Assembly (NCBI RefSeq): GCF_036894955.1
Contig: NZ_CP145905.1
Location: 3,738,501-3,802,500 of the forward strand
Reading direction: 5' to 3'
Length of the DNA stretch: 64,000 nt
Origin: Paenibacillus sp. KS-LC4
GTDB lineage: Bacteria > Bacillota > Bacilli > Paenibacillales > Paenibacillaceae
The notes under the pieces are model-generated. The model searched no databases, was not told the DNA's origin, and was given only the letters and a program-made list of their open reading frames with translations. Positions 1 to 64,000 of the stretch are shown in pieces. The translations under genes and the position numbers were made by a program. The stretch's first letter is position 1, and each line of letters begins with the position of its first letter.

Positions 1-3000
1 CTCGGTCCAGATCGGTTCAAACAGCAGCGCTTCATAGCCATCCTGCGCTTGCGAAATCCAGTGGCGCTCCTTCGCGAACGGATAGGTCGGCAGGCTAAGA
101 CGGAGCGGGCGCTTCTCGCCGTAGAGTCGGTTCCAGTCAGAAAAGTAGCCCTTTACCCAGAGTTCGGCGATCTGCTCCGCCTCTCGCGCTTCCGGATGAG
201 CGGCCGCTTCGGCTAAGCTGATCTTGCCGCGCTTGACCTGCCCTCTCCAGACTTCGCTCAGCCCGGTCTGCCCTTGCAAGATCACCTTCAATTTTCGCTC
301 CAACTCTTCAACCGACGTAACGACCAGCGCCAGACGCTCTTCCATCGCATCGCGCCCAACTTGCAGCGTGTAGGCGATGGATGCAAGGTCTTCTTCGGCA
401 AACTTCTGCGCGACGAGGGCGCTGCACAGTTGCCGCACCTGCTCCTTCAGCCGATGTTCATTTTTGGCTGACAGCGCGATGATGTACGGATTCTTGGTGG
501 AATTATCCGTCTTCAAGCTCGGTCGCTCCTTCGGCACATACTCCTCGATTATGGCATGCGCGTTAACGCCGCCAAAGCCGAAGGAACTGACGCCCGCGCG
601 GCGCGGCAGGTCTTGGCCGGCTGCATCATGCAGAGCCTCCCATCGCTTCACCTCCCGCACGAGATAGAACGGGCTGCCCTCCAGTTGGATGTAAGGGTTG
701 ACCTTTTCGCAATGCAGTGTAGGTGCCAGCGTCCGGTGCCGGAGCTGTAGCAGCACTTTAATCACACCTGCAATGCCCGCCGCAAGCTCAAGGTGGCCGA
801 TGTTCGTTTTCACCGAACCTAGCCCGCAATGAACGCTCTCAACCTCTTGCGTACCTGTTCTTCTATACAACTCATGGAACGCGCTCTTCAATCCATTGAT
901 CTCAATGGGGTCGCCCAATTCGGTACCCGTTCCGTGCGCCTCGATGTAGGTGATGGTACGCGGGTCAATGCCGGCTTTCACGTACGCGTTGATTAGCAGG
1001 TCCGCTTGAGCCTTCGGGTTGGGAGCCGTCAGCGAGTTCGCGCGTCCCCCATGGTTGACCGCAGTCGAGCGAATCAAGCCGTAAATATGATCTCCGTCAC
1101 GCTCAGCAACCGATAGCTTTTTCAAAACGAGCATGCCGACCCCTTCGCCGCGCACATAACCATTAGCAGCGTCCGAGAACGTCTTGCAGCGTCCGTCTTC
1201 CGATAGCATGCCGGCCTTATTGAAGCTGATGTGCGCCTCTGGAGTTACAATCGTGTTCACACCGCCGACAACCGCCATATCGCAGTCGCCATTTTGCATG
1301 GCGCTGGCAGCGCGGTGAATGGCAACCAGCGAGCTTGAACAAGCGGTCTCCACCGGCTCGCTCGGGCCGTGAAGGTTCAGAGCATAGCTCATGCGGTTCG
1401 GGCCGACCGACGGCACGACGCCCGTGGACGAGTACCCTTCAATCGGGAAGTTCGCGTTCGTGATCAGTCCGCTGTACCCGCTGCTTCCCGTTCCGACGAA
1501 AATCCCCGTCTTGCTGCCCGACAGGCTCTGTGCCGAATAGCCCGCATCCTCGATCGCCTTCCACACATAGGTCATCAAAAGACGCTGTTGAGGGTCCATC
1601 AGCTTGGCTTCAAGCGGCGAGATGCCGAAGAATAGCGAATCGAACTTGTCAGTCTCGTCGAGGAAGCCGCCCCACTTGATGTTCGTTTTGTTTACTTCTG
1701 TATTCGGATCGCCAAAATACGCTCTCCAATCCCAGCGTTCTGGAGGAATCTCGGAAATGCAGTCGATGCCTTCCACGAGGTTATGCCAGAACTCCTGCAT
1801 GTCGCGGGATTGCGGGAAGGCCCCGCTCATCCCCACGATGGCGATCGGCTCGGTCACCGCCGATTGTGCCTGCTGCACCCCAGCGGTACGCAGGCGGCGC
1901 TTTTGTCTCACCGCCCGGGTCGAAGGAGCTTCTTGCAGCAGGGACCCTGCGACTTCCGCCCGTGCCGTTTCCGCTTGCACGGCGGCAGCCGGGGTAGACG
2001 GGGCTGTCAAGCGCGAGGCGAACACATCTCGGCATTCATCGGTCAAATAACCGGCAAACTCATGCAGCGTCGGATGCTCGAAGAAGATCGTCGGCATCAG
2101 GTCAAGCTTGTACGCCTCGTTCAGATCGTTGGCAAACTCGGTCAGCGTAATCGAATCAAAGCCGTACTCGCTCAGCTCTGCATCCGCATCCAGTTCTTCT
2201 GCATCGACCTTGAGCAGACGGGAAACCGTCTGGGTCAGCAGACCCAGCACACGCTCTCGCAGGTTCATGCTGTCCGCCTTGACATCGACAGAGCCAGAGA
2301 CAGAGGACGACGAGACGGAGGCAGCGGCTGGCAGCAGTTTCTTTTTGATGCGCTCCGCTTTTCCTTCGATCACCAGCACTTGGTTCTGAGCCGATGCCAA
2401 GCCTTCATAAAAGGCGCGAAGTCCGCTCTTGGTGCGCAGCGGGATCATGCCGAGGCTCTGCATCATCCACTTCTCGGTTTCTGGATCAACATGCATGCCG
2501 CCCTCTTTCCAGAGCGGCCAGTTGATCGACAGCGTCCGACCAAGGCGATCCCCGACGGCCACCCGTCTGTTGCGATGCGCCGCAAACTGATCCATGAACG
2601 CATTAGCCGCCGCATAATCGGCCTGCCCCGGATTGCCAAGGCCGCCGGACAGCGAAGAGAACAAAACAAAGAAGTCCAAGGCCATATCTCGGCTGGCAAC
2701 ATCAAGATTCACAAGCCCGCGCACCTTCGGTGCCAGCACTTGCGTCAGTTCCGCCGCTGTTTTCTTAATGATGAAGCTGTCTCGGATCACCCCGGCGCTG
2801 TGCAGGATGCCATTCAGGGTGCCATAATCCACCTGCAGCTCTGCAAACAGCTTCTCGACTGCCGCTCGATCGGTCACATCCACCTGCTTGTACACCACGC
2901 GCGCGCCGATAGACTCCAGTTCGGACAGCGCCTCAAGTTGCGACTCGCCCAGTACGGAGCGACCTGTGAGCACGAGCGTTGCACCCGGCGCCTGTGTGGC

Positions 3001-6000
3001 GATCTCCTTGGCAAATACCAGTCCAAGACCGCCTGCACCGCCTGTGAGGAGATAAATTCCACCCTCTTTCCACGGTTTCAAAAAGGCATCTGCATCTACT
3101 GATGCGGGAACCTCGAGCCAGCCTGCCACTTGTCGCGAGCCTCCCTGATAGCGAATGCGGGCTTCCTTTCCGCTGTCGCGTTCTGCCAGCAGTTTTTCCT
3201 CAACCTCTTCGAGCTTATCAACTTCGATCAGTTGCCCGATCAAGCTCGGATTTTCCAGCTGGGCGGTTTTCAGCAGGCCTGACAGCCCGGCAAGCAGAAG
3301 TTGCTCGGCATGGGCATGCACGACGATCTGCACCAGCACCTTGCCCTTGGGCTTGCCTCGCAAGATGCGCTGAGTCTCCTCCAGCGCCTGCATCGCATAC
3401 GCTTCAAAACGCACCCCGATATCCTTCTCATCCTCTTGCAAGGTCAGGCAGCGCGCCCCTTTCACGTCAACCTCGAACTCGCAGGACAGCACGAGATGCT
3501 CCGCATAGGCCGTCGCCTCTTGCTGTTCGCACGCCTGTTCCATCCAATGCGGTGCCAGCATGAGCGTTTCACACGCCTCCGAGTCGGACTGATTTTCCAG
3601 CACGCGAGAGGAAAAGCCCTTCATGTACGCACATACGTTGCCTAGCTCGTCACAAAGGCGAATGTCGAGCTTCTGCACGCTATCCCCCGGCTTGCACCCC
3701 TCGCTGTAGCAAACGTGCGCCCACATCAAAGACGTGCAGGGAGCGTAGATGTCGAGCTCCTCCAGCGCAAACGGAAGCGCCGGCTTCAATGGCGCCTCGC
3801 CGAGCTGGAACCCAATCGCCGCCTGCAAGGCCGCGTCCATCAGGCTCGGGTGCAGGACATATTGCGAATCAGTTCCCATCACGCACGGCGGAAGGGTCAA
3901 ACGAGCCAAAATCTGCCCGTCGCCGACCTGCAACAAATTGAGCGCACGCTGCGCCGGACCGTACTCCAAGCCCATCGCAGCAAAGCTCTCATAGCAATCC
4001 GACGCGCTGATCTCACGCTTGGTGCAAGCTGTCTTCAACTCCTCAACAGGCAACTGCTCCACCTGCTTCTTGCCTAGAATGACAGCACGCCCTTGGCTGT
4101 GTATGTTCGCGTCAACGCCGCTGAAGATCTCGTAGGCGATTATGCCATCATCCTCTTCGCTCAGTCCGATGTGTACCTCGACAGGCCGCTCGCTAACTGT
4201 GACAGGGTGTGTCCAAACCACATTTTGTAGACGAAGGAATTGCATATCCTCGTCGGGAGCTCCGCCCGCCTGTTCGACCGCGGCGCGCGCCATCTCCAAA
4301 TAGGCGACGCCCGGCAGAACGCGCTGTCCCTTCACCAGATGATCCGAAAGGAAAAACTCCTGCCCCGTCAAGCTCGTGCTGTATCTCTGCTCGGAAAAAT
4401 CGGACGTGTTCCGATGCAAAAGCGGATGAAGCGCATCCGTCGGCAAGCCTGCTCGAACGACGGACGGCCGCTCAAACTGCGGTGCCCAGAAACGCTGCTT
4501 GGCAAACGGATAGGTCGGCAGGCTGATGCGGCGCGGCAATTCCTCGCCCCACAGCTTGCTCCAATCAAGCGCTAGCCCCTTGACCCACAGGTCGGCCAGC
4601 TTGGACAGCTTGCGGCGCTGAATCCATTTTTCAATCGCTTCCTGTAGCTCTTCATCGGCGGCAAAGAGCGAGAAGGTGTCTCGGTTGCCCTTGACCTGCC
4701 CTCGGAACAGTTTACTGATCTCTTCCTGTCCGCTTATAAACGCCTCCAGCTTGCGAATCAGCTGCTCCACCGAACCTGCAACTACGGCAAGACGCTCTTC
4801 CATCGCTTCCCTTCCCACCTGCAAGGTATAGGCCATATCCGCGAAATTTCCGTTGGCGAATCGTCCCTCCTGCAGGACGGCGAGCAGGTTCTCCGCCTGT
4901 TGATGCAGGCGCTGTTCATTTTTGGCTGACAGCACGAACACGGCCGGATTCTGAGGCGTCACCTCGACAAACGTGCGCAGCGACTCTGCCGGCACGTACT
5001 CTTCGATGATCACATGCGCGTTGGAACCGCCCGCCCCGAACGACGAGATGCCCGCGATGCGCGGCACCTCGCGAACTTGACCGCCGATCTCCACCAGCGG
5101 ACGCTTCCATTCCCCCAGCTCCTGCTGCACGACGAACGGAGTCGCCTCAAAGTCGATGTTCGGGTTGAGCACCTTGGCATGCAGCGAAGGCGCAAGCTGG
5201 CCATGCTTCATCTGCAGCAGTACCTTTGTTACCCCGGCGATGCCCGCTGCGCTCTCGCAGTGACCGATGTTCGATTTGGCCGAACCGATGGCACAGCTTG
5301 GCTGCTTGCCGTCTGCCTTGGCCTGGAAGGCCTTGCTCAAGCCAGCGATCTCGATTGGATCGCCAAGCGAGGTGCCGGTTCCGTGCGCTTCAATGTAGGA
5401 GACCATGCTCGGGTCAAGTCCTGCCTGCCGCAGCGCCTGCTCGATCACATTCGCCTGCGCATTCGGGTTCGGGACAGTGTACCCGTTGGTTTTGCCCCCG
5501 TGGTTGATCGCGCTGGCCTTAATCACGCCGTGGATCTGATCGCCATCTTCAATCGCTTTGGACAACGGCTTGAGCAGCACCGCTCCAACCCCTTCGCCCG
5601 GCACGTACCCGTCGCCCCCTTCGCCAAAGCTCTCGCATCTGCCCTTGCTCGATGCGAACTTGCCTTGGCCGAGCAAAATATACTTATTCGGGTGAATCGA
5701 AACGTTGACACCGCCGGCGATCGCCAGCTCACAGCCGCCTTGCTGCAAGCTCTGGCAAGCCAGATGAATCGACGTCAGCGAGGACGAGCACATCGTATCA
5801 ACGGCTAGGCTCGGTCCATGCAGGTTGAAGAAATACGACACCCGGTTGGCGATCGAAGCCGGACTTCCCGCCAACGCGATCGGTCGGCCAAGCAACGTCT
5901 CCTGTGCGCCGTACAGCTGATACTCCTCGTACATCACGCCGACATAGACCCCAACGTTGCCGTCAAGCCCGAGCCCGCGATGCTTGGCGAGCGTCTCGCG

Positions 6001-9000
6001 CGTATAACCCGCATCTTCCAGCGCCTCGTAGACGGTCTGCATGAACAAGCGCTCCTGCGGGTCCATAATCTCCGCCTCGCGCGGAGAAATGTTGAAGAAC
6101 AGCGGATCGAATTGATCCACGCCGTCGATAAATCCGCCCCATTTGCTGTTCGTCTTCCCCGGCTTGCTTTTGTCCGGGTCAAAATAGAGGCTATGATCCC
6201 AGCGTTCTGAAGGAATCTCCGTAATCGAATCCTTGCCTTCCCGAAGATTGTCCCAATATTCCTGAAGGTTGCGCGCCCCCGGATAGCGGCCGGAGACGCC
6301 AATGATTGCGACGTCCTGTCGGCTGTTCGCACCCCTTTCTTGTACATGCGTCATCGAAGCGAATCGCTGGCGTCGACGGCTGGTGAGCTCTTTCTGTCCC
6401 TGCGTCTCCTTGACCACAGGCTTGCGGACCGGCGCGGCGTCTTGCGCCTGCTCCTCGTCCCCTGTCAACCGCACCAGTTGCGCTCGATGCGATTCGAGGA
6501 AGTAGCCAGCCAGGTCTCGAAGGTTCTGGTACTCAAAAAAGAGCGTCTTCGGCAGAGAGCCAAATGTTTTTTCCAACTCGTTGGTCAGCTTCATCACTAG
6601 CACGGAATCAATCCCGTACTGTTCGAGCGGCGCAACCGCATCAAGGCGGCTCACCGGCCACTTCAATACGGTGGACACCTGCTCCTTGAGATACGCGATC
6701 GCTCTCTCCTGCAAAGGGTTCGCGTTCGAGGCAGCTACCTCCATCTGGCTCGTTTCCACAAGCTTCTCCGACACAGCAGCCCGCTTGCCTTGCGCAACCT
6801 CTCCAGCCTCCAACACACGGGAGATACACCCTTTAAGACGGATGCGAACCCTTCCCTCCTTGTCGCAGAGGTCGACGTCAAGCTTTTGCACCCTGTCTTC
6901 CGGTCGGCTGCCCGCGCTGTATCGAACGAGCGCCCACATTTCGGCCTCACACGGCCCAAAGACATCCAGCTCTTGCAGTGCAAAAGGAAGTGCCGTTTTG
7001 AATATATTTTGCCCGATTAAAAACCCGACGGCCGATTGCAGCGATGCATCTGCAAGGCTCGGATGCAGAAGGTAGTCGGCTAGTGACTCGTTGACAACAG
7101 AGGGCAGCCTCAATTCGGCCAGCACGCCTCCTTCGCCCACCTGCACCTGCCGGATGCCTTGAAAGGCCAGCCCATACTCCATTCCCATCGCACGGAAAAA
7201 TGCATAGCAGTCCGTTGCCCCGTACTGCTCCTGCATGAAGGATGCTTGCAATTCCTTCAAATCCCACTTCGGCGCATCTTCCGCCGACGCATTATGCACG
7301 GCGCGTCCCTGGCTGTGCACGATTTCCTCACCGTTTTGCACGGTGTACACCTCATATCCAACCTCTCCGCCCGTCTCCGGGAAAAGAGCGATGTGCACCT
7401 CAACGGGTTGTTCGCCGACGAGAATCGGCCGCGCCCAGACCACATTGCACAGGCGAATATTCTTTAGGTCAGCCGTCTGCTCGACCGCCTTGCGGGCCAT
7501 CTCTAGATAGGCCACGCCGGGCAGCACCTTCTGCCCCTTAACCACATGATCGGCCAAAAAGAACTCCGCTCCCGTGAACGTCGAGGAAAAGCGCTGTTCC
7601 GCAAAATCAGATGTGTTCCGATGAAGAAGCGGATGCAACTGCGACGCTGTCAGATGAGCGCTGGCCTCCGCCTTGAGTGCAGCCCAGTATTCTTCCCGCG
7701 CGAACGGATAGGTCGGCAAATTCGTGCGCACAGGTCTTTCTGAGCCGAACAGCGCGTCTCCCGCGATCTCGCCGCCCTGGCAGTACAGACCGGCAAGTTT
7801 CCGCAGATGCTCCTGATAGACCGCAGGATTCGTCGCCAATTTGCCGTTCTTTCCTGCCAGCTCTAGCACCTGCTCCTGTAGGGCTGACTCTCCGGCCCTC
7901 TCGCTCGCCACCTTGCCGCGGAACACATTAGTATTTTGCACACCTTCCCGTGCCTGCTTCAGAATGCGCAGCAGTTCCTGCACATCCTGCACCACGACCG
8001 CCAAACGATGGGCAAAATGCTGACGCCCCTCCAGCAACGTGTAGCTAATTTGCGCGAGACTGCCTGCAACGCCCGAATCACTCTCCAGCATCGCGATCAT
8101 GTCGTGTAGTTTCTCTTGCAGCACCTCGTCCGTTTTCGCCGAAAATGCGAGCAAGTAATGCGAATGCCGGAGACCGGTATTTCCTCTCTTTTCAAAACTG
8201 CGGACGACCATGTGCGCGTTGGTGCCGCTCATCCCAAACGAGCTCAACGCTCCCACACGGCTAGCGCCCGCCCGCTTCGTCCACGGCTTGCTCGTCTTAT
8301 TCACATAAAAAGCACTGTTTTCCCAATGGATGTACTCGTTCTCCGTCTCACAATGCAGACTGGCCGGAATGGTCTCATGCCGCATCGCCTGAACCAAGCT
8401 GATCAGGTTGACCAAGCCTGACGCCGCAAACGTATGGCCCAGATTGGTCTTGGTCGAAGTCAGCGCACAATACCCGCGCTTTTGCGTGCGGCGCTTGAAG
8501 ACGTCCTGTAGTGCATGAACCTCGACCGGGTCCCCGAGCTTCGTCCCGGTGCCATGCGTCACGATGTAGTCGATCTCTTCCGGGTCTATCTTGTGCTGCT
8601 CGTACACATCCTGTATGAGATTCGCCTGTGCGACGGTGCTTGGCGCCGTAATGCCGTTCGTCTTGCCGTCATAGTTCACGCCGCTTCCTTGGATGACCGC
8701 GTAGATCGGGTCACCGTCAGCCAGTGCTTGCGAGAGCCGCTTGAGCACAACGACCGCCACGGCTTCCCCCGGCACCAAACCATTCGCCCCGTTGTCAAAC
8801 GCCTTGCATTTTCCATCCTCCGACAGCATGCCTGCCTCCGTCATGCCTATGTAAGCGGTCGGAGTCAGCAGCAAGCTCACACCGGCGACCACCGCTGCGT
8901 CACACTCCCCATTTCGCAGACTCAAGCACGCCTGATGGGCTACTACTAGCCCAGAGGAGCAGGCGGTATTGATCGCCATCACCGGGCCGCTAAAGTTCAA

Positions 9001-11343
9001 GAAATACGGCAGTCGCGCTGCAAGAATCGCGTTATGGTTCGACGTGATGCTGGTGTTCTCACCTTGAGACAGTATCTGATAGTCGCCTTCTTCCACGCCG
9101 ACGAACATGCCGATCTTGTTTTCGTTCAGATGTCGCTTGCCCAATCCCGCATCTTCCAGCGCCCGCCACGCCTCTTGCAGGAGCAGGCGCTGTTTCGGGT
9201 CCATCGCTTCGGCTTCCAGCGGCGAGATTTCAAAGAACAGCGGGTCAAACTCACGAACGCCCGGCATTGCACCCAGCCATTTGCTACAGCTTCGTTCGCC
9301 ATAATACTCCCGCCAGTCATAGCGGTCTTCTGGAATTTCGGTAACCGCATCCCGCCCTTCGGCTAGAATGTCCCACAGTTCATCGATGTTGCGTGCTTGC
9401 GGGAATCGACCACTCATCCCGATAATCGCAATTGGCTCCGGCCCCGCTCCCGAGGTCTCGGCCGCCGTTGCCGCAATAGTGTCCTCAAGAGACGCTTCCC
9501 GCTGCTTCTCTACACGCTCAGGCCGCGCTCTCTCCGTCGCGTAGAAAGCGCGCACGACTTCACCATGCTCGCTCTCCAGATGGGAGACCAGCGCCTGAAT
9601 CGTCGAATGCCCGAAAAATACCGCCGGGGATATCCCCACGCCAAAATGCTTCGTCATTGCAGCGGCCAGCTCGGCCAAGCTGATCGACTCAAACCCAAAA
9701 TCGGCCAGATTCGTCCCTACGTCCAGCTTGTCCCGCGAAACCTTGAGAATTCCGCCAATCAGTTCTTGCAAATCCCACTTCAAGCACTGTGCTATCGTGA
9801 ATCCCTTCATCTCCGGAAGTCTTCCGGTTCCGAAAGGGGGGATCGCCTGCAAGGTAGGGGTCTTTGAAGGAGCTGACTGCGACTGAATCAGAAAGTGCTC
9901 GATCTGTCGTCGCTCTCCGGCCATGACCAGATGCTGCGTCCGCTCCTGCGAGAGAAGGAGGTCAAACAACGCCAGCCCTTCTTCCACTTCCAAAAAGCGC
10001 TGACCACTCGTTTTCAGGTAGATTTTTGCGCTCTCCTCATCTTTCAGCCCCATGCCTCCGTCTCTCCAGAGCGGCCAGTTGATCACCAGCGTCTTACCGG
10101 GACGTCCCTGTTCGTTTCGCATAGCTGCATAGGCCATCTGGAACCGATTCGCCAGCGCATAGTCACCCGAACCAAAGTCGCCGAGAATCGCCGAAGACGA
10201 CGAGAAATAGCAGACGAACTCCAACGCCTCTTCATCTGCTAGCAGCTCGTCAAGCACCTCAGTGCCCCTGATTTTCGGGTCAAGGATGCGCCTGAAGGTC
10301 TCCTCATCCTTCTCAAGGATGCTTCGGTCGCTCGCGGCACCCGCCGCATGCACAACGCCATGAATCGCGCCAAACTGCTCACTCGCTTGAGCAAGCCCTT
10401 CCCGCATCGCATCCGCATCACATACATCCGCTTCCACATACAGCACTTGGCTGCCCCGCTGCTCCAGAGCACGGAGCTTGGCCAGCTTCTCATCGTCAAG
10501 CGCAGAGCGGCCAGTCAGGATCAGCTTGACCCGACCTTTTTTCGCAAAATGTTCCGAAAATATATACCCAAGCCCGCCGCATCCTCCGGTGATTAAATAA
10601 GTGCCTCCTGCTCTCACCTTCAAGTCTCCCTCCTGCAAGTCGGTCGGCTGCACGGAGCAGACATACCGCTTGCCGAATCGGTAGAGAACGCTGGAGAGAG
10701 ACGGCGCTTGCAGCTCCGTCAAAATATTCGGCAGGCACGCAGCGAGCGAAACCTCCCCCTCTTGAATGTACATGGCTGCCTGCGTCTGTGGCAGCACGAG
10801 CCGAAGCGAGCGAGTCAGCCCGATCCACGACTCCAGATGACAGCGCTCCAATTCGTTGACATAAGAACCGAGGAGCAGCAGTCGCTTGGCTTGCACGTTC
10901 GACTTCGCCAGATTTTGGACAAGAGCAACGAGCGCAGCCGGGTTCTGACGGTAGCTCGCATCCTCCATCGGACAGAGGTACAATAAGGCGTCCACCTCCT
11001 GCCAGTCCTGACGTTCGTCGCCGAGCACATCCTGAAGGCTCTCCCCGCTGGTGACGAACGCAACCTGTGCGCGATCATCAACAGCCTGCACCGCTTCCAC
11101 GACCGCTTGCTGATGCTCCGGCTCTGTCAGAAAGCAGATCAGCTTGCTCGCACGAAGCGGCGTACCCTCGACCACCGTCTCCTCCTTCCAAACTTCTTCA
11201 TAGGTCAACAATTCAGAAGCCGGTTTAGTAACGGACTTGTTTCTGCTTGCCGCCTGTGCATTTCGAATCATATGTGTCGCTTCGGATTTGGACAAACGAT
11301 TGTGTTTCACTTCAGACAATAATTGCTGCAGGAAATCTTTCAT
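1..11343 (-). CDS. trans-AT polyketide synthase PKS4, 3' end off the left edge
   Basis: About 3,780 residues are visible and the frame is still open at base 1. Domains in order with approximate active-site residues: N-terminal docking-like helices (1-35); KR (253, catalytic Tyr in GDYALAN near 394); ACP (FGFESI, 551); KS (Cys in NTACSSG, 796; HGTGT intact); DH (HVVKGQKVLP, 1269; DxxxQ intact); ACP (YGIDSV, 1577); KS (DTMCSSS, 1850); DH (HLVKGQRVLP, 2338); KR (2768); ACP (YGFDSI, 3061); KS (ETACSSS, 3333). Each KS is followed by an LPTYPFA linker and no AT, which marks a trans-AT enzyme. The ATG at 11341-11343 has a strong GGAGG site 5-9 bases upstream. The N-terminal KR-ACP has no KS of its own, so the KS ending PKS3 probably completes that module. 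The KS-DH-ACP that follows lacks a KR and may act as the dehydrating half of a bimodule, although its KS triad is intact. Confidence 0.93.
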   Translation of the reverse strand, partial: MKDFLQQLLSEVKHNRLSKSEATHMIRNAQAASRNKSVTKPASELLTYEEVWKEETVVEGTPLRASKLICFLTEPEHQQAVVEAVQAVDDRAQVAFVTSGESLQDVLGDERQDWQEVDALLYLCPMEDASYRQNPAALVALVQNLAKSNVQAKRLLLLGSYVNELERCHLESWIGLTRSLRLVLPQTQAAMYIQEGEVSLAACLPNILTELQAPSLSSVLYRFGKRYVCSVQPTDLQEGDLKVRAGGTYLITGGCGGLGYIFSEHFAKKGRVKLILTGRSALDDEKLAKLRALEQRGSQVLYVEADVCDADAMREGLAQASEQFGAIHGVVHAAGAASDRSILEKDEETFRRILDPKIRGTEVLDELLADEEALEFVCYFSSSSAILGDFGSGDYALANRFQMAYAAMRNEQGRPGKTLVINWPLWRDGGMGLKDEESAKIYLKTSGQRFLEVEEGLALFDLLLSQERTQHLVMAGERRQIEHFLIQSQSAPSKTPTLQAIPPFGTGRLPEMKGFTIAQCLKWDLQELIGGILKVSRDKLDVGTNLADFGFESISLAELAAAMTKHFGVGISPAVFFGHSTIQALVSHLESEHGEVVRAFYATERARPERVEKQREASLEDTIAATAAETSGAGPEPIAIIGMSGRFPQARNIDELWDILAEGRDAVTEIPEDRYDWREYYGERSCSKWLGAMPGVREFDPLFFEISPLEAEAMDPKQRLLLQEAWRALEDAGLGKRHLNENKIGMFVGVEEGDYQILSQGENTSITSNHNAILAARLPYFLNFSGPVMAINTACSSGLVVAHQACLSLRNGECDAAVVAGVSLLLTPTAYIGMTEAGMLSEDGKCKAFDNGANGLVPGEAVAVVVLKRLSQALADGDPIYAVIQGSGVNYDGKTNGITAPSTVAQANLIQDVYEQHKIDPEEIDYIVTHGTGTKLGDPVEVHALQDVFKRRTQKRGYCALTSTKTNLGHTFAASGLVNLISLVQAMRHETIPASLHCETENEYIHWENSAFYVNKTSKPWTKRAGASRVGALSSFGMSGTNAHMVVRSFEKRGNTGLRHSHYLLAFSAKTDEVLQEKLHDMIAMLESDSGVAGSLAQISYTLLEGRQHFAHRLAVVVQDVQELLRILKQAREGVQNTNVFRGKVASERAGESALQEQVLELAGKNGKLATNPAVYQEHLRKLAGLYCQGGEIAGDALFGSERPVRTNLPTYPFAREEYWAALKAEASAHLTASQLHPLLHRNTSDFAEQRFSSTFTGAEFFLADHVVKGQKVLPGVAYLEMARKAVEQTADLKNIRLCNVVWARPILVGEQPVEVHIALFPETGGEVGYEVYTVQNGEEIVHSQGRAVHNASAEDAPKWDLKELQASFMQEQYGATDCYAFFRAMGMEYGLAFQGIRQVQVGEGGVLAELRLPSVVNESLADYLLHPSLADASLQSAVGFLIGQNIFKTALPFALQELDVFGPCEAEMWALVRYSAGSRPEDRVQKLDVDLCDKEGRVRIRLKGCISRVLEAGEVAQGKRAAVSEKLVETSQMEVAASNANPLQERAIAYLKEQVSTVLKWPVSRLDAVAPLEQYGIDSVLVMKLTNELEKTFGSLPKTLFFEYQNLRDLAGYFLESHRAQLVRLTGDEEQAQDAAPVRKPVVKETQGQKELTSRRRQRFASMTHVQERGANSRQDVAIIGVSGRYPGARNLQEYWDNLREGKDSITEIPSERWDHSLYFDPDKSKPGKTNSKWGGFIDGVDQFDPLFFNISPREAEIMDPQERLFMQTVYEALEDAGYTRETLAKHRGLGLDGNVGVYVGVMYEEYQLYGAQETLLGRPIALAGSPASIANRVSYFFNLHGPSLAVDTMCSSSLTSIHLACQSLQQGGCELAIAGGVNVSIHPNKYILLGQGKFASSKGRCESFGEGGDGYVPGEGVGAVLLKPLSKAIEDGDQIHGVIKASAINHGGKTNGYTVPNPNAQANVIEQALRQAGLDPSMVSYIEAHGTGTSLGDPIEIAGLSKAFQAKADGKQPSCAIGSAKSNIGHCESAAGIAGVTKVLLQMKHGQLAPSLHAKVLNPNIDFEATPFVVQQELGEWKRPLVEIGGQVREVPRIAGISSFGAGGSNAHVIIEEYVPAESLRTFVEVTPQNPAVFVLSAKNEQRLHQQAENLLAVLQEGRFANGNFADMAYTLQVGREAMEERLAVVAGSVEQLIRKLEAFISGQEEISKLFRGQVKGNRDTFSLFAADEELQEAIEKWIQRRKLSKLADLWVKGLALDWSKLWGEELPRRISLPTYPFAKQRFWAPQFERPSVVRAGLPTDALHPLLHRNTSDFSEQRYSTSLTGQEFFLSDHLVKGQRVLPGVAYLEMARAAVEQAGGAPDEDMQFLRLQNVVWTHPVTVSERPVEVHIGLSEEDDGIIAYEIFSGVDANIHSQGRAVILGKKQVEQLPVEELKTACTKREISASDCYESFAAMGLEYGPAQRALNLLQVGDGQILARLTLPPCVMGTDSQYVLHPSLMDAALQAAIGFQLGEAPLKPALPFALEELDIYAPCTSLMWAHVCYSEGCKPGDSVQKLDIRLCDELGNVCAYMKGFSSRVLENQSDSEACETLMLAPHWMEQACEQQEATAYAEHLVLSCEFEVDVKGARCLTLQEDEKDIGVRFEAYAMQALEETQRILRGKPKGKVLVQIVVHAHAEQLLLAGLSGLLKTAQLENPSLIGQLIEVDKLEEVEEKLLAERDSGKEARIRYQGGSRQVAGWLEVPASVDADAFLKPWKEGGIYLLTGGAGGLGLVFAKEIATQAPGATLVLTGRSVLGESQLEALSELESIGARVVYKQVDVTDRAAVEKLFAELQVDYGTLNGILHSAGVIRDSFIIKKTAAELTQVLAPKVRGLVNLDVASRDMALDFFVLFSSLSGGLGNPGQADYAAANAFMDQFAAHRNRRVAVGDRLGRTLSINWPLWKEGGMHVDPETEKWMMQSLGMIPLRTKSGLRAFYEGLASAQNQVLVIEGKAERIKKKLLPAAASVSSSSVSGSVDVKADSMNLRERVLGLLTQTVSRLLKVDAEELDADAELSEYGFDSITLTEFANDLNEAYKLDLMPTIFFEHPTLHEFAGYLTDECRDVFASRLTAPSTPAAAVQAETARAEVAGSLLQEAPSTRAVRQKRRLRTAGVQQAQSAVTEPIAIVGMSGAFPQSRDMQEFWHNLVEGIDCISEIPPERWDWRAYFGDPNTEVNKTNIKWGGFLDETDKFDSLFFGISPLEAKLMDPQQRLLMTYVWKAIEDAGYSAQSLSGSKTGIFVGTGSSGYSGLITNANFPIEGYSSTGVVPSVGPNRMSYALNLHGPSEPVETACSSSLVAIHRAASAMQNGDCDMAVVGGVNTIVTPEAHISFNKAGMLSEDGRCKTFSDAANGYVRGEGVGMLVLKKLSVAERDGDHIYGLIRSTAVNHGGRANSLTAPNPKAQADLLINAYVKAGIDPRTITYIEAHGTGTELGDPIEINGLKSAFHELYRRTGTQEVESVHCGLGSVKTNIGHLELAAGIAGVIKVLLQLRHRTLAPTLHCEKVNPYIQLEGSPFYLVREVKRWEALHDAAGQDLPRRAGVSSFGFGGVNAHAIIEEYVPKERPSLKTDNSTKNPYIIALSAKNEHRLKEQVRQLCSALVAQKFAEEDLASIAYTLQVGRDAMEERLALVVTSVEELERKLKVILQGQTGLSEVWRGQVKRGKISLAEAAAHPEAREAEQIAELWVKGYFSDWNRLYGEKRPLRLSLPTYPFAKERHWISQAQDGYEALLFEPIWTE

Positions 11344-11398
11344 ATGTACCTCCTCAAGCTTCGGCGTTTCTTTGTGAATATCTCTTATATAAATAGAA

Positions 11399-11424
11399 AA
11401 AAGGGAGGATTACTCCCCCCTTTT
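11399..11424 (-). terminator. intrinsic terminator-like hairpin in the leader of PKS4
   Basis: On the minus strand an 11-base-pair stem (A4G6A paired with TCCTCCCTTTT, one G-U) closes a GTAA loop. It is followed by further T residues, then CTATTTAT. It lies 55 bases upstream of the PKS4 start, between two genes that otherwise look co-transcribed. The rest of the 295-base gap (11344-11638) holds a candidate promoter and no supported gene. It may be a LoaP-controlled attenuator; that is inferred. Confidence 0.7.
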
Positions 11425-11604
11425 CTTGCGTTCGGCTATGAAAATATGTCATGCGGACATACTCTTCCCATGTCATCTGCCCACATGCACACGACACCAT
11501 GCAATTGGATGTGCTTCTTACACCCGCCAACGCGCCGCAACATCGATTGGAGAGCGAACAAGAAGTTTGTTTCAAACATGCCATCATTTACCATCTTATA
11601 TCTA

Positions 11605-11634
11605 ATACTAATCTCGCAACATTCATTTAGTCAA
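11605..11634 (-). promoter_or_regulatory. candidate sigma-A promoter upstream of PKS4
   Basis: Reading the minus strand, TTGACT (11634-11629) is followed after 18 bases by TAGTAT (11610-11605). The -35 matches consensus at five of six positions and the -10 at four of six. It starts just after the PKS3 stop codon and would give a leader of roughly 250 bases containing the terminator at 11399-11424. The alternative is simple read-through from the upstream operon promoter. Confidence 0.35.
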
Positions 11635-11638
11635 GAGA

Positions 11639-14600
11639 TCAATTCGGAATTAGGGCGCTGCTGATTTTCAGAAGGGCTTCTTCGAGGGTGATCGCTTCGT
11701 CCATCATCTCGTCCAGAATCTGCTCATAGAACCCTTCGTCAAAACTTGACCCCTCCACCGCCCAGCATCTCTCACGGGCAAACGGATAAGTCGGTAGCGA
11801 GAGGCGATGCGGTCTCTCCGCACCATACAAAGAACCGTACTCCACACGAAGGCCCTTGACCCAGAGGTCGGCCAGCTTGGCAAGCTGGCCGCTCTGCCAC
11901 CATTTCATCACGAGCTCCTGCATATCTTGATCCGCCGCGAACGATTGCGAGCTGTCTGTCGATCCTTTGACTTGACCGCGGAAAACCGCGCCAAGCGCCG
12001 GACGACCTTGCAGATAATCGGACAGCTTCTGCTGCAGGTTCTGTGCGGAGGTTGCCACCACGGCGAGCCGCTCTTCCATCACTTCGCGCCCCACCTGCAA
12101 AGTATAGGCCGTATCGACGAGCGTGTCATCCGTCACGACCTGTCTGTCGATCACCGCCTGCAGGCGCAGCACCTGCTCGTGCAAACGCTGCTCGTCTTTG
12201 GCTGACAGTACGAGCAGCGCCGGTCGGTGCTCCGCAATACGAGCAGCCGCTCGCGGTGCTGCATTCGGCACATGCTCCTCAATCACAAGATGAGCATTGG
12301 AACCTCCCGCTCCGAACGAGGAAATGCCAGCGATGCGCGGCACCTCGCGAAGCTCGCCGTCCACCTCCAGCAGCGGGCGCTTCCACTCCGTCAGCTCCCG
12401 CTGCACAAAGAACGGTGTCTGACCAAAGTCGATGTTCGGATTCAGCATGTCTGCGTGCAAAGAAGGCACTAGCTGGCGATGCTTCATCTGCAGCAGCACT
12501 TTGGTAAGGCCCGCGATGCCAGCCGCACTCTCGCAGTGCCCGATGTTCGATTTGACTGATCCGATCGCGCAAAATTGCGTGTCTGTCGTGTCTTCTTCGA
12601 AGGCTCTCATCAATCCGGCGATCTCGATCGGGTCGCCCAGCGTCGTTCCCGTGCCGTGCGCTTCCAAGTAAGAGAGGGAGCGCGGGTGAATGCCTGCCTT
12701 TTTGAACGCGCGCCCGATCACTCGAGCTTGCAGATTCGGATTCGGTACGGAGTAGCCATTGGTTTTTCCGCCGTGATTGACCGCCGTTCCCTTGATCACA
12801 CCGTAGATTTGGTCACCATCCTCTAGCGCCGTGGCGAGCGGTTTGAGCAGTACAGCTCCGACGCCTTCACCCGGCACGTACCCGTCGCCCCCTTCACCAA
12901 AGCTTTCACAGCGTCCTTTGCTCGACGCGAACTTGCCTTGGCCGAGCATCAGGTACTTGTTCGGATGCAAGGACAGATTGACCCCGCCAGCGACAGCAAG
13001 CTTGCAATCGCCTTGCTCCAGACTCTGGCAGGCCAGATGAATGGCCGTGAGCGACGAGGAGCACATCGTATCAACCGCAAGACTCGGGCCATGCAAGTTG
13101 AAGAAATAGGACACGCGGTTGGCGATCGACGACGGGTTGCCGGACAAGGCCATCGGACGGCCCCGCAGCGTCTCCTCCGCTCCATAGAGCTGATACTCCG
13201 AGTACATCACCCCGACGTAGACTCCGACATTGCGCTCCTCGGCCGATTCCCCGCCCGACACGAGTGTGTCGCGAGTGTAGCCCGCATCCTCCATCGCCTC
13301 ATACACGGACTGTAGGAACAAACGCTCTTGCGGGTCCATAATCTCAGCTTCCCGAGGTGCAATGTTGAAAAACAGCGGGTCGAACTTGTCGACATCGCAC
13401 AAGAACCCGCCCCACTTGCTGTACGTGCTGCCACGCTTGCTGCGATCCGGGTCATAATACAGGCTGTGATCCCAGCGCTCCTTCGGAATCTCGGTAATCG
13501 AGTCCCGACCCTCGCGCAGGTTGTTCCAAAATGCCTCCAGATCATCTGCTTGCGGATAGCGCCCGGACAGCCCGATGATCGCGATGTCAAGCGCGCCGCT
13601 TTGCTTGACCTGCTCGTTGACCGCCGCGCGAACAGGCGTTAAAGCCTTCCGCACAGGCGCTGCCACCGAAACCGATGCACGCTCTGTCGGTCGCTCCTCA
13701 ATCCCGAGCAGGTCGATTAGATGCGTACGGTGATTTTTCAAAAAGTACCCGGTCAGATCGCGAATGTTTTGGTACTCGAAAAACAGCGTCTTCGGCAACA
13801 TACCGAAGGTTTTTTCCAATTGTTGGTTTAACTGCATCACCATGATTGAGTCAATGCCGTACACTTCCAGCGGCCTAGACGCTTCGATGCTCTCAGCCGG
13901 AACTCCCAGAACGGAGGACAGCTGCTTTTTGAAAAAATCGGCCGCTGCTCTCGCCAGATCCCCCTCTTCCTTGGCAGTCGGGCTCAGTGCTGTGGGAACC
14001 TGCTTGTCGGTCTCGCCTCTCAGCAGCTCAATCACCTGCTGAATCGTCGGCAGCTCCGAGAAGGTGCTCGGCGGCAGAACAAGACCGAACTCCTCGCTCA
14101 GACGATTGGCCAGCTCAATTACCAGAAACGCATCAATCCCGAAGTCGAACCACTCGGCCTCGACATCCAGTTCATCAGCTCTGACCTGTAGCAAGTCCGA
14201 GGCGATCTGCAGCACTCTGTCCTCCACATGGCTAGCCACGCTGTTAACCGGGCGGGCAGCAGGGGCGGCGAACAGCGGATGCAGCTTTTCCGTAATTCGG
14301 GCGAGGTCGCCTTGCACCACCATCACCTGATCGCACCCGCTGGCCAAGCCCTGATAGAGAGCCCGAATCCCGTTCTGGCTCTCCAGCGGGACCAGCTCCG
14401 TATGCTCTCTCATCCACTGTGCCGTCTCTGCATCCACCTGCATTCCGCCGTCTTGCCAAAGCGGCCAGTCGATTGCAAGCGTACGGCCTTGGCGTTGCCC
14501 GCGAGCGACCAGACGATTGCGCTCGGCAGCATAAGCATCCAAAAATCCGTTGGCCGCCGCATAATCGGCCTGCCCCGGATTGCCGAGGCAGCCGGCCACA

Positions 14601-17600
14601 GCGGAAAACAGCACGAAGAAGTCCAGCGGCAGCCCAATGCTCGAATGGTCGAGGTGGACCAAACCGCTCACTTTGGGAGCCAGCACCTCCTGCATCTCCT
14701 GCCCGGTTTTGCGGATGATGAAGTTGTCGCGGATCACGCCCGCTCCGTGCAGGATGCCTTGGAGGGTGCCATAGTGCACGCGGATCTCCTCAAACAGGCT
14801 GGCGACTTCCTTTTCCCGCGTCACATCGACCTGTCGGTACTCGATAAGCGCGCCGAGGTTTTTCAGCTCTTGCAGAGCCGCTTGCTGCCGCAGGCCCAAG
14901 GGGGAGCGGCCGATGAGGATTAGTCTCGGAGCCTTGACTTTGCTCGCAATCTCTTTGGCAAAAATCAGGCCGAGCCCTCCCGCACCTCCGGTCAGAAGGT
15001 AGACGCCGCCATCTCGCCACGGGATGTGGAACGTCTGCTGCGAGACTTCCGCCACGTCCCAATAAGCAACCCAGCGCTGGTCGTATCGGTAGCGGATGCA
15101 ATCATCTTGCAGAGAATGACAATTTTCCAAAAGCTTACTTTCCAAATCGGTCGTGTTCTCAACCTCGATCAGTTGTGCAATCAGGTTCGGGTTCTCGCGG
15201 CGGGCGGTGCGAAGCAGTCCGACAAGGCCGCTGAAGACTTGACCTTCTCCGTCGGCGGGCACCACGACTTGCACCAGCACCTTGCCTTGTGGCTTGCTGC
15301 GCAAAAGGGTCTGGATCTCTTCGAACACGCGCACCGCATACGCTTGGTAGCGGCTTGCGATGTCTTGAAGATCCGATTGCAGCGCCTTAATCTGCCCACC
15401 GAGCACGAGAGGTGCAGTCAGCTCGCAGAGCAGCACCAGATGCTGCGACAGGGCAGGAGGGAGCGTCTTGTGAGCGATGCCCTGCTGCTTCCAGGCCGGC
15501 TGCAGCAAGTGTGCCCCCGGCTCGTGTCCCCCGGCTTCCTCTTCCAACACACGTGAGGTGTAGCCTTTCAAGCGCACGCGCACCTGACCATTTTCGTCAC
15601 AAGCGTCCACGTCGAACTTCTGCACCTTGTCTTCCGCTCTGCTGCCTTCGCTGCGGCGCACCACGGCCCACATCGAGGGTGTACACGGGCCGTATATCTC
15701 GACTTCCTCCAACGCGAAGGGCACTTGCGGCTTGAATGATGCAGTGCCGAGCATTAGGCCAATCGCGGCCTGCAGCGCTGCGTCCATGAGGCTCGGATGC
15801 AAGACGTAGCGGCTCTCTGTGTCGGCCACACAATCGGGCAGCGACAACCTCGCCAGCACCTGCCCCTCCGCAATCGACAGGCTCTCGACCCCTCGGTGTG
15901 CCGGCCCATAGTTCAGCCCGGCTTGGCGGAAAAGCTCATACAACTCGGAAGCGCTGATTCGGTTCTGCGAGCAGACCGTCTGTAAAGTGGTGAGATCGAC
16001 GGCAGGAGCATCTACCTTACCCAAGCGTCTCGCCCGGCCTTGGCTGTGTACGACAGTCCCTCGCCCGTCTCTGACTTCATAGGAAATCGCCTCGGCCTCC
16101 TCTGCCCGCAGCCCTACCTGAACCTCAACCGGCCCGTTCCCTGCGAGGATCGGGCTTACGAAGCCCACATGCTGCAAGCGCCATGAGCTGCCTTCTTCGC
16201 TCGCTCCTGCCGCCAGCTCTAGAGCTGCGCGGACCATTTCAAGATGGACCACGCCCGGCAAAATCCGCTGTCCGTTGATCACATGATCGGCAAGGAAGAA
16301 TTCTTTTCCTGTAAAAATAGACGTATAACGCTGCTCTTCCAGCACCGAAATGTTTTCGTGAAGCAACGGATGGAGCATGCGAAAATTTATACCGCCTGCT
16401 TTCGCGACAGACTGTGCCGAATCCTCCGGCTTCCAATACCGCTCCTTGGCAAACGGATAGGTCGGCAGCGGGATGCGCGCATAAGGCAGCCCTTCAAACA
16501 GGCGTCCGTACTCCAGAGCATAGCCTTGTGCGTACATATCGGCCACGGCCGCGAGCTGTTCGAGCTGGTCTGCCCCTTGGGCACCATGGCAAAAGTTTTC
16601 GATGCACTGGCCGCCGTAGCGTTTGAGCGAGGGCTGCTCCCGAAGTTCATTCTCAAGCAATTCGCCATAAAACACCCCTGCGACTGTTCTCGTCTCCAGC
16701 CATTTTTGCAGCGACTTGACGAGTTCCGGCACATCGCGTACAACACAGGCCAAGCGGTGAGGCAGATGCCTGCGCCCGACGAGCAAAGTGTAGCTGATGT
16801 TGCCGCATTCCGCATTCGGTTCCTGCTCGCAGAAGGCGATCAGATTCTGCACCTGCTTGCGAAGCTGTTCGGCGGTGCGAGCGGACAGCACGATTAGATG
16901 CCCGGCTCTGTCAATCGGCTGCCGAACAGGCTCCGGCGGTTCCTCGATCACCATATGTGCGTTGGTGCCGCTGAACCCGAAGGCGCTGATTGCCGCTCGG
17001 CGCCTGCTCCCCGGCTCGATGCTCCAGTCCCGAAGCTTAGTATTCACATAAAACGGGCTGCCTTGATGCTCGATGTTTGCATTCCACGCATCAAAATGAA
17101 GCGAGGGCGGCAGCTGCTTGTGCTCCAGCGCAAGCAGAATTTTGAGCAACCCGGCGACCCCGGCCGCCGCAGCTGCGTGTCCGATGTTCGTTTTGATCGA
17201 ACCGAGCGCGCAATATTCCTTGCGATTCGTGTAGGCGCGGAAGGCGCGAGTCAAGGCTTCGAACTCGATCGGATCGCCGAGCTTCGTTCCGGTGCCATGC
17301 GCTTCGACCAGTTGAATCTCCCCCGGGTTGATCCCATTCTTCTCGTAGACTTCGCGCTCTAGGCGCTCTTGCGAATTGGCGCTGGGAGCGGTGATCCCGT
17401 TCGTTGTGCCGTCCTGGTTGAGCGCCGAGCCTCGAATTATGCCATATATATGATCCCGGTCGGCGAGCGCGTCCTTCAGTCGTTTGAGGACGACGACCCC
17501 CACGCCTTCTCCCGGTACGAATCCGTTCGCTTGATCATCGAACGTATGACAGCGCCCTGTCGACGAGAGCATGCTCGCACGCTCTGCCGTCAAGTAGAAA

Positions 17601-19963
17601 CGCGGCGAGCTCTGGATGAAAACGCCGCCGGCCAACGCCATGTCCGTTTCCCCCGACCGCAACCCTTGGCAAGCTAAGTGGATGGAGACAAGCGAGCTCG
17701 AACAAGCCGTATCGACCGCGACCGCCGGACCTTGAAGGTCTAGGAAATATGAAATACGCGCCGGGATCACTGAGGCGGCATTGCCCCACATTGCTTGTGC
17801 TGGCGCCTGTTCAACCATCGACTGCTGGTAGTCGCCTCCGTTGATCCCGACATACACCCCGCAGGAGGCCCCTTTCACCGCGTCGCCGGCATAACCAGCT
17901 ACCTCGAGCGCTTTCCAACACTCTTCAAGGAAAATGCGCTGCTGCGGGTCCATGTACATCGCTTCAACGCCCGAGATGTGGAAGAACAGCGGATCGAAGC
18001 TATGTATGTCATCAAGGAATCCACCTTCGTTGCAGAAGCGTGTTCCCTCCGCATAATAAGAGCGAAGATCCCATCGCGTTACCGGTCCCACGAGATCGTC
18101 TCCGTTCGCCAGATGCTCCCACAGCTCTCCGAGGTCCCCCGACTTCGAAAAACGCCCGCTCATACCGACGATTGCAATCGCATTAATATTTCCGCCTTGT
18201 TCGGGGATCTTTTCCCCCGTATCTTCTCGACCGCCTTCTTGAGCACTTTCTCGATCACTTTCGCGATCCCCTTCTCTAGCCCCTTCTCTAGCGCCTTGCC
18301 AAACGACAGCTTGAGCTCTTGCCGTTTGCCCCCATGTTGCCGCCGATGCCATTGTATTTGCAATTGAAGGCTCATTTACGATTGCAGTCGCTAAGGTCGC
18401 CGACGATAGTTGAGGCTTGGCGGGAGCAAACGCTGCAGCAAGCGCTTCTTTGTATTGCCTGAGCATGTAAGTAGCGAGTTGGTTGACCGAGCTGTAATCG
18501 AACAGGTGCGTCGTCTTCAACCCGACCGACAGCTTGTCGTTCAAAGCTTGAACCAGATGAACACCCGTAATCGAATCCAGACCATAATCGGCAAACGATT
18601 TGTCGGAATCAATCCGATACCTGTCCACTTTTAACGAAGAGAAGAGCTGGTCCTTAATCGCATTCTTCACCTGTTCCTCGATCAGCGCTTCCATCACCTC
18701 GGATGCTGGAGCCGCGCCTGCTTCTCTCGACACAACGGGGACCTCCGTATTTGGCAACTTCGCTGCGGCGGGAGCCGCCACCTGCCCTTGCCTCTGTTTC
18801 TGTCGCACCACCCCGTCGCTTTCCGCCACGATGATCTGCTGACCGAAATCGTGCGCCTTTTGCGCTAGATGATTGATCGCGCGAAACCCTTCCGCTTTCA
18901 GCACCGAGGACCAGGCCTCCGAAGACAAGCCCGGGCAACCCGGCATGCGCAGCTCCGCATCCTCATACCGCCACCATCCATCGAGCAGGCCGAAGGTCAA
19001 GTGCGTGAACAGCGAATTGCGGTTCATCTCGTTGAGCAGCAAGAGGCCGTTTTTTGCTAGAACCGCCTTGGCATTACGCAAGGTCTGGCGAATGTTCTTG
19101 GTGGCATGCAGGCAGTTGGTCGCCAATACGAGGTCATACGCTCCCGCGTCCAGTTTCTGACCGGAGATCGGCTCCTCCACATTGAACACTCGATAGGTGA
19201 GATACGGAGCCTTCGGAGCATACTCTCGTTCGGCATGGAGCAAAAAAGCTTTGGAAATATCCGTGTAGCAATATTCTTCGACGTGCTGCTGATAAGGTTG
19301 CAGTTTGTCAAACACCATTGCGCTCGTCCCGCCGGTTCCGGCTCCGATCTCCAAGATGCGGATGCGCGCCGCCGGATCGTTTTTCAAACATTCCTGTAGG
19401 TAGAGGACCACCATGTCGGCCAATACTTCGTTGTAGCCGTCGGAGATTGCGTTTAATTTATACACGCCTTCCACCAGCTTCATCGAGGCATCAGGGAACA
19501 GAATGTCTGTCGCCGCCTGCTTGCCCGTAAGAATGTCCGGCAGTGCGCGCATCGTCGTCTCGACCAACACGACCTGCGCCTTGAGCTCCGCTTTTTCCAG
19601 CCAACGACATTTTCTAGTCTCCCACTCCTGCCAGAGCGTTTCCAACGATGCGTCGAAGCTAAGATACCCATAACGGGTCAAGAAGGCTAGGCTTTCTTCG
19701 TACCACTTGTTATATAAGTCGGCTACGAACATGCGAGCCGGGCTCTTGGCCGGATGCAGTCCCATTTCGCGCAGCTGCGCCCCGAGCAGACGACATAGGA
19801 GTTCATTCAGCTCCTCGCGATCACGGCTGCCTTCCCCCCAGACGCGAAGGAGGGTGGCATCATCAAACACGAACTCCTTGCGGATCTGTTTCACAATGGA
19901 GGGATGCTTATGCGGGTAGACGGTGATGATGTCTCCTGCTCTTTTGCCTAGATACCGGTTCAT
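11639..19963 (-). CDS. trans-AT polyketide synthase PKS3 (MT-ACP-KS-DH-KR-pseudoACP-ACP-KS)
   Basis: 2,774 residues. It opens with a C-methyltransferase (SAM motif LEIGAGTGGTS near residue 211) and an ACP (YGLDSI, 463), which together would finish the KS-KR module at the end of PKS2. Then come KS (DTACSSS, 752), DH (HVINGQRILP, 1230; HPSLMDAALQ intact), KR (GGAGGLG, 1658; ADYAAAN near 1800), an ACP-like domain whose attachment serine is alanine (FGIDAF, 1945), an intact ACP (YGIDSI, 2038) and a KS (DTMCSSS, 2302). It ends after the post-KS linker in an acidic helical tail (FYEQILDEMM to LEEALLKI) that looks like a docking element for PKS4. The ATG is preceded by GAGGGGGC. A low-complexity linker near residues 557-580 is encoded by a 12-base tandem repeat. 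Confidence 0.95.
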   Translation of the reverse strand: MNRYLGKRAGDIITVYPHKHPSIVKQIRKEFVFDDATLLRVWGEGSRDREELNELLCRLLGAQLREMGLHPAKSPARMFVADLYNKWYEESLAFLTRYGYLSFDASLETLWQEWETRKCRWLEKAELKAQVVLVETTMRALPDILTGKQAATDILFPDASMKLVEGVYKLNAISDGYNEVLADMVVLYLQECLKNDPAARIRILEIGAGTGGTSAMVFDKLQPYQQHVEEYCYTDISKAFLLHAEREYAPKAPYLTYRVFNVEEPISGQKLDAGAYDLVLATNCLHATKNIRQTLRNAKAVLAKNGLLLLNEMNRNSLFTHLTFGLLDGWWRYEDAELRMPGCPGLSSEAWSSVLKAEGFRAINHLAQKAHDFGQQIIVAESDGVVRQKQRQGQVAAPAAAKLPNTEVPVVSREAGAAPASEVMEALIEEQVKNAIKDQLFSSLKVDRYRIDSDKSFADYGLDSITGVHLVQALNDKLSVGLKTTHLFDYSSVNQLATYMLRQYKEALAAAFAPAKPQLSSATLATAIVNEPSIANTMASAATWGQTARAQAVVWQGAREGAREGDRESDRESAQEGGREDTGEKIPEQGGNINAIAIVGMSGRFSKSGDLGELWEHLANGDDLVGPVTRWDLRSYYAEGTRFCNEGGFLDDIHSFDPLFFHISGVEAMYMDPQQRIFLEECWKALEVAGYAGDAVKGASCGVYVGINGGDYQQSMVEQAPAQAMWGNAASVIPARISYFLDLQGPAVAVDTACSSSLVSIHLACQGLRSGETDMALAGGVFIQSSPRFYLTAERASMLSSTGRCHTFDDQANGFVPGEGVGVVVLKRLKDALADRDHIYGIIRGSALNQDGTTNGITAPSANSQERLEREVYEKNGINPGEIQLVEAHGTGTKLGDPIEFEALTRAFRAYTNRKEYCALGSIKTNIGHAAAAAGVAGLLKILLALEHKQLPPSLHFDAWNANIEHQGSPFYVNTKLRDWSIEPGSRRRAAISAFGFSGTNAHMVIEEPPEPVRQPIDRAGHLIVLSARTAEQLRKQVQNLIAFCEQEPNAECGNISYTLLVGRRHLPHRLACVVRDVPELVKSLQKWLETRTVAGVFYGELLENELREQPSLKRYGGQCIENFCHGAQGADQLEQLAAVADMYAQGYALEYGRLFEGLPYARIPLPTYPFAKERYWKPEDSAQSVAKAGGINFRMLHPLLHENISVLEEQRYTSIFTGKEFFLADHVINGQRILPGVVHLEMVRAALELAAGASEEGSSWRLQHVGFVSPILAGNGPVEVQVGLRAEEAEAISYEVRDGRGTVVHSQGRARRLGKVDAPAVDLTTLQTVCSQNRISASELYELFRQAGLNYGPAHRGVESLSIAEGQVLARLSLPDCVADTESRYVLHPSLMDAALQAAIGLMLGTASFKPQVPFALEEVEIYGPCTPSMWAVVRRSEGSRAEDKVQKFDVDACDENGQVRVRLKGYTSRVLEEEAGGHEPGAHLLQPAWKQQGIAHKTLPPALSQHLVLLCELTAPLVLGGQIKALQSDLQDIASRYQAYAVRVFEEIQTLLRSKPQGKVLVQVVVPADGEGQVFSGLVGLLRTARRENPNLIAQLIEVENTTDLESKLLENCHSLQDDCIRYRYDQRWVAYWDVAEVSQQTFHIPWRDGGVYLLTGGAGGLGLIFAKEIASKVKAPRLILIGRSPLGLRQQAALQELKNLGALIEYRQVDVTREKEVASLFEEIRVHYGTLQGILHGAGVIRDNFIIRKTGQEMQEVLAPKVSGLVHLDHSSIGLPLDFFVLFSAVAGCLGNPGQADYAAANGFLDAYAAERNRLVARGQRQGRTLAIDWPLWQDGGMQVDAETAQWMREHTELVPLESQNGIRALYQGLASGCDQVMVVQGDLARITEKLHPLFAAPAARPVNSVASHVEDRVLQIASDLLQVRADELDVEAEWFDFGIDAFLVIELANRLSEEFGLVLPPSTFSELPTIQQVIELLRGETDKQVPTALSPTAKEEGDLARAAADFFKKQLSSVLGVPAESIEASRPLEVYGIDSIMVMQLNQQLEKTFGMLPKTLFFEYQNIRDLTGYFLKNHRTHLIDLLGIEERPTERASVSVAAPVRKALTPVRAAVNEQVKQSGALDIAIIGLSGRYPQADDLEAFWNNLREGRDSITEIPKERWDHSLYYDPDRSKRGSTYSKWGGFLCDVDKFDPLFFNIAPREAEIMDPQERLFLQSVYEAMEDAGYTRDTLVSGGESAEERNVGVYVGVMYSEYQLYGAEETLRGRPMALSGNPSSIANRVSYFFNLHGPSLAVDTMCSSSLTAIHLACQSLEQGDCKLAVAGGVNLSLHPNKYLMLGQGKFASSKGRCESFGEGGDGYVPGEGVGAVLLKPLATALEDGDQIYGVIKGTAVNHGGKTNGYSVPNPNLQARVIGRAFKKAGIHPRSLSYLEAHGTGTTLGDPIEIAGLMRAFEEDTTDTQFCAIGSVKSNIGHCESAAGIAGLTKVLLQMKHRQLVPSLHADMLNPNIDFGQTPFFVQRELTEWKRPLLEVDGELREVPRIAGISSFGAGGSNAHLVIEEHVPNAAPRAAARIAEHRPALLVLSAKDEQRLHEQVLRLQAVIDRQVVTDDTLVDTAYTLQVGREVMEERLAVVATSAQNLQQKLSDYLQGRPALGAVFRGQVKGSTDSSQSFAADQDMQELVMKWWQSGQLAKLADLWVKGLRVEYGSLYGAERPHRLSLPTYPFARERCWAVEGSSFDEGFYEQILDEMMDEAITLEEALLKISSALIPN
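14015..14224 (-). other. degenerate ACP (Ser to Ala) in a tandem ACP pair of PKS3
   Basis: The domain keeps the ACP helical pattern, but the phosphopantetheine attachment motif reads FGIDAF where GxDSx is expected. The minus-strand codons are GGG ATT GAT GCG TTT, so a single serine codon has become alanine. The next ACP (YGIDSI, near 13,850) is intact. The first copy therefore cannot carry a thioester arm and may be a spacer or a relic. Confidence 0.85.
18221..18292 (-). repeat. six 12-base tandem repeats in the PKS3 ACP-KS linker
   Basis: Six consecutive 12-mers on the plus strand share the pattern nncTTCtcGAnc; the two at 18269-18292 are identical. In the PKS3 frame they encode AREG, AREG, DRES, DRES, AQEG and GRED. 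This gives a charged, flexible linker between the first ACP and the following KS. Copy number could vary by replication slippage without breaking the frame. Confidence 0.85.
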
Positions 19964-20017
19964 GATTTTGCCCCCTCAAGTCAGGTGATTTGCTTTCCTA
20001 TCTTTTGCATAATAGAG

Positions 20018-20051
20018 AGCGCCCCCCTTCCAAAGCAGGAAGAGGGACGCT
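20018..20051 (-). repeat. intergenic hairpin between PKS2 and PKS3
   Basis: A 14-base-pair inverted repeat with a 6-base loop. On the minus strand the arms are AGCGTCCCTCTTCC and GGAAGGGGGGCGCT, with two G-U pairs. It sits directly after the PKS2 stop. No U-tract follows, so a simple intrinsic terminator is unlikely. Transcript end protection, a processing site or a pause site are possibilities. Confidence 0.6.
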
Positions 20052-20056
20052 TTCAT

Positions 20057-23000
20057 CTAATTCAAAATCTTCATCAGCGCCATCTGATCCATCGGACCTG
20101 CCAGCAGCGCCTCCAGCGCCTGCATGCCCTCAGGCGGCTCGATCGAGCCGATCCCCGCCTGAGTCATGCGTTCCTTATAGGCCGGAGCTGCGACGACCCC
20201 GACCGAGCCCCAGTAGCCCCAGTTCATCACTTTCACGGCACAAGGCCATTCCTGTGCGAGCCGATGCGCGAACGCATCGGTAAAGGTGCAGCCGGCCACA
20301 TAGTTGCTTTGGCCTGCCGCTTTGAGAAATGCGTTCACCGAGGAGAAGATCAGCACGAAGTCGAGCGGTTCTTCGCCAAACACCTGCGCCATGCGGATAC
20401 TGATATCTACCTTGGCTGCGAGCGAGGCGCGGAACTGATCCTCCACCATGTTGGCTAGGCTGCTGTCCGCCAGCACGATCGCGGAGTGTACGATCCCGTC
20501 TACCTGTCCGTAGCGGGCCTTGATCTCCTCATAGGCGCGCCCCAGCGACTGTCGATCCGTCGCATCCGCCGCGATGTAGTGAGGTGCAGGCCCCAGCTTG
20601 GACAGGGCGAACCGCTTGGCTTCAATGGCGGCATCCTGCAAGCGCCGGCCGATCCAGACGATCTGCGCCGCGTAAGTGTGGATCATGTACTCGCTCCAGA
20701 CTTCGCCGATGCCGCCAGCTCCGCCGATCACCACATATACGCCGCCAGGCTTATAGATCGTCTGATCCGGCTGTGGGCAACTCAGCTCCACCAATTGCTG
20801 GCGATGCCATTGCCGACCTCGATAGACCCATGCATCCCCTTGCGGGTCTGCCGGGATTGTGAGCATGTCGGGCAGCGGCCATGCCTCCTCTACGTCCAGA
20901 TCAACCAAGCGAATGTTCCAGTTTGGATACTCCTTGGCCATCGAGCCGATCAGGCCATGCAAGCCTGCGTGAACCGGGCTGACCGTCTCTTCCCGGTACA
21001 GAGCCTGCGTCTGCGTCGTCAGCACCGTCCAGCCAAGACTTCGAGCTCCGTACCCGAGCTCAAGCACCGCTTTGATTAGGCGGAAGGCAAACATAACCCC
21101 TTCATGCTGTCTGGTGATAACCTCCTCCAGCTCCAGCCCGTCAGAAGAACGGTCGGGCGCGATCCAGAAAATGTGATCAAGCGCACCGCGCGCCTGCAGC
21201 TTGCTGGCGATGTCCTCCACGCTCTCCCCCGGCTTGATGTCAAGCTCGCGCGCGTTCGGCAAATATTGCTGGATCGCTTGCTGCTGCTCCGGCGTGCCGC
21301 CTACGATGGCGATCTGATCGAGCGGGGATGGGTACAAGGGGCCTTGCTCCAAGGGAAGCGCATCCCAAACAGGCACCAGTGACAGTACCTCACCTTGCTC
21401 ATCGTGTAGAACATTTGCTTCTGCACTCGAAGTTTGCGGTGCAAAGGAAGCCACTCCCTGATTCTCGATCAGCGGCTCCACCCAGCAGCGCTGCTTAGCG
21501 AACGGGTAGGTCGGCAGGGAGATGCGCCGCGGCCTGTTTTCTTCGTAGAGCTGGCTCCAGTTAAACGCCAATCCTTTGACCCACAGGTCGAGCAGCTTCG
21601 CATACTTGCGCTTGCTCACCCACGCCTCGATCGCCGCCTGCAAGTCTTCATCGGCCGCAAACAAGGACAGGGTTTCTTTGTTGCCTTTGAGCTGACCACG
21701 GTACAAGCCGTCAATATCATCCTCCCCATTCAGGAAGCCCGTCAGCTTTTCCACCAACTCCCCAACGCTCGAAGCCGTCAGGGCCAACCGCTCCTCCATC
21801 GCTTCTCGCCCGACCTGCAAGGTGTAGGCGATATCGACAAGGTCGGCTTCGGTGAACGCTTCCTCTTGCAAAACGGTCAGGAGATGCTTTGCCTTCTCGA
21901 TAAGGCGAGGCTCTTCTTTGGCCGACAGCACAACGACCGCCGGGTTCTCTGCGGTCACCTTCCGCTGCACGTGAATCTCCGCTTTGGGAACGTATTCCTC
22001 CAGCAAGAGGCAGGCATTGGAACCACCCGCGCCAAAGCTGCTTACAGTTGCTCTCCTTGGCACTTCCCGCCCGTCGATCACAGGCCGCTTCCATTCCGCC
22101 AGCTCCTGCTGGACGATAAACGGCGTACGGTCAAAGTCGATGTGCGGGTTGAGCACGGCTGAATGCAGAGAAGGCACGAGCTGACGATGTTTCATTTGCA
22201 GCAGCACCTTCGTCAGACCGGCGATGCCCGCAGCGCTCTCCGAATGCCCGATGTTCGATTTCACCGAACCGATCGCGCATTTCTGGCCGCTGATACGTGA
22301 TTGTTGGAACACCTTGGTAAGACCAGCGATCTCAATCGGGTCGCCTAGCGACGTTCCGGTGCCATGCGCTTCCACATAGGACAGCGTGCCCGGATCTATG
22401 CCGGCCTCTTTAAAGGCACGGCCGACCACGCTCGCCTGCGCGTTCGGATTCGGGACTGTATAGCCGTTGGTCTTGCCGCCGTGGTTGATGGCGGACGCTT
22501 TCAGCACGCCGTAGATCTGGTCTCCGTCTTCCAGCGCTTTGCCCAGCGGCTTGAGCAGCACAGCGCCCACGCCTTCGCCCGGCACATATCCGTCTCCGCC
22601 TTCGCCAAAGCTCTCGCAGCGCCCTTTGCTCGACGCGAAGTTGTTCTGCCCGAGCAGCAGGTACTTGTTCGGATGCAACGACACGTTGACGCCGCCGGCA
22701 ATCGCCACCTCGCACCCACCATGCAGCAAGCTCTGGCATGCGAGATGAATCGCAGTCAAGGACGAAGAGCACATCGTATCGACCGCCAGGCTCGGCCCGT
22801 GCAGGTTCAAGAAGTAGGACACGCGATTGGCGATCGAAGACGGGTTGCCTGCAAGCGCCATCGGCTTGCCTAGCAGCGTCTGCTGCGCCCCGTACAGCTG
22901 ATACTCTTCATACATTACGCCAACGAACACCCCGACATCGCCATCAAGCCCGTAGGAGCGGTGCTTGGCGAGCGCATCGCGGGTGTAGCCCGCATCGTCC

Positions 23001-26000
23001 ATCGCTTCATAGACGGTCTGCAGGAACAACCGCTCTTGCGGGTCCATGAACTCCGCATCGCGAGGGGAGATGTTGAAGAACAGCGGATCGAATTTGTCTA
23101 CATCTTGGAGGAAGCCGCCCCACTTGCTGTTCGTTTTGCCCGGTTTGCGCTTATCTGCGTCGTAATATAGGCTGTGATCCCAGCGATCAGCCGGAATCTC
23201 CGTAATCGAGTTCCGACCGTCGCGCAGGTTTTTCCAAAACTCGCTCAGGTTCTGCGCCTCCGGATAGCGGCCGGATACGCCGATGATCGCGATATCCAGC
23301 GGTTTTTCATTAGAAGTTCCTTCATCTGTAGGCTCGTTTGCACGCACCTTTAAAGCAGCTTGTACGAAACGGTCTCTCCCTCGCTTGCTGTGCACAGGCG
23401 CTTCCCGCTCTGCCATCGGCTCGGACGAGGCGAATGGCTCAGCGGCTGCCAAAGCAGACTGTTCTGTCGGCATCTCGACACCGAGCAGCTTTTTCAACGG
23501 CTCCAGATAGGTGTCGATGAAGTACCCGGTCAGATCTTCGATATTTTGATATTCGAAGAACAAGGTTTTCGGTAGCGAACCGAACGTTTTTTCCAGCTGG
23601 TTGGTCATCTGCATGACCATAATCGAATCGATGCCATAGTCCTCAAGCGGCGCATCCGCTTCGATGCGGGCCGTCGGCATCTTCAGGACGGTCGATAGCA
23701 TTTTTTTGAAAAAGAGAATCGACTTGTCCCGCAGAATCTCTTCCGACACCGAAGACGTGCTCAGCGCAGAAGCCGATGCAGTCGGAACTGCCTTCTCTTG
23801 CGGCTGCTCCAGCAGGGAGGCCCGCAGCAGTCTCATGTCGCCGTGAAACACGACAACCTGATCATGTTCCACCGCAAGGCTCTGATACAGCGCCTGTACG
23901 CCGCTTAAGCTCGGCATCGCGGTCATGCCTAGCTGCTCTTGCAAGGCTCGCTTCGTCTCGGCATCCAAGCGCATACCTCCGTCCTGCCAGAGCGGCCAGT
24001 TGATCGACAGCGTGCAACCTTGGCGCTGCTTGGCTGCCACCAGCCCATTGCGATACTTCGCATATGCATCCAAGAAGGCATTCGCCATGCTGTAGTCCGC
24101 TTGGCCTGGATTGCCGAGCACACCGGCGATCGACGAGAAGGTGACGAAGAAATCGAGAGGCATGTCGCTGCTCGCTTGATCCAGATTAACCAAACCCGCC
24201 ACTTTGGGAGCCAGCACTTCAGCCAGTTCGGCTTCCGTTTTCTTTAGAATGAAGTTGTCGCGAAGCACGCCGGCGCTATGAACGAGGCCGTCCAGCTTGC
24301 CGGAGTCGGCGCGGATGGCGTCAAAAAGGCGCACAACCTGCGCTCTGTCGGTCACATCCACACACTTGTACTCGATGCGAGCACCTGTCGCTTGCAGCTC
24401 CTGCATCGCGGCCTGCTGTGCCGTTCCAAGAACAGAACGACCAGTGAGATACAAGGTTGCGCCGCTGACTTGCTGCGCGATCTCCCGGGCCACAATCAGG
24501 CCGAGACCACCTGCACCGCCCGTGATTAAGTAAGTTCCACCATCTTTCCACGGGATGTGCGCCTCCTGCGAGGAGACCTTCGCTTCACTCCAGCCTGCCA
24601 CCCAGCGCTTGCCATCTTGATAGCGAACGTGACGGTCTTCCAAGCGGTAGAGATTCTCTTGCAGGCGAGTGACCACTTCCCTCGCATCGGACGTACGCTC
24701 CAGCTCGATTAACTGCCCAAGCAGGTTCGGATTTTCTAGCGATGCCGTTCGCAGCAAAGCGGAAAGTCCTGCGCTCAAGCGATGCTCCGGCTCGGTGCTG
24801 ACTGCGATTTGCACGAGCACTTGGCCTTTGGGCTTCTGCTGGAGCAGAGCTTTGATCTCTCGGAACGCTTGGGTCGCATGCGCTTCATAACGCGCCGCCG
24901 GATCGGATGTATCCGAGCGTAAAGCTTTGCAGCGAGCGTCGTGCACGTCTGCCTCCATGTCGCAGAGGAGCACCAAGCGCTGGCTGTAGCTCGGCTGTTG
25001 TGTCAGCTCGCCGACCGGCTGCTCCGTCCAGCTTGGCAGCAGCATCAGCGTTCCTTCCCGGCCGCGCCCATCCTCCAGTTGCCGTGCGGAATAGCCCTTG
25101 ATGCGAACGCGGACTTCGCCTTCTGTGGTGCTGAGGGCAAGGTCGAATTTCTGCACTTTGTCCCCCGGACGACTGCTAGCATTGCGGCGCACGAGCACCC
25201 ACATCTCCTCTGTGCACGAACCGAGGATGTCCACTTCCTCCAACGCGAACGGCAGAGCCGGACGCTTGATGTCGGCACTTCCGGACAGCAGAGCCAGCGT
25301 AACCTGCAAGGCCGAATCCATCAGACTCGGATGCAGCACAAACGAGGTTGCTTGCTCGACGGAAGCCGGCAGCACAAGACGGGCGAGCGCTTGATCCGTG
25401 CCCAGATCCACGCGCTCAACGCAGCGATGTGCCAGCCCGTATTCGATGCCAAGCGACTCAAACATCAAGTAGAACGAAGAGGCATCGAGCGTCTTAAGGG
25501 AGCACTGGGACTGCAAAGTTTCGAGGTCAAGGCTTTGTATGGCTTCAAATGACTTCCAAACCGCACGCCCTTGCGAGTGAATAATCGGCTCCTGACCTGC
25601 CTCCTCCTCGCGATAGACCTCAAACCCGATTTCGCCATCCGCTTCTGGGAACAGGCTCAGATGCACATCCAGCGGCCGCTCCCCGAGGAGAAGCGGGCTT
25701 GCCCAGATAATATGCTTCAGGCGCAGGCCGTCTTTTCCATCTTTCACAGAAGCGGCCGCCCGTTCAACAGCTTCGCGTGCCATCTCCAGATAAGCAACGC
25801 CTGGCAGCATGCGCTGGCCTTGCACAATATGGTCGGCCAAGAAGAACTCCTCCCCTGTGAAGGTCGAAGTAAATCGCTGCTCGGTCAGGTCGGACGTGTT
25901 GCGGTGAAGCATCGGGTGAAGCGCCATGTTCCTCGCGTGGGACGAACGGCGCCCGCTGTCTGCCATCTCCTTCTCCTTGGACATCCAGTAGCGCTCTTTG

Positions 26001-29000
26001 GCGAACGGATAGGCAGGCAGGCTAATGCGCTGCGGAGCGGGTTGATACAGCTTGTCCCAATCAATGCTGCCACCAAGAACCCAATGTTCGGCGAGCTTGG
26101 CGTGCTGATGATTCTGGATCCAATTGCTCGTATCAGATGCAAGGTTACCGAGGCTCGATTTGTCCTTGCCGCGCCTGACCTGACCACGGTAAAGACCGGA
26201 GATGCTTTCCTGCCCTTGCACGTACGCTTCCAAACGATCTGTCAGCTCCTGCAAGGATCGGACCACGAGAGCCATCCGCTCCTCCATCTTGTCGCGTCCC
26301 ACCTGCAACGTATAGGCCGCGGACGCCAGATCGGCGTCCGTGATGCGTCCTTCCGCCACGAAGGCTAGCAGCTGGCGGATCTTTTCCTGCAGACGCTCCT
26401 CATTTTTCGCAGACAACACAACGATTACCGGCTGCTCCGGCTCTGTATCTTTGGTCTGACGTGCTCCGCTCGGGATATATTCCTCAATCACCAAATGCGC
26501 GTTCGATCCGCCAGCGCCAAATGACGAGATCCCGGCGATGCGCGGATATTCTCGACGAACCCCATCCAGTTCCAGAACCGGACGCGGCCACTCTCCCAAT
26601 TCCTGCTGCACGACAAACGGCGTCTTGCCGAAATTGATGTTCGGGTTCAGCGTCTTGGCGTGCAGGGTCGGCGCGATCTGTCCATGCATCATCTGCAGCA
26701 ACACTTTTGTCACCCCTGCGATGCCTGAAGCACTCTCGCAATGGCCGATGTTCGACTTGACCGAGCCGATTGCGCAGAACTGCTTGTCCTCCGTTCCTTT
26801 TTCAAATGCTTTGGTCAGGCCAGTAATCTCGATCGGGTCTCCCAGCGACGTGCCGGTTCCATGTGCTTCGAGATACGATATCGTCCGCGGGTGAACGCCC
26901 GCACGCTGCAAAGCATCTGCGATGACGCGAGACTGCGCGTTCGGGTTCGGCACCGTGTAGCCGTTGGTTTTGCCGCCAGCGTTAACCATGCTGCCTTTGA
27001 TGACGCCATAAATATGGTCGCCGTCTGCTATCGCCTTGTGCAGCGGCTTCAGTAAGATCGCCCCAACACCCTCTCCGTCGACAAAGCCGTCTGCCCCATC
27101 GCCGAACGCCTTGCACGCATCTGTCGCCGAGAGCATCGTCATCGCCGAGAGCCGCACATAGTGCGCCGGATCAGAGATCAGGTTGACCCCGCCTGCGATT
27201 GCACTATCGCTCGTGCCGCTGTACAAGCTCTCCAAGGCGAGATGAATCGCCGTCAAAGAGGACGAGCAAGCCGTATCCACATTGATGCTCGGCCCTTGGA
27301 AGTTAAAGAGATAGGAGACGTGGTTCGCCAGCGACCAGAAGTTTGCACCCGTCGGGTAAAAAGCGTTCATGATCCCGGCGAACACCCCGACCTTGCCACT
27401 CTCCGCCAGATTGCCCGGTGTATACCCCGCGTCTTCGATACTCGCGTATACCGTCTCTATGAACAGCCGCTCCTGCGGGTCCATCTTCTCCGCTTCGGCA
27501 GGGGAGATCTGGAAGAACAAGGGATCGAACTTGTCGATGTCCTTCAGGAACGCTCCCCATCGGGTATACATCGTCCCCGCTTTTCCTTTTTCCGGGTCAA
27601 AATAGTCCTGCCAGTTCCAGCGTTCTTGCGGAATCTCGCCCACGCTGCTGCGGCCTTGCTTCAGATTGTTCCAGAAGCTGTTCACATCATCAGCGCCCGG
27701 ATAGCGTCCCGCCAGACCTACGATCGCAATGTCATGCAGGCGCATCGGCGCCTCTTCAGCTCTAACTTCGCGGAAGACAGGCGCCTCTACCTGCCGCTGT
27801 AGATAGCGCTTGGAGGACGTGCGAAAGGTCAGGTTCGTGCGTGTTTGCTCCGCCTGTGCAAACACGGATGCCTCCATATGCGGCGTCTGCTGCACCTCCG
27901 TCTGCCCGGCCAGCCCGAGCTTTGCAACAAGCACCTCGTGCTGCGTATCGACCAGATAATTGGCCAGCGAGTCTAAAGTTTGGTATTCAAAAAACAGCGT
28001 ACTGTTGAAATGCTCCCCGATCCCTTCGCGCAACGCATTGGTCAGCTGCACGACAATAATCGAATCGATGCCATACTCCTCCAGCGATTCGGCTGGGTCG
28101 ATCTGGTCACTCGGAATTTTCAGCGTGTCACCGACCACATTTTGCAGGTAAGCGATGACGTTTTCACGCAGGCGTTCTTTCGTAACCGGAGCCTTCGTGG
28201 CAAGAGCCCGCGCGAGCGGCGCGACGAATGCCGACTCCGTAGCCGCAATCGGTTCTGCTTTCAACGGTTCGGGGTCGAAGCCGATCGCCTTCTGCAATAC
28301 ATCCTTATGCGCCTTAACAAAGTAGTCGGCCAACTCACCGAGCGTCTGATATTCAAAGAACAAGGTGCTGCTGATCTCCCCAAACAACTCGCGCAGAGCA
28401 TTGGTCAGTTGCACGACGAGTATCGAGTCGATGCCGTACTCCTCCAACGCTTCCGTCTCGTCGATTTTGCACACCGGAATCTTCAACGTGTCGCTGACGA
28501 GCTCTTTCAGATACGTCACGCTCTTCTCGCGCAGAGATTGAGGAGAAGGCGCGTCGTTTGTAGCCTGCACAGGGGATGGCTTAATCGCTACCGCTTGCGA
28601 TTTTGCTGCTTGCGGCTTAGTCGCTTGCTTAGCCACCGACTTGCTTTTCCTCGCTGCCTGCTTCTGGCGAACGACGCCGTCGCTCATGGCGACGACAATT
28701 TGCTGGCCAAGCTCATGCGCCTGCTCTGCCGGATGAAGCACGCTGGAGAAGCCTTCGCTCACCAGCACCTTGCCCCAGACCTCCGGGAACAGTCCCGGGT
28801 TGCCCGGAATACGCAGCTGTGCATCTTCGTAGAGCCACCAGCCTTCGAGCAGGCCGAATGTCAGATGCGTGAACAGCGCATTTTGCGAAATCTCGTTCAG
28901 AAAAAGAAGACCGTTCGGTCGAAGCACGGCTTTGGCGTTGCGAATGGTCTGCCGGATGTTCTTGGTCGCATGCAGAACATTGGTCGCGATGACAAGGTCG

Positions 29001-32000
29001 TAGGTCCCCGCTTCAATATCCTGTCCGGCGAGCGGGGCTTCGACGTTGAAGATCCTCGTTGCGAGATAAGGAGTGTCAGCCCTGTACTCACGCTCTGCAT
29101 GGAGCAGAAACGCACGCGAGATGTCGGTGTAGCAGTACTCCGCAATGCGCTCCTGATACGGCCGCAGCTTGCGGAAGACCATCGCACTCGTGCCTCCCGT
29201 GCCGGCTCCGATCTCCAGAATGCGCAGCGAGACGGCCGGATCGTCTGTCATTCGTTCTTGTAGATAGGTCACCACCGAGTCGGCTAGCACTTCGTTGAAA
29301 TAGTCGGAAATCTGGTTGTTCTTATAGACCCCCTCCACCAGCGCCATCGAGGAGTTGGGGAATATGATCTCCGTCGCCGGCACGCGGCCGGTCAAAATAT
29401 CCGGCAAGGCGCGCAAGGTGGCCTCAACGAGCAGCACCTGTGCTTTCAGGTTCGGGTTGGCGAGCCAGTACGGCTTATTCGCTTCCCATTCCTGCCAGAG
29501 TGCCTGCGCCGATGTATCGAACTTGAGCGCAGGATCGCGCTCCAGAACAGCAACGCTCTCCGTCAGCCATTTGTGGTAAAATCCACGCACCGCATTTCCA
29601 TCCTGCAATTGCGGCGCTTGAAGCTGCGCACCGAGCAAACGAACTAGCAGCTTCTCCATGTCCGACTTGTCCAAGCTCTCGTCCACCTTCATGCGCTCCA
29701 CGCGACTGTTCTGATTTGGCAGCCGCTTTTGCAGCGAATCTGCAAGCGCAGACAGAACGTCCGTCCCGATCTGTATCGTCTCGGTCGCGTTCACCCCTTC
29801 GACCTGTACAGCCTTGGTGGTTTTCATCAGCCCAAATTGGGCGATCGGGCGTGTTAACAACGTCTCCAGAGCTTCCATCGCTTCCTTCGGTTCGACAAAT
29901 CCGATACCGACCTGCGACAACAGCTCCCCTTCTTTGGAATGCACGATCTCCTCGGCGTTCCAGTAGCCCCAGTTCATCACCTTTACGCGGCAAGACATCT
30001 CGTTGGCCATCTGGTGGGCAAAGGCATCCATGAACGTGCAACCAGCCGCATAGTGGCTCTGGCTCGCGTTTTTGATGAACGAGATAATTGAAGAGAAGAA
30101 CAGGACAAAATCAAGCGGCTCGTCGCGGAACACCTGAGCCATGCGTAAAGAGACATCCGCCTTCGCCGAAAATCCGGTGCGGAATTGCTCCTCCTCCATG
30201 CGATCCAGCGCTGCGTCCTGCAACACCATCGCCGAGTGGATAATCCCGTCAATTCGGCCATACCGATGCTTGATCTCGTCACGCGCCTGCTGAAGCGAAG
30301 CCGCATCGCTCGCATCGGCGGCCACATAGTGCGGGGCCTTGCCATGCCGTCCAAGGGCTTCGAGCTTAGCTCGAATGGAGGCATCGGGTTGACGGCGACC
30401 GATCCAGACGACCTGCGCCTCGTAGCGGCGGATCATGTACTCAGTCCATGCTTCTCCGATCCGTCCGGCCCCACCAATTATCAAATACACGCCGCCCTGT
30501 CGGTATAGCGTGCCGTCAGCACGCCCCGCTTGGAGCGAGACGAGCTGCTGGCGATACCATTCACCGCCTCGATAGACCCAAGAGCGACCGCGGCGATCCG
30601 GCGGAAGCTGCAGCAATTCAACCAACGGCCAGACGCCCGCTTCGAGATCGACGAGGCGAATTTTCCAGCGCGGGTACTCCTTCGCCAGAGAACCGACGAA
30701 GCCATGTAAGCTGGCGTGAGTTGGGTTGACCTGCTCCTGTGCGTGTAGAGGCTGGACCTGCGTCGTGAGTACCGTTAAGCCCAGCGGGCGGGATTCGTAT
30801 CCCGCTTGCAAAAGAGCTTTAATCGTGCGGAAAAGCAGCAGCACGCCTTCTTCTTGCTCCATGACCAGCGCCTCGCTAGTCACCGAGGAGATAGCGCGCT
30901 GCGGAGCGATCCAGAAAATGTGGTCGAAGCTGCCTAGACGCTGCAGTTTGCCTCCAATCTCTGCGATGGAATCGCTCGGACGCAGGTCAAGCGATTCCAC
31001 TTTCGAAAGGAGCAAGCACACGGAACGCTGCTGCTCCGAAGTACCTCCGACTACCAGCACGCGTTCCGCTGAAGCCGGGAAAGGCGGCACGCGTTCCGGC
31101 GTGACGACATCCCATACTGGTGCCAAGGCCAAGTTGCCGACCAACGGGTCGTTTGTGCCAGCCTGGTCGGACGGCGTTGTCGCATCCAGCGCACGGTATG
31201 TAAAGCCTTCGAATCGAACCGAAACGCGGCCTGCCTCGTCGCAAAGATCGATGTCGAGCTTCTCCACCGCGCCGCCTGCATGGCTGCCTTCACTGTAGCG
31301 AAGCACTGCCCACATCTCAGAGGTGCAGGCTTGGTAGACCTTCAGCTTTTGCAGCACGAACGGCAAAATCGGATTCGGCGAGAGGTCTCCGCCTGCGCCG
31401 AGCAGAAAGCCTACCGACGCCTGCAGCGCAGAATCCATCAGGCTCGGATGCAGAACATATCGGCGGGCGGATGCTGTAAGCGCGGACGGCAGAGCAAGTC
31501 GAGCCAGTACGAGACCTGCGCCGACATAGAGCTCTTGAATACCCCGATGACCTTCCCCGTACTCGATGCCCATCAACGAGAAGGCTTCATAGCAGGCTAC
31601 CGATGTCAGCACCTGTGCGGACGCTTGCTTCTGGAACGAGACAAGATCGACCGTCGGAGGAGCCGTGAGAGAAGCGAGGAACGCGCGGCCTTCGCTATGC
31701 ACCACAGGTTCTGAGTCCTGCCCCACTGTGTAGATCTCATACGCGACCTCGCCATTCTCTTCCGGGAACAATCCAATGTGCACCTGCACAGGCTGCTCTC
31801 CTAACGTAATCGGGCGAACCCATGCAACATTGTGCAGTTGCACCTCGCTCGACCCTTCGACCAGCCTGCCGACCGCATGCTCGACTGCGGCCCGCGCCAT
31901 CTCCAAATATGCCACGCCCGGCAGGACTCGATTGCCCTGCACCCGATGATCGTTCAAGAAGAACTCCTCTCCAGTAAAGGTCGACGTGAAGCGCTGTTCG

Positions 32001-35000
32001 GCAAAATCGGACGTGTTCTGATGCAGCAGCGGGTGAAGCGCGCTCGGCGCATCCGCCTTTTCGAACACGACCTTTTCCGTCGCTCTGTTCGGAGCTTTGG
32101 GAATCCAATAGCGCTCCTTGGCAAACGGGTAGGTCGGCAGACTGATGCGCTGCGGACGCCCTTGACGGTAGAGGCGATTCCAGTCGATCTCCACGCCTTT
32201 AACCCAGAGATCTGCCAGCTTGTCAAGCTTGCCTTTGGCGATCCAACGGTTCAGGAGCTCCCGGGAGTCCTCGTCTGTGCTGAAAAGCGCAACCGTCTCT
32301 TTACTGTGCTTGACGGAGCCGCGATGCACGCCCGCCTGCCTGTCCGGGTCTGCCAGATACGCATCAAGCTTTTGTGTCAGCTCCGAGAGGTCGCTGACGA
32401 CAAAGGCCATGCGCTCCTCCATCGCCTCCCGACCGACTTGCAGCGTATAGGCAAGGTTGATCAGGTTGAGCGGTTGAAGAGCCTCCTCTGCCAGTGTGAC
32501 AGACTCTTGATGCAGGTCGGCCGCAGCCGTTTCCCGAATCGCTCCCTCAGACCCAGCCATGTAGGCCACCGCCGCCGCGATCGAATCTTGCTCCAGCAGC
32601 TCTTTAGGATCGACCTCCAGTTGGAATTCCGTTTGCAGACGCTCGCTCAGTTTGGCGAGGTGAATCGGTTCAATCCCATATTCGCTCCACTCGACATCCG
32701 CTTCCAACGCGTCTGCCCTCACGTGAATCAGATCCGCGAGCATCTCCCGGATCACCGCCTCCAATCGCAGTTCCATCCCTTGCACTTGCACAGGCTCCAT
32801 AGCTTGCACAGCCACCCGCACCGGATTCTGACGCTGCGCTTGCTCGTTCTTGTTCAGAGCCGCTAGCAAGCGGCCCGCATAGGCGACCAGGCGCTCTTTG
32901 TTTTTCGCGGACAGGAGAACTAGCGCAGCACCCTGACCCTCCGTGCTCGTCACCGATTGCGACGGGATGTATTCCTCCAAAATCACGTGTGCGTTCGAGC
33001 CGTACGCCCCGAACGAGCTCAGCCCGGCACGACGCGGGTATTCGACCCGCTCACCGTTTTCGATAAGCGTCGGACGCTGCCACTCTTCCGTCACATGCTG
33101 GACGTAAAAAGGTGAATTTTCCAGATCAATATATTGGTTGAGCTCCACCGAATGCAGCGACGGCACAAGCTTTTTGTGATGCAGCTGCAGGGCAACTTTG
33201 TGCAAACCGCTGATGCCAGCCGCCGATTCGCCGTGGCCGATATTAGACTTGACCGAACCAATCGAGCAGTATTGCTTGCCTGGCGTAAAGTGTCGGAACG
33301 CCTTGACCAGCCCCTGAATCTCGATCGGGTCGCCAAGCGATGTGCCGGTGCCGTGCGCTTCCATATACGAGATCGTACGTGGATTGATACCCGTTTTTTC
33401 CAAACATGCCTGAATCATGTCCGCCTGCGCCACCGGGCTCGGGACGGTAATCCCGCTCACCGCACCCACATGGTTGGTCGTGCTACCTTTGACCACCGCA
33501 TAAATGTGGTCATTGTCTGCAATCGCCTTGCTCAGCGGCTTAAGCAGCACCGCTCCGACGCCTTCGCCCGACACATACCCGTCGCCGCCCTTGCCGAACG
33601 TGTGGCAGTACCCGTCGCTGGAATGCATGTCCATCATGCCATACGTCATGTACTTGTTCGGATGCAGGGACAGGTTTACCCCGCCGGCCAGCGCCACTTC
33701 ACACTCGCCGCGCTTGATGCTCTCCAGCGCCAGATGAACGGCAATCAGCGAAGACGAGCAGACGGTGTCGATCGCCATGCTCGGTCCGTGAAAATTGCAA
33801 AAATACGACACGCGGTTCGCGATCGACGCATAGCTAAGCGACAAAGGCTGCGGCTGTCCGTCGCGCACCGCTTCGGCTTGAATCAACGTGTAATCCTTGT
33901 GCATCACCCCGACGAACACGCCGACATTACGACGCTTGTTCGGTCCTTTTGGCGTCACCACTGTCTTCGGGGTGTAGCCGGCGTCTTCCACCGCTTCCCA
34001 GCAGGTTTCCAGGAACAAGCGCTCCTGCGGGTCAATCGTCTCCGCTTCCCGTGGCGAAATGCGGAAGAATTGCGGGTCGAAGCGATCCGGATCATGGATA
34101 AAACCGCCCCACCGCGACATCGACTTACCGGACGGAGACTTGACGCCCTCCAGCCGCTCCCGCTCCCAGCGCGACTGCGGAACCTCCGTGATACAGTCTT
34201 TTCCAGCCAGAAGATTTTCCCAGAACTCGTGAAGGTCGCGCGATTGCGGATACTTGCCGGACATCCCGATGATCGCAATGTCCTCTCCCGCATCCGGCAC
34301 GCTATAGCTGTTGGTCACTGGCAGTTCGCGCTCCGCTTCGTACAGCTCGTCCGCAGTCCCGCTCCACCCTGTCTGATTCGCTCCGCTTGCACTGCTGCCA
34401 AAGCGATCCGCATGATGCTCAGCAAGGTACTCGGCCAGCTCCATGATCGTCGTGTACTCAAACAGCAGCGTCGGCATGAGCTGCGTTTCGAGCTTGCCGC
34501 CAATCGCCGTCACGACCTCCAGCAGCATCGAAGAGTCAAGGCCAATCTCGTAGTATCCGACGTCTGTCGCCACTTGCTCTTCCGGGCTTCGCAGCTTTTC
34601 TGCGATCAAACGGCGCAGGAATGAGGATGCCTCCTCGGCCCCCGAAACGCCTCCCGAGGCATGAGTAGGAGCTGAGACTAGTACGGAAGGTCGGGAATGT
34701 GGTTTCGATTTTGGCTTTGGCATCGGCTTCGGCTGTTCTTCCACAGCTGCCTCCGCCTTGCGGGCCGATTTGATCAGCCCCTCCCCACGCACAAGCTTGC
34801 CCTTGTAATTGAGCAGTTCTGCGATCTTCTTTCCGTTCGTGTCAAAAAACTCCATCGTCAGACAATTGAGCTCTTTCCTCCGCTCAACCGGCTTGGCGAT
34901 ACGCGTCCAGCATTTCGCTCCGAGGAGTGCGGCGGCGCGAAATTTTTCATAAAATAGCGGCAGGAACAGCCGCTGCTCCTCCTCGTTCGTGTTGTCGAAC

Positions 35001-35599
35001 AAAACACCGGTGCCAACTCCGCTGCCATCAATCAGCGTCGGGTGGAACATGAAGCCCTCAGCACTGCGGAGCGCCTCGTCCCCCAGCGCGATCTCGATGT
35101 AAGACGCCCCTTTCTCACCCTCATAGACCACGCCGTCCGCCAGCATGAACCCGGTATGCACGAGCTCTTGGCGGCGGCACTTGGCATAAAACGAATCAAG
35201 CGTTGCCAAGCTCGCGGCCGTCTGTTTAATTCGGTTAATATTAATAACCTCGTCGAACGTCAGCGTATCGACCAGATGCATCTCCGCCGTGATGTGCAGC
35301 TTGCGCTCCGAGGACAAAACCCCCTTGCGCTGCTCCCGCCCTTCCACGCGAATGTGCCAGCGGCCCGCTTCCGTCTCGTCGCACTGAATGCGGAGCAGGA
35401 CGTTCAGATCCTGCCCCACGACCAGCGGGTTATAAATGGAAAGATTGAGAAGCTCCAGCTGTGCGAAATCATAGCCCCTCTCTCGAAACAGCTGATAGAG
35501 CAGATCGATGTACGCAAATCCAGGAAACAGCTCTTGACCGTAGGCCTTGTGATGCTTGACGACCGGATGATCCTTGCCGATTATAATTTGATCTTCCAT
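20057..35599 (-). CDS. trans-AT polyketide synthase PKS2 (DH-ACP-KS-DH-KR-MT-ACP-ACP-KS-DH-KR-ACP-KS-KR)
   Basis: About 5,180 residues, the largest protein here. Approximate positions: DH (HKAYGQELFP, 25); Lys/Pro-rich linker (290-325); ACP (IGLDSS, 360); KS (DTVCSSS, 620) whose C-terminal linker carries an ACP-like insert (980); DH (HRVQGNRVLP, 1225); KR (1715, HYAAGC near 1858); C-methyltransferase (LEIGAGTGGTS, 2136); two intact ACPs (2398, 2515); KS (DTACSSS, 2784); DH (HIVQGQRMLP, 3266); KR (3700); ACP (3996); KS (DTMCSSS, 4284); KR (4964). The N-terminal DH-ACP appears to serve the KS0 ending PKS1. The C-terminal KS-KR lacks ACP and MT, which are at the start of PKS3. I chose the ATG at 35599: GAGGTG lies just upstream and PKS1's TAG ends one base before it (TAGCATG), suggesting translational coupling. 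A TTG at 35617 would extend it by six residues. Confidence 0.95.
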   Translation of the reverse strand: MEDQIIIGKDHPVVKHHKAYGQELFPGFAYIDLLYQLFRERGYDFAQLELLNLSIYNPLVVGQDLNVLLRIQCDETEAGRWHIRVEGREQRKGVLSSERKLHITAEMHLVDTLTFDEVININRIKQTAASLATLDSFYAKCRRQELVHTGFMLADGVVYEGEKGASYIEIALGDEALRSAEGFMFHPTLIDGSGVGTGVLFDNTNEEEQRLFLPLFYEKFRAAALLGAKCWTRIAKPVERRKELNCLTMEFFDTNGKKIAELLNYKGKLVRGEGLIKSARKAEAAVEEQPKPMPKPKSKPHSRPSVLVSAPTHASGGVSGAEEASSFLRRLIAEKLRSPEEQVATDVGYYEIGLDSSMLLEVVTAIGGKLETQLMPTLLFEYTTIMELAEYLAEHHADRFGSSASGANQTGWSGTADELYEAERELPVTNSYSVPDAGEDIAIIGMSGKYPQSRDLHEFWENLLAGKDCITEVPQSRWERERLEGVKSPSGKSMSRWGGFIHDPDRFDPQFFRISPREAETIDPQERLFLETCWEAVEDAGYTPKTVVTPKGPNKRRNVGVFVGVMHKDYTLIQAEAVRDGQPQPLSLSYASIANRVSYFCNFHGPSMAIDTVCSSSLIAVHLALESIKRGECEVALAGGVNLSLHPNKYMTYGMMDMHSSDGYCHTFGKGGDGYVSGEGVGAVLLKPLSKAIADNDHIYAVVKGSTTNHVGAVSGITVPSPVAQADMIQACLEKTGINPRTISYMEAHGTGTSLGDPIEIQGLVKAFRHFTPGKQYCSIGSVKSNIGHGESAAGISGLHKVALQLHHKKLVPSLHSVELNQYIDLENSPFYVQHVTEEWQRPTLIENGERVEYPRRAGLSSFGAYGSNAHVILEEYIPSQSVTSTEGQGAALVLLSAKNKERLVAYAGRLLAALNKNEQAQRQNPVRVAVQAMEPVQVQGMELRLEAVIREMLADLIHVRADALEADVEWSEYGIEPIHLAKLSERLQTEFQLEVDPKELLEQDSIAAAVAYMAGSEGAIRETAAADLHQESVTLAEEALQPLNLINLAYTLQVGREAMEERMAFVVSDLSELTQKLDAYLADPDRQAGVHRGSVKHSKETVALFSTDEDSRELLNRWIAKGKLDKLADLWVKGVEIDWNRLYRQGRPQRISLPTYPFAKERYWIPKAPNRATEKVVFEKADAPSALHPLLHQNTSDFAEQRFTSTFTGEEFFLNDHRVQGNRVLPGVAYLEMARAAVEHAVGRLVEGSSEVQLHNVAWVRPITLGEQPVQVHIGLFPEENGEVAYEIYTVGQDSEPVVHSEGRAFLASLTAPPTVDLVSFQKQASAQVLTSVACYEAFSLMGIEYGEGHRGIQELYVGAGLVLARLALPSALTASARRYVLHPSLMDSALQASVGFLLGAGGDLSPNPILPFVLQKLKVYQACTSEMWAVLRYSEGSHAGGAVEKLDIDLCDEAGRVSVRFEGFTYRALDATTPSDQAGTNDPLVGNLALAPVWDVVTPERVPPFPASAERVLVVGGTSEQQRSVCLLLSKVESLDLRPSDSIAEIGGKLQRLGSFDHIFWIAPQRAISSVTSEALVMEQEEGVLLLFRTIKALLQAGYESRPLGLTVLTTQVQPLHAQEQVNPTHASLHGFVGSLAKEYPRWKIRLVDLEAGVWPLVELLQLPPDRRGRSWVYRGGEWYRQQLVSLQAGRADGTLYRQGGVYLIIGGAGRIGEAWTEYMIRRYEAQVVWIGRRQPDASIRAKLEALGRHGKAPHYVAADASDAASLQQARDEIKHRYGRIDGIIHSAMVLQDAALDRMEEEQFRTGFSAKADVSLRMAQVFRDEPLDFVLFFSSIISFIKNASQSHYAAGCTFMDAFAHQMANEMSCRVKVMNWGYWNAEEIVHSKEGELLSQVGIGFVEPKEAMEALETLLTRPIAQFGLMKTTKAVQVEGVNATETIQIGTDVLSALADSLQKRLPNQNSRVERMKVDESLDKSDMEKLLVRLLGAQLQAPQLQDGNAVRGFYHKWLTESVAVLERDPALKFDTSAQALWQEWEANKPYWLANPNLKAQVLLVEATLRALPDILTGRVPATEIIFPNSSMALVEGVYKNNQISDYFNEVLADSVVTYLQERMTDDPAVSLRILEIGAGTGGTSAMVFRKLRPYQERIAEYCYTDISRAFLLHAEREYRADTPYLATRIFNVEAPLAGQDIEAGTYDLVIATNVLHATKNIRQTIRNAKAVLRPNGLLFLNEISQNALFTHLTFGLLEGWWLYEDAQLRIPGNPGLFPEVWGKVLVSEGFSSVLHPAEQAHELGQQIVVAMSDGVVRQKQAARKSKSVAKQATKPQAAKSQAVAIKPSPVQATNDAPSPQSLREKSVTYLKELVSDTLKIPVCKIDETEALEEYGIDSILVVQLTNALRELFGEISSTLFFEYQTLGELADYFVKAHKDVLQKAIGFDPEPLKAEPIAATESAFVAPLARALATKAPVTKERLRENVIAYLQNVVGDTLKIPSDQIDPAESLEEYGIDSIIVVQLTNALREGIGEHFNSTLFFEYQTLDSLANYLVDTQHEVLVAKLGLAGQTEVQQTPHMEASVFAQAEQTRTNLTFRTSSKRYLQRQVEAPVFREVRAEEAPMRLHDIAIVGLAGRYPGADDVNSFWNNLKQGRSSVGEIPQERWNWQDYFDPEKGKAGTMYTRWGAFLKDIDKFDPLFFQISPAEAEKMDPQERLFIETVYASIEDAGYTPGNLAESGKVGVFAGIMNAFYPTGANFWSLANHVSYLFNFQGPSINVDTACSSSLTAIHLALESLYSGTSDSAIAGGVNLISDPAHYVRLSAMTMLSATDACKAFGDGADGFVDGEGVGAILLKPLHKAIADGDHIYGVIKGSMVNAGGKTNGYTVPNPNAQSRVIADALQRAGVHPRTISYLEAHGTGTSLGDPIEITGLTKAFEKGTEDKQFCAIGSVKSNIGHCESASGIAGVTKVLLQMMHGQIAPTLHAKTLNPNINFGKTPFVVQQELGEWPRPVLELDGVRREYPRIAGISSFGAGGSNAHLVIEEYIPSGARQTKDTEPEQPVIVVLSAKNEERLQEKIRQLLAFVAEGRITDADLASAAYTLQVGRDKMEERMALVVRSLQELTDRLEAYVQGQESISGLYRGQVRRGKDKSSLGNLASDTSNWIQNHQHAKLAEHWVLGGSIDWDKLYQPAPQRISLPAYPFAKERYWMSKEKEMADSGRRSSHARNMALHPMLHRNTSDLTEQRFTSTFTGEEFFLADHIVQGQRMLPGVAYLEMAREAVERAAASVKDGKDGLRLKHIIWASPLLLGERPLDVHLSLFPEADGEIGFEVYREEEAGQEPIIHSQGRAVWKSFEAIQSLDLETLQSQCSLKTLDASSFYLMFESLGIEYGLAHRCVERVDLGTDQALARLVLPASVEQATSFVLHPSLMDSALQVTLALLSGSADIKRPALPFALEEVDILGSCTEEMWVLVRRNASSRPGDKVQKFDLALSTTEGEVRVRIKGYSARQLEDGRGREGTLMLLPSWTEQPVGELTQQPSYSQRLVLLCDMEADVHDARCKALRSDTSDPAARYEAHATQAFREIKALLQQKPKGQVLVQIAVSTEPEHRLSAGLSALLRTASLENPNLLGQLIELERTSDAREVVTRLQENLYRLEDRHVRYQDGKRWVAGWSEAKVSSQEAHIPWKDGGTYLITGGAGGLGLIVAREIAQQVSGATLYLTGRSVLGTAQQAAMQELQATGARIEYKCVDVTDRAQVVRLFDAIRADSGKLDGLVHSAGVLRDNFILKKTEAELAEVLAPKVAGLVNLDQASSDMPLDFFVTFSSIAGVLGNPGQADYSMANAFLDAYAKYRNGLVAAKQRQGCTLSINWPLWQDGGMRLDAETKRALQEQLGMTAMPSLSGVQALYQSLAVEHDQVVVFHGDMRLLRASLLEQPQEKAVPTASASALSTSSVSEEILRDKSILFFKKMLSTVLKMPTARIEADAPLEDYGIDSIMVMQMTNQLEKTFGSLPKTLFFEYQNIEDLTGYFIDTYLEPLKKLLGVEMPTEQSALAAAEPFASSEPMAEREAPVHSKRGRDRFVQAALKVRANEPTDEGTSNEKPLDIAIIGVSGRYPEAQNLSEFWKNLRDGRNSITEIPADRWDHSLYYDADKRKPGKTNSKWGGFLQDVDKFDPLFFNISPRDAEFMDPQERLFLQTVYEAMDDAGYTRDALAKHRSYGLDGDVGVFVGVMYEEYQLYGAQQTLLGKPMALAGNPSSIANRVSYFLNLHGPSLAVDTMCSSSLTAIHLACQSLLHGGCEVAIAGGVNVSLHPNKYLLLGQNNFASSKGRCESFGEGGDGYVPGEGVGAVLLKPLGKALEDGDQIYGVLKASAINHGGKTNGYTVPNPNAQASVVGRAFKEAGIDPGTLSYVEAHGTGTSLGDPIEIAGLTKVFQQSRISGQKCAIGSVKSNIGHSESAAGIAGLTKVLLQMKHRQLVPSLHSAVLNPHIDFDRTPFIVQQELAEWKRPVIDGREVPRRATVSSFGAGGSNACLLLEEYVPKAEIHVQRKVTAENPAVVVLSAKEEPRLIEKAKHLLTVLQEEAFTEADLVDIAYTLQVGREAMEERLALTASSVGELVEKLTGFLNGEDDIDGLYRGQLKGNKETLSLFAADEDLQAAIEAWVSKRKYAKLLDLWVKGLAFNWSQLYEENRPRRISLPTYPFAKQRCWVEPLIENQGVASFAPQTSSAEANVLHDEQGEVLSLVPVWDALPLEQGPLYPSPLDQIAIVGGTPEQQQAIQQYLPNARELDIKPGESVEDIASKLQARGALDHIFWIAPDRSSDGLELEEVITRQHEGVMFAFRLIKAVLELGYGARSLGWTVLTTQTQALYREETVSPVHAGLHGLIGSMAKEYPNWNIRLVDLDVEEAWPLPDMLTIPADPQGDAWVYRGRQWHRQQLVELSCPQPDQTIYKPGGVYVVIGGAGGIGEVWSEYMIHTYAAQIVWIGRRLQDAAIEAKRFALSKLGPAPHYIAADATDRQSLGRAYEEIKARYGQVDGIVHSAIVLADSSLANMVEDQFRASLAAKVDISIRMAQVFGEEPLDFVLIFSSVNAFLKAAGQSNYVAGCTFTDAFAHRLAQEWPCAVKVMNWGYWGSVGVVAAPAYKERMTQAGIGSIEPPEGMQALEALLAGPMDQMALMKILN
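32550..32776 (-). other. ACP-like domain without attachment serine, inserted in a KS linker of PKS2
   Basis: Between the end of a KS core (SNAHVILEE, then LVLLSAKN) and the usual linker motif LAYTLQVGREAMEER lies about 75 extra residues. They have the ACP pattern IHVRADALEADVEWSEYGIE then LSERLQTEF. The attachment motif reads YGIEPI, so Pro stands where Ser is expected. Sister linkers in this locus go straight from SAKN to the LAYTLQVG motif within about 45 residues. The role is unknown; it is probably structural or for docking. Confidence 0.65.
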
Positions 35600-35600
35600 G

Positions 35601-38600
35601 CTACACCTCAACTCCAATTTGCTTCCAGATATTCATCGCGCTCTCTGCCCGTTCACCCTGTCCGCACCCTCTCACATTACGGCGCTGCATGGCAGGAAGC
35701 GGAATCGGCTTGCGAAGGATTGAACGCTCCTCAGACTCTTCCCAGCCTTCAAGGATCACATGCGCGTTGGTGCCGCCGTCGGCAAAGCAGTTGATCGCCG
35801 CGATGCGAGCCATGTCTGTCCAAGGCATGAGTTGACGAGCCATCTCAAACGGCGACGCCTGCAAATCATAATGCGCCATCGCCTCTTCGCCTGACAGGAA
35901 CGGCACTATCTGCCGGCGCTGCAGCATCAAGACGACTTTGATAAATCCGGCAATTCCTTCCGCGCACAACGGATGTCCGATGTTCGGCTTCATCGACCCT
36001 AATCCCAGCGGAAGGTTCGATGAAGCTCGATACACCGATTTCATCGTTTTCAGTTCCATGAGGTCGGTCACCTCCGTACCCGAACCGTTTGTTTCGATAT
36101 AGCGAACCGCTTCAGGCGATACCCCCCCTTTTCGGAGCGCTGCCTGCAGCACTTGTTTCTGTGCCTCAAGGCTTGGGGTGGCCGGTCCAGCGGTTCGGCC
36201 GTTGTTGTTGACAGCGACCGCTTTGATGACAGCGTAGATCGCATCGCCATCTCGCAAAGCCTGCTCCACCGTCTTAAGCAAGACCATACCGCACCCTTCC
36301 CCGACCACAATGCCGTCCGCTCGACGGTCAAAAAGGTGGAACGCCCCTTCTCGGTTCAGGATATTGCGCTGTTCAAAGATGCGATGCGTCTCATCGGTGG
36401 TCAGCAGAGAGACTCCGCCGACGATTGCCGACTCGATCTCCCCGCTCTGAAGCGCCTGTGCTGCTATGTTCATTCCCACCAGAGCCGAGGAGCAAGCAGT
36501 ATCCACTACGACACATGGGCCACGCAAGTCAAAATACTGCGAGATGTTCGCCGCCAAATAGTTCTGTCCGACAGCCAAAATCGGGTTGCGCGTCTGGCTC
36601 AGATCCGCCGTGCTCGGCGCGTGCTTGCTGCGCGCCCCGAGGTAGACGCCGACTGAGCGGCCTTTGACCTCCTGCTGGGTATAGCCAGCATGGCACAAGA
36701 GCTTGAGGCTCTCTTCCAGCACCAGAAGGGCTTGTGGGTCCATCGCTTGGGCATCTTCCTCCGAGAGATGGAAGAACGACGGGTCATATTGCGTGATGTC
36801 GTCGAGCAATCCGGCATAGAAGCCGCTCGAATACCCCCAGCGCCCCTGCGGCACCTCGCGAATAGCGGAACGGCCCTCGGACAGCAACTGCCAATACTGT
36901 TCCAAAGAAGCCGCCCCCGGCAGTCGGCAGGACAAGCCGACGACGGCCAGATCAGCGGCCCCAGAGGCCGGAGCCGCTTTGCCCACGGCTGCTTCTCCTT
37001 GCTTCGCAGCACGCGGCTTGACAGGACGACTCGGCACACGATAAGAAGGTGACGCCTTGGCTTCTGGCCGAACCTGCGTGACCCCCGCTGCGCTGGCGAG
37101 GGCTGACCCATGCAGAGACTCCAAATGCTTCGCCAGCGATTCGATTGTCGGGAACTCCAGCAGAAGAGACGGGTCAAGCTTCACCTGCAACGCCTGCGCG
37201 ATCTGACGCAGCACTTGGGTTTGCAAAATGGAATCGACCCCGTAGTCTGCAATCTGCGCATCAATCTCGATTTTGCCTGCCTCCATTTTCAACTCTTTTT
37301 CAAAAATTGACCGAACCCAAGCCTCCGCTGTCTGCCCTTGACCGCCTGCTACTACGCTTGCTTTCTGCGCTGGGACCGCCGGACGCTGCGCCGGAAACGC
37401 AGGGGAGGGCGTGAGCGCCGCGGTTTGCTTGTTGCATTGCATCAGCGTTTGCGGATTCCAGAGCGCTGGGTTGACCACCGCGGACATGACGACCGGGCCG
37501 AGTTTTCTCGCCAGCACATAATCGAGGAACTCCAGCCCCTCTGCGTTAGTCATCGTCAGAAGACCTGTCTGCTCATAAGCTCTGCTCTTGACTTCGCCCA
37601 TGCCCGCCTCTTTCCAGCTCGGCCACTGTATGCTGACGATCGGACATTCCTGACGCTTCGCTTCCGCCAGATAATCCATGTAGGCATTGGCTACCGCATA
37701 GTCGCTCAGCCCCGCAGCAAGCGAAGGAATCGTGGCCGACACAGACGAGAATGCGACGAAGAACTGCAGCGGCTCTGCGCGGAGACTACGGTACAGCACA
37801 TCAAGTCCCGCCACTTTCGGCTCAAGCACCTGCTCGATGCCTTCAACCGTCTTGCGAATGAAGGCCGAGTTCTCTTCATCGAGCAGGCCCGCCGCATGCA
37901 GCACCCCTCCAATCGGGCCGAAGCTGCGGCGAACCGACTGTACGCTCTCTTCGACGGCATGAACATCAGACAGCGGCACAGACAGAACCATCACCTGCGC
38001 CCCTTCTCTCTCCAGAGCTTGGATGCCCTGAATTTTTCGGGAAACAGGGGTTTGCTCCCGTAGATGCGCCGTCCATGTCTCGCGCGGCGGCAAGGTTTCC
38101 CGTCCGGTCAGCACCAGGCGCTTGACGCCATAGTGTTTGACAAAATGCTGCGCGCATAGATACCCAAGGCCCCTCGTGCCCCCGCTGATCCAGAGCACTT
38201 GCTCTTCCGGGAACGGCGTTCGCGCCTGCTGCTCGCCTTTTTCCCATTCCTTGAGCCATGCGCGATAACGCGACCCGTTTCGCCAGCACGCTTCCGTCTG
38301 CTCATCCTCGGCAAGGAACTCAGCAGCCATCTGCTCGGCCAGCCTTGTCTCATCAGAGATCGGCTCCAGATCGAGATGGCGGGATTGCACATGGCCATAT
38401 TCGCTCTGCAACATGCGATAGAGCGCCGCACGGGCGGCACCTGCGAGATTGACCGTTGCATTCTGATACCCTTCCAGCCCCTTGGTGACACCCAAAAGCA
38501 TCATCCCATCACGGCTGCCATGTTCGATCAGCATTTGAAGCCAGCTCATCCATTCCGCCGAATCGTTGCGCTCCTGACCGCAGCCAACCAGATCGATCAG

Positions 38601-41600
38601 TCCTTCATACGCCTTCCAATCCAGCTCTTGCGGCTGTTGTGCCACATCGAACAGGCGGCTTTGCGGCAGTCTCTTCGCCAGCTCGTTTGCCAGGCTGCTC
38701 GTCTCCGGCGTGGTCAGAATCGCCACTGCCCGATTAATGCTGCGGCTTGGAGCTGCCGAACATGGCTCCCATACTTTTTTCAAAAAATACATCTTGCGCT
38801 CTGCCGCCGTACTGTTTCCTTGCCACTCGCCTTCGACTGGCTCCAGCACCAGCCCGCGCATCTGCACGCATACCTCGCCCGTTTCGTCGCAGAGGTCGAG
38901 GTCATAGCCAGCCTCGCCGCTTCGAATTAGCGCCCACATTGCCGACGGGCAAGGACGGAGGATGTCCAGCGACTTCAGGGAGACCGGCCGGGTCGGCTTG
39001 CGGTCGGTCTGGTTCAGCTTAAAAACGTTCTCGGCCTGAATCGCAGCTTCCAGTAAGGTAGGGTACAGCACATAGTCCGTTTCCGTGGCAAGGGCTGCTG
39101 ACGGCAGGACGAGCTTGGCCAGCACATGGCTCTCTCCCAGATAGAGCGTCTCGATTCCTTGCAGGCTCGGCCCATAGGCTGTCCCCATCACGCGGAAGGC
39201 ATCGTAGCATTGCTCGGCTGTCAGAACGGCGAGTCCCGACTGCACCTGCAAGGCGTGGAGATTGAGCGGCGGTGACGGATCGAACGAGCAAATCTCAACT
39301 TCGCCATAGCTATACAGCGTCGGAGCCTCCTCCCCTTGTGAGATATCACCGCTGATCTCATAGGCGATCTCGCCATCCTCCAGCGGAAGGAGTCCGACAT
39401 GCAGACGTATAGATTCGCCTGCTGCGACGATTGGTTGCGGCCAGATGACATTTTTCAAACGCATGGAGGTCGGAACGTTCGCTTCATGCCCCGTCGCCAG
39501 CAGTGCAGCCGCTCGTGCCAGCTCCAGCTCTGCGACACCCGGCAGTACCGGGTTGCCATACACAATGTGATCGCGGAGGAGTAATTCGCGGCTTGGCAGC
39601 GTCGAACGAAACCGCACGCCGTTCAGGTCGGACGTATTCTCGTGCACCAGCGGATGCAGCAGCGAGGCCCAGCCTGCGCTCGTCCCGCTATGCCCAGCTC
39701 CGTCGATCGGAAGCCAGTAGCGCTCCTTGGCAAACGGATAGCCCGGCAGCGAGATGCGGCCTGGCTTGCCTGTTGCATATTGCCGGCTCCAGTCGATCAA
39801 CAGTCCTTTAGCCCACAGGTCGAGCAGCTTGCCGAACTTGCCCTTTGCCTGCCATGCCTCGATCACCGCATTCATATCCTCATCCTGTGCGAAGAGAGCG
39901 AGCATGTCCTTATAGTGCTTGACATGTCCGTGAAACAGGCCGTCGATGCCTCGTTTTCCGGACAGGTAATCTTGCAGCTTGGCACTCAGTTCCTTGAGCG
40001 ACGAGGCCAGCACGGCCAGACGCTCCTCCATTGTCTCGCGGCCCAGTTGCAAGGTGTAGGCGATCGCTGGCATGTCCGCGTCGCTGTATGCACCGCTCTC
40101 GACTGCCAGCAGCAAGCGCTGTGCCTGCTCTTGCAGACGGTCTGCGTTTTTGGCCGAGAGCACGATGACATGCGGAGCCGTTCCGAGCAGAGCACGCTGC
40201 TGCTCTACCGCTTCGTATTCCTCGATAATCACATGCGCGTTCGCACCGCCGGCTCCGAACGACGAGAGGCCCGCAAGACGCGGGAACTCCCTTGTCTGGC
40301 CGTCGATCTCTACCAAAGGGCGCTTCCATTCCATCAGCTCTTGCGGCACAACAAACGGGCTGTTCCGGAAGTCGATGTTTGCGTTAAGCTGTTGAGAGTG
40401 CAAGGACGGAGCGATTTTGCGATGCTTGAGCTGGAGAAGCACCTTGGTCAGGCCCGCGATGCCTGCGCTCGCTTCCAAATGCCCGATGTTTGATTTGACA
40501 GAGCCGATCGCGCAAAACTGCTTGTCTCGCGTGTACTTTCCAAACGCGCGGGAGAGCCCGGTAATCTCGATCGGGTCGCCCAGCGCAGTGCCGGTGCCGT
40601 GCGCCTCGATGTAGCTAATCGCACGCGGGTTGATCCTCGCCCGCTCCAGCGTTTTCAGAATCATGTCCGACTGCGCCGTCGGGTTAGGCACCGTATACCC
40701 GTTGGTCTTGCCTCCGTGATTGACAGCAGTCGCCTTGATGACGCCGTAGATGTGGTCGCCGTTCTTCACCGCTTGATCGAGCGGCTTGAGCAGCACGGCG
40801 CCAATGCCTTCGCCAGGCACGTACCCGTCGCCATCCGCGCCAAAACTTTTGCATCTGCCATCCGTCGCCAGAAACTTGTATTGACTCAAAAACAGGTATT
40901 TCCCCGCGCCGATCGACAGGTTGACGCCGCCCGCGATGGCGACGCTGCTCTCTCCATTCAAAAGGCTCTGGCAGGCGAGATGCAGCGCGGTCAGAGACGA
41001 AGAGCATGCGGTATCCACCGTCAGGCTCGGCCCGTTGAAGTTGCAGAAATACGAAACGCGGTTGGCGATGCTATAGAGCAGCGTGCTTGGGCTGAGCACA
41101 TGGCCCTGCGCCTGTGCAAGCGCACCAAGCTCTTGATAAGGCTGCCACAGCGCCCCGACGAACACCCCGACCGACTGATCGCTGAGACCCTGCCTCGTAT
41201 AGCCGGCATCTTCGAGCGCATGCCAGACCACCTCAAGGAACAAGCGCTCCTGCGGGTCCATTAGCTCCGCTTCACGCGGCGGGATGTTGAAAAACATCGG
41301 GTCGAACTTGTCCACATCATCGAGGAAGCTCCCCCATTTGCTGTATAGCTTGTCGTTTTGCTTGTTCGGATCATAGTAGCGTAAATAATCAAATCGATTC
41401 GGTCGAATCTCTTCGATGCAGTCCTTGCCCGCTTCGATGTTTGCCCAAAATTCCGCCAGCGATCCGGCCTGCGGATAACGCCCGGCAAGGCCGATGATCG
41501 CGATATCCCGCACAGCCGGAGCGTGCGGCGTCATCGTGACCGTCTCGACCACATCTGCGGAACACGCGGCTTCTCGAGCACTCGCCACGGCCGCTACTGT

Positions 41601-44600
41601 CGATTTAACCGAACCTTCTAACACCTCATTCATTTCAACCGTTTCTGGCAATTGCAGCAGCAAGCGCAGCGTCGCTTCATGCTCCTCCAGGAAATAACCC
41701 GTCAGGTCTTCCAAGTTGCGGTATTCAAAGAACAGAGTTTTGGACAGCTCGGACCCGAACGCATCCTCGAACAGCTTGTTCAGCTCCAAGATCATCACCG
41801 AATTGATGCCATACGCTTCGAACGCTTCCTCCGCCTGAATCATCGACGGCTCCAGCCCGATCGCCTCAGACAGCAGACCGCCTACCAATTCCTGTGCGCG
41901 AGATCTCAGCACCGCCACTCCGCGGTCGCTAGCCTCCTGGGCTTGGGCTGTTGCCACTGGTGCCGCCTCTTGCACCAAGGCCGATTTTCCATAATTCGTC
42001 GCCTTGATCGAGAAATTGATGAGCCGCGCCACCATGCGCCCCTCCTCGTCGCAAACAGTCAGGTTAAACTTCTTGATGTCTGGGTTATTCTTCGTCTTCG
42101 GGCTGACTTCGCTGTAGACATGGCATCTGCGCGGCACGGTCCCCCACATCTCCAAGCTTTCGATCGCAATCGGGATAAAATCGCGCTCGTCATCCCCGTG
42201 GAAGCGGTTGTTGATCAGCGCCGTCTGGAACACGCCTGTCAGCATCGTCGGGTGAAGCAGATACTCCTCATATGTGTTTGCAATCATATCCGGCAGTTCC
42301 AGCGTTGCCAGCGCCTCCCTCTCATTGAGCACCAACTCCTGCATCGGCATGAAGCTCTCTCCGACGATCAAGCCCTCCGCATGAATCTGCCGATAGACCT
42401 GCTCCCGTGTCCAGCTCGCCGTGCAGCGCTCGCGAATTGCCGCGAGATCGAGCGTTTCCATCTCGCTCTGCGTCAACTGCCACGGAGCATATTGTAGCGC
42501 CCCGGTCGCATGCACAATGCGCTCGCTCCCTTCCATGCTGTAAATCTCGTAGTCGGTGCGTTCCCCTTTTGGCAGCAGTTGAATGAATACATCAAACGGC
42601 TCTCCGCTCGAAGATAGTTGCTTCGCCCAGTAGCAGTTGAGCAGCTTGCTCACTCGCTGGCCCGGAAGAGCGAGTACGCCGGCCTGTCTAGCCATCTCGG
42701 CATAACACGCGCCTGGCACGTTGTATTTGTCGTCCACCACATGATCGACCTGATAAAACTCTGTATTGTCATAACGTCTCTGGTACAGCCCCTGCTCGTT
42801 ATCGACCTTATTAAGTTCGATCAGCCCTGAGCTGCGATACAGCGGAGCCATAGCCCCCAGCTTGGCATAGTGCGCCTCGATGACCACGCGCTGCTTGTCT
42901 TGCAGCAAATAGTCCAAAATCTGCTGCGAGGTTCCGTGCTCAAACAGCAACGGCGGTTTGAAATCGACGCCAAAATACTGCGAAATCAGGTTCGCGATCT
43001 GCAGCAGCGACAGCGACGCCACCCCGAGCTGCTGCAGAGGCTGGCTGGCACCGATCTCCGCCGGAGCCAGCTGCAGCGCTTGTGCGAGTATGCTGTAGAG
43101 ATCACGACGGATCGTCGCCACCACATCCAGCTCCTGCACAGTTTCCGCTTTCTTGGGGATGCCAAAGTGCTGGTTGATTTTCATCTGGTCACCTTCGATT
43201 CCTACGATGTGAGCGAAACCTTCCTGACTTGCCAAATGCAGCGCTTCCCGGAGCAGGACCAAGCCCTGCGGCGTTTCCAGCGGCTGCATCCCGAACACCT
43301 TCCAGAGGTGCTCCTTCTCCTCCGGCTCCACGCTCATTCCGCCATTCGCCCAGAGCGGCCAGTTAATTGCCAGCGACAGACCGCTGCGCCTGCCCTCGTC
43401 GACGAGTTGCTGTCGGTGCGACGCATACGCGTCCATGAAGCTGTTGGCCGAAGAATAGTCGCATTGCCCTTGATTAGGCATCAGCGCTGCAATCGACGAG
43501 AACATGACAAAGAAGTCCAATTCGTCGCCGGCCGTCGCGTCGTCCAGATGGAGCGTCCCGGCAAGCTTGGGCCGAAGCACTTTTTCAAAAGACTCGGTTG
43601 ATTTGCGTAGGATAAAGCTGTCTTCAATCAACCCGCTTCCCTGCAAAACGCCGTGGATGCTGCCATAGTTCGCACGCGCTTGCTCCACCGCCGCACGCAC
43701 TTGCGTGGCATCGCCGAGATCCGCCCGAATGTACAGGCCGGAGCCGCCCAAACTTGTCAGCCTGGCAAGCTGTGCCGTGATTTTCTCATCCTGCTCTCTT
43801 CGCCCAAGCAGCACGACCTTCGCCTGATGCTCCTTGGCCAGATAGTCGGAGAAAATTTGCCCCAGGCCGCCCGTTCCGCCTGCGATCAGATACACCCCGC
43901 CTTGACGCAGCGCATAAGCCTGCTTCTGCAACCCGCCTGCCACGGTCACCATCTCGCGCTGCTGCCTTGTCCTGCCTACATATCTCACTTCATGCAGCGG
44001 GGCCGGAGCACTCGCAAACAGCTCCTCCAGAAGCAACCGGCCGCAGCTTTCAAATTGATCCGTGAACGACGCCACCTCCAGTTGAAGGCGCGGGTACTCA
44101 TACTTCAGCGTGCGAGCCAGCCCGCCGCCCGCATACAGGGCGGACAGCGCCTCAGGCGACATGCTATCGCCAGCGTAGAGAATTTTGATCGGTTCTTTAA
44201 AACGACTCTTAATCAGAGCTCCTGCCAGCACGAGCAGCCCCCGCAGGTCTTCCACGCCGGGATGTGCGGCCGGCACGAAAATTTGCCGCACGACAAACCC
44301 GCTCGCCTTGACCTCCTGTAGCGCTTCCAGATAACGATCCGGGTTCTGCTCGGCAATCGTCAAGCGCCTGAACGGCACCTCCTCGCCCAATTCGCCGCGT
44401 ATCCAGTCGCCCAACGACTCCGAACCGTTGAGGAGGAGCAAGCCCTTCTCCTCCGCTTCCGAACCGCCGGCTTCCTCCCGCCACTTCGAGGTGTAATAGA
44501 GCAGCCCCCGTTTGCTCAGCGTTTCTTTTCTTGTTTCCTCGTTCCTTGCTTCTTCTTTTCTCGCCAATGCACGCTTCGTAAAACGCTTCACCGAAGCCAG

Positions 44601-47123
44601 CACACGACCTTCTCCGTCGCAGAGATACAGGTCGAACTGGAGCGAACCGCTCTGCTGCACCTGATGCCGCTTAACATAGTAATAGCGCACCGCTTCCAAG
44701 CTTCCCGCAACCGTGAAGCTCTCCGCATAATAAGGTACATACTGCGATTCGCTCGCCGTGCCGTTTCGAACGCTCAAGCATACCGCGGTCTGCAGCGCCC
44801 CGTCCAGAATTCCGACTGAAATGCGCACTTGATTCCCAACGTCCACCTCCGCAATCGCCTCGTCAGCCGAGCAGTGCAGCGTCTCAATGACCTGGAACGA
44901 AGGTCCGTATACCAGACCATTTTCGGAAAAGAGACCGTACAGTTCGGCCTTTGATGCCCTCGTCTCGCAGCGCATGCGAATCTCCTCCACCTCAATCCGC
45001 TCCTCCGCGCGCTTCACCTGCTTGAGCAGGCGGCCTTGGCAGTGCAAATCCGCACCCGAACGGATGCGCACAGTACGGTCGCCCCCTTCCTCCTTCACGT
45101 TCAAAAGGAGGGTACGCGACTCGTTGAGAACGGCCAGCGGCTTCATCCAGTACACATCTTGGAACGTCACACCAACTGTCCACTCTTCCTTAAGCTCTCC
45201 AACGATCAGCTCCAGATAGCCTACGCCAGGCAGCACTTTCTTCTTCTGAACAAGATGGTCTAGCAGCATCCGCTCTGTAGCGAGAAGCACAATCTGCTTG
45301 TCGCCGGAAGCCGCATCTGCACCCGTATCCGCCTTCACCGTCTTCGATTCAAACCAGCAGCGCAACCGCTCAAACGGATACCCCGGCACCTCGATGCGAG
45401 AACCTTGGAAGCTCGCCTGCTCCCATTCTATCTCCTTGCCCTTCACCCAACCCTCGGCGAGCTGGAACAGATCATCCGTCGACACAGCGACCTGCACAGA
45501 CGCGTCAGGCGTTGTCACCGCGACGCCTTGGAACAGCGACAGGGAGGCCTGCTCGCTCACATACCGTTCCAATTCCTCCACCACCTGCTCCACTGACGAA
45601 GCGACCATCGCCAGACGCTCCTCGAACTCCTCGCGCCCAAACATTAGCGTGAACGCGAGATCGTCCACATGCACAGACTGTCCAGCTTCGCTTTGCAAAA
45701 ATGTGAGCAGCCGCTTAGCCGATGCCCGCAACTTTCCTTTTTTCGCAGACAAAAGCACCAACCGCTTCTGCGACGCGCTCTTGGCGCGAGGCTTGTTGCT
45801 GCGCGGCGGCTCTTCCAAGATTACATGCGCATTGACACCGCCCATGCCAAACCCGCTGACCCCCGCCTGTCTCGGCAGCAGCTTGCCCTCAATACGCCGC
45901 TTCTTCCACGCGGTCCGAGCCGTGACAAGGCCAAACGGCGACCCCTCAAACGAGATGTATGGATTAATCGCTGTAAAATTAAGAAGCTCCGGCAGCACGC
46001 CATGCTTCATCGCCAGCAGCACCTTGATGATCGAAGCCATCCCGGCCGCGCTCTCCAGATGGCCGATGTTCGTCTTGACCGAGCCAAGCAAGCAAGAGTT
46101 TTCGCGCGGCTGCAGGCCCCGCTCCTCATAATACTGTCCGTATGCCTTCTTTAGCGCATTGACCTCGATCGGGTCACCCAGAGGCGTGCCTGTGCCGTGC
46201 GCCTCGATGTAGGAAATGTTGCGCGGGTCCGCTTCGGAGCGTTGCAGCGCCGTGTAGACTACTTCAGACTGTGCGGTTACGTTCGGGGCCGTCAGGAAAT
46301 TCGAGCGCCCGCCATGATTGATCGCCGTCGACTTGATGATGCCCAAGATATTGTCACGGTCTTCCACCGCCTTGTCCAGCGGCTTGAGGAACAGAGCCGC
46401 CACGCCTTCACCGCGTACATAGCCGTTAGCAGACTCATCGAACGTTTTGCATTGCCCATCCACCGACAGCATGCCGGACTTGGCATGAGAAATGTACATC
46501 CGCGGGCTGAGCAGCGCATTGACGCCCCCGACGATTGCCGCCTCGCACTCCCCTTCCCAAATATCGCGCACGGCGTTGTGCAGGGCGACCAGAGAACTAG
46601 AGCACGCGGTGTCCACGGCTTCACTCGGCCCTCTGAAGTTAAAAAAATACGACACGCGGTTTGCAAGGATCGAATGCACCGTTCCCGTGGAAACAAATGC
46701 GTTAATGTTCTGCCCCATAAGCTCGGCATAATCGTTTTTTGATACGCCCGCATAGACGCCGATCTTTCGGCCTGATAGACTCTTCGGGCTGTAGCCAGCG
46801 TTTTCAATCACCTGCCAGACCGTTTCTAGGAACAGGCGGTGCTGAGGGTCAATATAATTCGCCTCTTTGGGCGAAATTCCAAAAAACAACGGGTCGAATA
46901 GATCAACCTCCTCGATGAAACCGCCCCACTTGCTGTTCGTCTTGTTCTCTTCCTTTTGCGGATCGCCGTACACGTCCTCCCACTTCCAGCGGTCTTGTGG
47001 AATGACAGAGATGCTGTTGAGCCCTGCATTGAGGTTGTTCCAAAATTGCTGCGTGTTTTTCGCCCCTGGAAAACGACCGGCGATTCCAACGATGGCAACG
47101 TCTCGCTTTGGCGTTTGAGTCAT
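35601..47123 (-). CDS. trans-AT polyketide synthase PKS1 (KS-DH-KR-ACP-DHlike-ACP-KS-DH-KR-ACP-KS0)
   Basis: 3,840 residues. Approximate positions: KS (DTACSSS, 172; HGTGT, 310); DH (HLVQKKKVLP, 622: the motif Gly is Lys); KR (GGTGGLG, 1081); ACP (LGVASL, 1370: the usual Asp before Ser is Ala); DH-like domain (1440-1700); ACP (YGINSV, 1772); KS (DTACSSS, 2039); DH (HIVYGNPVLP, 2522, but EAAIQ for DxxxQ, 2690); KR (GGTRGLG, 2985); ACP (YGVDSI, 3297); terminal KS with Cys (DTACSSA, 3542) but NGSGT in place of HGTGT (3680), expected to be non-elongating. It begins directly with a Cys-containing KS, so no loading module is visible. The ATG has GAGGAG nine bases upstream. The gap to the AT gene is 119 bases. 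PKS1 is the first synthase in the operon, but whether it acts first in biosynthesis is not shown. Confidence 0.95.
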   Translation of the reverse strand: MTQTPKRDVAIVGIAGRFPGAKNTQQFWNNLNAGLNSISVIPQDRWKWEDVYGDPQKEENKTNSKWGGFIEEVDLFDPLFFGISPKEANYIDPQHRLFLETVWQVIENAGYSPKSLSGRKIGVYAGVSKNDYAELMGQNINAFVSTGTVHSILANRVSYFFNFRGPSEAVDTACSSSLVALHNAVRDIWEGECEAAIVGGVNALLSPRMYISHAKSGMLSVDGQCKTFDESANGYVRGEGVAALFLKPLDKAVEDRDNILGIIKSTAINHGGRSNFLTAPNVTAQSEVVYTALQRSEADPRNISYIEAHGTGTPLGDPIEVNALKKAYGQYYEERGLQPRENSCLLGSVKTNIGHLESAAGMASIIKVLLAMKHGVLPELLNFTAINPYISFEGSPFGLVTARTAWKKRRIEGKLLPRQAGVSGFGMGGVNAHVILEEPPRSNKPRAKSASQKRLVLLSAKKGKLRASAKRLLTFLQSEAGQSVHVDDLAFTLMFGREEFEERLAMVASSVEQVVEELERYVSEQASLSLFQGVAVTTPDASVQVAVSTDDLFQLAEGWVKGKEIEWEQASFQGSRIEVPGYPFERLRCWFESKTVKADTGADAASGDKQIVLLATERMLLDHLVQKKKVLPGVGYLELIVGELKEEWTVGVTFQDVYWMKPLAVLNESRTLLLNVKEEGGDRTVRIRSGADLHCQGRLLKQVKRAEERIEVEEIRMRCETRASKAELYGLFSENGLVYGPSFQVIETLHCSADEAIAEVDVGNQVRISVGILDGALQTAVCLSVRNGTASESQYVPYYAESFTVAGSLEAVRYYYVKRHQVQQSGSLQFDLYLCDGEGRVLASVKRFTKRALARKEEARNEETRKETLSKRGLLYYTSKWREEAGGSEAEEKGLLLLNGSESLGDWIRGELGEEVPFRRLTIAEQNPDRYLEALQEVKASGFVVRQIFVPAAHPGVEDLRGLLVLAGALIKSRFKEPIKILYAGDSMSPEALSALYAGGGLARTLKYEYPRLQLEVASFTDQFESCGRLLLEELFASAPAPLHEVRYVGRTRQQREMVTVAGGLQKQAYALRQGGVYLIAGGTGGLGQIFSDYLAKEHQAKVVLLGRREQDEKITAQLARLTSLGGSGLYIRADLGDATQVRAAVEQARANYGSIHGVLQGSGLIEDSFILRKSTESFEKVLRPKLAGTLHLDDATAGDELDFFVMFSSIAALMPNQGQCDYSSANSFMDAYASHRQQLVDEGRRSGLSLAINWPLWANGGMSVEPEEKEHLWKVFGMQPLETPQGLVLLREALHLASQEGFAHIVGIEGDQMKINQHFGIPKKAETVQELDVVATIRRDLYSILAQALQLAPAEIGASQPLQQLGVASLSLLQIANLISQYFGVDFKPPLLFEHGTSQQILDYLLQDKQRVVIEAHYAKLGAMAPLYRSSGLIELNKVDNEQGLYQRRYDNTEFYQVDHVVDDKYNVPGACYAEMARQAGVLALPGQRVSKLLNCYWAKQLSSSGEPFDVFIQLLPKGERTDYEIYSMEGSERIVHATGALQYAPWQLTQSEMETLDLAAIRERCTASWTREQVYRQIHAEGLIVGESFMPMQELVLNEREALATLELPDMIANTYEEYLLHPTMLTGVFQTALINNRFHGDDERDFIPIAIESLEMWGTVPRRCHVYSEVSPKTKNNPDIKKFNLTVCDEEGRMVARLINFSIKATNYGKSALVQEAAPVATAQAQEASDRGVAVLRSRAQELVGGLLSEAIGLEPSMIQAEEAFEAYGINSVMILELNKLFEDAFGSELSKTLFFEYRNLEDLTGYFLEEHEATLRLLLQLPETVEMNEVLEGSVKSTVAAVASAREAACSADVVETVTMTPHAPAVRDIAIIGLAGRYPQAGSLAEFWANIEAGKDCIEEIRPNRFDYLRYYDPNKQNDKLYSKWGSFLDDVDKFDPMFFNIPPREAELMDPQERLFLEVVWHALEDAGYTRQGLSDQSVGVFVGALWQPYQELGALAQAQGHVLSPSTLLYSIANRVSYFCNFNGPSLTVDTACSSSLTALHLACQSLLNGESSVAIAGGVNLSIGAGKYLFLSQYKFLATDGRCKSFGADGDGYVPGEGIGAVLLKPLDQAVKNGDHIYGVIKATAVNHGGKTNGYTVPNPTAQSDMILKTLERARINPRAISYIEAHGTGTALGDPIEITGLSRAFGKYTRDKQFCAIGSVKSNIGHLEASAGIAGLTKVLLQLKHRKIAPSLHSQQLNANIDFRNSPFVVPQELMEWKRPLVEIDGQTREFPRLAGLSSFGAGGANAHVIIEEYEAVEQQRALLGTAPHVIVLSAKNADRLQEQAQRLLLAVESGAYSDADMPAIAYTLQLGRETMEERLAVLASSLKELSAKLQDYLSGKRGIDGLFHGHVKHYKDMLALFAQDEDMNAVIEAWQAKGKFGKLLDLWAKGLLIDWSRQYATGKPGRISLPGYPFAKERYWLPIDGAGHSGTSAGWASLLHPLVHENTSDLNGVRFRSTLPSRELLLRDHIVYGNPVLPGVAELELARAAALLATGHEANVPTSMRLKNVIWPQPIVAAGESIRLHVGLLPLEDGEIAYEISGDISQGEEAPTLYSYGEVEICSFDPSPPLNLHALQVQSGLAVLTAEQCYDAFRVMGTAYGPSLQGIETLYLGESHVLAKLVLPSAALATETDYVLYPTLLEAAIQAENVFKLNQTDRKPTRPVSLKSLDILRPCPSAMWALIRSGEAGYDLDLCDETGEVCVQMRGLVLEPVEGEWQGNSTAAERKMYFLKKVWEPCSAAPSRSINRAVAILTTPETSSLANELAKRLPQSRLFDVAQQPQELDWKAYEGLIDLVGCGQERNDSAEWMSWLQMLIEHGSRDGMMLLGVTKGLEGYQNATVNLAGAARAALYRMLQSEYGHVQSRHLDLEPISDETRLAEQMAAEFLAEDEQTEACWRNGSRYRAWLKEWEKGEQQARTPFPEEQVLWISGGTRGLGYLCAQHFVKHYGVKRLVLTGRETLPPRETWTAHLREQTPVSRKIQGIQALEREGAQVMVLSVPLSDVHAVEESVQSVRRSFGPIGGVLHAAGLLDEENSAFIRKTVEGIEQVLEPKVAGLDVLYRSLRAEPLQFFVAFSSVSATIPSLAAGLSDYAVANAYMDYLAEAKRQECPIVSIQWPSWKEAGMGEVKSRAYEQTGLLTMTNAEGLEFLDYVLARKLGPVVMSAVVNPALWNPQTLMQCNKQTAALTPSPAFPAQRPAVPAQKASVVAGGQGQTAEAWVRSIFEKELKMEAGKIEIDAQIADYGVDSILQTQVLRQIAQALQVKLDPSLLLEFPTIESLAKHLESLHGSALASAAGVTQVRPEAKASPSYRVPSRPVKPRAAKQGEAAVGKAAPASGAADLAVVGLSCRLPGAASLEQYWQLLSEGRSAIREVPQGRWGYSSGFYAGLLDDITQYDPSFFHLSEEDAQAMDPQALLVLEESLKLLCHAGYTQQEVKGRSVGVYLGARSKHAPSTADLSQTRNPILAVGQNYLAANISQYFDLRGPCVVVDTACSSALVGMNIAAQALQSGEIESAIVGGVSLLTTDETHRIFEQRNILNREGAFHLFDRRADGIVVGEGCGMVLLKTVEQALRDGDAIYAVIKAVAVNNNGRTAGPATPSLEAQKQVLQAALRKGGVSPEAVRYIETNGSGTEVTDLMELKTMKSVYRASSNLPLGLGSMKPNIGHPLCAEGIAGFIKVVLMLQRRQIVPFLSGEEAMAHYDLQASPFEMARQLMPWTDMARIAAINCFADGGTNAHVILEGWEESEERSILRKPIPLPAMQRRNVRGCGQGERAESAMNIWKQIGVEV
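35749..36957 (-). other. non-elongating ketosynthase (KS0) at the PKS1 C-terminus
   Basis: The active-site Cys (DTACSSALVG) and the second His (NIGH) are present. The first catalytic His is Asn: the motif reads ETNGSGTEVTD where EAHGTGTxLGD is expected, and the minus-strand codons AAC GGT TCG GGT ACG confirm it. In characterised trans-AT systems this substitution marks KS domains that pass the chain on without decarboxylative condensation. Confidence 0.88.
41985..42820 (-). other. unusual DH-like domain between two ACPs of PKS1
   Basis: A double-hotdog DH-like fold sits after one ACP and before another. The motif is HVVDDKYNVP, with catalytic His and final Pro kept but Gly replaced by Asp. 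The second motif is HPTMLTGVFQ, with Thr where the catalytic Asp of HPxLxDxxxQ should be. Simple dehydration is therefore doubtful. Enoyl-isomerase (double-bond shifting) or pyran-synthase-like domains are the nearest known alternatives, but neither family's exact substitution is matched. Confidence 0.7.
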
Positions 47124-47212
47124 CCAGATCCGCTCCTCGTATAAAATTTCTTGAATTTATTTCTCATATCTACAAACAAAGCCTGCTTCTCCGGTACGAG
47201 TCTGAGCTTTTG

Positions 47213-47236
47213 ACTCGCTGGACTACTCGCTGGACT
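47213..47236. repeat. perfect 12-base tandem direct repeat
   Basis: ACTCGCTGGACT occurs twice in a row just downstream of the AT gene stop codon, in the 119-base gap before PKS1. The rest of that gap is AT-rich and holds the PKS1 ribosome binding site. No clear terminator or promoter is visible. Confidence 0.8.
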
Positions 47237-47242
47237 TTTTGC

Positions 47243-50200
47243 TTACAATCCGACCAATTCAGAGATGCGCCGATTTAGCAGCTCTGCCGTTTCGCGCATC
47301 AGTTTTTCACCGATCACATCGACATGGCGCGCTCTCCAGCCTTCCAGCGACGTGCCTTTCACCCAGCGGTTGAACGCCCCCAAGGCCGGGCCGCAATGCA
47401 CCTGATAATCCACCGTGTGCTCGGCATCCCCGCTGAGCGCCATGCGCGACGAATAGCCAAAATACCATTTGAAGATCAGCGCCATCTTGTGCTTGGGATT
47501 GCGCTCCGCCTTCTCAAGCTCCTGCGAGGACACATAGGCTTGCACTTCGCGGTAGACCTCGTCGAAACTGCGCTTGAAGTAGCGCTCTTGCAAAATGCGA
47601 CGGGTCTTCTCATCAATCTCCTCCAGCGAGTTGAACTGGCGGTAGAGATCATACAGCTTGTTTGCACGAGCCGGGAAAAAGACGCCTTTTTTCAAAACCT
47701 GCACGCGAGCGCCGATCTCAAACATGTCGCCCGCCGGCGCATAGGCCGTGTCCTGCACGTTCATATCCTGCAGCAGATCCTTCACCGACTCGGAAGTCTG
47801 CGCTTCCACCGTGCATTGGTTGATCGAGCCGGTCACGAGATAATCCGCCCCGAGCACAAGCGCCGCCACCGCCGCTTCCGGGGTTCCGATGCCTCCGGCC
47901 GCCCCGATTCGAATCTTCTTCTTGTATCCGTATTTGGCCATAACCTCATCACGCAGGCGAACGATCGACGGAAGCAGCACGGAAGACACCCCCTGATCGG
48001 TATGTCCGCCGGAATCAGCCTCGACGGTGATGTCATCCGCCAACGGAACTTCGCGGAGCATATCTGCTTCCTCGCGCGTGATCCTCTGCTCCAGCAACAG
48101 CTTGTCGACGATGCGCTCCGGTGCAGGACTCAGAAACGCCTCGGCAACCTCCGGGCGAGAGACTTTGGCGAGGATGCGGTTTTCGATAATCACAACGCCC
48201 TCTGCCGAGCGTTTCAACCCTTTCGCCCGGTAGTGAACCAATGCGGAATTTACCGCCATGTAGGCGCTTGCCTCCACGTTCCGCACTCCGGATCGAAGGA
48301 AGAGCTCGACCGTCTTCTCCTCCATCAATGGGTTGCTCTGGTTATGGAGCAGGTTCATGCCATACGACTCACCGCGCGTCAGCGCCTGTTGAATCGTGCG
48401 GATCGCCTGTTCGATTTGCTCCAGCTTCAAGCCGCCAGTCCCGTAAAAACCCAGCATGCCCGCCTTGCCGACCTGAATGACCAGGCGCTCGGAAGCCACT
48501 CCGCGATACATCGAGCCCGTGACATAGGCGTACTTCAAGTTATAGTCCTTCTTGAACTCCTCATTGCCTAGCGATTCTGCCATGCTCGCCCTTCTCGACA
48601 TACGCATGTTCGGCTCGTTCACAGGTTCCCTCATCGGTACGAACTCCGCCTGAGCGGGAGCAGGCGACTGAGCAGCGACTGCCATCTCTGCCTCCGTGAT
48701 AGACGACGATATCAATACCTCAGGCACAGTCACAGACGCCGCCACCAGCACCGCCTCTTCCACGTCATCTGCCTCCTGCTCGATGACGAGCGGTTCGGCT
48801 TTGCGGCGAATCGTGGTGACGAGCTTGGTCAGGACATTGCCCGGCCCGACTTCTTCGATTTCGATCTCGCCAAGGCCCATCAGGTAGCGCACACTGTCCG
48901 TCCACTTGACCAGAGACACGATCTGCTGTGCCAAATTATCCTTCACCTGCCGCTGCTTGTACGGACGCGCATAAACGTTCGAAATGACTGGAATTTCAAG
49001 TTCCGAAAATTCAAATAATTCCAAATACGCTTCAAAGCTCCGCTTGCTCTCCACCATATACCGGGAATGAAAAGCCCCGCTCACATTAAGCGGAATGTAC
49101 ACGCGCACGCCCGCCTGCTCAAAAAATGACTGCGCGCGCAAAATGTCCGTCTTCAAGCCTGCAATGACGATCTGGTCCGGCGAATTATGGTTGGCGATGT
49201 CGATTCCGTCCAGGCCGTTCTCCATCAGCACGCGGTCGATCTGCTCCACCGTAAACCCAATTACCGCCGCCATTCCCCCACCGCTCGCAAGGCTCATCAG
49301 TTCGCCCCGTTTTTTGACCATCCGCAGACCGGTAGCAAAATCATACGCCCCTGCAGCAAACAGCGCATTGTACTCACCCAAGCTGTGCCCGGCCACATAA
49401 TCCGGCTTGCATCCTGTCTCCTGCACCTTCTTGAGGAAACTCAGTGCGTTGACCACATACAGAGCAGGCTGCGTGTACTGCGTCTGGCCCAGCTGATTGT
49501 CCGGGTCCTCCAAGCACAGCCTTTTGATCGAATAGCCCAAAATCTCATCCGCTTGCGCGATCAGATCTGCAAACTCGTCAAACAGCGTACCTCCCATGCC
49601 TTTGTGCTGAGAGCCTTGCCCAGGAAACACATATGCTTTCATAGGTTGTCCTCCCTTTCTGATGGACGATGAAATGAGTTGCTCCATTTGCTCGCAAGCC
49701 TTATATAAGTTTTTGAGATCCTGCTGATACGGTGTAAGAACCGCATAGCTTTGCGAGAGCGAATTCTGTTTAAAATTCCGCTTGACCAGATTGGCGAGCG
49801 TTCCAGAAGGACCCAAATCCACGTAAAGACAATCGCCTTCCCGCTCCAGCGCCTGCACCGCTTCAGCAAAGCGAATCGGCTGTCGGGCCACCTCCCAGAA
49901 ATACTCGCTCCTCAGCGCTGTTTCCCGCCGCCCGGTTACCCCGGAATAAAATCGCACCCGCGGCTGACGATACGACAGACCGCGCAGCCGCGCTTCATAG
50001 GAAGCCGCTGCCGGATCAATCCAAGAGGAATGATACGCAAAGGAGGTCGGCAAAATCTGATAGGCGATGCCGTTCTTCCGCAGCGCCTCCGCGATGCTCG
50101 GCAGTTTCGCCGCCGGACCGGCCACCACAAAATGCGCGTCCGAATTAATCGACACCAGCTCCGTGTTCTCACGCAAGAGCAGCATTCTGTCATAGAGGCT

Positions 50201-50632
50201 CGGCTCCTGTAGAATCCCGATCATCCCGCCGGGGAGGCAGGTAGCCTCAAACGTCTTGGCCTGCTCCACCACCAGTTCCAACGCTGCCTCCACATCGAGC
50301 ACACCTGCCACAGCCGCCGCCGCGAACTCGCCCATGCTGCTGCCAAGGACCGCATCTGGCTGGACACCGCGAGCCATCAGCACCTGCGCCAGCGCATATT
50401 CCACCATGAAGATCGCGGGGTGACTCAGCAGCGTCCGTTCAAACGGCTCATCTCGGCGCTTGTCCTCCGCATACAGACGCGCCAGCACCGATTCCCCGAT
50501 GAGCGGCGTCACCATCTCGTCTAGCTTGTTCATCCATTTGCGAAACTCAGATACTTCCTCATAGAGCCCCCGACCCATCTGGTAAAATTGAGAGCCCTGC
50601 CCAGAGAAAAGAAACACTATCGGCTTGCCCAT
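47243..50632 (-). CDS. tandem acyltransferase plus enoylreductase (AT-AT-ER), trans-acting
   Basis: 1,129 residues with three parts. AT1 (about 1-330) starts [10 protein letters not shown] and has the nucleophile motif GSSMG where malonyl-ATs have GHSxG; this may be a proofreading acyl hydrolase of the PedC type. AT2 (about 333-640) starts YVFPGQGSQ with an intact GHSLG and GAFHS, so it is the likely malonyl-CoA transferase loading the ACPs of PKS1-4, which have no AT of their own. A linker rich in Ala, Glu and Val leads to a PfaD/PksE-type flavin enoylreductase (about 710-1129) with [11 protein letters not shown]. The ER could act in trans on one or more modules, since none has an embedded ER. 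The ATG is preceded by AGGAGG seven bases upstream and follows the hydrolase gene by 36 bases. Confidence 0.93.
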
Positions 50633-50668
50633 CCATGTCCCTCCTGAACGCGGCTCGTCTGCCTTGAT

Positions 50669-51349
50669 TTATTTAAAATGAAACAAATGCCCCTGATTCT
50701 TGCGCATCCGAAACCGCACAAAATGCTCTTTTTGCTCCATTTGAAAATAAATGTTGTGCTCCAGCACATCCTGAAAAGCCATGCCCGGCTCCTTGCCAAA
50801 GCTATGACCCGGATACACCCGCACATGAGGGGGAGTGGACCTGCGAATTTTCTGAAAACTGTCATACATCTGCTCCGGGGAACCTCCTGCCCCATTGCAG
50901 ACGCCGCAGCCTTCAATAAATACCGTATCCCCGGTAATCAGATCGTCTGCTAGCCGAAAACAAGCCCCGCCAGCCGTGTGCCCTGGCGTCAGCATGCAGG
51001 TAATTGACGTTTCTCCCAGCCTGATCGTCTCTCCCTCCTCAAATGGATACAGATTCCGACATGCGAACCCGTAAGCATGGATCTCCTTAACCGACATATA
51101 CGCCCGTGCCGCCGGGTAAAGCTTAAGCAGCGGCTCCACCTTGTTGACATGATCGTGGTGAGAATGTGTAAGCAGAATACAAGTCAACTCCACCTCCAAT
51201 GATCGAAGCATCCCGTCAAGCAACTCCAAGTCCCAAGCCGGGTCCACCACAGCCGCATGCCGGGTGGCTTTGTCTACGAGTATGTACGCATAATTTTTCA
51301 TGAACAAAAACTCAACCTTCAACGGGTGCAGCTCATAGCTCCGCCTCAT
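50669..51349 (-). CDS. metallo-beta-lactamase-fold hydrolase (PksB/BaeB type)
   Basis: 226 residues, first gene of the minus-strand PKS operon. The metal site THSHHDH (HxHxDH) is near residue 62, with later ligands in TPGHTAGG, ITGDTVF and YPGHSFG. This is the glyoxalase-II-like layout typical of the stand-alone hydrolases in trans-AT PKS clusters such as pksB and baeB. Those are thought to hydrolyse thioesters or detoxify stalled or misloaded intermediates; the role here is inferred. The start has GGGGAGGAAGG directly upstream of ATG. The N-terminus (MRRSYELHPLKVEFLFMKNYAY) could instead begin at the second Met. Immediately upstream is a strong hairpin with a U-tract. Confidence 0.88.
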   Translation of the reverse strand: MRRSYELHPLKVEFLFMKNYAYILVDKATRHAAVVDPAWDLELLDGMLRSLEVELTCILLTHSHHDHVNKVEPLLKLYPAARAYMSVKEIHAYGFACRNLYPFEEGETIRLGETSITCMLTPGHTAGGACFRLADDLITGDTVFIEGCGVCNGAGGSPEQMYDSFQKIRRSTPPHVRVYPGHSFGKEPGMAFQDVLEHNIYFQMEQKEHFVRFRMRKNQGHLFHFK

Positions 51350-51378
51350 CCTTCCTCCCCTCTCTCTTCAGATTCTAA

Positions 51379-51434
51379 AAAGCAAGCACAAAAAAGCAGA
51401 GGAACGATCTCCTCTACTTTTTTGTGCTTGCTTT
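51379..51434 (-). terminator. long attenuator or terminator hairpin in the PKS operon leader
   Basis: A 25-base-pair inverted repeat with a 6-base loop. On the minus strand one G-U pair replaces what would be a C-A mismatch on the plus strand, so the structure is selected on the PKS-operon transcript. The inner part (GTAGAGGA...TCCTCTGC followed by T6) is a terminator by itself. The full stem pairs A6 with T6 and ends in T5. It lies 29 bases upstream of the first PKS-operon gene. A terminator in front of a whole operon implies regulated read-through. Confidence 0.85.
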
Positions 51435-51438
51435 GACT

Positions 51439-51467
51439 ATCTTATATATCTACTTCCACCTTGTAAA
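51439..51467 (-). promoter_or_regulatory. candidate promoter for the PKS operon
   Basis: On the minus strand TTTACA (51467-51462) and TAAGAT (51444-51439) are separated by 17 bases. Transcription would start near 51432, at the base of the leader hairpin. A longer leader starting further upstream is equally possible; a TTGACA at 51714-51709 has no convincing -10. Confidence 0.3.
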
Positions 51468-52001
51468 ACAGCTTCAGCAAGGCTTTCCGATCAAGACGAA
51501 CCTACTCGGCAACCAGCCCTATCGGCTGCACTTCTGGAAAACACGAGCATCGCAATGTATGATGCTTACCTGCAAGTTGAGAGCAGCAGAATGTACGATC
51601 AGCGGCTTGTGAACAATCTCGCAATCAATCCAGATGTTCATCCCGCACACAAGTCACCGTCGATTGCGCACAGCAAACTGCACCAAGCGCTGTACGGGTT
51701 CACTCGCATGTCAAGTCCCAGGGAGAAGCTCCCGGAGGGCATACCTCTCCCATGCTCCTTACCCTCAACACGCAACAATATGATACCCTAAGTGCCTTTA
51801 ACGTGCCTAAACAACGATTAAATAAGCTTAGGGATTTTGTTAGATTCAACCAATATACGATTAACGAACCTACGAAATGCACAACAGAACCTATAACACG
51901 AATACAGCTTAATACTACCCTCATTCAACTTTGTTCGTCAAGGATTACTTACTAGAAACCTATTTTCTCTATTCCCAGCCCTTAATATGATATGGTAAAA
52001 T
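51468..52001. other. long non-coding region between loaP and the PKS operon
   Basis: About 530 bases without a supported gene. 51480-51790 has higher GC and short open frames on both strands that resemble nothing I recognise; 51791-52001 is AT-rich. It may hold a distal PKS promoter and leader RNA, including a GGGAG-CTT-CTCCC hairpin (minus strand, near 51720-51732), or a decayed gene. Confidence 0.4.
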
Positions 52002-52031
52002 AAGACATGGTATATTGTTGTAAAATATACT
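52002..52031 (+). promoter_or_regulatory. candidate loaP promoter
   Basis: AAGACA (52002-52007) and TATACT (52026-52031) are spaced by 18 bases in an AT-rich stretch 45 bases upstream of the loaP start. The -10 is good (five of six) and the -35 moderate. Confidence 0.4.
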
Positions 52032-52076
52032 ATTTTTTGCTCGTTTGCTTATTAAACAAAATACAAAAGTTGGGGG

Positions 52077-52640
52077 ATGACTATTTTGAATTGGTACGTG
52101 CTATTCGTAGAAACCGGTCAAGAAGAGGTTGTGCAAAAGTTTCTGAACCTGTACTTTGATGAAGCTTCCCTGCACTCTGTCATACCGAAACGCAGAGTCC
52201 CCGAGAAGAAGGCAGGCGCTGTCAAGCATGTGCTGAAGAAAATATTCCCCGGCTACGTATTAATCAAGACTCGCATGACCGATGAAGTTTTTCACACCTT
52301 GAAAAAAGTCCCCAAGTGCTACAAGCTGCTCAACCAAGGCACGCTCTACTCCAAAGATGAAGGAACCTATTACTCCAAAATTGACGAACGCGAGATATCG
52401 CTAATCTTGCGACTGATCGGAGACGGAGAGATCGTTGGCATTTCGGGTATTTACATAGAAAATTCACGTGTCTCCGTAACCTCCGGCCCGCTGAAGGGCA
52501 TGGAAGGCATCATCGCCAAAATAGACCGTCACAAAAAACGGGCCAAGATCCACCTCAGCTTCATGGGTGCCGAGAAGCTCATTGACGTAGGCGTGGAGAT
52601 CCTCTCCCCATGCATCCCTCAGCTACAAGAGACTACATAA
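52077..52640 (+). CDS. loaP: LoaP-type NusG paralogue, transcription antiterminator
   Basis: 187 residues. An N-terminal NGN domain (NWYVLFVETGQEE to PGYVLIKTRM) is followed by a KOW domain (SGPLKGMEGIIAKIDRHKKRAKI). NusG proteins bind RNA polymerase through the NGN domain. The LoaP subfamily consists of specialised paralogues next to large biosynthetic operons that let polymerase read through terminators; in Bacillus velezensis LoaP promotes expression of the difficidin and macrolactin PKS operons. Here loaP is divergent from a trans-AT PKS operon whose leader has a strong terminator, so that operon is the obvious target. The GGGGG at 52072-52076 touches the ATG at 52077, so the real start may be the TTG at 52086, nine bases from the G-run, giving MNWYVLF as in relatives. 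AT-rich codon use differs from the GC-rich PKS genes. Assignment as LoaP rather than core NusG rests on context. Confidence 0.85.
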   Translation: MTILNWYVLFVETGQEEVVQKFLNLYFDEASLHSVIPKRRVPEKKAGAVKHVLKKIFPGYVLIKTRMTDEVFHTLKKVPKCYKLLNQGTLYSKDEGTYYSKIDEREISLILRLIGDGEIVGISGIYIENSRVSVTSGPLKGMEGIIAKIDRHKKRAKIHLSFMGAEKLIDVGVEILSPCIPQLQETT

Positions 52641-52703
52641 AAAATATCCCCTTTCCAGTAAGGTAATGGGATGTACAGGTTGGCGAGATTTTCTCGACAA
52701 CCA

Positions 52704-52742
52704 AAAAGATCAAACCGCCCCTATAAGGCGATTTGATCTTTT
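52704..52742. terminator. bidirectional terminator between loaP and sigF
   Basis: A 16-base-pair inverted repeat (AAAAGATCAAA...TTTGATCTTTT) whose loop holds the sigF stop codon. On the minus strand the single mismatch becomes U-G and the stem ends in U4, suiting the spoIIA transcript. It can also stop loaP transcription from the other side. A second imperfect hairpin (GGTTGGCGAG/CTCGACAACC) lies next to it. Confidence 0.75.
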
Positions 52743-53476
52743 ATGGACTGCAATATTTTTTTCTCCAGACGCGACACCTGAACTTGTGAAATGCCTAGAC
52801 GGCTCGCTACCTCTGACTGCGTCTTATCCCGGTAATAACGCAAATATACGATGAGCCGCTCCCGCTCGCTGAGGCCTTCAATGGCCTCGGTCAGCGCAAG
52901 CTTGTCGAACCAGCGCTCCTGCGAATCATCAGCAATTTGATCCATCAACGTAATCGGATCGCCGTCATTTTCAAACACCGTCTCATGAATGGAGGTTGGC
53001 GGCTTATTCGCTTCCTGGGCAAATACGACATCCTCCGGCGTAATACCCAATCGTTCTGCCACCTCGCTAATGGTCGGCAGCCTTCCAAGCACCTTGGACA
53101 GCTCGTCTTTCATTTTACGCACCTTATTGGCTGTTTCCTTGAGCGAGCGGCTAACCTTAAGCGTACCGTCATCGCGCAAAAATCGCTGAATTTCACCGAT
53201 AATCATCGGCACGGCATAAGTAGAAAATTTCACATCATAGGAAAGATCGAATTTGTCAACCGACTTGAGCAGGCCGATACAGCCGATCTGAAACAGATCA
53301 TCAGGCTCATAGCCGCGGTTGATGAAGCGCTGAACGACTGACCATACCAACCGAATATTGCATCCTACAAGCGTGTCCCTTGCCAACGTGTCGCCAGACT
53401 GGCTTAATGCAATAAGCCGCTTTACTTCCGCATCATCCAAATACGGCTGAGCCGTTTGTTTCAACCCGGAATCCAT
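52721..53476 (-). CDS. sigF: RNA polymerase sporulation sigma factor SigF
   Basis: 251 residues from the ATG at 53476. Region 2 contains NIRLVWSVVQRF, GYEPDDLFQIGCIGLLKSVD and KFSTYAVPMIIGEIQRFLRDD. Region 4 has LIVYLRYYRDKTQSEVA and a helix-turn-helix RLGISQVQVSRLEKKIL. This closely follows Bacillus SigF, which directs early forespore transcription and is held inactive by SpoIIAB. The ATG has AGGGG nine bases upstream; a TTG nine bases earlier in frame would overlap that site. It is the last gene of the spoIIA operon, whose terminator overlaps its stop codon. In Bacillus subtilis spoVA genes follow sigF; here loaP and the PKS locus do. Confidence 0.97.
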   Translation of the reverse strand: MDSGLKQTAQPYLDDAEVKRLIALSQSGDTLARDTLVGCNIRLVWSVVQRFINRGYEPDDLFQIGCIGLLKSVDKFDLSYDVKFSTYAVPMIIGEIQRFLRDDGTLKVSRSLKETANKVRKMKDELSKVLGRLPTISEVAERLGITPEDVVFAQEANKPPTSIHETVFENDGDPITLMDQIADDSQERWFDKLALTEAIEGLSERERLIVYLRYYRDKTQSEVASRLGISQVQVSRLEKKILQSIKDQIAL

Positions 53477-53495
53477 GAGGTTCAACCCCTATGCG

Positions 53496-53942
53496 CTAGT
53501 TGTATAGCGCTTTTTTCGATTCAATTCGTTTCAGCATGCTGACGCGCGTACCGCCGCCAAGCTCGCTTGCAACCTCGAATCGGTCCATAAAATTTTCCAT
53601 AATCGTAAAGCCCATACCCGAGCGCTCAAGCTCCGGCTTGGAAGTGTAAAGCGGCTGGCGAGCCAAGTCCAAATCCTCAATACCGCGCCCCTGATCAATA
53701 ACCGTCAAGGAAACCGCGTCTCCTTCAATATAACCCTCTATCGTCACTTTGCCGGCTGCATCGCTATCATAGCCGTGAATAATCGCATTGGTTACCGCTT
53801 CCGAGATGGCTGTCTTTAAATCATTCAGCTCCCCCAAAGTCGGATCGAGCTGAGAGACGAAGGATGACACCGCTACGCGGGCAAAAGCTTCGTTCTCTGA
53901 GCGGGCGCTGAAGGTTAACGTCATTTCATTGCGTCCATTCAC
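53496..53942 (-). CDS. spoIIAB: anti-sigma F factor and serine kinase SpoIIAB
   Basis: 148 residues of the GHKL ATPase fold: N box ([12 protein letters not shown]), G1 box (DQGRGI) and G2 box (SGMGFTIM). It binds and inhibits SigF in the predivisional cell and phosphorylates SpoIIAA. The start is GTG at 53942-53940, overlapping the spoIIAA stop (GTGA) and preceded by GGAGG, so the two genes are translationally coupled. A 19-base gap separates it from the sigF ATG. Confidence 0.97.
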
Positions 53943-54292
53943 GATACCACCTCCAGACTTGAAATCGCCATCCGTTCATTATCATGAATCTCCAAGATTT
54001 TGAACAAGCCCGACATTTCAAAAAGTCGGTGAACGCTTGGACTAACGGCGCATACAATCATTTTCCCGCCTCTTGCCTTAACCTGCTTATACCTGCCCAG
54101 AATGACGCCAAGCCCCGAGCTGTCCATGAATTGCAAATCCTTCAAGCTGAGAATGATGTGGTCGCTGCTTCCGCGTAAAATCGCATCCTCCATCTTGACC
54201 TTGACGACATCGGCTGTATGATGATCCAGCTCTCCGCGCAGACGTACAATAAGCACATTGCGATAATGCTCCAGTTCAGCTTGCAAATTCAT
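53939..54292 (-). CDS. spoIIAA: anti-anti-sigma factor SpoIIAA
   Basis: 117 residues, STAS fold. The motif [15 protein letters not shown] near residue 58 contains the serine that SpoIIAB phosphorylates in the Bacillus subtilis protein. The unphosphorylated form captures SpoIIAB and frees SigF. It is the first gene of the spoIIA operon, with AAAGGAG upstream of the ATG and a well-spaced sigma-H promoter candidate before that. Confidence 0.96.
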
Positions 54293-54337
54293 AATTGCTG
54301 TTCATCTCCTTTAAGCTGTGCATTTGGATAGAACTAG

Positions 54338-54367
54338 CATTTCTCCAGCGGGACACCTGTTTCCTGC
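54338..54367 (-). promoter_or_regulatory. candidate sigma-H promoter of the spoIIA operon
   Basis: On the minus strand GCAGGAAAC (54367-54359), a 12-base spacer and GGAGAAATG (54346-54338) match the sigma-H pattern RnAGGAwWW-N11-12-RnnGAATww except for one -10 position. Sigma-H control of spoIIA is known from Bacillus subtilis. The start of transcription would be about 40 bases before the spoIIAA ATG. Confidence 0.65.
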
Positions 54368-54462
54368 ACGGCGACAAAACTAGAAGCAGGGCCCTAAGAG
54401 GTGACAAAATATTCAGCCTAAGCTCGCTATTTTCCGGCAAAACCTTTCTACGTTAACCCGCT

Positions 54463-55668
54463 TTAAGCGAACAATCCGCCAAACGAGCGCTTCAGCATTT
54501 TCCACCAGCCAGCCCGCTCTATCGTCTGCGGCGCATTTACGGGGAATTCCTTAAGCAGCTTATCTCCCTGATACACGAGCAGCTTGCCGATCGGCGCACC
54601 AATTGCAATAGGCGCTTTAAGCGAGCCGTCGATTTTCAGCTCGTAGCGGATATCGCTTGTGTTTGCCCCTTTTTTGAGCAGTATGCTGTAAGCATGGGGA
54701 GCAACCAATTCAAGCTCGGACACAACGCCCTTCTCTACATGCACCTTACCCATAGCATCGCCCTCTTTAAAAATCGGATGCGTCGTATATTGGGCAAACG
54801 CATAATCAAACATTTGCGATACTTCCGTGTTGCGCGTCTTCGTATTCGGTTCACCCATTACGACCGCAATGACGCGAAGCCCATCTCGCCTTGCTGTTGC
54901 CGATAAACAAAACTTGGCTTCATTCGTAAATCCGGTTTTAAGTCCGTCAGCACCGCTATAGAACCGTACAAGCTTATTCGTGTTGACGAGCCAGAAGGGC
55001 TTTTCTGACGTTTTGCGCAAATAATCCTGATACATGCCGGTATACTTCGTAATATCCGTATGCCTCAGCAGCTCACGTGACATAACCGCAATGTCATGAG
55101 CTGACGAATAATGATCCTTCGAAGGCAGGCCATTGCAATTGGAAAAATGAGTTTCCTTCAGCCCAAGCTGCTTCGCCTTCTCATTCATCATTGCCACGAA
55201 TTGCTCCTCGGTGCCTCCGAGCTTTTCTGCCATCGCAACAGAAGCATCATTGCCAGAAGCTAGAGCAATTCCTTTAATCATGTCATCCACGCTCATTTCC
55301 TCTCCAGGCTCCAGAAAAATTTGCGAGCCGCCCATAGAGGAAGCGTATTCGCTCGTCTGCACCTTATCGGTCAGCTTGAGCTTGCCGTCAGCCAGTGCTT
55401 CCATAATAAGCAGCATGGTCATAATTTTAGTGATGCTTGCCGGAGGAAGCTGATCGTGGCTGTTTTTCTCATAAATAATCGTTCCGCTGTCCGCGTCCAT
55501 AAGAATGGCAGACCGGGCTGATGGCGCCAGATGAGGCTCCACGCCTCCGGTCTGCTCCGCTGTTGGCAGCGAGGGTATCTCAGCCGCTTCTTCGGCGAAT
55601 ACGAACGTTGGCAAAGAGACAACGAGCGCAAGGATGCATAAGCAAAGTTTATTCCGTAATTTTTTCAA
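54463..55668 (-). CDS. dacF: D-alanyl-D-alanine carboxypeptidase DacF
   Basis: 401 residues from a TTG start. Penicillin-binding-protein motifs are present: SITK (SxxK nucleophile), SGN and KTG (GLKTGFTNEA). A signal peptide follows the start (KKLRNKLCLCILALVV...FVFA), then a mature exported domain and a C-terminal DacA-like beta domain. The enzyme trims the terminal D-Ala of peptidoglycan peptides; DacF in Bacillus subtilis is made in the forespore and affects spore cortex cross-linking. AGGAGG at 55679-55684 lies ten bases before the TTG. An in-frame upstream extension of 46 residues to 55806 would bury the signal peptide and is rejected. It sits just upstream of spoIIA, as in Bacillus. Confidence 0.93.
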   Translation of the reverse strand: MKKLRNKLCLCILALVVSLPTFVFAEEAAEIPSLPTAEQTGGVEPHLAPSARSAILMDADSGTIIYEKNSHDQLPPASITKIMTMLLIMEALADGKLKLTDKVQTSEYASSMGGSQIFLEPGEEMSVDDMIKGIALASGNDASVAMAEKLGGTEEQFVAMMNEKAKQLGLKETHFSNCNGLPSKDHYSSAHDIAVMSRELLRHTDITKYTGMYQDYLRKTSEKPFWLVNTNKLVRFYSGADGLKTGFTNEAKFCLSATARRDGLRVIAVVMGEPNTKTRNTEVSQMFDYAFAQYTTHPIFKEGDAMGKVHVEKGVVSELELVAPHAYSILLKKGANTSDIRYELKIDGSLKAPIAIGAPIGKLLVYQGDKLLKEFPVNAPQTIERAGWWKMLKRSFGGLFA

Positions 55669-55770
55669 GAACAGATTCCCTCCTATGAAGCTGCGGCAGC
55701 CCGGATTTCGCAAAAATGCTCCGTTCACGGGAATTAGCCGCAATTCGGCTATATTTAAATATAAGAATTT

Positions 55771-55802
55771 ATAAGCCTCGCACTTATAAATCGGCTTATA
55801 TT
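55771..55802. repeat. short inverted repeat upstream of dacF
   Basis: TTATAAGCC and GGCTTATA flank a 15-base spacer in the AT-rich region before dacF. It could be an operator or only part of an AT-rich promoter region. The surrounding gap (55669-55917) shows no gene. Confidence 0.35.
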
Positions 55803-55917
55803 CCACCTGCGAAACGGCAGCTTTGTCGCCAAAAGGACGGCTTCAGTCGTTTACGCTTGTCCTCCACAGTGTCGCCTGTTTTTATGTAAATTATTCCAAG
55901 GTTTTTATATTCACAAA

Positions 55918-55961
55918 AAAACCGTGCTTGCAGAAGCTTTCGCTTCCGCAAGCACGGTTTT
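55918..55961. terminator. intrinsic terminator downstream of the Spo0E-like gene
   Basis: A perfect 14-base-pair stem (AAAACCGTGCTTGC and its complement) with a 16-base loop, flanked by A- and T-runs on either side, so it can work in both directions. It ends the minus-strand transcript of the small gene at 56049-56219 and isolates dacF. Confidence 0.8.
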
Positions 55962-56048
55962 CGAATTTTTTCACTGTAATGCGACTCTCGCCATCGCTCA
56001 AGCATCATTTGACTGTTCTTATCATACGTTTCATGCCATTTGCTCTGT

Positions 56049-56219
56049 TTATTTATGGCTCGAAACGGTCCGTCGCTCTTCCTGCGCACGCACGATTAGA
56101 ACGTCTAGCGATTGGCTAAGCCGCAGTACCTCCCGGTTCAGAAAAGTTTGCTTGATGAGCGCCGTTTCAACCATTTTATCGCGCAACTTCTCCATCTCCA
56201 AGAGCAATTGGTTGTCCAT
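56049..56219 (-). CDS. Spo0E-family aspartyl-phosphate phosphatase-like protein
   Basis: 56 residues. Two predicted helices, LLLEMEKLRDKMVETAL and LRLSQSLDVLIVRAQEE, with the SQxLD signature of Spo0E-type proteins (here SQSLD). Family members dephosphorylate Spo0A-P and so hold back sporulation; the function here is inferred from the motif. The ATG at 56219 has GGAG sites a few bases upstream; an ATG 15 bases earlier has no site. It has its own terminator and apparently its own -10 element, so it is a single-gene unit between dacF and the purine phosphorylase gene. Such small proteins are often missed in annotation. Confidence 0.75.
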   Translation of the reverse strand: MDNQLLLEMEKLRDKMVETALIKQTFLNREVLRLSQSLDVLIVRAQEERRTVSSHK

Positions 56220-56252
56220 TTCACTCCACTCCATTTTTCTATAATTACGGAC

Positions 56253-56258
56253 ATTATA
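56253..56258 (-). promoter_or_regulatory. candidate -10 element of the Spo0E-like gene
   Basis: A perfect TATAAT on the minus strand, 33 bases before the ATG. No good -35 is seen at 16-18 bases. The rest of the gap to 56384 is AT-rich and shows nothing else. Confidence 0.3.
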
Positions 56259-56384
56259 CGACGATGGCGTTTTAAAATACTGTCACAATGAGTCGAGCCA
56301 AATATTACAATTGTGTTACAAATATGCGGACAAAATAACACGAATTTTTTACTTTTTTCATCTACTTTAGCATTAAACTGTTCT

Positions 56385-57209
56385 TTAAATGAGTGGAACC
56401 AAACCTTTTACGAGGTCCAAAAACTCAGATCTCACGCGCTCTGCCGTCTCCATAACCTCCTCGTGGTTAAGCGGTTGGTCCAGAATGCCCGCAGCCATAT
56501 TCGTAATACAAGAAATGCCAAGCACTTCAATTCCCGCATGTCTTGCGGTAATTACTTCCGCAACCGTCGACATTCCGACAGCATCTGCCCCTAAAATGCG
56601 CAGCATGCGAATTTCCGCTGGCGTTTCATACGTTGGTCCGAGCAGTCCGGCATATACCCCTTCGGCAAGTACAAGCCCTTGGCTTGCCGCAAGTTCGCGG
56701 GCAATACCGCGCAGACGCTTGCTATAAGCCTCCGACATATCAGGAAAACGAACACCCAGCTCGTTATCATTAGGGCCAATTAGCGGGTTTTTGCCTGTCA
56801 TGTTCAGGTGGTCGGAAATCAGCATCAGATTGCCGGATTGAAAAGCAAGGTTGACGCCGCCAGCTGCATTGGTCACAAGCAGTGTCGATACGCCAAGCGC
56901 CTTCATTACGCGCACCGGAAATGCTGTCAGCTCAGGGCCGTAGCCCTCATACATATGGAAGCGGCCCCGCATCAATAGCACTGGCCGGTCCGACAGGGTG
57001 CCGATAAGCAGCTCGCCTGCATGGCCTTCCACTGTGGACACTGGGAAATGGGGAATATCCTTGTACGCAATCGTCACTGGATTTTCCAAATGATCGCCGA
57101 GAACGCCAAGACCGGAACCCATAATAAGGCCGACCTCTGGCAATAAATTCGTACGTCCGGCAATGTAAGCTGCCGCTTCTTTAATTTGTGCTGCTGTAAT
57201 TACGCTCAT
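56385..57209 (-). CDS. punA: purine nucleoside phosphorylase
   Basis: 274 residues of the trimeric PNP family. Motifs seen are the phosphate loop LIMGSGLGVLGD, HAGELLIGTL, RGRFHMYEGY, TNAAGGVN, GPTYETPAEIRML and GMSTVAEVITARH. It cleaves inosine and guanosine with phosphate to a free base and ribose-1-phosphate. deoB immediately upstream converts (deoxy)ribose-1-phosphate to the 5-phosphate, so the pair forms a nucleoside salvage unit, as with pupG and drm in Bacillus. The ATG at 57209 has GGAGG upstream; that GGAGG overlaps a possible in-frame TTG at 57224, which is rejected. Confidence 0.95.
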   Translation of the reverse strand: MSVITAAQIKEAAAYIAGRTNLLPEVGLIMGSGLGVLGDHLENPVTIAYKDIPHFPVSTVEGHAGELLIGTLSDRPVLLMRGRFHMYEGYGPELTAFPVRVMKALGVSTLLVTNAAGGVNLAFQSGNLMLISDHLNMTGKNPLIGPNDNELGVRFPDMSEAYSKRLRGIARELAASQGLVLAEGVYAGLLGPTYETPAEIRMLRILGADAVGMSTVAEVITARHAGIEVLGISCITNMAAGILDQPLNHEEVMETAERVRSEFLDLVKGLVPLI

Positions 57210-57259
57210 AGTGATAGCCTCCAAGTCGTTAATTCATTCATTTGTTCATAGTTATTTAA

Positions 57260-58444
57260 TTAAACTTCAAGCAAGTCGAGAAAGCTTGTGCCGTTTGGCG
57301 GAGCTTGAACATTAAAGTTGTCAGCAATCGTCGCTCCCAAATCGGAGAAGGTTGTTCTTGTTTCTAGCTGCCTTGGTTGCTTGAAAGCCGGGCTGTAAAG
57401 CAACAGCGGCACATATTCCCGCGTGTGATCCGTGCCCGGATGAACGGGATCATTGCCGTGATCCGCAGTAATGACCAGTAAATCGCGCGGTCCAATGGTT
57501 TGGATAAGCTCAGGCAATGCGCGATCAAACTCTTCGAGTGCAGCGGCGTAGCCTTCTGGATCTCTGCGATGCCCGTACAGGGAATCAAAATCCACGAGAT
57601 TCGTAAACAGCAGTCCCTTGAACGGCTCCTTCAAAGCAGCAATCGTACGAGCGATGCCATCGGCGTTGCTCTTCGTCGGTGTAGAAGCATTAATGCCCTC
57701 TCCGTCAAAAATATCGTTGATTTTACCAATGGAAATCGTGTCGAGTCCTCCATCCTGAAGCGCATTTAGCACCGTAGGCTCTGGCGGCTTGACTGCATAA
57801 TCATGGCGGTTAGGCGTACGCTTGAACGCGCCTGGCTCCCCTTCATATGGTCTTGCAATGACCCGGCCAACTGTATAACGCTCATCCATCGTAAGCTCGC
57901 GCGCAATTTCACAAGCACGATACAGCTCATCAAGCGGGATGATGCCTTCATGCGCTGCAATTTGAAAAACGCTATCCGCAGAAGTATAGACGATCCATGC
58001 CCCGGTCTCCATTTGCTCCGCGCCCAGCTCGTCTAAAATTTCCGTACCGCTTGCCGGTTTATTGCCAATTACCTTGCGCCCAGTGCGCTCCTCGAATAAA
58101 GTGATTAGCTCCTCCGGAAATCCATCCGGAAATGTCTGGAATGGAACCGTCAGCTTCAGCCCCATTAGCTCCCAATGCCCGGTCATCGTATCCTTGCCGA
58201 CCGATACCTCCTGCATTTTTCCATAGTAGGCGCCAGAAGGGCCATCTGCTGGCTTCCAATCACCTAACGGAGCAATTCGATCGAGACCAAGCTGACGCAA
58301 ATTCGGCAGGCTTGTCCCCTTTACTCTTTCCACGATATGGCCAAGCGTGTGCGATCCGAGGTCACCGAACGCCTCAGCATCCGGCTGCTCGCCAATTCCA
58401 ACACTGTCAAGCACAATAACGGCAATACGTTCAAATTTACTCAT
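57260..58444 (-). CDS. deoB: phosphopentomutase DeoB
   Basis: 394 residues, the usual length. Alkaline-phosphatase superfamily signatures: [15 protein letters not shown] at the N-terminus (metal Asp), [11 protein letters not shown] (catalytic Thr), and [10 protein letters not shown] and [10 protein letters not shown] at the C-terminus (metal ligands). It interconverts ribose or deoxyribose 1- and 5-phosphates, feeding nucleoside sugars into central metabolism. It lies 50 bases upstream of the phosphorylase gene on the same strand. AAAGGTTGGG precedes the ATG. Confidence 0.97.
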
Positions 58445-58580
58445 ATAGTCCCAACCTTTCTAATGTTATATCTGGTGAAAAAACAATAGGCGTATGTGAA
58501 AGGTTTGGCTTTCCACCAAAATTCGGTGCGCATCCGCTCTGCCTGACCTAGTCTTAAGCAACTGGCTATTTCGCTATTTA

Positions 58581-59471
58581 TCAAGCGCGTGGATGCGCGC
58601 TGTTATATACGTCTTTCATTTTCACCTTTGTCAGCTTGGAGTATTTCTGGGTTGTAGCAACGTCGGCGTGGCCAAGCAAAGCTTGTACCGTACGCACATC
58701 TGCGCCGTTTTCCAGCAAATGGGCGGCAAACGAATGACGCAGCGTATGCGGTGTTATATCTGCTTCAATGCCGGCCTCTTTTGCGTACTTTTTGACCGTT
58801 TTCCAGAAGCCCTGCCGCGTCATCCGCGTGCCCAAATGATTCAAAAACAACGCATCCTCCTGCTTGCCGAGCCGCAGCAGTCCAATTCGCCCATGCTCCA
58901 AATAGTCATTCAGCGCCTCAGCAGCTTTTCTCCCAAATGGAACGATGCGCTCCTTGCGATTGCTGCCTACACACTGGATAAAACCGAGCTGCCGATTGAC
59001 GCTTGACACATCCAGTGAAATGAGCTCCGACACACGCATGCCTGTCGCATACAGCAGCTCAAGCATCGCCTTATCCCGCTTGCCAGCTGTCGTTACGCAT
59101 AACGGCGTTTCCAGCAGCAAACTCGTATGCTCAATTGATAAAATTTGCGGCGGCTTCGCTTCCTGCTTCGGCGATTCAATATAGATGGAAGGGTCGCGAT
59201 CAATGAAGCCTTCAACGAGCAAATAATGAAAGAAAGCGCGTATTGACACGATGTGCCGCGATAATGTGGACGGCTTGCGCCCTTCCTCCTTCAACTGCAG
59301 CAAATAATGCGCCAAATGATGCTTTTGAACGTCCGCTGCTGCTTCGATTTTCTGGCTTTCCATATAATCCAGCAGATGCAGCAAATCCCGCCCGTACGAC
59401 TCCAATGTATTTTTCGACAAGGAGCGTTCTACGCTTAAAAAACGAATAAAAGAGTTCACCAAAGATTTCAT
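58581..59471 (-). CDS. xerD: site-specific tyrosine recombinase XerD
   Basis: 296 residues from the ATG at 59471. The N-terminal SAM-like DNA-binding domain contains SLVNSFIRFLSVERSLSKNTLESYGRDL. The catalytic domain has Arg in ATGMRVSEL, HTLRHSFAAHLLENGAD (HxxR), LLGHAD and the nucleophile Tyr in TTQKYSKL. It resolves chromosome dimers at dif together with its partner. AAAGGA lies six to seven bases before this ATG, so the longer in-frame extension to 59534 is unlikely. Position between yqzK and deoB matches ripX (xerD) in Bacillus. Confidence 0.95.
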   Translation of the reverse strand: MKSLVNSFIRFLSVERSLSKNTLESYGRDLLHLLDYMESQKIEAAADVQKHHLAHYLLQLKEEGRKPSTLSRHIVSIRAFFHYLLVEGFIDRDPSIYIESPKQEAKPPQILSIEHTSLLLETPLCVTTAGKRDKAMLELLYATGMRVSELISLDVSSVNRQLGFIQCVGSNRKERIVPFGRKAAEALNDYLEHGRIGLLRLGKQEDALFLNHLGTRMTRQGFWKTVKKYAKEAGIEADITPHTLRHSFAAHLLENGADVRTVQALLGHADVATTQKYSKLTKVKMKDVYNSAHPRA

Positions 59472-59578
59472 CCTGTTTCCTTTCATGCTTCCAGCCTCTG
59501 CACGCCATTCATGCGTACTTCGGTATTTCCACACTCAGGATCATAAATCCTGCTTGGCAAGCTTTTTATCCCGCCCCG

Positions 59579-59812
59579 CTATTCGCCGTACCAATAGAAA
59601 AAACGCAGCCTATCCGCTATATTACCATTATCCCACTCATATGTACTATGCCAAATAACCTTTACGGCCTCGCCCTGTGGTACTTCATATGGATTGCTTG
59701 GCAACACGACATCAACGAGCCACTCATAGCCGCCAGTAGCAACTACGAACAAGCCGATGAACAGCACAATAAATACGAATCGGCTGAACCATTTGCGTGC
59801 AGACAATACCAT
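59579..59812 (-). CDS. yqzK: YqzK-like small membrane protein (DUF4227)
   Basis: 77 residues. An N-terminal transmembrane helix (FVFIVLFIGLFVVATGGYEWL) is followed by a short soluble tail (LPSNPYEVPQGEAVKV, ADRLRFFYWYGE). The assignment rests on size, the tail pattern and its place directly upstream of xerD, where Bacillus has yqzK. Function is unknown. GAGGGGC lies upstream of the chosen ATG. A GGCAGG/CCTGCC hairpin sits in the 171-base gap between it and ald, with no U-tract. Confidence 0.75.
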   Translation of the reverse strand: MVLSARKWFSRFVFIVLFIGLFVVATGGYEWLVDVVLPSNPYEVPQGEAVKVIWHSTYEWDNGNIADRLRFFYWYGE

Positions 59813-59983
59813 TTGCCCCTCGCCCCTCTCTATACATGAAGGCAGGTTTGTCCTGCCCACTTTACCATATGATGAGAGAGGGGCTTATATGCGGAAGGAA
59901 AGAGCCTTGCGCACCGACTTGCGGCGGAGTGTATGCCCATTCAAAAGCAGCCATGTATTTGCAGCCATCTTCGCAGCGTTTGC

Positions 59984-61099
59984 TCACGACAGCAGCGTTT
60001 GGAGCGGTGTAAATGGCAGGTCCAGTGAGGCAGCAACCTGCTCATAAGTTAATTTGCCGCTATGCGTATTAACGCCTTTCTGCAAAGGCTCGCTTAGCTT
60101 TATAGCTGCCAGCCCGTCATTTGCAAGCAGCAGCGCATAAGGCATCGTAACATTCGTCAGCGCAAAGGTCGAGGTGCGCGGTACAGCACCTGGAATATTC
60201 GCTACCGCATAATGGATAACGCCATGCTTGAGGTAAATCGGGTCCTTATGCGTAGTAGCTCGGTCAACTGTAGCAATAGAGCCTCCTTGGTCTACAGCGA
60301 CATCGACAATGACCGCGCCTTTTTTCATCGTTTTGACCATATCCTCCGTTACCAAATGAGGCGCTTTAGCTCCCGGAATCAGTACGGCGCCAATGAGCAG
60401 GTCCGCCTTCGCCACCGCCTCGGCAATATGATACGTACTTGACATCACGGTCTGAATACGGCCGCCAAATACATCGTCAAGATAGCGCATTCGATCAAGA
60501 CTCCGCTCAAGCACCGCGACTCTTGCTCCCATGCCGAGCGCAACCTTCGCAGCATTCGTTCCGACGATGCCGCCCCCGATAATGACGACCTCTGCCGGTG
60601 CTACTCCAGGCACACCGCCTAGCAGAACGCCACGTCCCCCGTTAAACGCCTCCAAAAACTGTGCGCCAACTTGTACGGCCATTCGCCCTGCAACCTCGCT
60701 CATCGGCGTCAGCAGCGGCAGGCTCCCATTTTGAAGCTGAATCGTTTCATAAGCAATGGCGGTTACCTCGCTGTCCATTAAAGCTTTGGCGAGCCCCGGA
60801 GCAGCCGCAAGATGCAAATAAGTGAACAACAGCTGCCCTTTGCGAAAATAACCATATTCCTCCGGGAGAGGCTCCTTTACTTTCATAATCATTTCTGCGC
60901 GTTCCCATACTTGAGCAGCCGAGTCCACAATTACGGCACCCTCGCTTGCATAATCGCCGTCCTGAAAGCCGCTGCCATCTCCTGCCCCTGCCTGTACAAG
61001 CACTTGATGTCCCGCCGCCTTGAGCATAATGACGCCTGCTGGCGTCAATGCCACCCGGTATTCACTCGTTTTTATTTCTGTAGGAACGCCAATGATCAT
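59984..61099 (-). CDS. ald: alanine dehydrogenase
   Basis: 371 residues. N-terminal [23 protein letters not shown] is the classic Ald start. [22 protein letters not shown] is the Rossmann NAD-binding loop, and [18 protein letters not shown] and [10 protein letters not shown] follow. It oxidatively deaminates L-alanine to pyruvate; in Bacillus it is needed for normal sporulation and for growth on alanine. AGGAGG lies seven bases before the ATG at 61099, so the in-frame extension to 61150 is rejected. It is divergent from the S8 protease gene; the shared 192-base gap shows no clear promoter to me. Confidence 0.96.
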
Positions 61100-61291
61100 G
61101 AAAAAACCTCCTAAAGAAAATAATGGGGATATAGCCATATTGTACGTCAACTGATTGTCCTAAGCGATACATTTTCCAACTGCTGCAAAAAATATGTACA
61201 TGGGGACGAATACCCAGTCCACTCCTGCCCCTCCTCCATACACTACACAAGTAGTCTCATGTCTGCTTAAAACATGGAGGAGGAGCCCGTC

Positions 61292-62452
61292 ATGCCTCGA
61301 TTAGATAACCTGATTGCTTCCTGTTCTGCCTATAAACCTTCTAAACATACAGAAAGACAGCTCATCAGCTTTACTACGCACAGCTCTTATAATCGCTGCT
61401 TGCGCCTGCTTGAATCACGCGGTATTCATCCATTCAAAGCGATGCCAGGCTGCAAAATGATTGGCTTTCTGCTAGATCGGCGCAGCTCTTGGCAAAAAAT
61501 TATGCGGCATCCTGATGTCAAGGTGATGGAGCGAGATGTGAAAATCCGCAAGCATGATACCACTCCCCGTATGACAACCCATACTTTCAAACCAAATCTC
61601 CCTATTATAAAAACGGCCGTAGACGCAGGCAGGGTGCCTTGGAATATTAAAAGAGTACAGGCGCCGCTTGCTTGGAAACGCACTCTGGGCAAACCTGTCA
61701 AGCTTGCCATTATTGATACTGGCATTGCCAAGCATCCCGATCTGCGCATAGCGGGCGGTGTCAATACGATGGGGGGGGCAAGCTATTACGATGACAATGG
61801 CCATGGTACGCATGTTGCTGGCATTGCAGCAGGCAGAGGCTCAACAGGCTTGTATGGCGTAGCTCCCAATGTAAAGCTGTATGCCGTAAAGGCACTCGAC
61901 CGTTACGGTTCTGGCTATGTGTCAGATATTGTAGATGCCATTGAATGGTGTATCCGCAACAAAATGAACGTTATTAACATGAGCTTTGGCATCGTCAGCG
62001 GCCAGCATAGCGATTTGCTGCGCCAGGCGATTAAGCGGGCAGCGAAGCAGGGCATCATCATCTCGGCCTCTGCCGGCAACGAGGGACCAAATACGACGAC
62101 GATCGACGAGCCTGCCTCCTTTCCGGAGACGATCGCAGTCGCTGCCACCAATCGACTGAATCAAATTGCCGATTACAGCAATCGAGGAATGGGCATTGAT
62201 GTTGCCGCGCCGGGAACAGAAATTGTCTCAACTTGGCTAAATGGCAAATACGCCATCATGTCAGGAACGAGCATGTCCTCTCCCCATGTGGCCGGCGGTG
62301 CTGCTTTATTGCTCTCCGTAAGGCCAAAGCTGAGCTCCGCCCGCGTAACAACTGTTTTCCGAAAATGGTCTGTACCTTTGAAGGGCTATTTGCCCATTGC
62401 ACAGGGCTCCGGCTTGCTGCGACTCGGACGCATTGGCAATCTAAAATCCTGA
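61292..62452 (+). CDS. subtilisin-like S8 family serine protease
   Basis: 386 residues. An N-terminal segment (about 1-110, ISFTTHSSYNRCL...DVKVMERDV) resembles an I9-type inhibitory propeptide. The catalytic domain has Asp in AIIDTGIAKHPDL, His in NGHGTHVAGIAA and Ser in GTSMSSPHVAGG, with the oxyanion Asn region SASAGNEGP. No signal peptide is visible, so it may be intracellular or exported in another way. The ATG at 61292 has GGAGGAGG eight bases upstream. It is the only plus-strand gene among the core genes here, and it separates ald from fur, which is not the Bacillus subtilis order. Confidence 0.93.
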   Translation: MPRLDNLIASCSAYKPSKHTERQLISFTTHSSYNRCLRLLESRGIHPFKAMPGCKMIGFLLDRRSSWQKIMRHPDVKVMERDVKIRKHDTTPRMTTHTFKPNLPIIKTAVDAGRVPWNIKRVQAPLAWKRTLGKPVKLAIIDTGIAKHPDLRIAGGVNTMGGASYYDDNGHGTHVAGIAAGRGSTGLYGVAPNVKLYAVKALDRYGSGYVSDIVDAIEWCIRNKMNVINMSFGIVSGQHSDLLRQAIKRAAKQGIIISASAGNEGPNTTTIDEPASFPETIAVAATNRLNQIADYSNRGMGIDVAAPGTEIVSTWLNGKYAIMSGTSMSSPHVAGGAALLLSVRPKLSSARVTTVFRKWSVPLKGYLPIAQGSGLLRLGRIGNLKS

Positions 62453-62504
62453 GGCGGAAAATATCTGCTTTATAGCATAAAACGTCTAGCCATGCGAAAT
62501 GCCA

Positions 62505-62547
62505 AAACGGCTTCGCCGTCCAGAAGCACTGGGCAGCAAAGCCGTTT
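62505..62547. terminator. terminator between the convergent S8 protease gene and fur
   Basis: An inverted repeat of about 19 bases (AAACGGCTTCGCCGTCCAG and CTGGGCAGCAAAGCCGTTT) with three non-Watson-Crick positions and a 5-base loop. The arm next to fur overlaps its stop codon. It probably serves both transcripts. Confidence 0.6.
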
Positions 62548-63013
62548 ATGATTCATCCTTCTTCGCATTCGCATTCTTCTCATTGCATTTACGACAAATG
62601 CCCTGGAAGTCCAAACGATGGTCGAGAACCGAAAAGCCAAATTCCTCTTCCAATCGCTCTTCAAGTGGCAGCAGCCAATCGTCCTTAATCTCATCCATCG
62701 ATCCGCATTGTACACAAATAAGATGATGATGATGATGCTTGCTGCTGTCCGTTCTCAAATCGTATCTGGCAACCCCGTCACCAAAATTTAGCTTCTCCAC
62801 TACATGCATTTCGCTTAATAACTCAAGTGTCCGATACACGGTTGCAAGGCCAATTTCGGGTGCCTTGTCCTTCACAAGCATGAACACATCTTCAGCGCTC
62901 AAGTGATCTTCCTCATTCTCAAGCAATACACGTACTGTTGCTTCACGCTGCGGGGTTAATTTGTAGCCCTGCGACTGCAACTGTTGTTTAATCTTATCAA
63001 TCCGGGCTTCCAT
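62546..63013 (-). CDS. fur: ferric uptake regulator family repressor Fur
   Basis: 155 residues. The winged-helix DNA-binding half contains KLTPQREATVRVLLENEEDHLSAEDVF and GLATVYRTLELL. The metal-binding half contains the His run HHHHHLICVQCG and a second Cys pair, CRKCNE, forming the structural zinc site. Position between spoIIM and the yqzK-xerD genes matches Bacillus fur; PerR and Zur are less likely on that basis. GGGGGG lies six bases before the ATG at 63013; an in-frame extension of seven residues is rejected. Confidence 0.92.
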   Translation of the reverse strand: MEARIDKIKQQLQSQGYKLTPQREATVRVLLENEEDHLSAEDVFMLVKDKAPEIGLATVYRTLELLSEMHVVEKLNFGDGVARYDLRTDSSKHHHHHLICVQCGSMDEIKDDWLLPLEERLEEEFGFSVLDHRLDFQGICRKCNEKNANAKKDES

Positions 63014-63066
63014 GATTTCCCCCCTACCACACATGTCTGCGCCAACATCAGAAAACGTTTGCTTTC

Positions 63067-63096
63067 ATTATAGATTCAAACCCTTGTGAAAGTCAA
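63067..63096 (-). promoter_or_regulatory. sigma-A promoter of fur
   Basis: TTGACT (63096-63091), 18 bases, then a perfect TATAAT (63072-63067) on the minus strand. It lies in the gap between spoIIM and fur, so fur is transcribed on its own. The transcript start would be about 45 bases before the ATG. Confidence 0.8.
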
Positions 63097-63118
63097 ACAT
63101 TTTGGCATAGAATGGGCA

Positions 63119-63763
63119 TCAGTTGGCCGCGGCAGAAGCGTCTAAAATCGGTGCTGCCCAGCTCATTAACAGTGGGGAGACATAAGCTTCAAGCAATGCG
63201 GCACCGATCAAAACCATCAGCATCATAAGCGCTGTTGTCGTAAAGCTGAGCATTTGCGGGGCAAGCGTGCCATTTTGCCGCAGCAGCCTATTTTTCACCA
63301 CATAAATCGAAAAAGAAAGCGCAGAAGCACTTGCCATCAAAATGGCCGGCACAATAATTAAATTAGGCGGCGCAATCGAGACGAGTGAAAACAACACGCC
63401 CTTCCATGAATATTGCGTAATAAGCGTTCCCAGCGCAAAGCCGACGAGCACACCCTTTAGAAAATCCATGGCCAGCACCAGCGGTATTCCGACAACGGTA
63501 ATCCCAAGAAACCACAGCACCAGCAGCCATTTTCCATGAAAAAAAACACGCTCCCAAAACATAGCCTCGCTGCCCGCCGCCGTCCCGCCATGTATGAGCT
63601 GCACATATTGCCCTATATCCGATGCCAAGTCCTGCTGCTGCTCAAAGGTCAGAGCATTCACCATTAACGCGCCAAAAATAACGCCCACGACAAACAGCAC
63701 ACCCACAAATACATACAGCGTCAGGTGGCTCCCTGCGGGTTCCTTCCCCATTCGCGAACGCAT
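63119..63763 (-). CDS. spoIIM: stage II sporulation protein M
   Basis: 214 residues, a multipass membrane protein. Hydrophobic segments are LTLYVFVGVLFVVGVIFGALMV, WLLVLWFLGITVVGIPLVLAM, LKGVLVGFALGTLI, LIIVPAILMASASALSFSI and TTALMMLMVLIGAALLEAYV. In Bacillus it acts with SpoIID and SpoIIP in septal peptidoglycan remodelling during engulfment. GGGGGGGAGGG lies just before the ATG. Neighbours (nudF-like upstream, fur downstream) match Bacillus. Confidence 0.93.
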   Translation of the reverse strand: MRSRMGKEPAGSHLTLYVFVGVLFVVGVIFGALMVNALTFEQQQDLASDIGQYVQLIHGGTAAGSEAMFWERVFFHGKWLLVLWFLGITVVGIPLVLAMDFLKGVLVGFALGTLITQYSWKGVLFSLVSIAPPNLIIVPAILMASASALSFSIYVVKNRLLRQNGTLAPQMLSFTTTALMMLMVLIGAALLEAYVSPLLMSWAAPILDASAAAN

Positions 63764-63853
63764 AGCCCTCCCCCCCTTGTCCCATGTGCTAAAGTGTATG
63801 TTCCTTTAAGCACACCTATGACGGGAGAGATGACCCCGATGTCATTCTTCCTT

Positions 63854-64000
63854 CTAAATAGGCAGCTTGCCCGTTAGCAAATACAGCTTCCAAACATAAA
63901 CAGCCATAATGGTCTTAGCATCACTGATGCGGCCTTCGGAGATGAAGGCTTCCGCTTCCTCAAGCGTAATCGCCATCACCTCCAGAAACTCATCCTCATC
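63854..64000 (-). CDS. nudF: C-terminal end of a NudF-like ADP-ribose pyrophosphatase (Nudix)
   Basis: 48 codons plus stop remain in the window; the rest is beyond the right edge. The tail reads DEDEFLEVMAITLEEAEAF...ISDAKTIMAVYVWKLYLL, typical of the C-terminus of Bacillus NudF (YqkG). The Nudix box itself is outside, so the assignment rests on this tail and on position upstream of spoIIM. An imperfect hairpin (GTGCT...AGCAC) lies in the gap to spoIIM without a U-tract. Confidence 0.7.
   Translation of the reverse strand, partial: DEDEFLEVMAITLEEAEAFISEGRISDAKTIMAVYVWKLYLLTGKLPI

Follow-up and report, generated by a model that had tools for sequence, protein, structure and literature searches.

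Genes at the locus

The window (the whole stretch of 64,000 nucleotides analysed, from Paenibacillus sp. KS-LC4) contains a trans-acyltransferase polyketide synthase (PKS) cluster on the minus strand and a divergent loaP gene on the plus strand (Table 1). The loaP product scores 226.1 bits with the NCBIfam model antiterm_LoaP (NF033641; cut-off 125) and 77.4 bits with the core NusG model (cut-off 135.7). The NusG, RfaH and UpxY models all fall under their own cut-offs. This bears out the original prediction of a NusG paralogue divergent from the PKS operon. By sequence, the closest solved chain is 8f5g (E 1.3e-27). TTG 52086 is the likelier start codon, favoured over 52077 by its Shine-Dalgarno spacing. 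The RNA-binding residues of LoaP are E40, R41 and I143 in Bacillus velezensis numbering. In the collection searched, the nearest named loaP loci are those of Paenibacillus tianmuensis and P. tyrfis, with 90–91% LoaP identity. Few genomes of the genus have the gene (4 of 51, the source genome counted), and its presence in the Paenibacillaceae is patchy (76 of 394 genomes). The cluster adjoins the spoIIA genes sigF (52721–53485) and spoIIAB (53496–53942), and the gap between loaP and sigF contains a terminator-like repeat at 52700–52745, judged by eye to be bidirectional (AAAGATCAAA..TTTGATCTTTT).

The MBL-fold hydrolase encoded by the first gene of the PKS operon is SolJ-like, yet it is under the cut-off of the SolJ model (172.5 vs 350 bits). 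The Pfam matches of PKS 3 do not include an acyltransferase domain. The PKS 4 open reading frame (ORF) continues past the left end of the window, and its orthologues encode 5350 aa in genome G048 and 5457 aa in genome G565. The first unit is a 39.7-kb coding region that extends from 51349 to 11639. It is followed by a second promoter, docking hairpin and terminator of the LoaP type ahead of PKS 4 (11343). This is not congruent with the 45-kb operon gated at one hairpin that had been predicted; the supposed operon is at least two LoaP-type units.

Table 1. Positions of genes and leader elements in the window, with the basis of each assignment.
Feature	Position	Strand	Basis
loaP (NusG paralogue of the LoaP family)	52077–52640	+	ORF and NCBIfam model
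Leader 1 promoter, TTGACG-18-TAGTAT	51912–51941	-	Hexamers and spacing kept in relatives
Leader 1 LoaP docking hairpin P1 (likely) with CATA motif	51774–51842	-	R1 model, family covariation
Leader 1 degenerate P2/pause element (GGGAGAGGTATGCCC)	51735–51764	-	Aligns with leader 2
Phosphopantetheinyl transferase (PPTase) gene remnant	51440–51753	-	Leader alignment; intact in L032
Leader 1 intrinsic terminator	51379–51434	-	Fold; conserved in relatives
MBL-fold hydrolase, first PKS-operon gene	50669–51349	-	Pfam Lactamase_B above cut-off
Tandem acyltransferase-PfaD protein (trans-AT)	47243–50632	-	Profile models including Pfam
PKS 1, 3840 aa	35601–47123	-	ORF; PKS identity by DNA similarity between modules only
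PKS 2, 5186 aa	20057–35617	-	ORF; PKS identity by DNA similarity only
PKS 3, 2774 aa	11639–19963	-	Pfam
Leader 2 promoter, TTGACT-18-TAGTAT	11605–11634	-	Identical in G048 and G565
Leader 2 LoaP docking hairpin P1 (likely), UGCG loop	11505–11572	-	R1
Leader 2 P2 hairpin and pause-like motif GGGAAGAGTATG	11453–11497	-	R2
Leader 2 intrinsic terminator	11397–11426	-	Fold; conserved in G048 and G565
PKS 4, 3781 aa inside the window	1–11343	-	Open ORF; PKS by DNA similarity

Leader 1

The hexamers and spacing of the leader 1 promoter are identical in six other loci (L003, L006, L032, L033, L034 and L207). The pattern TTGACK-N18-TAGTAT, composed after both sites were known, occurs exactly twice in the window, once in each leader, with 0.01 sites expected. 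From the -10 boxes, transcript 5' ends are estimated at about 51905 (leader 1) and 11598 (leader 2).

Downstream of the promoter, and 339 nt upstream of the terminator hairpin in the RNA, is the hairpin P1, to which attention was drawn by a match of 27 nt with L037, a locus whose LoaP is 37% identical. Its core (51797–51822) has a UUAG loop and an inner stem UUUAA-CG-UGU, and its outer stem is CCCUAAG/CUUAGGG. It scores 71.4 bits with the covariance model R1, which was built from 40 sequences including this one, and 2 of 200 shuffles have as good a folding energy. This UNCG-class element is likely the LoaP docking hairpin of leader 1. The second element that follows P1 scores 12.4 bits with model R2 (E 3.7); its P2 hairpin is not recognisable, and it is overlapped by the start region of the former PPTase gene.

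The hairpin at 51379–51434 has 26 pairs, a loop of 4 and a folding energy of -40 kcal/mol (RNAfold), with none of 200 shuffles as good (z -11). Its 3' arm contains a U6 run and finishes in a U5 run, of which three residues are paired in the 26-bp fold. It ends 29 nt before the ATG at 51349. This position and the U-tract are the reasons for reading it as a terminator. Its plus-strand reading folds less stably (-35.6 kcal/mol) and has a C/A mismatch. The terminator is conserved in all five related loci aligned (L003, L006, L032, L033 and L034). In L032–L034 and L006 there is a G-U at the adjacent pair, where again the PKS transcript has a wobble and the opposite strand a mismatch. The L003 terminator has no wobble of this kind in the alignment.

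In L032, an intact PPTase gene (Pfam ACPS, E 2.4e-14) lies between the docking hairpin and the terminator, and the alignment places a PPTase gene in the same position in L033, L034 and L006. The window and L003 keep only a remnant of it, and in the window the remnant stretch has no minus-strand ORF of at least 80 aa. Since the intact gene of L032 is ahead of the terminator, LoaP would gate the PKS genes and not the PPTase.

The original prediction had described a 25-bp hairpin with nested U-tracts 29 nt before the first gene. The hairpin is confirmed at 51379–51434 by its fold and by the shuffles, and RNAfold amends the count to 26 pairs. The G-U pair on the PKS transcript with a C-A mismatch opposite is upheld, and four of the five relatives have a similar adjacent wobble. 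The pairing of LoaP with a leader terminator facing the PKS operon also stands and fits the published LoaP mechanism. The choice of 51379–51434 as the key element does not, because the LoaP-type docking hairpin is likely the separate UNCG-class element at 51774–51842. The view of the terminator as simply part of a PKS leader is likewise superseded, since relatives have a PPTase gene between docking hairpin and terminator.

Leader 2

Leader 2, with promoter, docking hairpin and terminator, occupies 11397–11634, between the PKS 3 stop (11639) and the PKS 4 start (11343). Its P1 is outside the R1 training set and scores 26.7 bits (whole-genome E 0.31); the orthologues score 31.5 bits in G048 and 32.5 bits in G565. 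The folding energy of this hairpin is near that of shuffles (24 of 200 as good). When the source genome (G000, one contig of 6.25 Mb) is searched with R1, there are two matches up to E 10, both within the PKS cluster. Despite its weak score, the leader 2 P1 is convincing because of its location, the shared promoter type, the UGCG loop, the P2 hairpin with pause-like motif and the terminator. The P2 and motif element, one of the 46 R2 training sequences, scores 32 bits with R2. G048 has the same sequence with the same score, and the R2 match in G565 scores 32.3 bits. The leader 2 terminator folds at -18.4 kcal/mol, with 0 of 200 shuffles as good, and is 53 nt before the PKS 4 start codon.

G048 and G565, the latter from another family, keep the whole of leader 2, again ahead of a giant ORF. 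There, the outer stem reads CUCCUU/AAGGGG in place of CUUCUU/AAGAAG. Of the two leaders, leader 2 has the extended element in full, and leader 1 has a degenerate form of it. The 5' leader hairpin has a UNCG-type loop at leader 2 (UGCG) and a UUAG variant at leader 1. In each leader an intrinsic terminator lies between the hairpin and the first gene (51379–51434 and 11397–11426).

Distribution of P1

A letter scan finds the P1 element in 43 of 72 loci, counting the window's own copy (L001). Forty of these 43 form alignment A1, from which R1 was built. In A1, 88.4% of cells are paired and there are 95 double-change cells vs 36 in shuffled alignments; the covariation score is attained by 0 of 500 shuffles. 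The loop is UNCG in 81 and UUAG in 15 of 99 boxes. These comprise 80 of the 81 family boxes outside the source genome (G330 omitted) and 19 named, class-level and own loci, further loci of these three kinds having been left out as near-duplicates.

Within the Paenibacillaceae, R1 matches 53 of 76 genomes with loaP and 3 of 318 genomes without it. Excluding the 22 family genomes used in training, it matches 31 of 54 genomes with loaP. Both R1 and R2 were trained on loci that neighbour loaP. At 30 further LoaP loci, where the letter scan was empty or not run, R1 finds a box in 6, within the fetched flank. There is no good R1 box at the more distant LoaPs L036 and L038–L044, where the best score is 21.9 bits (L042).

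Several loci have unusual boxes. The three genomes with boxes that lack loaP at E 1e-30 (G030, G161 and G257) are drafts of 90–240 contigs; loaP may be in an assembly gap, or the targets may be orphaned. In G552, contig C5 has two P1 boxes back to back and 146 nt apart, at 16184–16251 on the minus strand (L184) and at 16398–16464 on the plus strand (L185). The second box is weak (E 0.0047), and loaP is on another contig, C12; these are perhaps divergent LoaP targets that act in trans. One clade (G135, G147, G153–G155, G309 and G352) has GGCGGGU in place of the UNCG loop region, for example GTTAATCGCTGGCGGGTCACGTTAAC, with GGTGGGT in G352, and the LoaP of this clade may have altered RNA recognition. 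The boxes of L105, L107, L108, L111 and L143 have neither P2 nor the pause-like motif. They are directly followed by a strong terminator, with a stem like GCTTACG...CGTAGGCATTTTT.

The second leader element

On the 3' side of the P1 outer stem the layout is CATA, then GUA, the P2 hairpin and the pause-like motif GGGCGAAGCUAUGYCC, with a spacer of 4 nt between P2 and the motif in many boxes. Among 83 non-redundant boxes, 55 match at least 11 of the 16 motif letters, as do 1.5% of shuffled sequences, and 28 are missing a clear motif. P2 pairing was counted in 53 of 76 boxes, chosen by a GUAGUG-like start and independently of pairing; these have 217 inner pairs vs 147 (standard deviation 6). P2 covariation was scored in 46 hand-picked sequences (alignment A2), which are 45 of 52 boxes with a GUAGUG-like start and the window's leader 2. 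Seven boxes that are near-duplicates, weak or misfitting were omitted (L051, L055, L062, L120, L175, L177 and L179). In A2, 90.7% of cells are paired, and there are 52 double-change cells vs 16 in shuffled alignments.

R2 models P2 and the motif alone, without P1. In the Paenibacillaceae it matches 51 of 76 genomes with loaP and 2 of 318 without. Outside the training genomes it matches 22 of 47 genomes with loaP, and both matches without loaP are in training genomes. Beyond the Paenibacillaceae, 21 of 25 genomes with loaP have a match, or 15 of 19 when the six training contributors are subtracted. R2 matches none of 35 control genomes, which have no LoaP over the LoaP cut-off. For 20 of these controls, absence means no LoaP match at E 1e-35, and for 15 none over the LoaP cut-off; 7 of these 15 have sub-cut-off LoaP-model matches of about 109 bits, which are probably core NusG. 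Taken together, R1 or R2 matches 68 of 76 Paenibacillaceae genomes with loaP vs 3 of 318 without, and 8 of the 76 have neither at E 0.01. Correction for training sets lowers the match rates, and the contrast with loaP-negative genomes remains.

The two elements generally occur as neighbours. Of 74 R2 matches in the family, 48 sit 2–12 nt after an R1 match. Of the remaining 26, the matches in G000 and G048 are accompanied by their P1, and 20 more have a P1-like stretch upstream. This stretch matches at least 22 of 26 letters in 19 of the 20 (shuffles 0.2%) and 20 of 26 letters in G145, a level reached by 6% of shuffles. For these 20 the check is a loose letter match, which together with G000 and G048 brings the coverage to 22 of the 26, and several of the 20 are closely related.

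The 12 nt after P2 are most often GGCGAAGCTATG (26 of 55 boxes). TG is at positions 11–12 in 51 of 55 motif boxes and is combined with GG at positions 1–2 in 49, in a motif search that favoured such sites. In 21 of 53 boxes, the distance from the end of the P2 stem to the putative pause nucleotide downstream is exactly 16 nt by an unconstrained hairpin search.

Other pairings of this region were rejected. A pseudoknot GUAGU/GCUAU was dropped by eye, as boxes with GGUGUG still have GUAGU. Two helices were scored in 53 boxes (the 55 with at least 11 motif letters, minus L066 and L156). A CATA/CUAUG helix has 309 paired cells vs 312.9 shuffled, and a GGGC/GYCC helix around the pause-like motif has 170 vs 169.7. 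At gathering score, Rfam 15 gives no family in the window or in 20 loci, and permissive Rfam searches, one stretch each, give sub-threshold matches only.

In G254, G259, G232 and G261, R2 elements occur at steps of about 66–76 kb toward loaP; in G254, for example, they are found at 1993072 and 2066134, and loaP at 2136191. A series of very long operons may each begin with a LoaP loading site. A different, terminator-like structure is present at the distant LoaPs of Thomasclavelia, Erysipelotrichaceae and relatives (L040–L044), where another hairpin is accompanied by GAACATAGT...ACTATGTTC-T6. In L041–L043 this structure lies about 66 nt after loaP (L041 7051–7073, L043 10556–10578). This is perhaps a LoaP leader of another type.

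Terminator placement

A terminator-like hairpin lies 40–800 nt after the box in 54 of 82 cases on the sense strand vs 12 of 82 on the antisense strand. Terminators are often 120–180 nt past the P1 core, a layout that leader 2 fits. At leader 1 the distance from hairpin to terminator is about 400 nt because the PPTase remnant intervenes. Between 11000 and 51450 the sense strand has 16 terminator-like sites besides the two leader terminators, and the antisense strand has 15, one of which is the leader 1 hairpin read reversed. Internal terminators of the first PKS unit are thus near background and were dropped as a signal. Uninterrupted stems on the sense strand of this region are found at the two leader terminators only.

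Proposed mechanism and alternatives

Control of the PKS genes by LoaP is well supported by the anatomy of the leaders and by comparison between genomes. LoaP very probably loads at both leaders through P1 and carries RNA polymerase through the leader terminators. LoaP made from the divergent gene would be recruited to polymerase twice along the cluster. At each leader a promoter of the same type would start the transcript, and P1 would bind LoaP as it emerges. The polymerase that carries LoaP would then pass the strong intrinsic terminator, which is 29 nt from the start codon at leader 1 and 53 nt at leader 2, and would withstand termination for tens of kilobases more. In cells that lack LoaP, transcription would mostly stop at the leader terminators and no polyketide would be made. 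Where they follow P1, as in many related leaders, P2 and the consensus-pause-like motif may hold the polymerase for the hand-over of LoaP.

Two other accounts of the leaders have to be weighed. The terminators could be ordinary insulators that stop transcription coming from the former PPTase gene and from PKS 3, with the PKS promoters after them and LoaP acting elsewhere or nowhere. The L032 leader 1 terminator is directly 3' of the intact PPTase gene, and leader 2 comes immediately after the stop codon of PKS 3 (11639), as insulators might. However, terminator and start codon are just 29 and 53 nt apart, conserved promoters precede P1 and the terminator in both leaders, P1 and P2 are tied to loaP genome-wide, and the source genome has no R1 match outside the cluster up to E 10. 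An insulator role is very unlikely on these grounds. Alternatively, LoaP could load at P1 and serve mainly against internal or Rho-dependent polarity in the 40-kb and 16-kb coding regions, with leaky leader terminators of secondary importance. The great length of the PKS genes, the 16 internal sense-strand sites and the published action of LoaP on internal terminators as well (PMC12691694) are congruent with this. The 15 antisense sites, which put the internal ones at about background, and the restriction of uninterrupted sense stems to the leaders are not, and protection from polarity as the main role is unlikely, if less so than insulation.

The role of the second element is less certain than read-through at the leaders. 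Instead of a pause or DNA signal, P2 and GGCGAAGCTATG could be an RNA platform for the other domain of LoaP, for NusA or for a ribosomal protein. The clear covariation of P2 as an RNA hairpin speaks for this, as does an identity to the E. coli ops 12-mer of just 6 of 12 in 38 of 55 boxes (6 or more are reached by 4.4% of random 12-mers). Against this, the 12-nt stretch that follows P2 shows sequence conservation and no covariation for either tested helix, GG and TG recur at positions 1–2 and 11–12 in 49 of 55 boxes (sites that the motif search favoured), and the 16-nt distance from P2 to the putative pause nucleotide is exact in 21 of 53. We hold the platform to be a real possibility at slightly less than even confidence. 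The other proposal is a two-part LoaP signal, in which P1 would catch LoaP and, within about 65 nt, P2 and an ops-like consensus pause at GGCGAAGCTATG would hold the polymerase, the whole being a loading station that recurs along giant biosynthetic clusters. The N-terminal domain of LoaP would read the pause, possibly as a non-template mini-hairpin. This proposal is tentative and is put forward with more doubt than confidence.

Comparison with known systems

LoaP has been held to differ from the RfaH/ops mode. If the two-part signal is true, LoaP unites RNA-hairpin recruitment with that mode. The pause at ops is at U11, and the non-template strand forms a hairpin closed by a C3:G8 pair (PMC5995543). 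In common with E. coli RfaH/ops, the LoaP systems have a NusG paralogue and, in most motif boxes, a 12-nt element with GG at 1–2 and TG at 11–12, a layout that the motif search favoured; in ops this TG is pause-inducing (PMC5995543). Unlike RfaH/ops, LoaP also has an RNA hairpin, and about 6 of 12 letters are identical. The non-template strand does not have an ops core of the GGCGGTAG type; the commonest form is GGCGAAGCTATG (26 of 55). The motif is not called ops, because this 6/12 identity (38 of 55 boxes) is also reached by 4.4% of random 12-mers.

The EAR RNA of the eps operon, a long operon of B. subtilis, is structured and promotes terminator read-through. The window leaders resemble it in being structured RNA in a long operon of the Bacillota, with proposed read-through. 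Unlike EAR, they are linked to LoaP and have no Rfam family at gathering score.

The closest known system is that of B. velezensis, in which LoaP binds and requires a hairpin of UNCG type in the leader and counteracts NusA at the leader terminator (PMC12691694). In the dfn leader, a downstream pause between hairpin and terminator aids LoaP; the 2025 paper speculates that such a pause assists the passage of LoaP from hairpin to polymerase and leaves a DNA signal possible (PMC12691694). The window shares with dfn and mln the link between LoaP and PKS, the UNCG-type hairpin and the terminator before the first gene (PMC12691694). Unlike dfn and mln as described there, it has two leaders in one cluster and a UUAG loop in leader 1 (PMC12691694), and its leader 1 has the remains of a gene between the hairpin and the terminator. 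The outer stem, CATA, P2 and the GGCGAAGCTATG motif of the window family have no mention for dfn or mln in the available part of that paper (PMC12691694).

The covarying second element, which is tied to loaP across several families, is a concrete sequence to mutate in studies of how LoaP is transferred from RNA hairpin to polymerase. R1 and R2 together are a means of finding LoaP-controlled biosynthetic operons, also far from loaP. The local system belongs to the known LoaP kind and has two putative loading sites within a single cluster, and the comparison suggests that a second, conserved leader element is part of that kind.
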